A stretch of 46,003 bases of DNA. It comes from Deltaproteobacteria bacterium (lineage in GTDB: Bacteria > Myxococcota_A > Polyangia > JAAYKL01). Within the stretch, counting starts at the first letter, position 1. Each line of letters opens with the position of its first letter. Positions 1-46,003 of the stretch are shown in pieces. The stretch is taken from the NCBI GenBank assembly GCA_030621515.1, contig JAUXHN010000008.1, positions 1 through 46,003 of the forward strand. The letters run 5' to 3'. A program made the position numbers and the translations under genes. The notes below the pieces were generated by a model. That model was given only the letters and a program-made list of their open reading frames with translations. It searched no databases and was not told the origin of the DNA.

Positions 1-1089
1 AACGCGGAAGAGGCGGGCGTGATCGCCATAATCAAGGATCTCACGGAGGTGAGCAACCTGAGATGGCAGATCGACAAACACAGGGAGTTTCACGGAATGA
101 TCGGCGCCTCCGGCGTGATGGGTGAGATCTTTGAAACCATACGAGCCGTCGGCCCCTCCAATTATGCCGTGTTGATTACCGGGGAGAGCGGCACCGGCAA
201 GGAGCTGGTCGCCGGAGCGATACACCGGGAGAGCCAGAGGAAGGCCGGCCCGTTCGTGCCGGTGAATTGCGGCGCGCTGCCTGATAACATTCTGGAAAGT
301 GAGCTCTTCGGCCACGTAAGAGGAGCTTTCACCGGCGCCATTCGCGACAAGAAGGGGCGCTTCACGCTTGCCGACGGCGGCACCATATTTCTCGACGAGA
401 TCGGAGATCTGCCCCTGAACACTCAGGCCAAATTATTGCGCGTGCTCCAGGAAAAGACGATCGAACCGGTCGGCGGTGAGAAGTCAATCCATGTCGATGT
501 CCGGGTGGTGTCCGCCACGAACAGGAATTTGCGAAAGATGGTGAAGGAGGGCGGATTCAGGGAAGACCTGTACTACAGACTGTGTGTTGTTCCCCTGGAG
601 TTGCCTCCCCTTCGAGAGCGGAAAAAGGATATCCCGTTGATCACAACCAGCGTGCTCGAAAAGGTGTGCGCGGAGACGGGCAAGGAGATCGATCGCATCG
701 ACGACGAGGCAATGCGGTTGTTGATATCCTACAACTGGCCCGGCAATGTGCGCGAGCTCATCAATTCACTTCAATTCGCCTCTGTCCGCTGTCAGGAAAA
801 CAAGATCACGGCTGATCACTTGCCGCTGGAAGTTCGAGACCCCGTCGATTTCAGCCCCACCGGGCCCGACCCGACGTATCGAAGCCGTTCGAGCGCTCCA
901 CCCGAGCCCGCATTCGGAGTTGCGGAGCAAGGGACACAAAGGAGTCGCAGGAAACTGACCCGGGAGGCAGTGGAGCACGCCCTCACCGAGACCGGCGGGA
1001 ACAAGCTGAAAGCGGCGAAACTTCTCGGCGTCGGGCGAGCCACGCTCTATCGTTTTCTCGATCAGCGAAAAGAGAATTCCGGACACTAG
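1..1089 (+). CDS. Sigma-54-dependent Fis-family transcriptional activator (5' end cut off)
   Basis: The frame is open from base 1, so the gene begins upstream of the window; the first visible residues look like the end of a PAS-type sensor domain. The AAA+ domain follows, with the Walker A motif GESGTGKE (from base 181), the sigma-54-contacting loop GAFTGA, Walker B (GGTIFLDEIGD) and the arginine-rich sensor region. The C-terminus carries a Fis-type helix-turn-helix (about the last 45 residues, TGGNKLKAAKLLGVGRATLY). Such proteins hydrolyse ATP to open promoters bound by RNA polymerase-sigma-54. It sits directly upstream of a TGAGACA cluster and a -24/-12 promoter, so I infer that it controls the operon starting at 1271 and probably the similar promoters at 11.3-11.5 kb and 16.4-16.6 kb. 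The signal sensed cannot be told because the N-terminus is missing. Confidence 0.95.
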   Translation, partial: NAEEAGVIAIIKDLTEVSNLRWQIDKHREFHGMIGASGVMGEIFETIRAVGPSNYAVLITGESGTGKELVAGAIHRESQRKAGPFVPVNCGALPDNILESELFGHVRGAFTGAIRDKKGRFTLADGGTIFLDEIGDLPLNTQAKLLRVLQEKTIEPVGGEKSIHVDVRVVSATNRNLRKMVKEGGFREDLYYRLCVVPLELPPLRERKKDIPLITTSVLEKVCAETGKEIDRIDDEAMRLLISYNWPGNVRELINSLQFASVRCQENKITADHLPLEVRDPVDFSPTGPDPTYRSRSSAPPEPAFGVAEQGTQRSRRKLTREAVEHALTETGGNKLKAAKLLGVGRATLYRFLDQRKENSGH

Positions 1090-1097
1090 CCCCCAAG

Positions 1098-1130
1098 TGA
1101 GACACTTGGTTGAGACAGTCTTGTGAGACA
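1098..1130. promoter_or_regulatory. Three direct repeats of TGAGACA, candidate enhancer for the sigma-54 activator
   Basis: TGAGACA occurs at 1098, 1111 and 1124, that is three copies in the same orientation exactly 13 bases apart. The last copy lies about 72 bases upstream of a -24/-12 promoter, a normal distance for a bacterial enhancer. The same half-site clusters at 11376-11427 and 16490-16508, also beside -24/-12 promoters. Binding by the activator at 1-1089 is an inference from proximity and co-occurrence. Confidence 0.7.
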
Positions 1131-1202
1131 GATGTCCCCCGATCCCGCGCAAACCTTTTCGGATCTTCGCTTCGGCTTTGCCGATCCGCACATCGAAAAA
1201 CA

Positions 1203-1218
1203 TGGCACGCCATTCGCA
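1203..1218 (+). promoter_or_regulatory. Sigma-54 (-24/-12) promoter of the desulfoferrodoxin operon
   Basis: The sequence TGGCACGCCATTCGCA has the invariant GG (1204-1205) and GC (1216-1217) separated by ten bases, with a perfect TGGCACG -24 block; the -12 block is TCGC rather than TTGC. It lies 53 bases before the GTG start of the first gene of the operon. Confidence 0.7.
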
Positions 1219-1270
1219 ATGCATCCTGGCGACCGGCGATGAACGGAACTTTCAGGAAGGTAACAAGACA

Positions 1271-1477
1271 GTGACTGAACCTTTTAATGAAAACCTCTTG
1301 AAAACAATCCGATTGACCCGGGAAATGCTGGCCCTTGCCGATGAGGGAGATCGGGATCGAAACGACGATTCCTGTGGAATCATCTACGGAATACTGAGGG
1401 ATTCGGCCTATCGATTGAGAAAACTCGTCGAAACGGAGTGCGAGAAACACAAGACGTCGGGCAAGTGGGACGCATAG
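1271..1477 (+). CDS. Small conserved-looking protein leading the desulfoferrodoxin operon (68 aa)
   Basis: I chose the GTG at 1271 because an AGGAAGG ribosome site precedes it by about nine bases and because the sigma-54 promoter would lie inside the longer frame that starts at 1178. The product is 68 residues, soluble, charged and probably helical, with a central DSCGIIYGILRDSAYRLRKL stretch and two cysteines. No signal peptide or membrane segment is visible. I do not recognise a named family. As first gene of an operon for oxygen and superoxide defence under sigma-54 control, it may be a partner or regulator of the iron proteins that follow, but nothing in the sequence proves this. Confidence 0.72.
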   Translation: MTEPFNENLLKTIRLTREMLALADEGDRDRNDDSCGIIYGILRDSAYRLRKLVETECEKHKTSGKWDA

Positions 1478-1558
1478 GCCAATTGTAAAAAAAACAAGGA
1501 AATAATACTCTCAGGCTGCTCACCAGAAAAACCGGGGAATAAATCAAGGAGGGACAAG

Positions 1559-1945
1559 ATGGGTACCAAAAGACTGCAAGTGTTCAAGTGTGAATTGTGC
1601 GGCAATATCGTGGAGGCGATCCACGAGGGCGGCGGGAGTCTCGTGTGCTGCGGTCAGCCCATGAAACTCTACGGGGAGAATACCGTGGACGCGGCTGTGG
1701 AGAAGCACGTGCCCGTAGTCGAGAAGATCGACGGTGGGTACAAGGTCAAGGTGGGTGACGTGGCTCATCCCATGGGGGATGAACACTACACCGAGTGGAT
1801 CGAGATCGTCGCGGGCGGCAAAGCTTATCGCGAGTTTCTCGAGCCGGGCAGCGTGCCGGAGGCGACTTTCCTCATCGACGCCTCGGAGGTGGTCGTTCGC
1901 GCGTACTGCAACCTTCACGGGCTCTGGAAGAGTGGCGACAAATGA
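1559..1945 (+). CDS. dfx: Desulfoferrodoxin (2Fe superoxide reductase)
   Basis: This 128-aa protein reduces superoxide to hydrogen peroxide in the cytoplasm of anaerobes, normally with electrons from rubredoxin. The N-terminal desulforedoxin-like domain has the Fe(Cys)4 ligands C11, C14, C30 and C31. The catalytic neelaredoxin domain has the EKHVP motif (E48-K49-H50) and the other expected iron ligands H70, H76, C117 and H120, so both centres are complete. A strong AAGGAGGG site precedes the ATG. The stop overlaps the start of the next gene (ATGA at 1942-1945), showing translational coupling with the ferritin-like gene. Rubredoxin, its likely electron donor, is encoded at 18226. Confidence 0.97.
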
Positions 1946-2430
1946 GTCCCGCATTCAATGCCGAAGAAGTCCTGGAGATCGCTGTTCAGATCGAGAAGAT
2001 CGGCGCTGCGTTCTACCGCCGGGCGGCCCAGATCGTGAAAGACCCGGCCGAAAAAAAGATGCTCGAAGATCTCGCCGTCATGGAGGATGGCCATGAAATC
2101 GGATTTGAGAACATGCGGGCGGATCCGGACATCCTGTCCCTGCTGATCGGGGATCCCGAGGGCGAAGCCGCGCTTTACCTGAGAGCGTTCGCGAGCGGCA
2201 ATGTCTTTCCCAGGGATGTGAACTCCGCCTTTGATCTCGCCGACAACGTCACTATCGAGGTGATTCTGACCAAGGCGATAAAAATGGAGCTCGAATCGAT
2301 TGCCTTCTATCAGGGCATCAAGGATTCGATGTCGAAGGAGCTCGGCAGAGAAAAAGTCGATGCCATCATCCGCGAGGAGAGGCAGCACGTCACCATACTG
2401 AGCGAGAAGCTCGCCGCTGTGCTCTCCTGA
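1942..2430 (+). CDS. Ferritin-like (rubrerythrin-superfamily) diiron protein without rubredoxin domain
   Basis: The start ATG overlaps the dfx stop codon, which fixes this start over the longer upstream frame. The 162-aa product is a four-helix bundle of rubrerythrin type: helix 1 has an E-K-x-x-x-x-x-Y pattern, helix 2 a typical ExxH (MEDGHE), helix 3 an acidic MELESIAFY and helix 4 EERQH. These are the diiron ligand positions of the family. It lacks the C-terminal rubredoxin-like Cys4 domain, so an external electron donor is needed. Probable role: peroxide reduction or iron handling with superoxide reductase. It is one of several related proteins in the window (see 11565, 15862, 16622 and 18474). 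Confidence 0.88.
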
Positions 2431-2476
2431 GGGAAAACGATAACTCAATCAAGATAGTCGAAAAATGAGGAGAACC

Positions 2477-3052
2477 ATGCCAAGTGTAAAAGGTACCCAG
2501 ACAGAGAAAAACCTGCTCACCGCGTTTGCGGGCGAGTCCCAGGCGCGCAACCGCTACACGTTCTTTGCCAGCAAGGCCAAAAAGGACGGCTACGTGCAGA
2601 TAGCGTCGATTTTTGCCGAGACCGCCGACCAGGAGAAGGAGCACGCCAAGCGGCTCTTCAAGTTCCTCGAGGGCGGCGAGTTGGAAATCACCGCGGGCTT
2701 TCCGGCCGGGGTTATCGGCACCACTTTCGAGAACCTGATAGAATCAGCGGCCGGGGAAAACTTCGAGCACACCGAGATGTATCCCGGATTTGCCAAGGTG
2801 GCCCGGGAGGAGGGCCTCGACGTCATAGCCGCAGTATTCGAAGCGATCGCCGTGGCCGAAAAACAGCATGAAAAACGCTACAAAGATCTCGCACAGAATA
2901 TCGAGGCGGGCCGGGTCTTCAAACGAGACGGCAAGGTATTCTGGATTTGTCGTAACTGCGGTTACCTGCACGAGGGAACCGAGGCGCCCGAAACCTGTCC
3001 GGCTTGTGTGCATCCCCAGGCTCACTTCGAGGTTCTGGGAGAGAACTGGTAA
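2477..3052 (+). CDS. rbr: Rubrerythrin (peroxidase, ferritin-like plus rubredoxin-like domain)
   Basis: I prefer the ATG at 2477, preceded by GAGGAGA, to the in-frame ATG at 2465. The 191-aa product is a classical rubrerythrin. Its diiron bundle has the AFAGESQARNRY, ADQEKEHAKR and AVAEKQHEKRY signatures. A C-terminal rubredoxin-like domain follows with two CxxC pairs (CRNC and CPAC). Rubrerythrins reduce hydrogen peroxide in the cytoplasm of anaerobes and take electrons from rubredoxin or flavoproteins. Following desulfoferrodoxin in the same operon, it would remove the peroxide that superoxide reductase makes. The gap from the previous gene is 46 bases and no terminator is visible. Confidence 0.96.
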   Translation: MPSVKGTQTEKNLLTAFAGESQARNRYTFFASKAKKDGYVQIASIFAETADQEKEHAKRLFKFLEGGELEITAGFPAGVIGTTFENLIESAAGENFEHTEMYPGFAKVAREEGLDVIAAVFEAIAVAEKQHEKRYKDLAQNIEAGRVFKRDGKVFWICRNCGYLHEGTEAPETCPACVHPQAHFEVLGENW

Positions 3053-3060
3053 AAAAGAAG

Positions 3061-4512
3061 ATGGAGATCTCGGCGAAAACGAAAATAAACGACCTTCTCA
3101 AGGCACACCCGTTCCTGGAGGATTTCCTCGTACAGTACAATCCGAAGTTCAAGCTACTGGGGAAAAGGGCGATGCGGGCCATAGTCGGACGAGTGGCCAA
3201 CCTGAAGCTGGTCGCCTCGATCGGCGATGTCGACCTCGCAACGTTCCTGGGTGATATTTCAAAGGAAATCGAGCGCAAGACAGGAAAGACGGTAGCCGTC
3301 GGCGATCTCGATCTGGATGACTCGTTCAGCAAAACTGAGCGCATGGCGTTGCTCAAGCAGGTCATCAAAGATCTTCATGACGGCGGCGACCTCGATGAAG
3401 CAAAGGAGAAGTTCGCCCTGGCGGTAGGGGACGTCAATACTTCCGAGATCGCGCAGATGGAGGAACAGTTGATCCGCGAAGGCCTGGCGGTAGAGGAGGT
3501 TCAGCGGCTCTGCGATGTGCACGTGGGAGCGTTCAGCCAGATGCTCGATGAGCACGACGATTTGAAGATGCCTTCGGGGCACCCGGTGCATACCTACATG
3601 GAGGACAACCGGCGCATAGAGACGCTATTGGACGAGTTGAACAAGCACGCTCGAAAAATCGAAAGCGACGAAGGCTTGATGGATGAAATCGGTCGCACCA
3701 TAGAAGCGCTTGGAGGCATCGATAACCACTATGCGCGAAAGGAAAACCAGCTCTTTCCACTTCTCGAGAAACACGGGGTAACCGCGCCGCCAAAAGTGAT
3801 GTGGGGGATTCACGATGAGATACGAGGCTCTCTGAAAAAAGTGCGTCAGGCCCTGGACAAGAGAGATGCGCAAGCGCTCCCCCAGGCTGCTGCCGAGTTA
3901 TCGCGCACTGCGGCCGAGATGATCTACAAGGAAGAGAAGGTGCTCTTCCCGCTGTCTTTTGAAACGTTGACCGAAAAGGATTGGCAGGAAGTAAGGCGCG
4001 GTGAGGACGAGCTTGGATATGCCTTCGCAAGACCGGGGAGCGACTGGCCGGAGACATCCGATGAGGCCGGTGAGGTCGTTCTTCCAGCCGGCGTCGGGTC
4101 GCTGCTCTCTCTCGATACAGGGGCGCTTTCACTGGAGCAGGTCAACCTGATGCTGACACACCTTCCGCTGGACATCTCTTTCGTCGATGAAAACGACGAG
4201 GTTCGTTACTACTCGGGAGGCGAGCGCCACTTTCCACGCAGCCCTGCAGTTATCGGGCGCAAGGTGCAAAACTGCCACCCGCCGGGGAGCGTACATATCG
4301 TTGAACGCATCTTGAACGAGTTCAAGGCAGGAAAAAAGAATACCGCCGAGTTCTGGATTCAGCTTCACGGAAAATTTCTGCACATCAGGTACTTTGCGCT
4401 GAGAGACACCGATGGCACCTATCGCGGTTGCCTGGAGGCAGGGCAAGACATCACTGAAATTCGCAGGCTCGAAGGCGAGCAACGCTTGCTAAACTGGGAC
4501 GAGAAAAACTAG
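3061..4512 (+). CDS. DUF1858-DUF438-hemerythrin-PAS protein, probable O2/NO sensor or binder
   Basis: The ATG at 3061 lies eight bases after the rubrerythrin stop, with AAGAAG just before it. The 483-aa protein is modular. An N-terminal DUF1858-like segment (about residues 1-65) is followed by a DUF438-like region (about 90-150). A hemerythrin HHE domain follows, with the ligand-rich motifs HPVHTYMEDN, NHYARKENQLFP, WGIHDEIRG and YKEEKVLFP. A C-terminal PAS-like domain (about 360-475) ends in EAGQDITEIRR. Hemerythrin binds O2 or NO at a diiron site and PAS domains sense redox state or ligands, so a sensing or scavenging role fits this stress operon. No output domain such as a kinase is present. 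It is the last gene of the operon. Confidence 0.9.
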   Translation: MEISAKTKINDLLKAHPFLEDFLVQYNPKFKLLGKRAMRAIVGRVANLKLVASIGDVDLATFLGDISKEIERKTGKTVAVGDLDLDDSFSKTERMALLKQVIKDLHDGGDLDEAKEKFALAVGDVNTSEIAQMEEQLIREGLAVEEVQRLCDVHVGAFSQMLDEHDDLKMPSGHPVHTYMEDNRRIETLLDELNKHARKIESDEGLMDEIGRTIEALGGIDNHYARKENQLFPLLEKHGVTAPPKVMWGIHDEIRGSLKKVRQALDKRDAQALPQAAAELSRTAAEMIYKEEKVLFPLSFETLTEKDWQEVRRGEDELGYAFARPGSDWPETSDEAGEVVLPAGVGSLLSLDTGALSLEQVNLMLTHLPLDISFVDENDEVRYYSGGERHFPRSPAVIGRKVQNCHPPGSVHIVERILNEFKAGKKNTAEFWIQLHGKFLHIRYFALRDTDGTYRGCLEAGQDITEIRRLEGEQRLLNWDEKN

Positions 4513-4641
4513 ATTCTAGAAGTGGAAGAGATTGTATCAAGTTAGTTGAAGTTTATCAGGGTGGGGGTTATCCCTGCAAGACGCCTTATCCGTCCTATAT
4601 TTGTCACCATGATCAGTTTGGACTAGATTTACTCCAAGGGT

Positions 4642-5757
4642 ATGAATGGGCAAACCAAAACGCTGGATAAGTTGCTTCCTCAAATCCGAGAGTTGATCAC
4701 CGCGGCGCGGAACGCAGCCGCGCGCACCGTAAATACACTTCAGGTGATCACGAATTTCGAGGTAGGGCGAATTATCGTTGAGCACGAGCAGGAAGGGGAA
4801 AAGAAGGCTCTCTACGGAAAAGCACTGATGAAGCAGCTTGCCATCTCTTTGACGGAGGAATTCGGCAAGGGATTTTCCAAGAGTAATCTCGAGTATATGC
4901 GCCGTTTCTATCTGGTGTACCGGGATCGAAGCCCTCAGATTGCCCAAACAGTGTTTGGGCAATTGGTCCAGTCCGGAAAAACCCAGACACCGTCTGGGCA
5001 ATCGGCCGCTATTCGGAAAACGCAGTCAGTGTCTGCGCAGTCAAAGTTACATTTCACCTTGAGCTGGTCGCACTACCTGTTTCTGATGGGGATCAAGGAT
5101 GAAGCAGAACGCAGCTTTTACGAAATCGAAGCAACGACCCAAGAATGGTCGCTGCGAGAGTTGCGACGGCAATTCGACAGCAGCCTCTATGAACGCCTGG
5201 CGCTGAGCCGAGACAAGGTCGCCATTCACGATCTCTCCGAGGAGGGGCAAATCGTCACCAAGCCAGAGCAGATCATGAAGGAACCCTACGTCCTGGAGTT
5301 TTTGGGGTTGCGCGAAGAGACGCGCTATTCCGAGCGAGAGCTGGAGACCGCGATCATCGACAAGCTGGAGCATTTCCTGTTGGAGTTGGGCAAGGGATTT
5401 TTGTTCGAAGCTCGCCAGAAGCGCTTCACCTTTGAGGAGGAGCATTTCTTCGTCGACTTGGTTTTCTATAACCGCCTGCTCAGCTGTTATGTTCTGATTG
5501 ATCTCAAAATTGGCGAGCTGACACATCAAGACCTCGGTCAGATGCAAATGTACGTGAATTATTATGATCGTTTCATGAAGCGCGATAACGAGCACCCAAC
5601 AGTAGGCATTATCCTGTGCCGAAAGAAAAAAGACGCCCTGGTTGAGATCACTCTCCCCGACAGCAACATCTATGCTTCCGAGTACCAGCTCTACCTACCC
5701 ACCAAAGAAGAACTACGGCAAAAGCTGATCGACTGGGCCGAGGAGGTGGAGAGATGA
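4642..5757 (+). CDS. DUF1016 (YhcG-type) PDDEXK-like nuclease-family protein
   Basis: The 371-aa product has the N-terminal DUF1016 helical domain (EVGRIIVEHEQ, FGKGFSKSNLEYMRRFY, LSWSHY) and the C-terminal nuclease-like fold, with FVDLVFYNR and LIDLKIG as the D...(D/E)xK catalytic core. YhcG proteins are found as single genes or near restriction, toxin or defence loci, and their cellular role is unclear. Here the gene stands alone, between a sigma-54 stress operon and a convergent cytochrome operon, with no methylase or helicase partner. A variable linker (about residues 100-133) is made of a tandem 13-aa repeat, described separately. It may have been acquired horizontally. The 129 bases upstream hold no recognisable promoter. 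Confidence 0.9.
   Translation: MNGQTKTLDKLLPQIRELITAARNAAARTVNTLQVITNFEVGRIIVEHEQEGEKKALYGKALMKQLAISLTEEFGKGFSKSNLEYMRRFYLVYRDRSPQIAQTVFGQLVQSGKTQTPSGQSAAIRKTQSVSAQSKLHFTLSWSHYLFLMGIKDEAERSFYEIEATTQEWSLRELRRQFDSSLYERLALSRDKVAIHDLSEEGQIVTKPEQIMKEPYVLEFLGLREETRYSERELETAIIDKLEHFLLELGKGFLFEARQKRFTFEEEHFFVDLVFYNRLLSCYVLIDLKIGELTHQDLGQMQMYVNYYDRFMKRDNEHPTVGIILCRKKKDALVEITLPDSNIYASEYQLYLPTKEELRQKLIDWAEEVER
4939..5037. repeat. Tandem 39-bp palindromic repeat inside the DUF1016 gene
   Basis: Three units start at 4943, 4982 and 5021, 39 bases apart, each able to form a hairpin. The first is a perfect 12-bp inverted repeat with a one-base centre (4939-4963); the second has arms CCCAGAC/GTCTGGG; the third has CGCAG/CTGCG arms. 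They encode 13-aa units beginning QTVFGQ, QTPSGQ and QSVSAQ, in the linker between the two domains of the protein. Confidence 0.75.
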
Positions 5758-5805
5758 GATCCCAGAAGAAAATAGAAGAAGCAGACTGACCACAATGTAA
5801 CCTCA

Positions 5806-7224
5806 CTATGGCCGGCCGGTGAGGTGCTTCACGTCATCCCACGCTTCGGGCAGCGGCTTGATCTTGGCGCTGGTGAGATTTTTTCCGCCCGAACCCGGAA
5901 CGTAGACCGGTGATCCGTGGCCATTTTTCTCGACCTCTTCCGCCAGTCTGATGAAGTGCTGGTAAGTTTTCTTGAGTTCGTAGAACCCGTGCCACCAGGA
6001 GTAATCCGGTCCCATCATGGCCGAGCCCATTCGCGCTCGCCGTCCTTCGTGGTGCCAGTACTCATAGTATACCCACTCGATCTCCTCGTCGAAGACCGGC
6101 CACTTTGTCAGCAAGTCCTTTTCATAAAGCTCATCCATGCGCGTCTTGACGGGCTTGAAGTAGTTTTCGTTGTAGTTCTCGATAGCCTTGTCATAGCGCG
6201 CCAGATAGTTTTCAGACCAGCGGCGTGAGTGGCACTGGCGGCAGACGGTGATCATGTTTTCTCTTTCCTTGTCGCCGTCCCTGTCCTTGTTCAGAATCGT
6301 CAGGGGAGCCTGGCTCTCCCACTTGAGCCGGCCGGAAAGCTCGTGCGATGTGGCGAGCGGGCCGATGCCGGACATGTGACAGACTGCGCATGTCGGCGCG
6401 GTGAAGTCCGATCCCGGCTCCCAGATATCCGGCGCCACGTCAAACTTCCACTCGCTGTTCTCGGCCAGGTAACGCTTGCCGTGTTTGGACTCGAAGTAAA
6501 TCTCGTTCTGCGGATGATCCGGTCCCATGTGGCATTGACCGCAAGTCTCGGGCTTGCGCGCCTCGGCGATGGAGAAGCGGTGCGTGGTGTGGCAAGTAGT
6601 GCACGTGCCGAGAGAACCATCCGGGTTCTTGCGTCCGCAACCCTCGTTGGGCCAGTTGAGATCAGTCAGCTTGCCGTCCGAGATGTCCGAGCCGTGGCAA
6701 CCGTAGCAGCCAACGGCCCGTTCCACATCGTTTGTCATACCCTTGAGCCAGGGGTCTTGTATCTTGTCTGCAGTGATATGCCACGTGCGAGCATGTTTCG
6801 ATTTCTTGAATTGATCGGCCTCTTGAGGATGACACCTCGCGCAGTCTTCAGGGGTGACGATGGGAGTGATCTTCACGTCGTCATACTTCTCGGTTCCCGG
6901 GCAGTCGATGGCGTCCTTGTCAGTGATCAGGGCCTTGTGGCAGTCGAGGCAAGTGACATTGGACCGGGCGTGCAGGGAGTGAGACCAGTCACGCACTTTG
7001 CCCTGTTCTTCCTTGGCGTGGCAAGCGATGCACTCGCGCTCCAGGTCGGTGAGGCCGCGCACCACCTTGATCTCCTTTGCAAGTTGAGGCGCAGCTCCGA
7101 GTGCGGATCCAGCGGTAGCCCTGGGTTGTTTTTTTACTTCTTTTTCAAACGCTATGAGCAGCCCAACGACCACCGTGGCGGCGACGAATCCGGCCAGAGT
7201 CATGAGGAACAGTTTACTTTTCAT
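5806..7224 (-). CDS. Octahaem cytochrome c of the hydroxylamine oxidoreductase-like family
   Basis: The 472-aa protein has an N-terminal hydrophobic segment (about residues 4-26) for export or anchoring and eight CxxCH haem sites in order: CIACH, CLDCH, CARCH, CYGCH, CTTCH, CGQCH, CAVCH and CRQCH. The region after haem 8, ending in GSAMMGPDYSWWHGFYELKK, is typical of HAO-like octahaem proteins. It overlaps by 11 bases the gene for an NrfH-like quinol-oxidising cytochrome. By analogy with the HAO-like/NapC-like pairs of Campylobacterota, I infer a periplasmic reductase of nitrite and/or hydroxylamine rather than an oxidase. Whether the tyrosine that cross-links the P460 haem in true HAO is present cannot be judged without an alignment. 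It is the last gene of a seven-gene minus-strand array. Confidence 0.88.
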   Translation of the reverse strand: MKSKLFLMTLAGFVAATVVVGLLIAFEKEVKKQPRATAGSALGAAPQLAKEIKVVRGLTDLERECIACHAKEEQGKVRDWSHSLHARSNVTCLDCHKALITDKDAIDCPGTEKYDDVKITPIVTPEDCARCHPQEADQFKKSKHARTWHITADKIQDPWLKGMTNDVERAVGCYGCHGSDISDGKLTDLNWPNEGCGRKNPDGSLGTCTTCHTTHRFSIAEARKPETCGQCHMGPDHPQNEIYFESKHGKRYLAENSEWKFDVAPDIWEPGSDFTAPTCAVCHMSGIGPLATSHELSGRLKWESQAPLTILNKDRDGDKERENMITVCRQCHSRRWSENYLARYDKAIENYNENYFKPVKTRMDELYEKDLLTKWPVFDEEIEWVYYEYWHHEGRRARMGSAMMGPDYSWWHGFYELKKTYQHFIRLAEEVEKNGHGSPVYVPGSGGKNLTSAKIKPLPEAWDDVKHLTGRP

Positions 7225-7792
7225 TTTTCATCTCCCTTGAAGCGGCCGCCCCTCTTTCGTCAAATAGATAACGATGGAACTCGCCGTGGAACTCGTCCTT
7301 GTGGCAATCTACGCACTTCCTTTTTCCATCCATGCGCTGGTACGCCCGGTGGGCGATAATCATTTTGATCGACCCGCCACTCGGAGTGAGATTGTCGTGG
7401 CATCTTCTGCACGCGCTGTCGTCAGAGTGCTCGCGGGCGCTCTCTTTTAGCGCCTCCCAATCCATCTCATATGGATCCGCCTCCCCAAAAAGATGGGCCC
7501 AGATGTCTGTCATGCCGTCACGGGTTTTGGTGCGAATCATGGGAAGAATGTCGGGTTCGATGTGGCAGTCCGAGCACTTCGCTACTACGCCGTGTTCGTT
7601 TTGATAGTGTGGGGACTTCATCCAGCCCTGCTCGGCGACGAGCTGCATCTCATGACAGGAGATGCAAAACTCCGTGGTCGACGTGAGAACTATTGTTTGA
7701 CCAAAGGCCATAAGCCCCAGCGCCCCGCCAAGCGCTCCAAGGGCGAGAAGCCTGAACGTCTTTGTCTTCAGAAAGGAAAGTACCTTGCCCAA
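7214..7792 (-). CDS. NrfH/NapC-family tetrahaem cytochrome c, membrane quinol dehydrogenase
   Basis: The 192-aa protein has one N-terminal membrane anchor (about residues 12-35) and four haem motifs (CISCH, CSDCH, CRRCH, CVDCH). The typical NrfH/NapC stretch SPHYQNEHGVVAKCSDCH lies between haems 1 and 2. Such proteins take electrons from menaquinol and pass them to a periplasmic multihaem partner, here the octahaem protein whose gene overlaps its 3' end. The start is a TTG directly after the cysE stop codon, with a GGAGG about ten bases upstream, so translation is coupled. The last residues (MKNEK) are encoded in the overlap. Confidence 0.93.
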   Translation of the reverse strand: MGKVLSFLKTKTFRLLALGALGGALGLMAFGQTIVLTSTTEFCISCHEMQLVAEQGWMKSPHYQNEHGVVAKCSDCHIEPDILPMIRTKTRDGMTDIWAHLFGEADPYEMDWEALKESAREHSDDSACRRCHDNLTPSGGSIKMIIAHRAYQRMDGKRKCVDCHKDEFHGEFHRYLFDERGAAASREMKNEK

Positions 7793-8710
7793 TTATATTC
7801 CGCCTCCACGCTCGAATCGATCCTGCCGGACCTGGGCCTGAGTAATGCGGCTTTCAGGAGACACGCTTCGGGTCAGCCACACGTTGCCCCCGATCACCGA
7901 TCCACGACCGATGGTCACCCTTCCGAGAATCGTCGCGCCCGAGTATATAACGACATCGTCTTCCACAACAGGATGGCGCCGGATGCCCTTTATCGGGTTG
8001 CCGTTCTCGTCGAGTGGCAGGCTCTTGGCGCCCAGCGTGACGCCCTGGTAGATACGCACGCGGTCGCCGATCTCGCAGGTCTCGCCGATTACCACTCCGG
8101 TGCCGTGATCGATGAAGAACTTCTCGCCGATGGTGGCCCCCGGATGGATATCGATTCCGGTGATGCTGTGGGCGTGCTCGGTGATGATCCGCGGGATGAG
8201 CGGCACCTCCAGGAGATACAGCTCGTGGGCCAGTCGATAGTTCGCGATCGCCTGGATGCCCGGATAGCAGAAGATCGCTTCACCGGCGCTTGTGGCCGCC
8301 GGGTCGCCCTCGTAGGCCGCCGCGACGTCGGTGGAAAGGAGAGCGCGGATGCGCGGCAAGCGGGAGAGAAATGTATGCGTGATGCTCATGGACTCGTCTT
8401 CGCATTCGGTGCAGCGGTAAGGAGTGTCCTGCGGGCAGACAAAGCACAGACCCCGCCGAATCTGTTCCTGCAGAGTCCGGAGCACCCGGTCGAGGGTCGC
8501 CCCGAGGTGGAACTGCAGGCTCTGCGCGCTCAGTTCGGATGTTCCGAAGTACCCGGGAAAGAGGACCGATCGGAGATCTTCCACCATGCCGATGAGCACG
8601 TTCCTCGAAGGCAGGTCTGCTCTTCGGTCTCCCCGCAAAAGCCATCGGGACTCACCGTTGCACTGGCTGCAGAGTTCGGCGACAACTCCCTTCAGATCGA
8701 TTTCACTCAT
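7793..8710 (-). CDS. cysE: Serine O-acetyltransferase (EpsC/CysE type)
   Basis: The 305-aa enzyme makes O-acetylserine from serine and acetyl-CoA, the substrate of the cysteine synthase encoded just upstream. The C-terminal half shows left-handed beta-helix hexapeptide repeats ([22 protein letters not shown] and onward), including the catalytic DHGTG and the [18 protein letters not shown] stretch. The long N-terminal helical domain matches the longer form of the family. A CxxC/CxxC-like segment ([16 protein letters not shown]) in the N-terminal half is unusual and might bind metal. The ATG at 8710 overlaps the cysK stop by eight bases. Confidence 0.93.
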
Positions 8711-9638
8711 CACCGTCCTCGAATAGCCATGTGGAGAGATAGCGCTCGCCCGTGTCCGGTACGATCGCGACGATCATCTTTCCCTCGTTTTGGGGTCGCC
8801 TCGCGAGCTCGAGCGCGGCCCAGACATTTGCTCCGGACGAGATACCGGCGAGGATGCCCTCTTCCCTGGCGAGCCGGCGGGCCATCTTGCCGGCGTCCTC
8901 ATGTCGCACCTTGATGATCTCGTCCAGGATGTCCGTGTTCAACACCTCGGGCACAAATCCCGCGCCGATGCCCTGGATCTTGTGGGGGCCGGGCTGTCCG
9001 CCGGAGAGCACCGGCGATTCGACCGGCTCCACCGCGACCGCCCGGAAATCGGGCTTGCGCTCCTTGAGCGCCTCGGCCACCCCGGTGATCGTTCCTCCGG
9101 TTCCCACACCGGCGACCAGGATGTCCACATTGCCATCGGTGTCCGCCCAGATCTCCTGCGCAGTGGTTCGGCGATGGACCTCGGGATTGGCAGGGTTAGA
9201 AAACTGCTGTGGCATTATGTAAGAGTCGTTTGTCTCGACGAGCTCCGTGGCCTTGTCGATCGCCCCCTTCATGCCCTGCGCGCCCGGGGTGAGCACGATC
9301 TTCGCGCCGAATGCCACAAGGAGCTTGCGGCGTTCGATGCTCATCGTGTCCGGCATGGTCAGAACGAGCCGGTATCCCCGGGCCGCGCAGATGAAAGCGA
9401 GGGCGATTCCAGTGTTGCCGCTGGTCGGCTCCACGATCACTGTATCTTCCCCGATGAGCCCGTCGCGCTCGGCCGCCTCGATCATTGCCAGACCGATTCT
9501 GTCCTTGACACTCGAACACGGATTGAATGACTCAACTTTTACAAGAACGTCTGCCTTGAGCTCGCCTGTCACGCGGTTCAAACGCAAGATAGGTGTCCGG
9601 CCCACGAGCTCGGTAATACTGCCTGCGATCTGCCCCAT
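8703..9638 (-). CDS. cysK: Cysteine synthase A (O-acetylserine sulfhydrylase)
   Basis: This 311-aa PLP enzyme makes cysteine from O-acetylserine and sulfide. The PLP lysine lies in the SVKDR motif (about residue 45), the substrate loop is PTSGNTG, and the phosphate-binding loop is [17 protein letters not shown] is present near the C-terminus. Length and motifs are complete. It overlaps cysE, so both cysteine-forming steps are co-expressed. The unusual feature is the context: these two genes sit inside an array with a haem lipoprotein upstream and an NrfH-like/octahaem pair downstream. Extra cysteine could serve haem attachment and Fe-S repair, but this is inference. Confidence 0.97.
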
Positions 9639-9701
9639 CAGGTACCTCTCTGTTTATCTTTACCTTATTGTCCATCTTATTGGTAGGCATTCATTGGGGA
9701 G

Positions 9702-10112
9702 TCAATTGTTTTCCGCGCCTTCCTCGATCCATTGCTTGAGAGCCTGGATCCGATCCTCCGTGAGGGCCGGGAATATTTTCGGCGGCATGTTGGGCACAGC
9801 CGTCTTCTCTACTGACGTTATTATCTTGCTGCCCTCGGGATCGCCCGGCTTGATGAAACCGGCGGTCTTGCCGCCCTTCACCACGTCCTCGTAGGTGAGG
9901 ATGCTCAGATCTCCGTCTGCGTCCTCCCCGTGACAGCGAATGCAGTGATCCATCAAGATGGGATGGACGGTCTTCGAGAACGAGATCTTTCCCTCGTCCG
10001 TCTTGTTCACCTCGATAGGATCGGTGCTCCCCCCGGCCGAGGCGCAACCCGCCAATGCAAGCGACAGCGCCGACAGCGCCGTCAACGCGATAATCATGAT
10101 CGTTTTTTTCAC
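9702..10112 (-). CDS. Monohaem cytochrome c lipoprotein
   Basis: The 136-aa product starts at a GTG with AAGGAGG six bases upstream, preferred over the longer frame from 10142. A lipoprotein signal peptide ends in the lipobox LAGC, followed by a serine/glycine linker. There is a single CIRCH haem site and the downstream methionine of NMPPKIFP is a plausible sixth ligand. The C-terminal WIEEGAENN pattern resembles the small cytochrome domain of planctomycete type (haem followed by LxxWIxxGA). It is probably anchored in a membrane facing the periplasm and could exchange electrons with the NrfH/octahaem pair of the same gene array. Confidence 0.87.
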   Translation of the reverse strand: MKKTIMIIALTALSALSLALAGCASAGGSTDPIEVNKTDEGKISFSKTVHPILMDHCIRCHGEDADGDLSILTYEDVVKGGKTAGFIKPGDPEGSKIITSVEKTAVPNMPPKIFPALTEDRIQALKQWIEEGAENN

Positions 10113-10151
10113 GCCAGACCTCCTTGTAGTTGAATTGAGCATGGATCATTT

Positions 10152-10781
10152 CTACTTTGCAAAACGGAACGAACCATCGAGGGTGCCGCCTGCGACGAAG
10201 CCGTCATGGTTGTCCGGGTCGTCGACCGAAAACAGAGGCGTCACGTAGGGGCTGACGCCGAGCTGGAAATTGAAGGTTTTGCCCGGCCGTTTGAAGTCGA
10301 GACCAAAGTAGCCTCCAATCCGAGGCCCCAGTGCCCAGAAAGACGGTCCCCGCTCTTCACCGGAGGGTCCCGATTCGTAATCCGGTCCGTAGTGCAGAAC
10401 GATTCCGAGGCTCGGGCCCACAATGATATCGACGTCCCCTTCTTGTGGATGCCTGAAGAGCAGTGCCACTTCGGGCTCGAACTGCAACATCTTGAAAGCC
10501 GCAGCAAAGAGAATCGGTCTCATGAGCGGCACATTTACCAGGACGCTGATTTGTTCGGTGACTCCGATTTCGGTGAAAAACGAGATCTCCAGCGCCATCC
10601 CCCCCTTTGCTCCCGGAGGGCTTGCCACGCACATCCTCACGTCGTCGTAGCGCGCGCCTGCCTGTACCTTGATACCGAAGATTACCTGATCGGCGTACGA
10701 TTGCTCTTGAGCGTTGCTGTTGCCCGTGAAAGCGACCATGACCAGCATCACGACAAAGAGCATCCTTCCGGCTTTGGCCAT
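10152..10781 (-). CDS. Exported, probably outer-membrane beta-barrel protein
   Basis: The 209-aa product has a clear signal peptide ending near NSNAQEQS. The rest is rich in alternating hydrophobic and glycine-containing stretches (GIKVQAGARY, VDIIVGPSLGIVLHYG, LGPRIGGYFGLDF), typical of a small outer-membrane beta-barrel, and it ends in SFRFAK with an aromatic near the C-terminus. I do not recognise a named family. It lies 11 bases after the thioesterase gene and 39 bases before the haem lipoprotein gene, so it is probably co-transcribed with both. Role unknown. Confidence 0.75.
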   Translation of the reverse strand: MAKAGRMLFVVMLVMVAFTGNSNAQEQSYADQVIFGIKVQAGARYDDVRMCVASPPGAKGGMALEISFFTEIGVTEQISVLVNVPLMRPILFAAAFKMLQFEPEVALLFRHPQEGDVDIIVGPSLGIVLHYGPDYESGPSGEERGPSFWALGPRIGGYFGLDFKRPGKTFNFQLGVSPYVTPLFSVDDPDNHDGFVAGGTLDGSFRFAK

Positions 10782-10792
10782 CGCATTGCCTC

Positions 10793-11254
10793 TTATCTGT
10801 GTTCCAGCATTCTCTGGTGGATTTTCAGGGTCTCATCCCAATCTTTTTTCTCTTTATCTGTGCTCGGCTCGAAACTCGGTATCCGCCGGGGTTTGCTGTC
10901 GGCGTCGATCGCCACCATGAACACAGTCCCGACGCAACAGGGGCGGCGATTCCATTGGGTCTTGTCCAGGGCAAAGACCCGCACCTTTACCCCACAGGTG
11001 TGAGTGGAGACGTAGACCACCTGCGCTTCCACTTCAGCGATTTCACCCTTCTTGACGGGAGCCCGAAACTCGAGCGTATCCAGAGAGGCGGTGACGAAAT
11101 TGCAGCGTGCAAAACGCGCGGCAGCCAGGCCTGCCGCCCTGTCGACCAGAGCCAGGATCTTGCCGCCGAAAGCTGTTCCGTACGGATTGGTGTCACCCGG
11201 AAAAATTTCTTCATAGATCGAGATGGGCGATGTATCGAGATTGTTATTGTTCAT
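10793..11254 (-). CDS. Acyl-CoA thioesterase, hotdog fold (YciA-like)
   Basis: The 153-aa protein shows the single hotdog domain of the YciA/acyl-CoA hydrolase group: the early YGTAFGGKILALVDRAAGLAAAR helix region, followed by the strands TASLDTLEFRAPVKKGEIAEVEAQV. It would hydrolyse acyl-CoA thioesters in the cytoplasm; the chain-length preference cannot be told. It is the first gene of the seven-gene minus-strand array and lies about 57 bases downstream of a minus-strand -24/-12 promoter. The link of a thioesterase with cytochromes and cysteine synthesis is not obvious. Confidence 0.9.
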   Translation of the reverse strand: MNNNNLDTSPISIYEEIFPGDTNPYGTAFGGKILALVDRAAGLAAARFARCNFVTASLDTLEFRAPVKKGEIAEVEAQVVYVSTHTCGVKVRVFALDKTQWNRRPCCVGTVFMVAIDADSKPRRIPSFEPSTDKEKKDWDETLKIHQRMLEHR

Positions 11255-11310
11255 TTCGATTCCCTTTTAAAGCCAGGCGAAGACAGTTCTGATACAATTG
11301 TCAGGCATTT

Positions 11311-11325
11311 GCATACAACATGCCA
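11311..11325 (-). promoter_or_regulatory. Sigma-54 (-24/-12) promoter reading into the thioesterase-to-HAO gene array
   Basis: On the minus strand the sequence reads TGGCATGTTGTATGC, with GG (complement of 11323-11324) and GC (complement of 11311-11312) ten bases apart. It deviates from TGGCACG-N4-TTGC at two positions. It faces the thioesterase start at 11254 and shares the operator cluster at 11376-11427 with the divergent promoter at 11500. Confidence 0.55.
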
Positions 11326-11375
11326 GGATGGGTCTTCAGAATACTCAAGACGTTCCCATACATTACTACCTATCA

Positions 11376-11427
11376 TGTCTCGGGTACCGGAAAAACGAGA
11401 CAATGCAATGAGACAGACCATGTCTCA
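11376..11427. promoter_or_regulatory. Four TGAGACA/CGAGACA half-sites, candidate shared enhancer
   Basis: Half-sites are TGTCTCG (11376-11382), CGAGACA (11396-11402), TGAGACA (11409-11415) and TGTCTCA (11421-11427). The outer-left pair forms a perfect inverted repeat with a 13-base spacer, and the right pair a perfect inverted repeat with a 5-base spacer. The two middle sites are direct repeats 13 bases apart, as at 1098-1130. The cluster lies between two divergent -24/-12 promoters. Confidence 0.72.
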
Positions 11428-11499
11428 ACAAGTGGATGTACAAGCCGATTCGCTGCGACAGAACGTTGAAATGACTGATAGACACAAGTGACAGGGCAG

Positions 11500-11515
11500 T
11501 GGCACGCTGATTGCG
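11500..11515 (+). promoter_or_regulatory. Sigma-54 (-24/-12) promoter of the ferritin-like/IorAB operon
   Basis: TGGCACG, four bases (CTGA), then TTGCG: a perfect match to the sigma-54 consensus, with GG at 11501-11502 and GC at 11513-11514. It lies about 50 bases before the ATG at 11565 and about 73 bases after the TGAGACA cluster. Confidence 0.85.
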
Positions 11516-11564
11516 TAAAGGCGAACCGTCCTGAAACCGAGCCTGAACGTAACAGGGGTGCACC

Positions 11565-12080
11565 ATGTCGAAAGAACCGATAGAGAAAGTGGCCGATGGC
11601 CTGTTGAAGGCGATACGGGCCGAGCGAGAAGGTCAGCATTTCTACCTGATGGCTGCTCGGACGTGCCAGGATCCCAGGGGACAGGAGGTCTTCGAGCAAC
11701 TGGCCGCAGAAGAGGCCGGCCACGCAGAGTTTCTGCAAAAGCAATACCGGTCCGTGCTCGACACCGGCAGGCCCGACAAGAACCTCAAGCTCGGCAACCA
11801 GATGGATCTCTCGGGGCCGAATCCGATCTTCTCCGATCAAATCCGGTCCCGTCTGAAGGATGCCCATTTCGAGATGACCGCGTTGTCGGTCGGCGCGCAG
11901 CTCGAGCTCGACGCCCAGAAGTATTACTCGGAAAGGGCGGCCGAATCGGAGGATATTGTTATCAAGGTGTTCTATTCGGAGCTCGCCGACTGGGAGGCGG
12001 GCCACTACCGTGCCCTGCTCACCCAACAAGAATCGCTCAAGGAGGATTACTGGTCGGGCGGCGGGTTCGCTCCTTTCTAG
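11565..12080 (+). CDS. Ferritin-like (rubrerythrin-superfamily) diiron protein
   Basis: The 171-aa product has four helices with diiron ligand patterns AEREGQHFYL, AAEEAGHAEFL, QLELDAQKYY and LADWEAGHYRALL, and ends in a glycine/aromatic tail (YWSGGGFAPF). There is no rubredoxin-like domain. The start lies downstream of an excellent sigma-54 promoter. The IorA gene begins 20 bases downstream, so this iron protein is probably co-expressed with a 2-oxoacid oxidoreductase and an NqrF-like flavoprotein. A peroxidase or iron-storage-like role is inferred from the family. Confidence 0.88.
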   Translation: MSKEPIEKVADGLLKAIRAEREGQHFYLMAARTCQDPRGQEVFEQLAAEEAGHAEFLQKQYRSVLDTGRPDKNLKLGNQMDLSGPNPIFSDQIRSRLKDAHFEMTALSVGAQLELDAQKYYSERAAESEDIVIKVFYSELADWEAGHYRALLTQQESLKEDYWSGGGFAPF

Positions 12081-12099
12081 CTGCAAAGAGAGTGTGAAA

Positions 12100-13992
12100 A
12101 TGGCCAAGTTAAAGGACATGTTGGTGAAGCGAGAATCATGGTCTGACCTGATCATGGGCAACTACGCGGTCGCCAGGGCGATGATCGACACCGGGACCAG
12201 GGTGATCACCACCTTCCCCGGGTCTCCGACGCCCGAGATCGCGGCGGCCCTCGATTCGGTCGACAGGGACAAGCGCGATTACTACTTCGAGTACTCCACC
12301 AACGAAAAGGTGGCCCTGGAGATTGCGGCGGGAGCTTCGCTGAACGGGCATCTGTCCACTGTCTTCTTCAAGTCGGTGGGGCTGAACGTGGCGTCTGACT
12401 CCCTCATACAGCTGGCGCTGATGGAGCTTGTCGGCGGCATGGTGATCATTCTCGGCGATGACCCGGGAGCGAACTCGTCCCAGAACGAACAGGACAACCG
12501 ATGGTTTGCCAGGATGTCGTACATCCCGATGCTGGAGCCGGCCAATCCCCAGGAGGCATACGACATGTACCGGGAGGCGGTCAGGCTTTCAAAGGAGCGG
12601 CGGATCCCGATCTTTCTGCGTTTGACGACCCATGTGTGCCACGCGCGGGAAGTCGTGAAATTCAACGGCATCGAGACCGGCGCCCCGGACTGGACCCCCA
12701 GGTTCGACGCTGCCGCCGGGCCTTACGTCCCCATCGTCAGCACCGTCTTTCCGCTCAAGCGAAAGGCTCTGGCCAAGCTGGCTGACTTCGAGGAGCTGGG
12801 CAACGAGTGCAAGCTGAACTTCGTTGTCGCGCCAAACGGCTCGAAGCCCATCGACGGGAAGAGGCTCGGCGTGATCTCCTCGGCGCTTGTGGCCATGTCG
12901 GTGCTGGAGAATCTCGAAGAATCGAAGGCATCCGTGGATCTGCTCAAGCTCGGGATGACCTACCCCCTTCCTCGCAAGATGATCACCGACTTTCTGGCCG
13001 ACCGCGACGAGGTGATGGTTCTCGAGGAGCTGGATCAGGTGCTGGAGAACGAGATCAAGGTGGCCGCATGGGATGCCGGCGCCGATTGCAAGATCCTCTC
13101 CCGGAAGGACCGCGAGGACTTCATGGGAGAGCTGGGGCCCAGAAGGACGATGAAGATCCTGTCCGATGTCTGGCCATCGATTTTTGATGCCCCCGCCGAG
13201 ATTGTCCCCTCGAAGGAGATCTCTGTGCGACTTCCCCAGATGTGCCCCGGCTGCGGTCACAGATCGGCCTTCCACGCCATTCGCAAGGCCCTGGAGGACG
13301 ACGTCATAACCGTGGCCGACATCGGCTGCCACTCCCTGGGCTTCATGCCTCCGTACAACATGGGAGAGGTGCTGTTCTCCATGGGACACGGCGTCTCCAC
13401 CGCCTCGGGGTTGTCTATTGGAAACGACACGAGGAAGGTGCTCACCTTCATCGGCGACTCCACCCTGATCCACGCGGGGCTGCCGGGAATCGTCAACGCC
13501 GCCAACCACGATCACAACATCACGCTGGTGTTGATGGACAACGGCACCACGGCCATGACCGGTCACCAGCCCCGGTTCGGGTCCGGCGAGGTCGGGGACA
13601 AGATCCCCTTCGTCCCGTTGCTGGAGGCCCTCGGGGTGAAGTTCATCAGGGAAACGGACACCTACCAGCAGGCGACGCTCACACAACACATCAGGGACGC
13701 CAACGCCCACAAGGGGTTCGCCCTGGTGATCGCGCGGCACCCGTGCATGCTCAAGTTCACGCGCAAGCAGCGCAAGGATATGCCGGACTTGAAGATGCCG
13801 AACGTGCGGGTCGACCAGGAGAAGTGCGAGCGAATTTACGAGTGCGTCGCCGAATTCGGTTGCCCGTCGTTCCAGAAAAACGAGGACGGCTCGGTGACGG
13901 TCAGCGAGGAGCTTTGCATAGGAGATGGTTCTTGCCTGCAGACCTGCCCGGTTCAGGCACTGTGGCGTCCAAAGCCCGGAGGTGACAAATGA
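12100..13992 (+). CDS. iorA: Indolepyruvate:ferredoxin oxidoreductase, alpha subunit
   Basis: The ATG at 12100 follows GAGAG and fits the family start; the frame open upstream is not used. The 630-aa subunit has the pyrimidine-binding domain (GNYAVARAMIDTG near the start), the thiamine-diphosphate domain (CPGCGHRSAFHAIRK, GCHSLGF, FIGDSTLIHAGLPG, DNGTTAMTGHQP) and C-terminal Fe-S motifs. IorAB oxidises arylpyruvates to aryl-acetyl-CoA and reduces ferredoxin. Oddly, both Fe-S motifs lack the second of the usual four cysteines: the first reads CERIYEC...CP and the second CIGDGSCLQTCP, with Asp in place of Cys. This may give a modified cluster. The stop overlaps the iorB start (ATGA). Confidence 0.95.
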   Translation: MAKLKDMLVKRESWSDLIMGNYAVARAMIDTGTRVITTFPGSPTPEIAAALDSVDRDKRDYYFEYSTNEKVALEIAAGASLNGHLSTVFFKSVGLNVASDSLIQLALMELVGGMVIILGDDPGANSSQNEQDNRWFARMSYIPMLEPANPQEAYDMYREAVRLSKERRIPIFLRLTTHVCHAREVVKFNGIETGAPDWTPRFDAAAGPYVPIVSTVFPLKRKALAKLADFEELGNECKLNFVVAPNGSKPIDGKRLGVISSALVAMSVLENLEESKASVDLLKLGMTYPLPRKMITDFLADRDEVMVLEELDQVLENEIKVAAWDAGADCKILSRKDREDFMGELGPRRTMKILSDVWPSIFDAPAEIVPSKEISVRLPQMCPGCGHRSAFHAIRKALEDDVITVADIGCHSLGFMPPYNMGEVLFSMGHGVSTASGLSIGNDTRKVLTFIGDSTLIHAGLPGIVNAANHDHNITLVLMDNGTTAMTGHQPRFGSGEVGDKIPFVPLLEALGVKFIRETDTYQQATLTQHIRDANAHKGFALVIARHPCMLKFTRKQRKDMPDLKMPNVRVDQEKCERIYECVAEFGCPSFQKNEDGSVTVSEELCIGDGSCLQTCPVQALWRPKPGGDK

Positions 13993-14576
13993 GTTCGTTC
14001 AACATTTATATGTGCGGAGTGGGGGGCCAGGGCATCGGCATGCTCTCGGAGGTCCTGTCTCGGGCGTGCCTCGAAGCCGGTCACAATATCATGGGGTGCG
14101 ACACCCACGGGCTGGCTCAGCGCGGGGGAATTGTTGTCTCCCACCTGAGACTTGGGGATGGGGTGCGGACCCCGCGGGTGCCCGACGGAAGCGCCGATCT
14201 GGTGATCGCCCTCGAGCGCCTCGAAGCCCTCCGGGCCGCCGATGCCATGCTCGCAAAGAGCGGCACCGTGATCTACTACGACACGATCTATCAACCCATC
14301 CACGTTCGGATGGGAAAGACGAGCTACCCCGAGGCGGACGCGCTGGAAGAAACGGTGAAGACCAGGGGCGGCAAGGTGGAGCGCGTTCAACTCGCCGACA
14401 TCGATGATCCGAGGATGCAGAACGTGGCTCTTCTGGGACGATTGGCGTCGACGGGTGTTATCGAGGGTGTGAGCGCTCGGGTAGTCGAGCAGGCCCTGCG
14501 CGATGCATTGCCAGCAAAAGCCCTCGCCGCAAACCTGGCCGTCTTCGAACAGGCCGCCGAGAAAACCGCCCCTTAA
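13989..14576 (+). CDS. iorB: Indolepyruvate oxidoreductase, beta (gamma-type) subunit
   Basis: The 195-aa protein starts with the characteristic GVGGQGIGMLSEVLSRA motif and continues with CDTHGLAQRGGIVVSHLRLG, the signature of the gamma-type domain of 2-oxoacid:ferredoxin oxidoreductases. It forms the enzyme with IorA, whose stop codon overlaps its start by four bases. The length is normal for the family. Confidence 0.95.
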   Translation: MSSFNIYMCGVGGQGIGMLSEVLSRACLEAGHNIMGCDTHGLAQRGGIVVSHLRLGDGVRTPRVPDGSADLVIALERLEALRAADAMLAKSGTVIYYDTIYQPIHVRMGKTSYPEADALEETVKTRGGKVERVQLADIDDPRMQNVALLGRLASTGVIEGVSARVVEQALRDALPAKALAANLAVFEQAAEKTAP

Positions 14577-14600
14577 CAGGCTCGGGTTCAAGATTCGGTA

Positions 14601-15737
14601 ATGAAAAACGACAAGGTAAGAATCGAGATAGCCGGTCATCCCCATTACAGTTTCGACGTGGCCGGGGGTGGGTCTCTATTTCAGGCGCTGTCCGCGCAAG
14701 ATATCTCCATTCCCTCTGCCTGCGGCGGGCATGGATACTGCGGTTTGTGCAGGGTCAAGGTGCTGCAAGGCGGGGGTGAAATAAACCCTGGCGAGCAGGC
14801 GCATATCATCGGCGATCTTGTTCGGGAGGGGATGCGCCTGTCGTGCCAGGTCAGGGTCGAGCAGAACATAAAAATCGAGTTGCCGCCCGAGGTGTTCAGG
14901 GCGAAGAAGTTACGTTGCAAGGTGCGTTCTATTCGCAACGTGGCCACCTTCATCAAGGAGGTCGTGCTCGATCTTCCCGACAACGAAGAGCTGGAGTTCC
15001 GCGCAGGTAGTTATGTTCAACTCGAGTGCCCGCCCCACACCGTTCATTATCGGGACTTCGACATCGACGAAAAGCATCGGGGCGAATGGGACAGGCGCGA
15101 GCTCTTACACCATGTCTCGACCTGTACCCGGACGGTCATGCGCACATACTCCCTGGCCAACTACCCGGGCGAGCAGGGAATCATCATGCTCAACGTGCGC
15201 ATCGCTGCTCCGCCGCGTGAAGCCCTGTACGCCCGCCCGGGTATCGCCTCGTCCTATATCTTCAGCCTCAAGCCTGGTGACGAGGTCACCGTTCTCGGCG
15301 CTTTTGGAAACTTCTTTGCCGCGGATACGGATGCGGAGATGTGCTTTGTGGCAGGGGGAGCGGGGATGGCGCCCATGCGTTCGCACATATTCGATCAGTT
15401 CAGACGGTTGAAGACGACGAGGAAGGTGACTTTCTGGTACGGCGCGAGGAGTCTCTCGGATGCGTTCTACGTGGATGAATTCGATGGTCTGGCGCGTGAG
15501 CATGACAACTTCGATTGGACGCTGGCGCTCTCTGCTTCCGTTCGCGAGGACAAATGGACAGGCGAAACGGGATTGATCCACCGCGTCCTCCATGACAATT
15601 ATCTGAAGAACCACCCGGCGCCGGAAGACATTGAGTACTACCTTTGCGGACCGCCCGCCATGAACTCTGCGGTCACGAAGATGCTGGTGAATCTGGGTGT
15701 CGAAAAGAAGAACATCATGTTCGACGATTTCAGTTAG
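14601..15737 (+). CDS. Soluble NqrF-like reductase: 2Fe-2S ferredoxin plus FAD/NAD domain
   Basis: The 378-aa protein has a plant-type 2Fe-2S domain (CGGHGYCGLC with a later SCQV cysteine, residues about 40-90). A ferredoxin-NADP-reductase-like module follows: the FAD motif RTYSLAN, the nucleotide-binding start GGAGMAPMRS, and CGPPAMN before the acidic DDFS end. It resembles NqrF of the sodium-pumping NADH:quinone reductase but lacks the N-terminal membrane helix, so it is probably soluble, and no other nqr gene is present. In an operon with IorAB and a ferritin-like protein it could link NAD(H) with ferredoxin or feed electrons to diiron proteins. This is inference; a mono-oxygenase reductase is an alternative reading. 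Confidence 0.9.
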   Translation: MKNDKVRIEIAGHPHYSFDVAGGGSLFQALSAQDISIPSACGGHGYCGLCRVKVLQGGGEINPGEQAHIIGDLVREGMRLSCQVRVEQNIKIELPPEVFRAKKLRCKVRSIRNVATFIKEVVLDLPDNEELEFRAGSYVQLECPPHTVHYRDFDIDEKHRGEWDRRELLHHVSTCTRTVMRTYSLANYPGEQGIIMLNVRIAAPPREALYARPGIASSYIFSLKPGDEVTVLGAFGNFFAADTDAEMCFVAGGAGMAPMRSHIFDQFRRLKTTRKVTFWYGARSLSDAFYVDEFDGLAREHDNFDWTLALSASVREDKWTGETGLIHRVLHDNYLKNHPAPEDIEYYLCGPPAMNSAVTKMLVNLGVEKKNIMFDDFS

Positions 15738-15750
15738 CCTGTTTGATGCG

Positions 15751-15772
15751 CCGCGCCCTGATGAGGGCGCGG
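15751..15772 (+). terminator. Hairpin terminator after the IorAB/NqrF-like operon
   Basis: An 8-bp perfect GC-only stem (CCGCGCCC/GGGCGCGG) with loop TGATGA begins 14 bases after the stop codon of the NqrF-like gene. Only a weak T-rich stretch (ATTCTTT) follows, so termination may be incomplete. Confidence 0.6.
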
Positions 15773-15820
15773 TCAGGATTCTTTCGGCCAAGCCCCGAGG
15801 GCTTCAAGACAGTATTCGAT

Positions 15821-15858
15821 CTCCCCTCCCCGCAATGGGGAGGGGCCGGGGGTGGGGT
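15821..15858 (-). repeat. REP-like palindromic element, copy 1
   Basis: A 9-bp perfect stem (CCCCTCCCC/GGGGAGGGG, loop GCAAT, 15823-15845) is followed by a G-rich tail, GGCCGGGGGTGGGG. Its reverse complement matches the element at 18402-18440 in layout: ACCCCA-CCC-GGCC, C-rich arm, short loop, G-rich arm. Here it lies between two convergent genes and may also act as a terminator. Confidence 0.65.
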
Positions 15859-15861
15859 CGG

Positions 15862-16371
15862 TTATCCCGTCTCGACATCGAATTCGGGGATATCGAACCA
15901 GTAGCCGCTACCCTTGATCGCATCGAGCTCTGCGTTGACCAGCGCCAGGTGTCCGGATTCGATCTCGACAAAACGCTCGAAGAAGCTTTTTGCCTCGTCG
16001 GGAAGCTTCTCCACCAGCCCGGCGTAGAACCGGCTGGTCTCGGACTCGATCGCTGCGGCCGTTTCCAGGGCTCCGAGCTCGGCAGTCGCAGTTTCTTTCA
16101 CGTCGCCGCTCGCCAGTTTGCCGACTTCCTTTTCGATCCAGTCGAGGGAGGGTAGCGTAGTTTCGAGATCTTCCGCCGAGAGCTTGTTGCCTTCCTTCCA
16201 GTCCTTGAGCTTCTTCTCCAGGTACTTGACGTGATCGTTTTCCTCGCTGGCCATGAGTCCGAATACCCGGCGGGCGACGGGATCTTTCGCGGCGTCCTGG
16301 GATTCCACGTAGTGCTCGCGAATTCTGATCTCATACTCGATTGCCGTTATTATCGCTTCTTCGATTTGCAT
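15862..16371 (-). CDS. Ferritin-like (rubrerythrin-superfamily) diiron protein
   Basis: The 169-aa protein has helix signatures AIEYEIRIREHY, ASEENDHVKYLE, AIESETSRFYAGL and VEIESGHLALVN, matching the four diiron ligand helices. Its C-terminal tail (GYWFDIPEFDVETG) resembles the tail of the protein encoded divergently at 16622, suggesting paralogues. No rubredoxin-like domain is present. It would be driven by the minus-strand -24/-12 promoter at 16414. Family role: peroxide or O2 reduction, or iron handling; the substrate is not known. Confidence 0.87.
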   Translation of the reverse strand: MQIEEAIITAIEYEIRIREHYVESQDAAKDPVARRVFGLMASEENDHVKYLEKKLKDWKEGNKLSAEDLETTLPSLDWIEKEVGKLASGDVKETATAELGALETAAAIESETSRFYAGLVEKLPDEAKSFFERFVEIESGHLALVNAELDAIKGSGYWFDIPEFDVETG

Positions 16372-16413
16372 GACACTTCACCCTTTCTTGAATTGGATCT
16401 CACAATAATGCCT

Positions 16414-16429
16414 AGCAAATCCCAAGCCA
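16414..16429 (-). promoter_or_regulatory. Sigma-54 (-24/-12) promoter, minus strand
   Basis: On the minus strand: TGGCTTGGGATTTGC, with GG (complement of 16427-16428) and GC (complement of 16415-16416) ten bases apart and an intact TTGC -12 block; the -24 block deviates at two bases. It faces the ferritin-like gene that starts at 16371, about 43 bases away. Confidence 0.55.
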
Positions 16430-16489
16430 ACCGCGGAACGCCCCCCGTTGGCTATTTTCGTCAGGAATGTATCATTGTATTCTCTGTTT

Positions 16490-16508
16490 TGAGACAGTTG
16501 GTGAGACA
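16490..16508. promoter_or_regulatory. Paired TGAGACA repeats between divergent sigma-54 promoters
   Basis: TGAGACA occurs at 16490-16496 and 16502-16508 as direct repeats 12 bases apart, joined by GTTGG. The string GTGAGACACTT at 16501 is also present at 1097. The pair lies roughly 60 bases from the minus-strand promoter and about 29 bases from the plus-strand promoter. Confidence 0.65.
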
Positions 16509-16536
16509 CTTTTGTGGAGATCCAGGGAATAATGGG

Positions 16537-16552
16537 TGGCACGGTGTTTGCT
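16537..16552 (+). promoter_or_regulatory. Sigma-54 (-24/-12) promoter, plus strand
   Basis: TGGCACG, four bases (GTGT), then TTGCT: a perfect consensus match, with GG at 16538-16539 and GC at 16550-16551. It lies about 70 bases upstream of the ATG at 16622. Confidence 0.85.
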
Positions 16553-16621
16553 CTTGCCGTGGTATGTCCCGACTTCTGGATTTCAGCGGAAACAGATTGG
16601 GTAAAGTACAAGGAGGAAACG

Positions 16622-17137
16622 ATGGATAGAATATCGTCTATAGAGTTGGCTATAACAAACGAGCACACGGAAATGGAATACTATCTGGGGCAAGCGCGTC
16701 GGTCCAAAAACCCGGTGGCGAAGTTGCTCTTCGAAACTCTGGCAGCGGACGAAAAGGAGCATATGGTGCGCATCGAGGGGTTGCATCGCAAGCTCACTGC
16801 AGACGGCTCATGGCCGGACGACCTACCGATAGAGGTGGCGGGCACCGAAATCCTCGGGCGGGTCAACGAGCTCATGGAAGAAAAGGACACCTCTGCCTCG
16901 CACGACGATGATGATATTGCGGCTCTGGAGAAAGCCGCGAAGGGGGAGGCGGATGGATCCAAGTTTTACAAGGAGTTGGCGCAGGTTTGCGATAACCCGA
17001 AGGAGAAAATATTCTTCGAGTTCCTCGCGAAAATCGAGCGCGAGCACCTGCTCTCCATACAGGATTCCCTCTTCTATTTGAGGGACCCGGAGGCCTGGTT
17101 CGAGGAAAAAGGTCGTTCCAGTTTCGACGGTGGTTAG
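16622..17137 (+). CDS. Ferritin-like (rubrerythrin-superfamily) diiron protein
   Basis: The ATG at 16622 is preceded by AAGGAGG, which decides the start over the longer frame. The 171-aa protein carries AITNEHTEMEYYL, AADEKEHMVRIEG, KGEADGSKFYKEL and AKIEREHLLSIQD, the four ligand helices of the family. The tail (DPEAWFEEKGRSSFDGG) is aromatic and acidic like that of the divergent paralogue. The next gene, for an FMN enzyme, starts inside its last codons, so the two are co-translated. Confidence 0.88.
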   Translation: MDRISSIELAITNEHTEMEYYLGQARRSKNPVAKLLFETLAADEKEHMVRIEGLHRKLTADGSWPDDLPIEVAGTEILGRVNELMEEKDTSASHDDDDIAALEKAAKGEADGSKFYKELAQVCDNPKEKIFFEFLAKIEREHLLSIQDSLFYLRDPEAWFEEKGRSSFDGG

Positions 17138-18104
17138 TACGAGACAGGGAAGTCCGGTCACCCGCGTAACCGAGCTTCTCGGAATCGACTATCCAATCGT
17201 GCAAGGCGGAATGGTGTGGGCGTCGGGGTGGAGGCTGGCGGCGGCGGTCTCCAACGCAGGGGCCCTGGGGCTCATCGGGGCCGGCTCGATGGACTCGGGA
17301 CTGCTGGAGGAACACATCGTGAAACTCGGGGCGGCGTGTGAAAAGCCCTTCGGCGTGAACATTCCCGTTTCCAATAAAAGAGCCGGCGATCTGATCGATG
17401 TGTGCCTGCATCACAGGGTGCCAGTAGTCTTCACTTCCGCCGGTGGGCCCGGCGTGTACACCGATCGGTTGAAAGCGGCAGGCGTGAAGGTGGCGCACGT
17501 GGTGCCCAGCGACAAGCTCGCTCGCAAGGCGGAATCAGCCGGGTGTGACGCGGTCGTTGCGGAGGGCACCGAGGCGGGTGGGCACAACGGGTTGCAGGAG
17601 ATAACCAGCATGGTTCTGTGGCCGTCGGTTGTGGACGCAGTGAAGATTCCGGTCATCGCTGCAGGCGGTATTGCGGACGGACGCGGGATGACTGCAGCCC
17701 TTGCGCTCGGCGCGGAAGGTGTTCAGGTGGGGACCCGCTACGCGCTCACCGAGGAGTCCAGCGCCCACGACGCGTACAAGGAGGCCGTCCTGCGATCCGA
17801 GCAGGGAGACATACCCCTGTACCTGCGCTCTTACATGCCGACACGGGCGATAGCCAACGAATACGTGAAGTCGGTCATTAGCGCGCAGCGAGATGGCGCC
17901 ACCGACGGGGAACTCGCGCGGATTCGAGGCGTGGGGCGATCGAGAATGGGGATCTTCGAGGGCGATCTCGAACAGGGCGAGCTGGAGATCGGGCAGGTGG
18001 GGAGCAGCGTGGAAAGAATTGTTTCCGCAAGGGAAGTCACACTGGAGATGATCGCCCAATACAAACGGGTGATCGAGCGATTGTCATATGAGATGACACC
18101 ATGA
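17130..18104 (+). CDS. FMN-dependent enoyl-ACP reductase (FabK)/nitronate monooxygenase-like enzyme
   Basis: The 324-aa TIM-barrel flavoprotein starts at a GTG eight bases inside the preceding gene. Family marks are the N-terminal YPIVQGGMVWASGWRLAAAVSNAGALG, the central VVAEGTEAGGHNG and the FMN-phosphate site IAAGGIADGRGM...GAEGVQVGTRY. The same fold serves FabK enoyl-ACP reductases and nitronate monooxygenases, and the two are hard to tell apart without a tree. No fatty-acid synthesis gene is nearby; the partner is a diiron protein under sigma-54 control. A detoxification or redox role such as nitronate removal is therefore as plausible as lipid synthesis. Confidence 0.88.
   Translation: MVSTRQGSPVTRVTELLGIDYPIVQGGMVWASGWRLAAAVSNAGALGLIGAGSMDSGLLEEHIVKLGAACEKPFGVNIPVSNKRAGDLIDVCLHHRVPVVFTSAGGPGVYTDRLKAAGVKVAHVVPSDKLARKAESAGCDAVVAEGTEAGGHNGLQEITSMVLWPSVVDAVKIPVIAAGGIADGRGMTAALALGAEGVQVGTRYALTEESSAHDAYKEAVLRSEQGDIPLYLRSYMPTRAIANEYVKSVISAQRDGATDGELARIRGVGRSRMGIFEGDLEQGELEIGQVGSSVERIVSAREVTLEMIAQYKRVIERLSYEMTP
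18083..18099. promoter_or_regulatory. Inverted repeat TGTCAT-N5-ATGACA upstream of the rubredoxin promoter
   Basis: A perfect 6-bp inverted repeat with a 5-base spacer, at the very end of the preceding coding region and 43 bases upstream of the -24/-12 promoter at 18142. It shares the TGTC/GACA core with the TGAGACA sites but is not the same sequence, so it may be a degenerate or different operator. Confidence 0.35.
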
Positions 18105-18141
18105 ACTCGATTTTAATTGGGGTGGCGCTCATCTGATGTTT

Positions 18142-18157
18142 TGGCACACGTGTTGCA
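18142..18157 (+). promoter_or_regulatory. Sigma-54 (-24/-12) promoter of the rubredoxin gene
   Basis: TGGCACA, CGTG, then TTGCA: one base off the consensus, with GG at 18143-18144 and GC at 18155-18156 ten bases apart. It lies about 69 bases before the rubredoxin ATG. Confidence 0.75.
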
Positions 18158-18225
18158 AAAACATTTGGCAAGCACTCAACGCTCATGTAGATCGTTAAGC
18201 ACGGGCAAAAAATGGAGATTTCAAA

Positions 18226-18384
18226 ATGAAAAAGTACGAATGCGATGCATGCGGTTGGGTCTACGACGAGGAAAAGGGTCACCCGGCGAGTGGAGTCGAG
18301 CCGGGGACCAAGTTCGAGGATATTCCCGAGGATTGGGTATGCCCCTTGTGTGGTGTCGGCAAGGACGGCTTCAGCGAAGTGTGA
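18226..18384 (+). CDS. rd: Rubredoxin
   Basis: This 52-aa protein starts [18 protein letters not shown] and has both iron-binding pairs, CDACG and CPLCG (Cys 6, 9, 39 and 42), with the conserved W and the PEDWVCP context. It is a small cytoplasmic one-electron carrier. In anaerobes it donates electrons to superoxide reductase, rubrerythrin and flavodiiron protein, all of which are encoded in this window (1559, 2477 and 19518). GGAG about 10 bases upstream serves as ribosome site. It has its own -24/-12 promoter and is followed by a REP-like palindrome and another ferritin-like gene. Confidence 0.97.
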
Positions 18385-18401
18385 GCAACCAGTACGGCTT
18401 T

Positions 18402-18440
18402 AACCCCATCCCGGCCTTCCCCTGTGAGGGGAAGGGGAAG
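18402..18440 (+). repeat. REP-like palindromic element, copy 2
   Basis: ACCCCATCCCGGCC, then an 8-bp stem CCTTCCCC/GGGGAAGG (18415-18435) with loop TGTGA, then GGGAAG. It is the same design as the element at 15821-15858 in opposite orientation. It separates rubredoxin from the downstream ferritin-like gene and may attenuate or end the rubredoxin transcript. Confidence 0.65.
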
Positions 18441-18473
18441 TTGATGGAAGCCGGCTTTAATAAGGAGGATCAG

Positions 18474-18929
18474 ATGAATGAACTCAATACCGTTAATGAG
18501 ATATTAGATTATGCCATCCAGATGGAGCAGGACGCGGTCGATCTCTACACGGATCTCGCCGGCAAGGTGAAAAACGAAGCGACAAAGAAGACCTTCCTGG
18601 AATACGCAAACGAGGAGCGTGGCCACAAGACAAAGCTCCAGAGGGTGAAGGGCGGCAGGAAGCTCATCGACGCGGAGCAGAAAATACAGGATCTCAAGAT
18701 CTCCGACTATACCAACGATGTGGTGCTGGATGACAACCCCAGCTATCAGGACGTGCTCCTCTTCGCCATCAAACAGGAGAAGCAGGCCTACAGGCTCTAC
18801 ATGGACCTGGCGGCGGCCACCGATGACGCCGAGCTGAAGGAGACCATGATCGGCCTGGCCAACGAAGAGGCGAAGCACAAGCTCAGATTCGAAATTGAGT
18901 ACGACGACCACGTGCTCGTTGAAAACTAG
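18474..18929 (+). CDS. Ferritin-like (rubrerythrin-superfamily) diiron protein
   Basis: The ATG at 18474 follows AAGGAGG by five bases, which decides the start. The 151-aa protein has the helices AIQMEQDAVDLYTDLA, ANEERGHKTKLQ, AIKQEKQAYRLYMDLA and ANEEAKHKLRFEIEYDDHV. The two halves resemble each other closely, as expected for a bundle from duplicated helix pairs. No rubredoxin-like domain is fused, but a separate rubredoxin is encoded just upstream and could reduce it. Likely a rubrerythrin-type peroxidase. Confidence 0.92.
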   Translation: MNELNTVNEILDYAIQMEQDAVDLYTDLAGKVKNEATKKTFLEYANEERGHKTKLQRVKGGRKLIDAEQKIQDLKISDYTNDVVLDDNPSYQDVLLFAIKQEKQAYRLYMDLAAATDDAELKETMIGLANEEAKHKLRFEIEYDDHVLVEN

Positions 18930-18996
18930 TTTTCACGCACAGCAGTTTGTTTTTTAGCACGATTCCATCAACGGTTTCTTTGAGGAGGAACATGCA

Positions 18997-19518
18997 ATGT
19001 TGGACAAGAAAATAGAAGAGGCCATAAACGGCCAGATAAACGCCGAGATATATTCATCGTACCTGTACTACTCGATGTCGGCGTACTTCGATTCCGTGAG
19101 TTTGAGTGGTTTTGCCCACTGGATGCGCGCGCAGGCGCTGGAGGAGATGACGCACGCTCACAAGTTCTTTGGTTACATTAACGATCGCGGCGGCAGGGTG
19201 GTGCTCTCCGCTATTGAAGCACCGCAGCTGGAATGGGATTCGCCCACCGCGGTGGCCGAACATGTTTACAATCACGAGGTGCTTGTCTCCGGGCTGATAA
19301 ACAAACTGATGGACCTCGCGCTGTCGCTGAGCGACCACGCTACGGCCAACTTCCTTCAGTGGTTTGTCGCGGAGCAGGTGGAGGAGGAGGCGTCGGCGGA
19401 TGAAGTGGTGCAGAAGTTGAAGCTCGTCGACAAGAAGGAGGGCGGCCTGTTCATGCTCGACCAGGAGATGGGCAAGCGCGCATTCACCCTGCCGCCCGAG
19501 TTGACGGGGGGCGCGTGA
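18997..19518 (+). CDS. ftn: Non-haem ferritin
   Basis: The 173-aa protein is a bacterial ferritin of the FtnA type: [31 protein letters not shown] at the start, the ferroxidase ligands in INAEIYSSY and [11 protein letters not shown], and [13 protein letters not shown] in helix 4. It forms a 24-mer cage that oxidises and stores iron, limiting Fenton chemistry. GAGGAGG lies just upstream. Its stop overlaps the start of the flavodiiron gene by one base, so the iron store and O2 reductase are made together. Confidence 0.96.
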
Positions 19519-20735
19519 TGGACTCGTCGTTCAGGGCGGTCAAGATCTCCGATAGCGTCTACTGGGTGGGCGCGATCGATTGGGGGGTGCGCAGCTTTCA
19601 CGGGTACCTCACCTCCCGCGGAACCACGTACAACGCGTTTCTGGTGATCGCGGACAAGGTGACCTTGATTGACACGGTGAAGGCGAGTTTTGGCGAGGAG
19701 ATGATGGCCAGGATCTCTTCGGTCATCGATCCGAGCAAGATCGACTTCATAATCTCCAACCACTCGGAAATGGATCACACGGGCTATCTCCCGCAGGCGA
19801 TACAAGCGATGAACCCCAGCCGGGTTTTCGCGTCCCCGATGGGACAAAAAGCCCTGGGGATGCACTTTCACTGGGATCAGGAAATTGAGGTGGTGAAGAC
19901 CGGCGACAAGATAGACCTGGGCAACAAGACTCTGAGCTTCGTGGAGGCCCGGATGCTCCACTGGCCCGACAGCATGTTCACGTACCTCGAGGACGAGGGC
20001 GTCCTTTTCACCAACGACGTTTTCGGCATGCACATAGCTTCGAGCGAGCGCTTCGCCGACGAGATCGACCTGTCGGTATTGAAGTACGAGGGCGCCAAGT
20101 ACTACGCGAACATCATCTTGCATCTTTCTCCAATCGTGACGAAGTTCCTCGAGAAGCTTCCTTCCTTCAATCTGGACATGAAGATCATCGCGCCGGATCA
20201 CGGGCCGATCTGGAGGCGGGATCTGAATCAGGTCGTGGAGTGGTACTCGGGCTGGGCCGAGCAGAAACCGACGAACAAGGCCGTGGTGGTCTTCGACTCG
20301 ATGTGGGAGAGCACAGCCAAAATGGCGCGGGCGGTGGGGGACGGCCTCACCGAAAACGGCGCCTCGGTCAAGCTCATGCCTCTCGGCGGATCCCACCGGA
20401 GCGACGTCATTACCGAGCTGCTGGATGCCGGCGCGCTGCTGGTGGGCTCGCCGACCATCAATAACCAGATTTACCCAACTGTTGCGGACGTGATGAACTA
20501 CCTGAAGGGTCTCAAGCCCCAAAATCTCATCGGCGCGACCTTCGGCTCCTACGGCTGGAGCGGCGAGGCGGTGAAGCATCTGGATCAGATCATGCAAGAG
20601 ATGAAAGTGAATCTGGTCCAGGAGGGATTGCGAGTGAAATACGTTCCGGCCGAGGAAGACCTGGCGACTTGCAGAGATCTGGGCGCTGCCGTTGCCGCCA
20701 GGCTGGTGTCCACGCGAAATCAAATTGACGGATAA
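19518..20735 (+). CDS. fprA: Flavodiiron protein (FprA type, O2/NO reductase)
   Basis: The 405-aa protein has an N-terminal metallo-beta-lactamase-like diiron domain with the ligand motif H82-S-E84-M-D86-H87 and later HWPDSMF, TNDVFGMH and APDHGPIW. The C-terminal flavodoxin domain (from about residue 255) contains VVFDSMWESTAKMA and later FGSYGWSGEA. Such enzymes reduce O2 to water or NO to N2O in the cytoplasm with electrons from rubredoxin. I chose the ATG at 19518, which overlaps the ferritin stop, over the GTG one codon earlier. No extra rubredoxin or reductase domain is fused. Confidence 0.96.
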   Translation: MDSSFRAVKISDSVYWVGAIDWGVRSFHGYLTSRGTTYNAFLVIADKVTLIDTVKASFGEEMMARISSVIDPSKIDFIISNHSEMDHTGYLPQAIQAMNPSRVFASPMGQKALGMHFHWDQEIEVVKTGDKIDLGNKTLSFVEARMLHWPDSMFTYLEDEGVLFTNDVFGMHIASSERFADEIDLSVLKYEGAKYYANIILHLSPIVTKFLEKLPSFNLDMKIIAPDHGPIWRRDLNQVVEWYSGWAEQKPTNKAVVVFDSMWESTAKMARAVGDGLTENGASVKLMPLGGSHRSDVITELLDAGALLVGSPTINNQIYPTVADVMNYLKGLKPQNLIGATFGSYGWSGEAVKHLDQIMQEMKVNLVQEGLRVKYVPAEEDLATCRDLGAAVAARLVSTRNQIDG

Positions 20736-21501
20736 CAACAACTCAGTACTGCGTCCGCCACACAGCGTTTTTGAGGAACTGTATGCAAGATACAACCATC
20801 GCAGGTTCGTTCATCCGGATCCGCTAGAATTTCTTTACGCATATGACGATCTTCGCGATCGGGAGATCGTGGCGCTCATCGCATCATCCCTCGCTTATGG
20901 TCGAGTTCAACAGATCTTGAGGAGCGTATCGATCGTGCTAGAGGCGATCGGTTCTCCCCTGCGCTATGTCCGAACAACTTCAAGACCAAAGATGAAGCGT
21001 CACTTTCGCAACTTCAAGCACCGTTTTACAACCGGCGACGAGGTGGCCGATCTCCTCTTCGGCATCGAGCGTGCGGTCGAGAAACACGGCTCACTGGGCA
21101 ATTGCTTCGCCCGCGGAATCGACCGAAGAGACAAGACTGTGAAAAGCGCGCTTGGCCATTTTGCGACCGAGTTGACCGCGCCTGTCGGCAATATGAAAAC
21201 GAGCTTGATTCCGGATCCCAAAAAGGGCAGCGCCTGCAAACGGCTCAACCTGATGTTGCGATGGATGGTGAGAAGAGATGATGTGGATCCGGGTGGATGG
21301 GATCAGATTGACAAATCCATGCTGATAGTCCCCCTGGATATCCACATGCACCGCATCGCCATTGAGCACGGCCTGACCAGACGCAAGAACGCGAACATGC
21401 GGACCGCTCTCGAAGTCACAGATGCCTTTGCCAGGTACTCAGCGGAAGATCCCGTTCGATACGACTTTGCGCTGACTCGCCCCGGAATAGGCGGCCACTG
21501 A
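20725..21501 (+). CDS. TIGR02757 (DUF2400) family protein of unknown function
   Basis: The frame shows the family motifs: YNHRRFVHPDPLEFLY near the start, DREIVALIASSLAYGRVQQI, a central CKRLNLMLRWMVRRDDVDPGGW and PLDIHMHRIA. These are widely conserved in bacteria, but the function is unknown; the helix arrangement recalls DNA-glycosylase-like folds. The start is uncertain: I give the TTG at 20725, which overlaps the flavodiiron gene end, while an earlier start at 20692 is also open. The C-terminus (TRPGIGGH) is complete or nearly so. It follows the ferritin/flavodiiron pair and may be co-transcribed. Confidence 0.85.
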   Translation: MTDNNNSVLRPPHSVFEELYARYNHRRFVHPDPLEFLYAYDDLRDREIVALIASSLAYGRVQQILRSVSIVLEAIGSPLRYVRTTSRPKMKRHFRNFKHRFTTGDEVADLLFGIERAVEKHGSLGNCFARGIDRRDKTVKSALGHFATELTAPVGNMKTSLIPDPKKGSACKRLNLMLRWMVRRDDVDPGGWDQIDKSMLIVPLDIHMHRIAIEHGLTRRKNANMRTALEVTDAFARYSAEDPVRYDFALTRPGIGGH

Positions 21502-21635
21502 TACTTGGCTGACGCTGTTCATCTCGGTTCAAAGATATGGCTCTATGCCGAAGGCTCGAGGGCGGGATCCAGGAAGCGGGCAGCGAGGTAAATGGGTTTT
21601 GCACAAAAGTCATCAACATAAATACCTGAAGAGGT

Positions 21636-21655
21636 AATAAGTGGTATGACTTATT
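21636..21655. repeat. Inverted repeat AATAAGT-N6-ACTTATT in the intergenic region
   Basis: A perfect 7-bp inverted repeat with spacer GGTATG, in the 21502-21774 stretch that otherwise shows no coding sequence. It is about 120 bases upstream of the nucleotidyltransferase gene and could be an operator or the end of a transcript. There is no T-run. Confidence 0.4.
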
Positions 21656-21744
21656 CACTATTCAGGGAGAAAAGGTCGCCAGTTTGAGTTTCTCCACCAT
21701 GCCTTCCCCCGTGTGAGTAGATCCCGAAATAATGCGTTGCCAAA

Positions 21745-21760
21745 CCACGCAAATGCGTGG
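21745..21760. promoter_or_regulatory. Palindromic operator candidate of the MNT/HEPN module
   Basis: CCACGCA-AA-TGCGTGG is a perfect 7-bp inverted repeat, 14 bases before the ATG at 21775. A partial third half-site (AATGCGTTG) lies at 21730. Its position suggests binding by the DNA-binding domain of the downstream antitoxin-like protein, as in autoregulated toxin-antitoxin operons. Confidence 0.55.
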
Positions 21761-21774
21761 TATATGCGCGCAAG

Positions 21775-22362
21775 ATGAATACTCTGGCGCAGATACTTTC
21801 CTCACGCGTTCGGGCTAGTATTTTTCAGCTTCTCTTCGGTCTTGGGGAAACTGAAATACATGTTCGGGAGTTGGCGAGGCAGTCGGAATTTGCCGAAGCC
21901 AGCCTGCGACAAGAGTTGCGCAAACTACTGCGCCTCGAGTTGGTTTCTGATCGCCGTAGCGGCAACAGAGTCTACTTCAGAGCAAACCGAGACCATCCTC
22001 TCTATCCCGTCATCCACCAACTTGTCATCAGGACGATTGGCCTCGTTGAAGTCCTGGCTGTGGCACTTGCAAAGGCGGATATCGCCATTGCGTTCGTTTT
22101 TGGCTCGGTTGCTCAATCCAGGGAAGTTGGTCACAGTGATGTTGATCTCATGGTCATCGGTGAAATCGGATTGCGTAAACTGACATCTCTTCTTTCAGGC
22201 ACTTCCGAAAAAATCGGACGGGAAATCAATCCACATGTAATGACGGAGGATGAGTACCGCAAGAGAGTGAAGTCGGAAGACCACTTTGTCACAAATGTAC
22301 TCGATGGACCCAGGTTGTTCATCATAGGGACTGAAGATGACTTTGAAGCAATGGGAAAGTAA
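21775..22362 (+). CDS. Winged-helix plus minimal nucleotidyltransferase (MNT) antitoxin-like protein
   Basis: The 195-aa product (start ATG 21775; a GTG at 21757 overlaps the palindrome) has an N-terminal ArsR-like winged helix (residues about 5-80, with HVRELARQSEFAEASLRQELRKLLRLELV). The C-terminal nucleotidyltransferase domain has the motif FGSVAQSREVGHSDVDLMVIG, i.e. GSx10DxD. MNT proteins act as antitoxins that AMPylate partner HEPN RNases. The next gene overlaps by 26 bases and encodes a HEPN-like protein. The fused DNA-binding domain suggests that it also represses its own promoter. Confidence 0.87.
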   Translation: MNTLAQILSSRVRASIFQLLFGLGETEIHVRELARQSEFAEASLRQELRKLLRLELVSDRRSGNRVYFRANRDHPLYPVIHQLVIRTIGLVEVLAVALAKADIAIAFVFGSVAQSREVGHSDVDLMVIGEIGLRKLTSLLSGTSEKIGREINPHVMTEDEYRKRVKSEDHFVTNVLDGPRLFIIGTEDDFEAMGK

Positions 22363-22774
22363 CGCCTGGCTGAGGCCCGAGCCGACAAGCAAGAAGGAGG
22401 TCGCCAATCTCCTGGCAATTGTCGACCGCGATCTCAAGGACGCAACAGGGTCAATCTCCCCGGACTGGCAGTTCGGCATCGCATACAACGCAGCATTGAA
22501 ATTGTGCACTGTGCTCCTTCGAGCCGAAGGATACCGGCCAGTGCATGGACTCCAGCACTACCGAACATTGATGGCTATGCCTTTGATTCTGGGAGACGAG
22601 AAGCAGGGAGATGCGAACTACCTCGATTCGTGCCGCAAGAAACGGAATGTTGTCGAATACGATTATATAGGTGGCGCTTCAGAAAAAGATGCGAAGGAAC
22701 TTCTCCAGTTCGCCAAGGATCTGCGTCGTGAAGTCCTCGCCTGGCTGAAGGAAAACCATTCTGAATTCTTGTAG
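22337..22774 (+). CDS. HEPN-domain toxin-like protein
   Basis: The 145-aa helical protein shows the HEPN pattern. An early acidic helix (ANLLAIVDRDLKDA) is followed by IAYNAALKLCTVLLRAEGYRPVHGLQHYRTL, and the CRKKRNVVEYDYIG stretch corresponds to the HEPN active-site region, here RNxxxYD rather than a strict RX4H. It overlaps the MNT gene, the usual arrangement for MNT/HEPN toxin-antitoxin pairs. As a toxin it would be an RNase. The missing histidine raises the possibility of altered activity. Confidence 0.82.
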   Translation: MTLKQWESNAWLRPEPTSKKEVANLLAIVDRDLKDATGSISPDWQFGIAYNAALKLCTVLLRAEGYRPVHGLQHYRTLMAMPLILGDEKQGDANYLDSCRKKRNVVEYDYIGGASEKDAKELLQFAKDLRREVLAWLKENHSEFL

Positions 22775-22812
22775 CTCGCGGAGCAACCAATAACTGTTTT
22801 TCCAATGATAGA

Positions 22813-25800
22813 TCAGTCAGATGTTTCAACAGCAATCCTGGGCGCAAACAGCAGGTACAAAGACGGCAATACAAACAAAGTCAGCAAGGTCGCCGTGATG
22901 AGACCGCCGATGACAACGACAACAAGCGGCCGTTGAATTTCGGCGCCGGGGCCGACCGCGTAAACCATGGGTGCCAATCCAAGCACCGTAGTCGCAGCGG
23001 TCATCAAGAGCGCGCGAAAGCGCAAACCGCATGCCTCAACGATGGCTTCACGCATCGGCCTTCCGCTCCCACGAAGCTGATTGATGAATGTGACCAGCAC
23101 TGTTCCATTTTGAACCGCCACCCCGAACAGGGCGATGAATCCGACAGTGGATGGAACGTTGAGAGTAATTCCCAGCAGGAGCATGGATAAAACTCCTCCC
23201 ACCAGCGCAAACGGCAGGTTGATCAGAACCAGAGCGGAGGATTTCAGATTACCAAGCGCGAAAATCAGCATGATAAAGATCAACAGAATGGACATTGGCA
23301 CGACGACGCCCAGGCGTTTCATGGCGCGCTGCTGGCTCTCGAAGGTGCCGCCGTATTCGATCCAGTAACCCGAGGGCAGGTCATCGGAGAGGTCATTCAA
23401 TCGGCGCTGCGCCTCGGACACGAAACTTCCCAGATCACGTCCGCGAATGTTTGCCTCGACTACAACCCGGCGCATACTGTTCTCGCGGCTGATCTGAGCC
23501 GGGCCTTCCACACGCCGAATTTTTGCCACCCGCTCCAACGGCACCCTGGCTCCGTCGGGGGAGGAGAGTAAAAGAGTATTGATAGCTTCGATACTGTTGC
23601 GGCGATTTATCGGAAAACGCACCTGGACGCCGAACCGTATTTGTCCATCGACCATTTCAGTGGCAACTTTGCCGCCAATGGCTGTTTCGACGAGTCTGTT
23701 CAGGTCTGCCATGCTCAAATTGTAACGAGCCATCTCCCGCCGATCGGGGATGATCTCCAGCTGGCTGAACCCGGCTACCTGCTCGACGCTCACGTCTTTC
23801 GCGCCGGGAATACCACGCAGGATAGCCGCGACAGCGTCGGCCTTTTCCTTGAGAAGATCTATGTCACGACCGAACACCTTGACGGCCAGATCGCTTTTCA
23901 CACCGGAGATCAGTTCGTTGACACGCAGAGCGATGGGCTGGCTGAAGGCCAGGCGGATACCGGGGATGCGCTCAAGTCTTGTCTGAATATCCCGGACAAG
24001 TTGCTCCTTGTCGCGCCCGGTCGTCCATTTGGATTCAGGATGCAGCATGATGAGCAGATCGGTTTGTTCCGGTCCCATGGGGTCTTCCGAGATCTCGGCA
24101 CGACCTGTTTTGGACACGACCGTCTTGACCTCCGGGAAGGTCAGAAGTTCCTTTTCCATGAAGTCAGAGGTCTTGATCGAACCCGCCAACGAGGCGTTTG
24201 GTAAACGAACCACGTTGACGGCAATAGCGCCCTCGTCCAATTCCGGCAGGAACTCCATGCCCAGAAAAGGAATTGAGGCCAGGGCCGCCATGAACATGGC
24301 AAAAGCCGCGATGAGCGTGGCCTTTCGGTGATCCAGCACAGCGTTCAACAGGCGAGTGTATCGCCTGCGCACGGCGGTATAAACACGCGATTCCCCGGCC
24401 GCCAGTCCAGATTTCATCAAGTATGAAAGAACGACCGGAACAATAGTCAGGGCGGCGATCAGGGAGCCCAACATGGCAAAGATCATGGTCGTTGCCAGTG
24501 GCTTGAACATCTTGCCTTCCATGCCTTCCAGAGTGAACAAGGGCACGAAAACCAGCACGATGATGAGGATGGAGAAAACGATGGGCCGGGCGACTTCCAC
24601 AACCGCTCGGGTAACGACCCGCGAGCGATCGCCGTTGGGATTGTCGCGCAAATGCCGGGTGACATTCTCCGTGACGACGATTGAGCCGTCGACGACCATG
24701 CCGATGGCGATTGCGAGGCCTCCGAGAGTCATCAGGTTGGCGCTGAGATCAGCGAGTTCCATGAATGTAAAAGCAAGAAGGGCCGTCATGGGTAGACTGA
24801 AAGCAGCTGTAATTGCCGCGCGCAGGTTGCCGATCAGCAGGAAAAGGACGAGGACGACGAAGAATCCGCCCTGCAACAACGCACCGCCGACAGTGCGGAT
24901 AACGCCGGCGACCAGTTCGGTGCGGTCATAGAAGATGTTGAAACCCACACCTTGCGGCAAGGCTCGCTCTATCGAAGGCAACGCGGCCTTGACACGCTCC
25001 ACGACCTCCTTTGAGTTCTCACCCTTGAGCATGATTACCATGCCCGCGACGACCTCTCCCTTGCCGTCCCGTGATACGCCGCCGAGTCGGGTCACGTGGC
25101 TTTCCACGACATCTCCAATCTCGCGAATTGTGATGGGAGTGCCGTCCTTTGCGTGCAGAACGACGTTGCGAATATCTTCCGCAAAGCCGAACAACCCCAC
25201 GTTGCGGATATTCTCCTGCTCCCAGCCTCGAACAATGAAGGAGCCTCCGGCGTTGGCGTTGTTGGCCTCCAGCGACTCGACAACTTCGTCGAGCGTCAGG
25301 CTGTATTTCAGGAGGCGGTCGGGATCGACGCGCACCTCAATCTGGCGCACCAATCCGCCAAAACTGTTGACCTCGTTGACGCCGGGGATCGTTCGCAGTC
25401 TTGGAGCCACCAGCCAATCCTGCATGGTGCGCAGCTCGGTCAAATTGTGACGGTCACTTTGCAAGGTGTACTGGAAGACTTCACCGAGGCCGGTGCTGAT
25501 CGGTCCCATTTCCGGTTCAACTCCCGGCGGAAGATGTTCCCTTGCCAGTTGCAGACGCTCGAAAACCAGTTGCCTGGCGAAATAGGTGTCCACATGATCT
25601 TCGAAGATAACGACTACCTGGGAGAGCGACGTCTTTGACATGGAGCGCACGAGCTTGACGTGCGGCAGGCCCCCCATGACGGTTTCGATGGGAAAGGTCA
25701 CCTGCTGTTCGATGTCCAGAGGTCCGAGGCCTTCGGTTTCCGTAAGAATCATGACCTGCTGGTTGGAGGCATCGGGGAACGCGTCTATGGGAAGGCGTAC

Positions 25801-25881
25801 CCACGATATCAATCCAATTACAATGGCCAGGGCTGCGCCGATCAGCACCATCAGGCGGCGGCGCATGATGAATTCAATCAT
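22813..25881 (-). CDS. czcA: Heavy-metal efflux RND transporter, inner-membrane pump (CzcA/CusA family)
   Basis: The 1022-aa pump begins MIEFIMRRRLMVLIG; I chose this ATG (RBS GAGGGA) over the TTG 15 bases upstream. It has the usual twelve membrane helices in two sets and two large periplasmic loops, with RND motifs such as RLPIDAFPDASNQQV and LGGLAIAIGMVVDGSIVVTEN. In this last motif the first Asp of classical CzcA (DFG..VD) is replaced, as in CusA-like pumps, so the metal cannot be assigned with confidence. It follows its adaptor by 11 bases and is the last gene of the czcCBA-type operon. Confidence 0.95.
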   Translation of the reverse strand: MIEFIMRRRLMVLIGAALAIVIGLISWVRLPIDAFPDASNQQVMILTETEGLGPLDIEQQVTFPIETVMGGLPHVKLVRSMSKTSLSQVVVIFEDHVDTYFARQLVFERLQLAREHLPPGVEPEMGPISTGLGEVFQYTLQSDRHNLTELRTMQDWLVAPRLRTIPGVNEVNSFGGLVRQIEVRVDPDRLLKYSLTLDEVVESLEANNANAGGSFIVRGWEQENIRNVGLFGFAEDIRNVVLHAKDGTPITIREIGDVVESHVTRLGGVSRDGKGEVVAGMVIMLKGENSKEVVERVKAALPSIERALPQGVGFNIFYDRTELVAGVIRTVGGALLQGGFFVVLVLFLLIGNLRAAITAAFSLPMTALLAFTFMELADLSANLMTLGGLAIAIGMVVDGSIVVTENVTRHLRDNPNGDRSRVVTRAVVEVARPIVFSILIIVLVFVPLFTLEGMEGKMFKPLATTMIFAMLGSLIAALTIVPVVLSYLMKSGLAAGESRVYTAVRRRYTRLLNAVLDHRKATLIAAFAMFMAALASIPFLGMEFLPELDEGAIAVNVVRLPNASLAGSIKTSDFMEKELLTFPEVKTVVSKTGRAEISEDPMGPEQTDLLIMLHPESKWTTGRDKEQLVRDIQTRLERIPGIRLAFSQPIALRVNELISGVKSDLAVKVFGRDIDLLKEKADAVAAILRGIPGAKDVSVEQVAGFSQLEIIPDRREMARYNLSMADLNRLVETAIGGKVATEMVDGQIRFGVQVRFPINRRNSIEAINTLLLSSPDGARVPLERVAKIRRVEGPAQISRENSMRRVVVEANIRGRDLGSFVSEAQRRLNDLSDDLPSGYWIEYGGTFESQQRAMKRLGVVVPMSILLIFIMLIFALGNLKSSALVLINLPFALVGGVLSMLLLGITLNVPSTVGFIALFGVAVQNGTVLVTFINQLRGSGRPMREAIVEACGLRFRALLMTAATTVLGLAPMVYAVGPGAEIQRPLVVVVIGGLITATLLTLFVLPSLYLLFAPRIAVETSD

Positions 25882-25892
25882 GTTGATTTCCC

Positions 25893-27200
25893 TCAATGTG
25901 CACAGCCTGCGCCCATCTTCGAGCGCAGCACGTCGGATTTCATGAGGAAGGCGCCGTCGGCGACAACCACCTCGCTGCCATCGAGGCCATTTGTTACCTC
26001 GACAAGACCGTCAAAGGTCCTTCCCGTAACTACCGGACGTCGCACGTAGTATTCACCCTCGTGATGAACAAAGACGAAAGTCCGACGATCGTCCTCGAGC
26101 GTGGCGCTTTTCGGTAAGGTAAGTGCCGACTCGTCGCCCGGAAGAAAGATCTTCACCCCGGCGAACATTCCGGCCAGCAAGCGCCCTTCTGAATTCGGCA
26201 CCGCGATGCGCAGCTTGACCGTGCGAGACGACTCGCTCATTGCGGGGCTGACGAAATCCACGGTCCCTGGAAAGTGTTCGCCTGGGAAAGCCTTGACGTC
26301 GATCTGAGCTTTTAGACTCTGCTGCGCCTGCCCGCGCGTGACGCGCGCGACGTCCTGTTCGTAGAGATCGGCCCAGACCCACAGCGAAGAGTTTTCGCCG
26401 ATCGTCGCAATCGATGTCTCCGGCCTTGCAATCTCGCCTGCAACCGCGTGCATTTCGAGCACCGTACCCGCCGCCGGCGCGCGCAAGACGAGCCTTCCCC
26501 TCGATTTTGCCCGGGTCAGAGCGCGAGCAGACGACGGGGCCATGCCAAGCCTGACGAGCTTTCCGAATGCGCCGTTTGTCCGAATCTGAGCCGCATCCAG
26601 CTCCTGTCCGGCCAGTAGCAGCTCTTTCTCCGATGAAATGGCTTCCTTTCTCAGAGCATCTACTCGATCATGATTGCGTCGAGCGAGTTTGAGAATTCCC
26701 CGAGCCTCGAGATAAGCAGCCTCTGCATCACCCACAGCTACCGATTCGAGATCGATCAGAGGTTGGCCCGGCTCGACCCTGTCACCGAGCATGACGTGAA
26801 CCTTCCTGATGATCCCCTCTGTCTGGGTGCTCAAATGGGTAACGCGCCGTTCGTCGAACTGCACCTCTCCTGTGAGAGCAAGAGGAACGGAAACTGATCT
26901 CTTTTCCGGCTTCACGGTTTTGAAAAGGCCGCCGTCAAAGAGATCCGCGCAAGCCTTGACAACACCTACTTCATAGCGACATTCGTCGCATTCATGGGTC
27001 TTGATGTTGTGCTCGCAGGAAGCGGCGAAGAGCTCTGCAACAGGCCGGTCGAGATCAGAAACCTCGTTCTCCTCGTGGCCCTCATTGTCATGGCCTTCAT
27101 GGTCCCTGGCGTCGTCGTGTCTCGATTCCCCGGAGCAGGCCGCCAGAGTCAACGAGACCAGCGCGCCGATAAGTAGATTCTTGTGGAATAGATCATTCAT
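25893..27200 (-). CDS. czcB: Periplasmic adaptor lipoprotein of the RND metal pump (CzcB family)
   Basis: The 435-aa protein has a lipoprotein signal (LTLAACSG), then a His/Asp/Glu-rich metal-binding stretch (HDDARDHEGHDNEGHEENE) and a Cys/His segment CEHNIKTHECDECRYEVGVVK. The adaptor body follows: barrel-sandwich and hairpin regions with LSTQTEGIIRKVHVMLGDRVEPGQPL and RLVLRAPAAGTVLEM. It ends in GAGCAH, another possible metal ligand set. It joins the inner-membrane pump to the outer-membrane channel. The start overlaps the czcC stop (ATGA). Confidence 0.95.
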   Translation of the reverse strand: MNDLFHKNLLIGALVSLTLAACSGESRHDDARDHEGHDNEGHEENEVSDLDRPVAELFAASCEHNIKTHECDECRYEVGVVKACADLFDGGLFKTVKPEKRSVSVPLALTGEVQFDERRVTHLSTQTEGIIRKVHVMLGDRVEPGQPLIDLESVAVGDAEAAYLEARGILKLARRNHDRVDALRKEAISSEKELLLAGQELDAAQIRTNGAFGKLVRLGMAPSSARALTRAKSRGRLVLRAPAAGTVLEMHAVAGEIARPETSIATIGENSSLWVWADLYEQDVARVTRGQAQQSLKAQIDVKAFPGEHFPGTVDFVSPAMSESSRTVKLRIAVPNSEGRLLAGMFAGVKIFLPGDESALTLPKSATLEDDRRTFVFVHHEGEYYVRRPVVTGRTFDGLVEVTNGLDGSEVVVADGAFLMKSDVLRSKMGAGCAH

Positions 27201-28450
27201 TGTGATTCCTCCCCGGCAATTGCGCGCAGGCGACTGCAGTCGATCTGCGCCTGGGCGAGTGTGCTGAGAAATTGTCCCCTGGTTTCGAGCAGAGTACGGC
27301 GAGCGTCGATCACTTCGAGGAGAGTCGCCTCGCCGAGCTGATAGGTCCGTTCGATCACCCGGGCAGCGAACTCCGCTCGCGGCAGGATCCGTTCACTATA
27401 GCGGGTTGCGAGCATCACGCCCGCCTGACACTGCGACTGGGCTTCGACGGCGCGGATCTCGAGCTCGAGCCGCTCGAATTCGAGCTTGTTCTTTTGCGCG
27501 GCCAACATGTGCTGCGAGCGTTGGATATTGCCGGTGTTCCAGTTCCACAGCGGCAGTTCGAAAGCCAACCCGACGCCGTAAGCTCTGCGGTCCAACTCGT
27601 GATCCGTGAATATTTCGACGGCAAGGGACGGTGCCCGTGCCCTGCGTTCAACAGTGACGTCGGCCTCGAGTGCGTTGACGCGTGCCCTGGCGGCATCCAG
27701 ATCCGGGTGCTTTGCAGCCCTTTTTCTGGCTGTTTCCAGCGTTACCGGGACTGGCAGCTGGTTTAGGTCGGCTACTGCCACGAGGTGCTCGCCGTTATCG
27801 GAACCAAACCATATTGCGAGCGCAGCGCGATTGGAAATCATTGCCAACCTGGCTGTTTCGAGCTCACCGGCGATCTTCTCTGCCTCCACCTCCACACGCG
27901 TTGCCTCGACAGGACGTACCTCACCCTCCTCAACTCGCCGCCTGACGGTTGTCGATAGTGTGGCCATCTGGTCATTGAGTTCACCCAGGGCGGCGACTCG
28001 CTCCTGCGAGTAGATGAGGGTCCAGAACAAAACGCGAAGTTGCTTGAGGACTCCACGGCGCAGCGCTTCGGTTTGCGCATCCGCAACATCCACCCGGGCG
28101 TGGGCGGCGTCTACCCTGGAGCTGCGTTGCGCGATCCAGCCCAGCGGGATCGAAAGAGCGACCCCCCACTCGACCCTCGACGCGGAGTTGTATATCGCCC
28201 GACCGTAAGCTGCGGTGGCCTCCACGCTCGGATTGGGTACGGCCCCGGCCGCGTCTGCCGCAGCATGTGCTGCCGCTATCTCGTGTCGGCCTGCGCCGAT
28301 TTGCGGATGATCATCGACGAGTTTGACGATATCCTGCCAGGTGATCTCGATTTCGGGATTCGCGGAGGTATCCGGGGGCACGGCGATCAGAAACAAGATT
28401 ATTGCAACCGACCAGGAGATGCAGGTCGTTACCAGGTTTATGTCATTCAT
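27197..28450 (-). CDS. czcC: Outer-membrane channel of the RND metal pump (CzcC/TolC family)
   Basis: The 417-aa protein has an N-terminal signal sequence (ending near DTSANPEI) and the OEP repeat architecture. Helical segments include LVDDHPQIGAGRHEIAAAHAAADAAGAVPNPSVEATAAYGRA in the first half and the matching KHPDLDAARARVNALEADVTVERRARAPSLAVE in the second. It forms the trimeric outer-membrane tunnel of the CzcCBA pump. It overlaps czcB by four bases. Confidence 0.93.
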   Translation of the reverse strand: MNDINLVTTCISWSVAIILFLIAVPPDTSANPEIEITWQDIVKLVDDHPQIGAGRHEIAAAHAAADAAGAVPNPSVEATAAYGRAIYNSASRVEWGVALSIPLGWIAQRSSRVDAAHARVDVADAQTEALRRGVLKQLRVLFWTLIYSQERVAALGELNDQMATLSTTVRRRVEEGEVRPVEATRVEVEAEKIAGELETARLAMISNRAALAIWFGSDNGEHLVAVADLNQLPVPVTLETARKRAAKHPDLDAARARVNALEADVTVERRARAPSLAVEIFTDHELDRRAYGVGLAFELPLWNWNTGNIQRSQHMLAAQKNKLEFERLELEIRAVEAQSQCQAGVMLATRYSERILPRAEFAARVIERTYQLGEATLLEVIDARRTLLETRGQFLSTLAQAQIDCSRLRAIAGEESQ

Positions 28451-28579
28451 TTTATATAATCCTCATATCAACGCCATCACGCATCACGAGCCATGCGGGA
28501 CCGTCTCATCTTGTGTCGACAGATCGCCGGCTTCGCCGAATTGATCGAACGAAGGGCAAACCTTCTTTATATGAAAGGG

Positions 28580-28909
28580 CTAGGCTCGCGGTGGACGGAA
28601 GATGCCTCGGTGGATTCCGGAAGGAAGGGGGGCATCGAAAGAAAAGAATTCGTGCTTCGTCGTATTGGTGTCGATCCTGACGAAGGTAGCCGCAAATATG
28701 CAAAGTGCGAGAATGTGTCCCGGGCAACAAAGGCACGGGCAACTGTTGTCACATGGTCCGTCCTCATCGCCATCCGGGCAGGGGACTCCCTCGCCATGAG
28801 ACGTTGCGGATGCGTGGCTCTCTTGTGAAGCTGCGACAGGCAACGCCGGAATGATGACGGAGACGAGAAGGATCGTCATCACCAACAATGATAGGAGGCG
28901 TTTGCTCAT
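28580..28909 (-). CDS. Small exported cysteine-rich protein upstream of czcCBA
   Basis: The 109-aa product (ATG 28909; a TTG two codons earlier is possible) has a signal peptide (LLVMTILLVSVIIPALPVAAS). A His/Asp segment follows, then a tight cysteine cluster: CPDGDEDGPCDNSCPCLCCPGH, that is six cysteines and one histidine within 22 residues. It has no known catalytic motif. The position 129 bases upstream of the metal pump genes and the ligand-rich cluster suggest a periplasmic metal-binding or sensing protein. I do not recognise a named family. Confidence 0.75.
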   Translation of the reverse strand: MSKRLLSLLVMTILLVSVIIPALPVAASQESHASATSHGEGVPCPDGDEDGPCDNSCPCLCCPGHILALCIFAATFVRIDTNTTKHEFFSFDAPLPSGIHRGIFRPPRA

Positions 28910-28951
28910 AACCAATGTATATTATCACATTTGAACAAGAAGGCGACTAAA

Positions 28952-29356
28952 TCACTCAACAAAGTAGACTTTGAGGCGTTGTTCGATATCATCGCGTACT
29001 TCACAAAAAACCCTGAGGCGATCTTCGGGCGATCCGTCTACCGCAGCAGGGTCGGGCAAACCCCAGTGAATTTGTTCGGCAGTTCCGAGAAAGGTCGGGC
29101 ATACTTCCTGAGCGCACAGAGTTATCACTGTAGTGACCGACTCGGCGTCAATGTCGTCCACAGTCTTGGAAAAGTGAGCAGAGATGTCGATACCCACGTG
29201 GGAAAGCGCCTCGATGGCCTCGGGCCTGACAGATGTTGGGTTGGATCCGGCTGAGGAAATCTTCACGCCGGCCGGCGCCATCGACCTCGCCAACCCCTCA
29301 GCCATCTGACTTCGCGCCGAGTTTGCGACGCACATGAACAGTATGTGTTTGCTCAT
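28952..29356 (-). CDS. arsC: Arsenate reductase, thioredoxin-coupled low-molecular-weight phosphatase type
   Basis: I chose the ATG at 29356, which gives the canonical start MSKHILFMCVANSARS with the P-loop C9-x5-R15. The 134-aa protein also has the later cysteines of CAQEVC (TLCAQEVCPTF), which form the disulfide relay of thioredoxin-linked ArsC, and the aspartate-containing WGLPDPAAVDGS loop. It reduces arsenate to arsenite in the cytoplasm. It lies 28 bases after the peroxiredoxin gene, in the hcp-prx-arsC group; no arsenite pump is adjacent. Confidence 0.93.
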   Translation of the reverse strand: MSKHILFMCVANSARSQMAEGLARSMAPAGVKISSAGSNPTSVRPEAIEALSHVGIDISAHFSKTVDDIDAESVTTVITLCAQEVCPTFLGTAEQIHWGLPDPAAVDGSPEDRLRVFCEVRDDIEQRLKVYFVE

Positions 29357-29384
29357 GTCGTTAATCCGCGAACCATCGTTCGCG

Positions 29385-30098
29385 CTACTCGTTGGGCTTC
29401 CACACCTTCCAGACATTGCCCACCAGTTCGGGGCCGACTTTCAGGATCGGCTTGCCCGGCTCCCAGCCGGCGGGGCAAACTTCTGCTCCCTTTGTGGCGC
29501 GCACGTGCTGGAAGGCCTGAACCTGCCGTATGGACTCGCTTACGTTTCTTCCAACCGGCGGGGTCAGAATTTCCATTGCCTGAATGATGCCGTCCGGGTC
29601 GATGATGAAACGCCCCCGCACATCCACTCCCGAGGCTTCATCGTAGATACCGTACACCGATCCGATACGCCCGCCCGCGTCGGAGAGCATCGGGAAGGGG
29701 AATCCTCCGTCCACCATCCTGGACAGCTCCTGCTCCTGCCAGACCTTGTGCACGAAGCGACTGTCCGTGCTGCACGACAGAACCTGCACGCCCAGCTTGT
29801 TGAACTCCTCGGCCTTGTCGGCGACCGCCGACAGCTCGGTCGGTCAGACGAAGGTGAAATCGCCGGGGTAGAAACAGAGAAAGACCCACTTGCCCCGGAA
29901 GTCCGAGAGTTTTACGTTTGTGAACCCGCCCTCGTGATATGCTCCCGCGCCGAAATCGGGCGCTTCTTTTCCCACCATGACATTCATCTTCGTCTCCTTC
30001 GTTGTTACGTCGCCCACAGGCGATTCCGAGGGTTCGGGTTTCTGGTCGATCGGCCCCTGGCCCGGTTCAACACAGCCTTGCGGTTTATCTTCGTTCAT
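29385..30098 (-). CDS. prxU: Selenocysteine-containing peroxiredoxin (AhpC/Prx type), in-frame TGA read as Sec
   Basis: Two frames join into one intact peroxiredoxin if the TGA at 29846-29844 is read as selenocysteine. The sequence is [22 protein letters not shown], so TGA stands exactly where the peroxidatic cysteine of FVCPTEL belongs. Both sides match the family (KEAPDF and [19 protein letters not shown] before; [23 protein letters not shown] and the resolving cysteine in AEVCPAGW after). A SECIS-like hairpin follows the TGA. It reduces peroxides with thioredoxin-like donors. The start is either the ATG at 30098 (strong GGGAGG site, 237 aa with a 37-aa polar extension) or the ATG at 29987 (AAGGAGA site, 200 aa, usual length). 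The gene lies 23 bases after hcp. Confidence 0.9.
29816..29833 (-). promoter_or_regulatory. SECIS-like hairpin of the selenoprotein peroxiredoxin
   Basis: On the coding strand: TGTCGGC-GGTC-GCCGACA, a perfect 7-bp stem with a GGTC tetraloop. The loop begins 17 bases after the TGA, inside the range expected for bacterial SECIS elements, and starts with guanines as the SelB-binding loop requires. Confidence 0.75.
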
Positions 30099-30121
30099 GA
30101 TCCTCCCTCTCGATACATCGT

Positions 30122-31756
30122 TCAGTTCCCCTCCATCATTGCGGCGATATCGCCCTGAACATCACCGATGGGTTTGATGTCGAAATTATCCACCAGTACT
30201 TTTACCACGTTGGGAGAGATAAATGCCGGAAGAGTCGGGCCCAGCCGGATGCCCTTGACGCCCAGGTGCAGCAGCGCCAGCAATACGGTCACGGCCTTTT
30301 GCTCGTACCATGCGATATCGAAAGAGATGGGCAGCTCGTTGATGTCGTCCAGCCCGAAGACCTCCTTGAGCTTGAGCGCCACCACGGCGAGTGAATACGA
30401 ATCGTTGCACTGTCCTGCGTCGAGGACCCGGGGAATTCCGCCGATGTCGCCCAGATCCAGCTTGTTGTAGCGGTATTTTGCGCAACCGGCAGTCAGGATG
30501 ATGGTGTCCTTCGGCAGGTTTTGCGCCACCTCGGTGTAGTAGGAACGGCCCTTCTGGCGGCCGTCGCAGCCGGCCATAACCACAAATCGTTTGACGGCGC
30601 CGCTCTTGACCGCATCGACGATCTTGTCGGACAGGGCCAGGATCTGTGCGTGGGCGAAACCTCCGGTGATCTGGCCCGACTCGAGCCCGGTGGGCGGCTC
30701 ACAGTTGCGGGCCATTTCGATGATGGCGGAGAAGTCCTTTTTGCCTCCTTGTGTTCGGTCCTGGATGTGTGTCACGCCGGGATAGGCCACTCGCCCCGTA
30801 GTGAAGATGCGTTCTTTGTAGGCATCCTTGACCGGTACGATACAATTGGTGGTGAGCAGGATGGGGCCGTTGAAGGTGGCGAACTCCTTTTGTTGCTGCC
30901 ACCAGGCATTTCCGTAGTTGCCCACGAGGTGATCGTACTTCTTGAGAGCCGGATAATAGTGGGCCGGCAGCATCTCGCCGTGGGTGTATATATCGACACC
31001 GGCGTCCATGCTCTGCTCGAGCAGTTCTTCCAGATCCTTGAGGTCATGGCCGGAGATCAGGATGCCGGGGCGGTCGCGAACACCGATCTCTACCTGGGTT
31101 ATTTCCGGTTGACCGTAAGCAGCGTTGTTGGCCGTATCGAGCAGGGCCATGGCGGTCACCGCGAATTCGCCCGCTTTCATGACCATGCCCACCATCTCGT
31201 CTTGTGTCAGGTCTTTCGTCGTGGAGGCCAGCGCTTCGAACAGGAAGTTGTAGATGGCAGGGTTCTCGTGGCCGAGCACGGCGGCGTGATCGGTATATGC
31301 GGCGATGCCTTTCAGACCGTAGATCAGCAGCCAGCGAAGGGAGCGCACATCCTCGTTCTCGGTGGCCAGGATCCCCACCGAGGCGGCCCTGTCCGAGAAC
31401 GCGTCCGGAGCGCCTGTCCATGTGGCGGCATCGTGATCCGGCCCGGCGCCGTTGTGCAGGGCCCTGGCCTCGTCGCGCACTTTCAGAGCTTGACCTATGA
31501 CCCTGGAGACGTGATCTGCGTCGAAATCCACGTTGGTGATCGTGGAGAATAACCCCTCGGCCGTGAACCGACCGATTGAAAGCGGGATTTCCACACCGGC
31601 GTCTCGAGCCGTCTGCGCGTGCAGCGCTATTCCCGTTAACGTGTGAATCAAAAGATCTTGAAGATTGGCGGTGGGCTCTTCCTTGCCGCACACCCCTCGT
31701 TTCGTACAACCGATGTTCTTCACGGTCTCCTGACACTGAAAACAAAACATGGACAT
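30122..31756 (-). CDS. hcp: Hybrid cluster protein (hydroxylamine reductase / NO reductase)
   Basis: The 544-aa protein begins [25 protein letters not shown], giving the N-terminal Fe-S ligand set C-x2-C-x8-C-x5-C of the anaerobe type, and contains the later hybrid-cluster regions ([37 protein letters not shown]). AAAGGAG lies just upstream of the chosen ATG. Hcp removes NO and hydroxylamine under anaerobic nitrosative stress. It is followed closely by the peroxiredoxin and arsC genes. No hcr reductase gene is adjacent, so the electron donor must be encoded elsewhere. Confidence 0.97.
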
Positions 31757-31783
31757 TGCAGCCTCTCCTTTCCGAAGTCGTTC

Positions 31784-31801
31784 GCGCCGCAAAAGGCGCG
31801 G
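31784..31801 (-). other. Hairpin in the hcp 5' untranslated region
   Basis: On the minus strand CGCGCC-TTTTGC-GGCGCG, a perfect 6-bp GC stem with a 6-base loop, ending about 28 bases before the hcp start. It may influence mRNA stability or attenuation; no regulator can be named. Confidence 0.4.
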
Positions 31802-31826
31802 TCGAAGTAATCTCGTGGCTTCCTAC

Positions 31827-31854
31827 CCATAGTGACCCCAATGCCCATGTCAAT
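31827..31854 (-). promoter_or_regulatory. Possible sigma-70-type promoter of hcp
   Basis: On the minus strand a perfect TTGACA (complement of 31849-31854), then 16 bases, then TATGGG as a weak -10. It reads towards hcp with a leader of about 60 bases. The -10 matches only half of the consensus. Confidence 0.4.
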
Positions 31855-31946
31855 ACCTGATGAAACTGCATTCTTCGAAGACACAGCGTAAAGATGTGGT
31901 ACTATCCCCTGAAAGGTTCAGGTCCATGAGATGAATAGGGAGCTAA

Positions 31947-32108
31947 ATGGGAAATACCGGATTCTACAAACACGAGAAACGACAAAAAGAGCTGGCCAAG
32001 CAGAAGAAGAAACAGCAAAAGCTCGCGCGCAAGCGGCAGCGGGCCGAAGATCGGTCGCCGGATTCCGAAAACGAAGTCGACGACCCGGACGAGGAGACAT
32101 CGAAATAG
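31947..32108 (+). CDS. Small highly charged protein (53 aa)
   Basis: The ATG is preceded by GGGAG. The product begins MGNTGFYKHEKRQKELAKQ and is a lysine/arginine-rich helix for about 32 residues, followed by an acidic tail (DSENEVDDPDEETSK). Short proteins with this MGNTGFYKHEKRxKE start occur widely as unnamed conserved proteins in Gram-negative bacteria. It could bind nucleic acid or a ribosome component, but no function is known. It is transcribed away from hcp. Confidence 0.72.
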   Translation: MGNTGFYKHEKRQKELAKQKKKQQKLARKRQRAEDRSPDSENEVDDPDEETSK

Positions 32109-32155
32109 GATCGGGAGCCGAGTCGGTCATAACTTGGAAAAGTCGCGTATTCTCA

Positions 32156-32184
32156 GTGACGCGCGGCCCGAACCGTTATATAAT
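32156..32184 (+). promoter_or_regulatory. Sigma-70-type promoter upstream of the zinc-ribbon gene and second metal pump
   Basis: GTGACG at 32156-32161, 17 bases, then a perfect TATAAT at 32179-32184. It reads rightward into the small zinc-ribbon gene at 32304 and possibly the efflux operon at 32587. Confidence 0.5.
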
Positions 32185-32303
32185 GCATTCAAGTCCCGCT
32201 CGGTGGTCCGTGCGGTCTTCGAGTCTGCGCGAAACACGTCCGGGCGCTCGCGACGACTCTACAACAGTGCCCCTGGCTCGGGCTTGAGGAAAACTGGTAA
32301 CTC

Positions 32304-32495
32304 TTGACCTTTCCACAGAAAAACCACACCGTTGCCGAGCAGGAGCTGCGCTCCGTTTCCTCGCGCCACAAGCGGCCCCCGCCGCATCCAACCCGCTCGG
32401 GTCGTGTCAGCTGCCTCCGGTGCGGCGACTACTTCACCTCCTGGGACCTCAGGCGAAACCGGCTCTGCCCGGCCTGCGCCAAGAAGCGCTGGTAG
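32304..32495 (+). CDS. Small zinc-ribbon protein (63 aa)
   Basis: The C-terminal half reads SCLRCGDYFTSWDLRRNRLCPACAKKRW, two CxxC knuckles 18 residues apart as in small zinc-ribbon proteins that are common beside other genes in proteobacteria. The start is a TTG at 32304, and the N-terminal 35 residues are poorly ordered, so the true start is doubtful. It lies between a TATAAT promoter and the second RND pump, 91 bases upstream of it. Zn or another metal is the likely ligand; function unknown. Confidence 0.6.
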   Translation: MTFPQKNHTVAEQELRSVSSRHKRPPPHPTRSGRVSCLRCGDYFTSWDLRRNRLCPACAKKRW

Positions 32496-32586
32496 ATTTG
32501 GGTTGTCGGGGGGGAATCTCGGGCTAAATAGATCTACTTGGTTTCTCGTGCCTTTATCCATACCCTCACTCGAAGGAGTCAAGTAG

Positions 32587-33954
32587 ATGAGATCCATTCT
32601 TTGCATTCTACTCGCAAGCGCTGTTTTCTTCCCCTTTGAGGCCGTGAGCGGCGAATCCTCCTCCCAGCAGTTGGAACCCAAGAAGGCATCGTACGATTCC
32701 GCTCTCTTGCAAGTACAAGGAGAGCCGCTCACTTTGAGTGACGCGCTCGACACGGCACTGCAGAACAACCCCAGGCTGGCCGCTTGGGGGCATCAGGTTG
32801 CGGCAGATGAAGCCCTGCTGCAAGGGGACGAGGCGTATCCCAACCCGGAGCTGGGGGTGGATGTTGAGGATTTTCTTGGCTCCGGCGAGGCGCGGGGGGT
32901 GGATGCGCTCCAGGTCACCGCATCCCTGAGTCAGGAGGTGCAGCTCGGGGGCAAACCGGGCGCCCGCCGGGAGGTGAAAACAGCCCGCAAGGAAATCTCG
33001 AATCTCGAGTATCAAATCAAAAAACAGCTGCTCATGGCCGATGTGGCGACCGCCTTTTTGGAGGTTCTTGCCCACGAGCGCAGGCTCGCCAACGCGCAGG
33101 AGGTAGAGCTACTGGCGGCGGAGACGGTCAGAGCCTTTGAAGATCAGGTCGAGGCGGGTCGGGGCGCCCCCATCGAGGTCGACAAGGCCGCAATCGTGTT
33201 CTCCCTGGCCTCCCTGGCAAGGGAGCAGGCGCAGCGTGCCCGACACGTCGGGAGGCAGCGATTGGCAGCGGTCTGCGGCAAGGAGCAGATCTTTTTTGGA
33301 GAGTTGGTGGGTTCCCTGGAGACCATTGCGCCGCTTCTCTCCCTTGATGCACTACTGGAGCGTATCGAGAGTAGTCCGACGGTGATGGCAAGGGCAGCCG
33401 AACTCCGACATAAAAAGGCGCTCTTCGAGCTCGCGCGGGCCAATCGTGTGCCGGACATCTCTTTTAGCCTGGGGTACCGCTGGATCAATGCAGCGAAGGA
33501 CAGCGCAGTGGTGGCGGGGGTCGCCGTGCCCTTGCCGTTTGTGAACCGCAACCAGGGACCGATAGGGGCGGCAGCCGAGCTCAGAGATAAATCAGGAAAG
33601 GAGTCGGAACACCAACGGATCCAGCTGGTGCGCGAATTGATCGAAACCTACCACCTCCTCGCCATCGAACAAAAACGGGCGACGGTGCTCAGAAAAGAAA
33701 TCTACCCCAGGGCGGAGGCCACGTTCGAAGCAGTCAGGGAGGGATATCGAATCGGAAGGTTCGGCTATCTCGATCTCCTGGATGCACAAAGAACCCTGTT
33801 TGAAATCAAGGAGCAGGCCCTGGAGGCCCTGATTGCCTATCAGCGCACTGCTGTCCAGATCGCCCGGATTGCAGCGCTGCCCATCTCCCCCGACAAATTC
33901 ACAGAAAGAAAAATGGAAGAAAATCAGAAGGAGCGAACGCACCATGACCAATAG
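32587..33954 (+). CDS. czcC: Outer-membrane channel of the second RND metal pump (CzcC/TolC family)
   Basis: The 455-aa protein has a signal peptide (ILLASAVFFPFEAVSGES) and the TolC-like repeats: LSDALDTALQNNPRLAAWGHQVAADEALLQGDEAYPNPELGVDVEDF near the start and YRIGRFGYLDLLDAQRTLFEIKEQALEALIAYQRTAVQIARI near the end. GGAG precedes the ATG. It overlaps the next gene by 11 bases. It is only distantly similar to the first CzcC of the window by eye, so the two pumps are not recent duplicates. Confidence 0.94.
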   Translation: MRSILCILLASAVFFPFEAVSGESSSQQLEPKKASYDSALLQVQGEPLTLSDALDTALQNNPRLAAWGHQVAADEALLQGDEAYPNPELGVDVEDFLGSGEARGVDALQVTASLSQEVQLGGKPGARREVKTARKEISNLEYQIKKQLLMADVATAFLEVLAHERRLANAQEVELLAAETVRAFEDQVEAGRGAPIEVDKAAIVFSLASLAREQAQRARHVGRQRLAAVCGKEQIFFGELVGSLETIAPLLSLDALLERIESSPTVMARAAELRHKKALFELARANRVPDISFSLGYRWINAAKDSAVVAGVAVPLPFVNRNQGPIGAAAELRDKSGKESEHQRIQLVRELIETYHLLAIEQKRATVLRKEIYPRAEATFEAVREGYRIGRFGYLDLLDAQRTLFEIKEQALEALIAYQRTAVQIARIAALPISPDKFTERKMEENQKERTHHDQ

Positions 33955-35104
33955 ATGGATTCTATTCATCAGTGCATTGATGTTGATACTGGCCGGAGGA
34001 TGCTCATCCGGGGAGAGTGAAGAGGCGGCTCCCACCGGTGCGGTTTCCGAAGACCCGGAGATCCTGACCCTCTCCGAGCAGGCTGCGGCGAACGCGAACG
34101 TTGGAACGGCCGGGGTTGGAGAGGCGCTGATCAAAAAGGCGCTTGTGCTACAGGGGGAGATCCATCCGGTTCCCGAAAAATTGGCCGCCATCGTTGCCCG
34201 TCTGGAGGGAGTGGTGACCAGGGTTGCCATAAAGGAGGGTGACCATGTGAAAAAGGGGGATGCGATCGTCACAATCGAGAGCAAGAAGCTCGTAGAGACA
34301 AAACTCGCCTACCTGGAATCCGAGCACAAGCTGGAATTCGCCCGCGAGGCTCTGGACAGAGAGAAGCAGCTGATGGAGAAGAAGATCACTTCCAAGGAAG
34401 TGTACCAGAAGGTAGCGCACGAGCTGGAGGAGGCCAATCTCGACCACTCGGCCGCCCTGCAGCGACTGAAGCTGCTTGGCTTCACGGAGAAGGGGCTCCA
34501 CAAGCTCGCGAAAAACCCAAACAAGAAGATGACCAGCTACACCCTTCGAGCCCCCTTTTCCGGCGAGGTGATCAAAAAGGACGTCACCATCGGTGAAGCG
34601 GTGATGGATGAAAAAACGCTCTTCAATCTGGCAGATCTCTCGGAACTCCAGGTGGAGATCAAGGTTCCCATGAGGTCTATTCCCTTGTTCAGGAAGGATG
34701 ATACCGTGACGGTCTCCTGTGAGGTGCTCGACCTCAAAACCGATGGAACCGTTACCTTCATTGCTTCCACGGCTGATTCTCAGACCCGCACCATCCCGGT
34801 CAAGGTTACGATTGCCAACCCCGAGGGTAAATGGCGCCCTGGAATGCCCGCCAAGGTAATGGTCGAAAATGCGTCTTTTACCGTGCCGCTCGCAGTGCCC
34901 CTCGTTGCGGTGCAGGAGGTAGAGGGTCGCCCGGCGGTCTTTGTCCAGACCAGGAAAAACAGCTACCGGCTCGTCCACGTCGAATTGGGGGAGAAGGACG
35001 AACAACATCAGGAAATTACCGAGGGTCTGGAGGCAGGTGCGTATGTGGCGACCGTGAACAGCCTCGTCTTGAAGTCCGAGCATCTGAAGAGACAGGGAGA
35101 GTAG
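33944..35104 (+). CDS. czcB: Periplasmic adaptor lipoprotein of the second RND pump (CzcB family)
   Basis: The ATG at 33944 follows AAGGAG and overlaps the end of the channel gene. The 386-aa protein has a lipoprotein signal (LILAGGCSSG) and the adaptor body with VARLEGVVTRVAIKEGDHVKKGDAIVTIESKKLVETK, a long coiled-coil hairpin (LESEHKLEFAREALDREKQLMEKK) and the return strand YTLRAPFSGEVIKKDVTIGEAV. Unlike the first adaptor it has no His-rich or Cys-rich metal-binding stretch. Confidence 0.94.
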   Translation: MTNRWILFISALMLILAGGCSSGESEEAAPTGAVSEDPEILTLSEQAAANANVGTAGVGEALIKKALVLQGEIHPVPEKLAAIVARLEGVVTRVAIKEGDHVKKGDAIVTIESKKLVETKLAYLESEHKLEFAREALDREKQLMEKKITSKEVYQKVAHELEEANLDHSAALQRLKLLGFTEKGLHKLAKNPNKKMTSYTLRAPFSGEVIKKDVTIGEAVMDEKTLFNLADLSELQVEIKVPMRSIPLFRKDDTVTVSCEVLDLKTDGTVTFIASTADSQTRTIPVKVTIANPEGKWRPGMPAKVMVENASFTVPLAVPLVAVQEVEGRPAVFVQTRKNSYRLVHVELGEKDEQHQEITEGLEAGAYVATVNSLVLKSEHLKRQGE

Positions 35105-35107
35105 GTC

Positions 35108-38100
35108 GTGATATCCCAACTGCTCACACGCTCACTGACGGGGCGACTCATGACGCTCCTTCTGGCCATGGTCGCCGTGGGATTCGGTCTCTGGTCCTAT
35201 GGGGAGATCCCCATCGACGCCTTCCCGGACATCTCCACCCCCCAGGTTCAGGTGATTGTAAAGGCTCCGGGTATGAGCCCCATCGAGGTGGAACAGCGGG
35301 TAACCTATCCAATCGAGACAGAGGTACAGGGAATTCCGGATCAGACGGTGCTGCGCTCCATCACCAAGTACGCGCTCTCGGTTATCACCATCGACTTCAA
35401 GGATGGCACAGACATCTACTGGGCCCGACAGCAGATCAGCGAACGGATCAGCCAAATTCTCTCGGGTCTGCCTGACGGAGCGGAAGGGGGGCTCGCGCCC
35501 ATTACCACCCCCCTGAGCGATGTCTACATGTTCATGCTTCAGAGCGAGAAGCACACACCGCGCGAGTTGCGCAGCATCCTGGACTGGCAGATCAGGCCGA
35601 GGCTGCTCCCGGTAGAGGGGGTGGCGGATGTCAACTCCCTCGGTGGAGAGGTGAGGAGTTTTCAGGTAACGCCGCGCCCCAACGCTCTTCTTGCCTTTGC
35701 TCTGAGCGTGGAGGACGTCAGCGCCGCCATCGCCCGCAACAACAACAACGCGGGTGGCGATCGGTACACCCGCAACGACGAGGTGATCCTGATTCGTTCA
35801 GTGGGTCAGCTCAAGAATATCGAGGATCTGGGCAGTATCACCGTGGCCACGAGAGACAAGGAGCCCATCTTGTTGCGCACGGTGGCTGATGTCACCGAAG
35901 GAGCCATGGTGCGCTTCGGCGGCGTGACCCGCCACGGCCTGGGTGAAGGGGTCCAGGGGGTGGTTCTCAACCGGCGGGGCGCCAACGGTCGCAAGACTGT
36001 GGAAGCCGTCAAGGTCGCCCTTGAGGAGATCAAGAAGAGCCTTCCCGGGGGTGTGACCATCGAGCCCTTCTATGATCGCACCGAGCTCATCAACGCGGCG
36101 GTCTCCAACGTGGAGTTTGCGCTTCTGGGCGCGGTGGGATTGGTGTTGCTGGTGCTGTTCCTCTTTTTGGGAAACCTGCGCGCAGCCCTGACCACCGGTC
36201 TGATCCTGCCGCTGACCGTCCTGGTCACCTTTGGGGTGATGAGTCAGATTGGGATCACGGCCAACCTGATGTCGCTCGGCGGGCTTGCAATCGCTATCGG
36301 CATCCTGGTGGACTCGGCCGTTGTTATGGTGGAGAACATCCACAGCGAAACCATGGCGAAGGGGGCAGGTTACAGCCGGCTGAACCTGATCTACAACGCC
36401 GCCCGCGAGGTCGCCTCACCGATAATCATTGGGGTGGTGATCATCGTGATCTCCCTGATTCCCATCGCCACCCTGACCGGCATAGAAGGCAAGCTCTTCG
36501 CCCCGCTGGCGATCACGGTCTCCATCGCCGTGCTCACCTCGTTGGTGCTTTCCCTGACGGTGATTCCCGTTCTGGCCAGCTTGATCATGAAACCGACCGA
36601 CGCCAAGCAGAGCCGTTTGATGCGGTGGTTGCTGGGCCTCTACCGACCGACGATCCGCCTTGCCCTGGCTCATAAAAAACTCGCCTTCTCCCTGGTGGCC
36701 GTCGGTCTTGCGGGAGCGGGGATCCTTTTTCTCTTCATCGGCGCGGAGTTCCTTCCATACCTCGATGAGGGTACTCTGGTGATACAGACAGAGAAGCTGC
36801 CCACCATCTCCCTGGAACGATCCATGGCCATCGACACGGATATCCAGAAAGCGTTGATGAAACTGCCGGAGGTAAAGGGGATGGTCTCCCGGGTCGGCTC
36901 GGATGAGCTGCGCCTCGACCCCATGGGGTTCAACGAAACCGACGCCTTCCTCATCACCTCGCCCCGTTCCGAGTGGCCCGTGGACGACGTCTTTGAACTA
37001 CAGGCCAGGATACGCAACATCCTGGACGAGTTCCCCGGGGTGGACTACAGCTTCACCCAACCTATCGATATGCGGGTTTCCGAGATGCTTACCGGCGTGC
37101 GCTCTGCCGTGGCGGTCAAGATCCAGGGCGACGATCTCGAGAAGCTCGACGAGTTCGGTCGCAAGATAGAGGCCGTCATCCGAAAGATCCCCGGCAGCGT
37201 AGATATCCTGCGCACCCAGCTTACCGGGCAAAAGTATCTCAATATCGAGATGCGCAATGATCTGATGGCTCGTGCCGGGGTGAGCACCGACGACATCAAC
37301 TCCCTGGTGAGCACCGCTCTGGGCGGCACGGTGGCCTCCGAGATAATCGAGGGCAACCGACGGATTCCGGTGGTGGTACGATTTCCAAAGAAGATGCGTA
37401 GCTCGGCCGCCATGATCGGCAACATCCTGGTGGACACTCCGTCCGGTAAAAAGATCCGCCTTTCGGATCTTACCACCATCACGGAGGTGGACGGGCCGGT
37501 ACAGATCAAGCGGGAGAACGGCAAGCGCCAGGTAGTTATCCAGGTCAACGTACAGGGACGTGATGTGGTTGGGTTCGTGGCCGACATCGAACGCGCCATC
37601 GACGCAAAGGTCAAGCTGCCCGAAGGTTTCTTCATCACCTACGGCGGCCAGTTCGAGAACCAGCAGCGGGCCTCCAAACACCTGCTGTTCGTCATTCCGC
37701 TCACTATTTTTCTGATTCTGCTGCTGCTCTTCATGACCTTTCACTCCCTGAGACAGTCCCTGGTGATCCTGCTCAACATACCCCTGGCCATGATCGGCGG
37801 AGTGGTCGCGCTCTTTGCCACCGGGTTCTACATCTCGGTGCCCGCCTCCGTCGGGTTCATTGCGCTGCTCGGCATCGCGGTTGCCAACGGGGTGGTGATG
37901 CTCAGCTTCTTCAACCAGCTCAGGGAACGGGGCATGGATCTGGAGGAAGCCGTGATCAAGGGGGCCGAGCTGCGGCTGCGCCCGATCATGATGACGTCAC
38001 TTCTGACCATCCTGGGTCTGGTGCCGCTGCTGATAGCCACCGGCCCGGGCTCGGAGATCCAGAAACCCCTGGCGGTGGTAGTTGTGGGAGGCGTCTTCAC

Positions 38101-38239
38101 CTCCACCGCTCTGACCTTGGTGCTGTTGCCTATTCTCTACGCTGCGTCTGAGGCCTGGGCGCAGCGCCATGTACTAAAAATGCAGCGAAAAAAAGACCGC
38201 CTGCTTGCGGAACCTCAAACCCGGGAAGGTGACCAATGA
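35108..38239 (+). CDS. czcA: Heavy-metal efflux RND transporter, second copy (CzcA family)
   Basis: The 1043-aa pump starts at a GTG three bases after the adaptor stop. It has the twelve-helix RND layout with GEIPIDAFPDISTPQVQVIVKAPGMSP at the start, LGGLAIAIGILVDSAVVMVENIH in helix 4 and EIQKPLAVVVVGGVFTSTALTLVLLPILY at the end. In helix 4 the first Asp of classical CzcA is absent, as in the first pump. The 3' end overlaps the DUF3240 gene by four bases. The metal is not known. Confidence 0.96.
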   Translation: MISQLLTRSLTGRLMTLLLAMVAVGFGLWSYGEIPIDAFPDISTPQVQVIVKAPGMSPIEVEQRVTYPIETEVQGIPDQTVLRSITKYALSVITIDFKDGTDIYWARQQISERISQILSGLPDGAEGGLAPITTPLSDVYMFMLQSEKHTPRELRSILDWQIRPRLLPVEGVADVNSLGGEVRSFQVTPRPNALLAFALSVEDVSAAIARNNNNAGGDRYTRNDEVILIRSVGQLKNIEDLGSITVATRDKEPILLRTVADVTEGAMVRFGGVTRHGLGEGVQGVVLNRRGANGRKTVEAVKVALEEIKKSLPGGVTIEPFYDRTELINAAVSNVEFALLGAVGLVLLVLFLFLGNLRAALTTGLILPLTVLVTFGVMSQIGITANLMSLGGLAIAIGILVDSAVVMVENIHSETMAKGAGYSRLNLIYNAAREVASPIIIGVVIIVISLIPIATLTGIEGKLFAPLAITVSIAVLTSLVLSLTVIPVLASLIMKPTDAKQSRLMRWLLGLYRPTIRLALAHKKLAFSLVAVGLAGAGILFLFIGAEFLPYLDEGTLVIQTEKLPTISLERSMAIDTDIQKALMKLPEVKGMVSRVGSDELRLDPMGFNETDAFLITSPRSEWPVDDVFELQARIRNILDEFPGVDYSFTQPIDMRVSEMLTGVRSAVAVKIQGDDLEKLDEFGRKIEAVIRKIPGSVDILRTQLTGQKYLNIEMRNDLMARAGVSTDDINSLVSTALGGTVASEIIEGNRRIPVVVRFPKKMRSSAAMIGNILVDTPSGKKIRLSDLTTITEVDGPVQIKRENGKRQVVIQVNVQGRDVVGFVADIERAIDAKVKLPEGFFITYGGQFENQQRASKHLLFVIPLTIFLILLLLFMTFHSLRQSLVILLNIPLAMIGGVVALFATGFYISVPASVGFIALLGIAVANGVVMLSFFNQLRERGMDLEEAVIKGAELRLRPIMMTSLLTILGLVPLLIATGPGSEIQKPLAVVVVGGVFTSTALTLVLLPILYAASEAWAQRHVLKMQRKKDRLLAEPQTREGDQ

Positions 38240-38541
38240 AATGCCTCACCCTCATCGTCAATCGATCTACCCAGGGCGATATCATCAAGGCCCTGCGAGC
38301 TTCGCCCGAGGTGAGCACGTACACCATTTCCCACGGCGAGGGACACTATGGCGACAGTGTTCCTCCTTTCGAGTCCGCCCACGACGAAATCAAGGGGTAT
38401 GTCCCTCGAATTCGAATCGACCTGATTCTCGAAGACGAAACTGTGAGCAAGGTGTTGGAGAGGGTCAAACAGTGCAGCGTTTGCACCTCGAAGCTCGGCA
38501 TCTACTGGACATCAACAGTGGATACAATCGGCAATTTGTAA
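38236..38541 (+). CDS. DUF3240 family (P-II-like) protein linked to metal efflux
   Basis: The 101-aa protein (MKCLTLIVNRSTQGDIIKALRASPEVSTYTISHGEGHY) fits the small P-II/CutA-like ferredoxin-fold DUF3240 family, which commonly closes CzcCBA-type operons. It may bind metal ions or modulate the pump from the cytoplasm; two cysteines (CSVC) lie near the C-terminus. Start and pump stop overlap in ATGA, so it is translated with the pump. Confidence 0.85.
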   Translation: MKCLTLIVNRSTQGDIIKALRASPEVSTYTISHGEGHYGDSVPPFESAHDEIKGYVPRIRIDLILEDETVSKVLERVKQCSVCTSKLGIYWTSTVDTIGNL

Positions 38542-38630
38542 GCGAGCTGAACCAGAAAAAAAAACGGAGTCCTGCTGTCTCATTTGCTTGAAGATACCTT
38601 TAGTTCTCCTCCTGCGGGTTCGATCTGAGA

Positions 38631-38636
38631 TATAAT
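38631..38636 (+). promoter_or_regulatory. Isolated TATAAT, possible -10 of the FG-GAP lipoprotein gene
   Basis: A perfect TATAAT lies 48 bases before the ATG at 38684, in a 142-base intergenic stretch. I see no good -35 at the right distance, so the assignment is weak. Nothing else is recognisable in this gap. Confidence 0.3.
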
Positions 38637-38683
38637 CCACGTACGCAATGGACGACGGCTCGGCGCACAACGGAGGTATCCAG

Positions 38684-41107
38684 ATGCGAAGCGCAGTTCA
38701 GTATTCTATGATGTTTTTGGTTTGCATCACGGTGGCTATCGCCGGTTGCAAGAAAGACAAGAAGGACACCCCTGACGCAGGAACCGACGCGGGCGAGGAC
38801 GCGGGCCAGGAATCCATCCTGCCCTCCGATTTCGAACGCTTCTGCACGGGTCTCGACTGGCTCGATACCCTCTCGCCGGCCACCGTCAGCGAGTTGAGCG
38901 GTGAGTATATTGGTGTGTACGCCGATTTTCCGGTCGGTACATTGGAGACTATGAAGGTGATCCCGGAACACCCATTTCACGCAACTTCAATCAGGGTTGC
39001 CTTCTCCGGCGATGCCGGACCGGTAAAGATCCGGCTGATGAACACGTTTGGCCGGTCCTACCCCGACACAGACGCCGAGGACGGCGATCTGATCCCACCG
39101 ATAGAGATCGAGGTGGAGTCCCCCGATCCGGAAGTGTTTGTAGAGTTGGATATCACTGATCTGGAGGTTTTCCTCCTCCCGACCCAGCACTATATGATCG
39201 TCAGCGAGCGTCTCGCAGGGAGCCCCAAGCCTGTAGTGGAAGACCTGCCGGATGGTGAATGGTCCAGGGCGATGATGCACATCCCCGGGGAGGCCATGCC
39301 ATACGGAAGCGAAGGCAACTTCAGAATGGAGCTCACGGGTGACTACTTCTGCGAATGGGAGGAACCTGACCGATGGTTCGGGAAAGACGAAACACAGCTG
39401 TTCAGCCAGGAAAATTCAACCAGGGTCTCCATCGCCGATCTCAACGGTGACGGGCACGATGACATCATCGTCAACGCGGGCGGGCCGCTCGCCTTCTTCG
39501 GCGATGGTCAGGGCGGTTTTACCGATCCGGGGTTCGATCCTTTCCCCGACGCGATCAGCTCGTCGCCGCCTGTCTTCGGAGACGTGGATAACGACGGCGA
39601 TCTGGATGCCTTCTCGCGACCATACGTGGCCGCCGACAACGACGGTGACGGAGAGACGATCCTCGAAGGAGATTGCAACGACGCCGATGATACCATCAAC
39701 ACCGGTGAAACGGAGATCCCCGGGAACGGCGTGGACGACGATTGCGATCTCCAGGCCGACGATGGAACAGACACGTCCGACGCCGACTCGGACGGTGTCA
39801 CAATCGCGGAGGGAGATTGCGACGATACGCGGGATTCGGTCTACCCGGGCGCTGTCGAGATCCTGGATCGGCTGGACAACAACTGCGACGGCCAGGTGGA
39901 CGAAACCTTTGTGAACAAGATTCTCCTCAACGATGGGAGCGGACACTTCACGGAGCTTGTCAACTCTGGCGTGGAGGCTCTCGATCACAGTACCGCTGCG
40001 GGATTCGGCGACGGAGACGGCGATGGGAACCTCGACATCTACTGGGGCAACTGGCTCGTCACTTATCCGAACGACGCCGCGACACAGGATCGTTACTTCG
40101 AGGGCTCGGGCGACGGCAATTTCACCGACGCCCAGACTGCGGCGGGGTTGCTCCTCACCGTCCCCTACTCCTGCTACGGCGTGATGTGGAACGACTTCAA
40201 CAACGACGGATGGCAAGACATCTACGTGTCCAACTATCACTTGTATCCAAATCAACTCTGGCAAAACCAGGGTGACGGCTCCTTTGTGGACATGGCCGAA
40301 ATCCTGGAAGTCGCGTTCGACGATATCCCCGGTCCGTATTCCAATCTTTCGGGCGGACATTCCTACGGTGGTGACTTCGGTGATTTCGACAACGACGGCG
40401 ACATGGACTTCTTCCTGGCGAACCTCGCCCACCCGCGAGTTCAACCATGGAGCGATCCCAGCATGTTCAATATCAACCAGGGTCCTCCCGACTATGAATT
40501 TGTAAACATGCGGCAGGAGTACGGCTTCATTTACGATGAGGGAGATGTCAACGCGACTTTCCTTGATTTCGACAACGACATGGACCTGGATATCGTGATC
40601 GCGTCACTTTACACCGGCCACTTCTCCCGCTTCTATCGCAACGACGGAGAGGACGGATTCGTCGATGTGACTTACGAAACCAACACAGCCATACACGACT
40701 CAGTCAGCGTTGTGTGGTCAGACGTTGACGAGGATGGAGACCCGGATATCATCATCGCCGATCGTGCTGGCACACCGAACGTGACTCTCTTCATCAATCG
40801 TGTGGGTCAGGACAACAACTGGATAGAACTGGTTCTTGAAGGCACGACCACCAACCGGGGCGCCGTGGGCGCGCGAGTGACCCTCGAAGCGGGCGGCGTC
40901 ACTCAAATGCGGGACATTCGCGGAGGCGGCGGCCACGAGAATACTCAGAACTCCAGCGTCGTCCACTTCGGTTTGGGTCAGGAATCGTCAATCGATCATG
41001 TGTCGGTCCGCTGGGTCGGCGGAGCCACCGAAGTGATATCGGGCATTACGCCGAACGGTCGGTTCGCGATCGTTGAGGGCTCCGGCGCCGGCACATCGTT
41101 GAAGTAG
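38684..41107 (+). CDS. FG-GAP/VCBS-repeat lipoprotein with MopE-type metal-binding motifs and ASPIC/UnbV C-terminus
   Basis: The 807-aa protein starts at the ATG after GGAGG. It has a lipoprotein signal (VAIAGCKK), an Asp/Ala/Gly linker (DAGTDAGEDAGQE), an N-terminal beta-rich domain and then repeated calcium-loop motifs (DLNGDGHDD, DVDNDGDLD, DFDNDGDMD). Two copies of the MopE-type metal-binding motif sit inside, around GDCNDADDTINTGETEIPGNGVDDDCD and GDCDDTRDSVYPGAVEILDRLDNNCDG. The end is an ASPIC/UnbV domain (GAVGARVTLEAGG...RWVGGATEVISG). It is probably a surface-exposed, calcium-stabilised propeller; the ligand is unknown. Such architectures are typical of Myxococcota-like genomes. Confidence 0.9.
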   Translation: MRSAVQYSMMFLVCITVAIAGCKKDKKDTPDAGTDAGEDAGQESILPSDFERFCTGLDWLDTLSPATVSELSGEYIGVYADFPVGTLETMKVIPEHPFHATSIRVAFSGDAGPVKIRLMNTFGRSYPDTDAEDGDLIPPIEIEVESPDPEVFVELDITDLEVFLLPTQHYMIVSERLAGSPKPVVEDLPDGEWSRAMMHIPGEAMPYGSEGNFRMELTGDYFCEWEEPDRWFGKDETQLFSQENSTRVSIADLNGDGHDDIIVNAGGPLAFFGDGQGGFTDPGFDPFPDAISSSPPVFGDVDNDGDLDAFSRPYVAADNDGDGETILEGDCNDADDTINTGETEIPGNGVDDDCDLQADDGTDTSDADSDGVTIAEGDCDDTRDSVYPGAVEILDRLDNNCDGQVDETFVNKILLNDGSGHFTELVNSGVEALDHSTAAGFGDGDGDGNLDIYWGNWLVTYPNDAATQDRYFEGSGDGNFTDAQTAAGLLLTVPYSCYGVMWNDFNNDGWQDIYVSNYHLYPNQLWQNQGDGSFVDMAEILEVAFDDIPGPYSNLSGGHSYGGDFGDFDNDGDMDFFLANLAHPRVQPWSDPSMFNINQGPPDYEFVNMRQEYGFIYDEGDVNATFLDFDNDMDLDIVIASLYTGHFSRFYRNDGEDGFVDVTYETNTAIHDSVSVVWSDVDEDGDPDIIIADRAGTPNVTLFINRVGQDNNWIELVLEGTTTNRGAVGARVTLEAGGVTQMRDIRGGGGHENTQNSSVVHFGLGQESSIDHVSVRWVGGATEVISGITPNGRFAIVEGSGAGTSLK

Positions 41108-41119
41108 CGATATGAGCCG

Positions 41120-41527
41120 CTATTTCTCAGGCTCAAATGTCCAGTTTCCAAAACCGCCCCAATTGAAGATATGATCATAGCCGGCCCTGGCCATCTTTTT
41201 GGCCGCCATCTGTGCCCGACCGCCGGTCTCGCAGTAGACGATGATCATCTTGTCTTTGGGAGGCAGTGGGTTGTCGGTGTCCAGATTTCCGTTGGGCAGA
41301 TTGGACGCCGTGGGGATGTGACCCTTTGCGTACTTGCCTTCTGGCCGCACGTCCACAATGCGAAAATCCCCGTCATCGACGGTCTGCCCCTCATCGATGA
41401 GCGCCTTGAGCGCGGCCGGTTCGTCGAGTCCCGACGACAGCTCCTTGGGAAAGGTGTCGTAGTGAACACACGATACACAAAAAACCATCAATAGAAGCAC
41501 TGGAAAAGAAAATCTAATATCGCTCAT
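41120..41527 (-). CDS. Rhodanese-domain lipoprotein
   Basis: The 135-aa product (ATG 41527, AAAGGCG seven bases upstream; an ATG at 41545 is also in frame) has a lipoprotein signal (LLMVFCVSCVHYD) and one rhodanese domain. Its motifs are RIVDVRPEGKYAKGHIPTASN and the active-site loop CETGGRAQ with the catalytic cysteine. It would act in the periplasm in sulfur transfer or as a binding module. It converges with the FG-GAP gene 12 bases away. Confidence 0.88.
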   Translation of the reverse strand: MSDIRFSFPVLLLMVFCVSCVHYDTFPKELSSGLDEPAALKALIDEGQTVDDGDFRIVDVRPEGKYAKGHIPTASNLPNGNLDTDNPLPPKDKMIIVYCETGGRAQMAAKKMARAGYDHIFNWGGFGNWTFEPEK

Positions 41528-41594
41528 TGTTCGCCTTTGTCTCATTAATTTGAAGGCACCGTATCCCTATTTGCCACAATATGAACATACTAAT

Positions 41595-44500
41595 TCATCC
41601 TCGGCCATTGGCCGGCGAGTTGCCAAACTTGAAAGACGGAAACCAGGGGCGCGCCGCTTCGTCATTGGGGTGGGACTTCGCGTAGGCCTTCACCTGGTGA
41701 GCGAAGGCCTCGAGTTTGGTCTCCATTTCGGAGCTGTCCTTCCCGGTATAGACCAGGGTGAGTATGGGGATGTTGTTGTGGTCCTTGCGGATGCGTTCGG
41801 TGAGGGAGGCGGATACCGTGCCCAGCATGCAGTGGAAGGAGATGGCGTTGATGATACCGTGGGCGCCACGGCTGGCGTAGTCGACCATCTTGGCTACGTT
41901 CAGAAGAACCGTTTCGTTGGCATTGCGGTCCAGGTAGGGCTCGGCCATGGCCAGGACGTCCTTGTATCCGGGCTCCGACGCGCGCTCCACCCTGATTCCC
42001 AACTGATACCGGATCCGCAACAACTCCCATTCCTTGCGCATGGACATGAAGGCGCTGCCTGCGGCGTCTTTGTATCGACCTTCGTCCATACGCCAGTCCA
42101 TTTTCCGCCGAAAGCCAAAGCCTGCGCTGTCGGTGAGAAATGGCGCGGGCCAGACCTCGAGGCCCAGTTTCTCCAGCCGGTGGAAGAGGTTGCGGTTTCC
42201 AAAGGGATGGATGCGCGTATAGATGTCACCGGCAACCCCTACCAGCGGTCGGCGCGGCGAGGTGGTCCGTGGGAACCGCTTGAGTTCCTTGGCAAACCAG
42301 GCGAGCGCGTCGCCAGGTCGGTCGACGGCCAGGAAATCGGAGAGCAGGCCGTACGCCCGCTGGAAACGCCCGTCCAGTTCCAGTGGGTTCTCTACATAGG
42401 GACGTGTCTGGCAGTGCAGTTTCGTCAACAGGTCAACAGCCAGCAAGCCTCGCCCCAGGCGCATGAGTCCGGCATAACCCAATACGTCCACGTGGGCTTC
42501 GCCGTTGGGATTGAGCAGCTCAACCCCCCCAGCCCCGCGGCGCTCCAACTCCAGCCGGATCGCAGAGGCGTACTCATGCATCAGGCAGGCGTTGTCCGTG
42601 CCCGGGAAGAAGTAGACGTCTCCTGGCTGAATCGTCCCCCGGTCAAGGTGTTTGAAGATATCACCGGCCAGAAGGACATAGGGGTGGCATTCCTTGCCCG
42701 AACTCACTTCTTCGCCGGCAGCGATGGTCTCTTCGTCGGGAGGGGGAAGGACCACCGCATCCAGCCCCACGGAGCGCATCGCTCCCTGATAGACGTAGGC
42801 GTGGTCAGCGAAGTAGGGCATTACAATCCGTCGCCCCTTGTACCGGTCACCCTCGTTGGAAGCCGGCAAGGGAAAGGTCCTCTCCTCGGACGCCACGCGT
42901 ACGTGATGGGTCACTTCGTCGATGAACGCCTCCAGGCGCGTAATAAGGCCGGCCTCACCGCGGTGCTCGTCAAACTCGATGAAGAGCGACGGCTTGTTGC
43001 TTGCTGTTTCTTCAATGTGCTTGAAGGCGAAGGCATCGGGCCCGCAGCCGAAGTTGGAGATGAGAATCGGAAAAAGGCGGTCGTCATCCAGGATGGAGAG
43101 CAGCGCCTGCATCTGGCTACGGTTGTATCGCCAGGGCAGCGTCAGCCCAAGCTTTTCAAGGTTTACATTGACGACGGGCAGCATCTGTTGGGGAATGGCC
43201 AGTAGCCCCAGCTTGCGAATATGGTCTGAGAGATTGAGGTTCTCAAATGAATCGGTAATGTTGTAGGGCTTCCCCAACAAGACAAACGCCCTGTCGAAAT
43301 CCCCGGCGAGGACCTCGTGGCCGCGGCGCAACAAGGCATCTTCATAGTCCCGCTGGGCCCGGGTTCCTTCGTCGAGGGCTTCGCGGAGTTGCTCTTCGGT
43401 GAGGTCCCAACTCTGGAACGAGGCTTTCAATTGTCGCACGATCCGGTCCGGGGAAGAGGCCATGTGGACCGCAGGTGCGACGACCCGCTCGGATGCGAAG
43501 TTACCGACCATGAACCCGGCGGATTCCTCGAAGGGGCAGAGATGGCTGGTCTCATTGTCGCCATCCGAGATGTCCTGAATGGCAGGCAAGAAGACAAAAT
43601 CCAGATCCCTGTGATTCTCCAGAAGGTTGGCCACGTGGCCATAGATCAACTTCACCGGCAGACAGGTCTCCGCAGTCAGATTTCGGATCCCCCGCTGCAG
43701 GGTGGCGCTGTCCGACGGCCCATCCAGGACTACCCGGAACCCGAGTGTTCGCAGGAAGGTGGCCCAAAATGGGAAGAGGTCATACATCATCGAGGCACGG
43801 GGAATACCCGCGATCCCCAGCCACGCCGTCCCCCCGGCATAGGACTCCAACCGCTCCTCCAGCTCACGCACCAGATCTGGTTGCTTTGTGGAATCGAGGC
43901 GTGATCCCCGGGCGGTGAATCTCTCGCAAACGTCGCCGAAGAACGAGGTCTGTTCTCCTACTTGAATGCGTGACACCTGGCAAAGGTTGGAGCAGGCGCG
44001 ACATTCGAAGGTTTCGACCTTTGCAGTCTGTGCCGCGTTCAGGCCGCGAAACGCAGTCTCTTCGTCCCCCACCTCATCCCGGGCGGCCACGGCCGCCCCG
44101 ATGGCTCCGGAGAGGCGGTTGAAAGGATGAACCGTGACCCTCTTGCCAAGCAAAGTTTCAATTGCGGCCACCACGGCCCGGTTGGAGGCCACCCCCCCCT
44201 GGAAGACCACGTTGTCCCCGATCTGCCGGCCGGCGACAACTCGTTCGAGGTAGTTCCTGGCCACGCTCAACGCCAGACCGGCCAGAATGTCATTGAGAGG
44301 TACGCCCCTCATTCTGGCGGCCACAACTTCGCTATCCATGAAAACAGTACATTGACTGCCCAGGGATGCCGCCTCCGGGGCCTGCAGGGCGAGTGATTCG
44401 AATTCGCCCAGAATGGAAACACCCAGGGCATCGCCTTGTTCTTCCAGGAAGGAGCCGGTGCCCGCAGCACAGATCTTGTTCATCACAAAATCTGCGATGC

Positions 44501-45788
44501 GCCCGCGACGGACAGATACGTACTTGGAATCTTGCCCGCCGATTTCGAGGATCGTATCGACTTCCGGGAGCACGTGGCGAGCCCCCAACAGCTGGCAGGT
44601 TATCTCGTTCTTGACGACGTCGGCGCCCAACAGGCTTCCTGCCAGGTGCCTTCCCGAACCGGTGCTGCCGACCCCCAGCACACGCAAGTACCCTCTGGTT
44701 CTCTTTTGCAATATGGCGAGACCCTCCCGCAGGACCCCCACCGGATCACCTCGCGTGCGCAGATAGAGTCCGTCAAGCACCTCACCTTCCGCAGAGAGGA
44801 GGCAGAAGTCCGTGGATACTGAGCCGACATCTATACCAAGGTAGGCTTCGATTTCCTGGCTGGGAGCTATTACAGGTTCCCGGGGCGTGCCGGCGTCTCC
44901 GGCGATCTTCAGCGCCGGCAGAACCAGGTTTTGATTCCGGGCATGCCCACCATCCGTCTCCAGCCATGCCAGAATTTCAGATACGGTTGTCGACTCGCCA
45001 CCCTCCCGTGCCGCCAAGGCCACGCCCAGCGCGGCCAGGTGGCGAGACTGATCATTGGCCAGAAGCTGCTCATCCTGCAGGCCGAATACCTCTTTGAAGG
45101 CGCGGTGCAGGCCGGCATTTAGCGCCCCTCCTCCGGCCATAACCACGGGCAGCGTCAACTCAGTACCGCGCAACAAGGTAGCCCGGAAGTTGCGAGCCAG
45201 AGCCAGGCAGAGACCGAAGGTGATCTCATCCATCGGAGTGCCCTTCTGCTGCAGATGGATCATGTCGGACTTGGCAAAGACCGCGCACCGCCCGGCAATG
45301 GAGGCCGCTCTTTGCGCACCCACCGCAGAAGTGGAGAGAGTCTCGATATCCATCTTGAGTCGGCCGGCTTGCTGCTCCAGAAACGCGCCGGAACCCGCAG
45401 CACACTGGTCATTCAGGGCGAATGACACCAGTTGCCCATCAGGCCCCAACTGTATCCACTTGGACTGGTGGCCTCCAACCTCGATAATCCCCCGGACTTC
45501 AGGATAGAGGTGGCCCACAGCTCGCGCGGTCGCCACCAAATCGTTCTCGATGCAACCCGCGGCGAAGCTCTCGAAGTGATTCTTTCCACCCCCGGTAATG
45601 CCGAGGGTGCCTGCGCCTTCGACTCCATCAAACAGCTGCCTGAGCAGCTGTTTGAGCGCATCGGAAACAGAGCTGCCCACCGGTTGTGTCAGATACCGAC
45701 GGAGACCTGCGGAAGGGTCCAGCAAAACCGCCTTCAGCGCCACGGAACCCATGTCGATCCCGGCGGAGAACCCGTTTTTCGTCACCAT
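41595..45788 (-). CDS. Giant HgdC/BadF-type activase fused to DUF2229/HgdB-like domain
   Basis: I chose the ATG at 45788 (GGAG six bases upstream), giving 1397 aa; earlier in-frame ATGs exist at 45833 and 45800. Two ASKHA-type ATPase domains of the BadF/BadG/HgdC family lie in tandem: the first starts FSAGIDMGSVALKAV and the second AYLGIDVGSVSTDFCLL. Each has the cluster-binding CAAGSGAFLEQQ/CAAGTGSFLEEQ motif with its cysteine. The C-terminal half carries DUF2229 (GIPRASMMYDLFPFWATF) and HgdB-like regions. Related activases use ATP and a 4Fe-4S cluster to inject electrons into 2-hydroxyacyl-CoA dehydratases or benzoyl-CoA reductase. No separate dehydratase gene is nearby. Confidence 0.94.
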   Translation of the reverse strand: MVTKNGFSAGIDMGSVALKAVLLDPSAGLRRYLTQPVGSSVSDALKQLLRQLFDGVEGAGTLGITGGGKNHFESFAAGCIENDLVATARAVGHLYPEVRGIIEVGGHQSKWIQLGPDGQLVSFALNDQCAAGSGAFLEQQAGRLKMDIETLSTSAVGAQRAASIAGRCAVFAKSDMIHLQQKGTPMDEITFGLCLALARNFRATLLRGTELTLPVVMAGGGALNAGLHRAFKEVFGLQDEQLLANDQSRHLAALGVALAAREGGESTTVSEILAWLETDGGHARNQNLVLPALKIAGDAGTPREPVIAPSQEIEAYLGIDVGSVSTDFCLLSAEGEVLDGLYLRTRGDPVGVLREGLAILQKRTRGYLRVLGVGSTGSGRHLAGSLLGADVVKNEITCQLLGARHVLPEVDTILEIGGQDSKYVSVRRGRIADFVMNKICAAGTGSFLEEQGDALGVSILGEFESLALQAPEAASLGSQCTVFMDSEVVAARMRGVPLNDILAGLALSVARNYLERVVAGRQIGDNVVFQGGVASNRAVVAAIETLLGKRVTVHPFNRLSGAIGAAVAARDEVGDEETAFRGLNAAQTAKVETFECRACSNLCQVSRIQVGEQTSFFGDVCERFTARGSRLDSTKQPDLVRELEERLESYAGGTAWLGIAGIPRASMMYDLFPFWATFLRTLGFRVVLDGPSDSATLQRGIRNLTAETCLPVKLIYGHVANLLENHRDLDFVFLPAIQDISDGDNETSHLCPFEESAGFMVGNFASERVVAPAVHMASSPDRIVRQLKASFQSWDLTEEQLREALDEGTRAQRDYEDALLRRGHEVLAGDFDRAFVLLGKPYNITDSFENLNLSDHIRKLGLLAIPQQMLPVVNVNLEKLGLTLPWRYNRSQMQALLSILDDDRLFPILISNFGCGPDAFAFKHIEETASNKPSLFIEFDEHRGEAGLITRLEAFIDEVTHHVRVASEERTFPLPASNEGDRYKGRRIVMPYFADHAYVYQGAMRSVGLDAVVLPPPDEETIAAGEEVSSGKECHPYVLLAGDIFKHLDRGTIQPGDVYFFPGTDNACLMHEYASAIRLELERRGAGGVELLNPNGEAHVDVLGYAGLMRLGRGLLAVDLLTKLHCQTRPYVENPLELDGRFQRAYGLLSDFLAVDRPGDALAWFAKELKRFPRTTSPRRPLVGVAGDIYTRIHPFGNRNLFHRLEKLGLEVWPAPFLTDSAGFGFRRKMDWRMDEGRYKDAAGSAFMSMRKEWELLRIRYQLGIRVERASEPGYKDVLAMAEPYLDRNANETVLLNVAKMVDYASRGAHGIINAISFHCMLGTVSASLTERIRKDHNNIPILTLVYTGKDSSEMETKLEAFAHQVKAYAKSHPNDEAARPWFPSFKFGNSPANGRG

Positions 45789-45932
45789 CTCGCACTCCAT
45801 ACACCATTCCAGTGAGGTCGCTTCCCCTGGCATTGCAGTATGTTATGCGGCAGACCCGCGACGGGTTCAACTACAAAACGCTCCAAGAAGACCAGTATGA
45901 CCAGTCCCAGATACTAACCTGTACATCCCCTC

Positions 45933-45961
45933 TTGACAGACCACGCGAACCTTTTTATATT
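45933..45961 (+). promoter_or_regulatory. Strong sigma-70-type promoter leaving the window
   Basis: A perfect TTGACA (45933-45938), a 17-base spacer and TATATT (45956-45961). Just downstream, around the expected start of transcription, GACAA-N8-TTGTC (45964-45981) forms an inverted repeat that could be an operator. AGAGG at 45985 may be a ribosome site for a gene beyond the window. It is divergent to the activase gene. Confidence 0.65.
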
Positions 45962-46003
45962 TAGACAAGTATCGAATTGTCAGACAGAGGAATCGCCAAT
46001 AAT

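Follow-up and report, generated by a model that had tools for sequence, protein, structure and literature searches.

A probable sigma-54 oxidative-stress regulon with heptamer boxes shared by divergent promoters in an uncultured Myxococcota bacterium

In anaerobes, control of the rubrerythrin and superoxide-reductase defences is usually attributed to PerR and similar repressors. In delta-proteobacteria, the PerR regulons include rubrerythrin and peroxidase genes, namely rbr, ahpC and roo (PMC545781). Divergent sigma-54-dependent operons are known from orp1/orp2 of Desulfovibrio vulgaris Hildenborough, a system that involves the enhancer-binding protein (EBP) DVU2106, with sites around -88 and -131, as well as IHF (PMC3897727). 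Other one-component EBP regulons of D. vulgaris (DVU3142/ohc, DVU0569/ald and others) have EBP genes co-localised with their sigma-54 targets; the main text of the respective study contains neither a rubrerythrin/desulfoferrodoxin regulon nor a TGAGACA motif (PMC4641369). No sigma-54 regulon with a TGAGACA box was found in the open-licence literature.

The region described here (11255-11564) is part of a 46,003-nt window, the whole stretch of DNA that was analysed, from an uncultured Myxococcota bacterium; among named genomes, the nearest ones are metagenome assemblies of Deltaproteobacteria/Myxococcota (CSMAG_220, CSMAG_306 and MO_167.B37). With a probability of roughly three in four, this region is a node of a sigma-54 oxygen/peroxide (redox) defence regulon that is run, via clusters of YGAGACA boxes, by the EBP encoded at 1-1089. 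This would probably be a previously undescribed sigma-54 oxidative-stress regulon, with the activator encoded 10 kb away.

Half-sites and divergent promoters at 11255-11564

Direct reading and pattern scans identify four exact TGTCTCR/YGAGACA half-sites packed into 52 bp between two outward-facing sigma-54 promoters: half-site 1 at 11376-11382 (minus strand; TGTCTCG on the plus and CGAGACA on the minus strand), half-site 2 at 11396-11402 (plus strand, CGAGACA), half-site 3 at 11409-11415 (plus strand, TGAGACA, 13 bp after half-site 2) and half-site 4 at 11421-11427 (minus strand; TGTCTCA on the plus strand). With N13 separating half-sites 1 and 2 and N5 separating half-sites 3 and 4, they form the two inverted repeats, TGTCTCG-N13-CGAGACA and TGAGACA-N5-TGTCTCA, of the original prediction, which are present exactly as described there, the observation being even stronger than reported. 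The exact TGAGACA-N5-TGTCTCA, without mismatches, occurs once in the 4.64-Mb genome; half-site pairs within 32 bp number 6 against 0.08 expected per 46 kb; and neither four exact half-sites within 53 bp nor three half-sites in such a cluster are found in 12 Mb of first-order Markov sequence with the same dinucleotide make-up. That the half-sites and promoter matches are coincidental might be argued from the promoters, considering how common sigma-54-like sequences with two mismatches are in the window (10 against an expected 6.5). Nevertheless, the cluster statistics, the uniqueness in the whole genome and, as described below, the conservation across species and the recurrence at functionally related genes leave this explanation a minute probability, so that chance is effectively refuted.

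The sigma-54 consensus used here includes GG at -24 and GC at -12 with 10 bp between them and is close to TGGCACG-N4-TTGCW. The minus-strand promoter CTGGCATGTTGTATGCA (11326-11310), predicted to serve a seven-gene array, matches 10 of the 12 consensus bases, and the plus-strand promoter GTGGCACGCTGATTGCG (11499-11515), predicted to serve the ferritin-like/ior/nqrF operon, matches 11 of the 12, both with the GG-N10-GC arrangement. The two predicted -24/-12 elements are accordingly both there, although "perfect", the term originally applied to the plus-strand one, is slightly too strong because the last base of GTGGCACGCTGATTGCG is G rather than A or T. Starts deduced from the -12 elements fall near 11299 (minus) and 11526 (plus), with the boxes about 77-128 bp upstream of the former and about 99-150 bp upstream of the latter; relative to these deduced starts, the conserved sites lie about 80-150 bp upstream, as in EBP regulons. 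Purine runs resembling ribosome-binding sites precede the first gene on either side, and neither a sigma-70-like promoter nor a terminator was found in this intergenic region. The genome encodes RpoN (Sigma54_DBD, 214.7 bits).

The gene sets named in the original prediction are correct. The minus-strand array starts with a hotdog thioesterase (10793-11254), which is followed by a secreted or outer-membrane-like protein of no family (10152-10781), a small cytochrome c (9702-10142; PSCyt1, CxxCH), cysteine synthase CysK (8703-9638; TIGR01139 above the cut-off), serine O-acetyltransferase CysE/EpsC (7793-8713; EpsC above the cut-off), a NapC/NirT-family cytochrome (7214-7792) and an HAO-like multihaem cytochrome c (5806-7224; Multi-haem_cyto). 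The plus-strand operon encodes a ferritin-like protein of the rubrerythrin clan (11565-12080), an IorA-like 2-oxoacid:ferredoxin oxidoreductase (12097-13992; IOR_alpha, 531.6 bits, below the cut-off of 650.9), an IorB-like subunit (13989-14576) and an NqrF-like NADH/2Fe-2S reductase (14601-15737; nqrF above the cut-off).

Further box regions and conservation within the genus

The half-site scan reveals two additional box clusters that had not been reported, so that the window contains at least three regions combining boxes with sigma-54 promoters. In the first of these, three direct TGAGACA boxes (1098-1130, plus strand; starts at 1098, 1111 and 1124, a 13-bp pitch) begin 9 bp past the stop codon of the EBP gene and precede the promoter ATGGCACGCCATTCGCA (1202-1218, plus strand; TGGCACGCCATTCGCA at 1203), which scores 16.5 of 19.7 and is conserved in three species. 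The operon behind it encodes, on the plus strand, a conserved 68-aa protein without a Pfam match (1271-1477), desulfoferrodoxin, i.e., superoxide reductase (1559-1945; Desulfoferrod_N and Desulfoferrodox above the cut-off), a rubrerythrin/ferritin-like protein (1942-2430; Pfam), a rubrerythrin with a rubredoxin-like domain (2465-3052) and a DUF438/hemerythrin/PAS protein with an uncertain start codon (3004-4512). The 68-aa protein is of the type DExxCGxxYxxLRDxAYxLxxLxxxE, which is also encoded by the first gene after the boxes in four other genomes (G003, G005, G012 and G013) and has a homologue in G040. Between the hemerythrin-PAS and HAO-like genes, there is a gene for a YhcG/DUF1016 PDDEXK nuclease (4642-5757) that looks like an insertion because its two neighbours are directly adjacent in the same-genus genome G001.

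In the other region, two direct TGAGACA boxes (16490-16508, plus strand; starts at 16490 and 16502, a 12-bp pitch) are located between the promoter GTGGCACGGTGTTTGCT (16536-16552, plus strand; score 18.7 of 19.7) and a divergent one, TTGGCTTGGGATTTGCT (16414-16430, minus strand), each facing a ferritin-like (rubrerythrin) gene recognised by Pfam (16622-17137, plus strand, and 15862-16371, minus strand). These boxes are closer to their plus-strand promoter than the range of about 80-150 bp. The pattern TGAGACA-N(4-34)-TGAGACA has three matches in the 4.64-Mb genome, all of them in the window, and the reversed control has none. A further sigma-54-like promoter, TTGGCACACGTGTTGCA (18141-18157), upstream of a rubredoxin-like ORF starting at about 18226, is kept in G002 and has no exact TGAGACA box, whereas boxes do occur at the rubredoxin operons of G003 and G007.

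Gene order and all three box regions are retained in two genomes of the same genus (G001 and G002). Among the three species, the minus-strand promoter (11310-11326) is the best conserved element of the reported region, with 17 of 17 columns invariant, compared with 16 of 17 for the plus-strand promoter, 7 of 7 for each of half-sites 2, 3 and 4, 4 of 7 for half-site 1, and 59% of the remaining intergenic columns. Sharing of one half-site cluster by two divergent sigma-54 promoters, as originally proposed, is thus supported: against a drifting intergenic background, both promoters and half-sites 2-4 are kept in all three species. In G002, the pitch of half-sites 2 and 3 is 14 bp rather than the 13 bp of the window.

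Half-site 1 is present in G001 and is replaced by TGCCCCA in G002, which accordingly has no N13 palindrome; within the genus, the N5 palindrome is kept. Direct repeats without a palindrome make up the other two box regions of the window, and the inverted repeat, which had been taken to be the operator unit, was abandoned in this role once the direct repeats had turned up and G002 was seen to lack the left half-site. Because G002 lacks the N13 palindrome and has the 14-bp pitch, the unit is taken to be the heptamer; the basic unit looks like a YGAGACA box, mostly arranged in direct repeats at a pitch of 12-14 bp. When 42 boxes, chosen by their heptamer and taken from clusters that are mostly beside sigma-54 promoters, are aligned, no clear conservation is seen outside the seven bases, apart from echoes of neighbouring boxes.

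These patterns also bear on the idea that the boxes control one divergent promoter only, probably the plus-strand one, with transcription of the minus-strand array starting elsewhere. Although the minus-strand promoter is the weaker match and cysteine synthesis genes can be expected to need basal expression, it is precisely this promoter that is invariant in the three species, the region at 16490-16508 and its relative in G003 (L108) are likewise divergent, and the intergenic region yielded no sigma-70-like promoter; control of a single promoter is, accordingly, quite improbable.

The candidate activator and boxes in other genera

The EBP gene at 1-1089 (plus strand), the candidate cognate activator and likewise missing from the original prediction, has lost its 5' end at the contig start and encodes a one-component sigma-54 EBP with an AAA+ sigma-54 activation domain (PF00158), including the ESELFGHVRGAFTGA loop, and an HTH domain (PF02954). 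The orthologue in G002 (L068:7635-9110) is full-length, with 491 aa, a PAS-AAA-HTH architecture and no receiver domain. In G001 (L066 1-1900), a TAG interrupts the EBP frame, and what remains of the EBP gene is separated from the boxes by a gene for an AhpC/thioredoxin-like protein with its own sigma-54-like promoter; the activator of G001 may be damaged or the assembly faulty. The PAS domain contains conserved cysteines that would suit redox sensing. In the tree, the EBP groups with orthologues from box-bearing genera, and its recognition helix, GVGRATLYRF/Y, is kept across this orthologue clade and differs in paralogues. The orthologues of G003, G034 and G040 (L080, L084 and L179) have an N-terminal low-molecular-weight phosphatase/arsenate-reductase-like domain fused to PAS-AAA-HTH; Pfam LMWPc is confirmed for the G040 protein only, and the G002 orthologue lacks this domain.

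Among the NCBIfam models listed, none is matched by the EBP above its curated cut-off. The match to PrdR reaches 389.1 bits (cut-off 795), and NorR, although among the better matches, reaches 347.8 bits (cut-off 476); the sensor consists of PAS domains only, without the GAF domain of NorR. These results are relevant to the suggestion that the regulon senses nitrosative stress (NO or hydroxylamine), similarly to NorR, with the HAO-like and NapC/NirT proteins involved in detoxification and the rubrerythrin/ferritin-like proteins being accessory. The presence of both cytochrome genes in the minus-strand array, the hemerythrin domain protein of the first operon and the NorR match itself are all compatible with this suggestion. 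Nevertheless, the score and sensor domain are not those of NorR, and the targets that recur from genus to genus are superoxide reductase, rubrerythrin and peroxiredoxin, so that a NorR-like function appears improbable. The signal may still partly be other than O2 or peroxide, as the NapC/NirT and HAO-like pair would fit a response to nitrosative stress as well.

In other genera of the family, 12 of the 29 clusters that contain TGAGACA (both hand counts from the cluster table) have, within 170 bp, an outward sigma-54 site scoring 12 or more, compared with 2.9% of random positions; several box pairs lack such a site. The genes downstream of the boxes encode rubredoxin-rubrerythrin (G007 and G003), 2-cysteine peroxiredoxin (G005, G013 and G003), a divergent pair of ferritin-like proteins (G003, L108) and a ferritin-like protein (G007). 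In three species of one genus, the box operon consists of the same small ORF followed by genes for rubrerythrin, a ferritin-like protein and a 2-oxoacid oxidoreductase, a predicted operon that parallels the ferritin-Ior operon of the window. Additional box targets, with a less obvious relation, are pyridoxamine-oxidase-like, START-like and aldehyde-dehydrogenase-like genes. The genes of G006 and G009 that are related to the ferritin-like gene have no boxes next to them. Outside the family, the degenerate box pattern is unreliable because G028 has an excess of CGAGACA pairs in the form of ordinary tandem repeats, and G023 and G031 give high control counts. The YGAGACA pairs located close to the EBP of G026 and G034 were discounted as support because they lie inside coding sequence, in an fpg/mutM-like gene and, for one pair, in the EBP reading frame itself.

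Because the genome encompasses more than 20 genes with sigma-54 activation domains, the cognate activator has to be inferred; gene adjacency and conservation of the recognition helix suggest that it is likely the EBP at 1-1089. Boxes directly adjoin the EBP gene in the window as well as in G002 and G009. The G009 gene overlaps at its end with three half-sites, after which come a -24/-12 element that matches less well and a gene for a ferredoxin-like protein. The best independent test of the predicted association between EBP and boxes is G040, from another family of the phylum, which was located through the EBP sequence alone: its EBP gene is oriented divergently from an operon that comprises the homologue of the small ORF and a ferritin-like gene, and the DNA between the two contains TGTCTCA, TGAGACA and the sigma-54 promoter TGGCATGAGTATTGCT. 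In G034, thiol peroxidase and desulfoferrodoxin genes are located within a few kb of the EBP gene. Alternatively, the boxes and promoters are real but bound by a different regulator (another EBP, a repressor or a co-activator), with the EBP at 1-1089 a mere neighbour. The many other sigma-54 activators of the genome leave room for such a regulator; direct repeats are unlike the usual palindromic EBP site; and EBP and boxes are imperfectly matched across genomes, G013 having boxes and no EBP match at the threshold used, and G011, G026 and G034 having the EBP without box pairs near sigma-54 promoters (only the coding-sequence pairs in the latter two). Considering the adjacency, the arrangement in G040, the helix conserved throughout the EBP clade, and the presence of the EBP in most family genomes with TGAGACA pairs, a different regulator is unlikely.

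The proposed regulon and described systems

The boxes and promoters, their recurrence and conservation, and the gene content can be combined into a model of a small oxygen-defence regulon, belonging to an anaerobic-type Myxococcota lineage, in which EBP binding, activation by this binding, an oxidative or redox signal and the joint response of both promoters are predicted. Upon a redox signal, the PAS-AAA-Fis EBP would bind clusters of YGAGACA boxes upstream of -24/-12 promoters, in the usual range for such activators, assemble as an AAA+ oligomer and, at the -24/-12 elements, remodel the sigma-54 polymerase. The cluster at 11376-11427 would put both divergent promoters within reach of the EBP, and for this reason both are proposed to be switched on together. 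The same EBP would also turn on the superoxide reductase/rubrerythrin operon (through the boxes at 1098-1130) and the divergent ferritin-like pair (through those at 16490-16508), so that the cysteine/multihaem-cytochrome array and the ferritin-Ior-NqrF operon would be co-induced with superoxide reductase and rubrerythrins. A more far-reaching scenario, to be given somewhat less than even odds, is that in this lineage a redox-sensing PAS EBP with a cysteine motif (GxDC...GLC...C) replaced control of the PerR/OxyR type, coupling cysteine synthesis, periplasmic multihaem cytochromes and 2-oxoacid:ferredoxin oxidoreductase to oxygen defence through tandem same-orientation heptamers (2-4, with a pitch of mostly 12-14 bp) instead of dyads; because tandem heptamers would take the place of dyads, one small box set could serve two divergent promoters.

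If the model of a sigma-54 oxygen-defence regulon is true, an easily searched 7-base box yields a hypothesis for an all-or-none oxygen-defence switch in anaerobic Myxococcota, an orphan EBP family gains a signal class, and the oxygen-response set takes in cysteine synthesis, HAO-like cytochromes, an Ior-type oxidoreductase and the conserved 68-aa protein.

Altogether, the predicted system resembles orp1/orp2 in having two divergent sigma-54 operons, EBP sites in the shared intergenic region and the EBP encoded nearby (PMC3897727), but the DVU2106 sites are palindromic, whereas the boxes of the window are mostly direct heptamer repeats, and orp1/orp2 specify a cell-division-linked complex in contrast to the oxygen-defence genes targeted here. 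The sigma-54 promoter downstream of the EBP gene at 1-1218 has a counterpart in the DVU0569 system (PMC4641369). The target genes are of the same class as those of PerR (PMC545781), which, however, is a Fur-family repressor with other palindromes, unlike the sigma-54 promoters and predicted activator of the window. NorR, which responds to nitric oxide and acts with sigma-54, is similarly a one-component EBP for defence against reactive molecules, but the EBP encoded in the window does not reach the NorR cut-off and contains a PAS domain. There are known precedents both for EBP sites shared by divergent sigma-54 operons and for one-component EBPs adjoining their targets; the features of this system that appear unusual are the direct-repeat operator and the set of targets.
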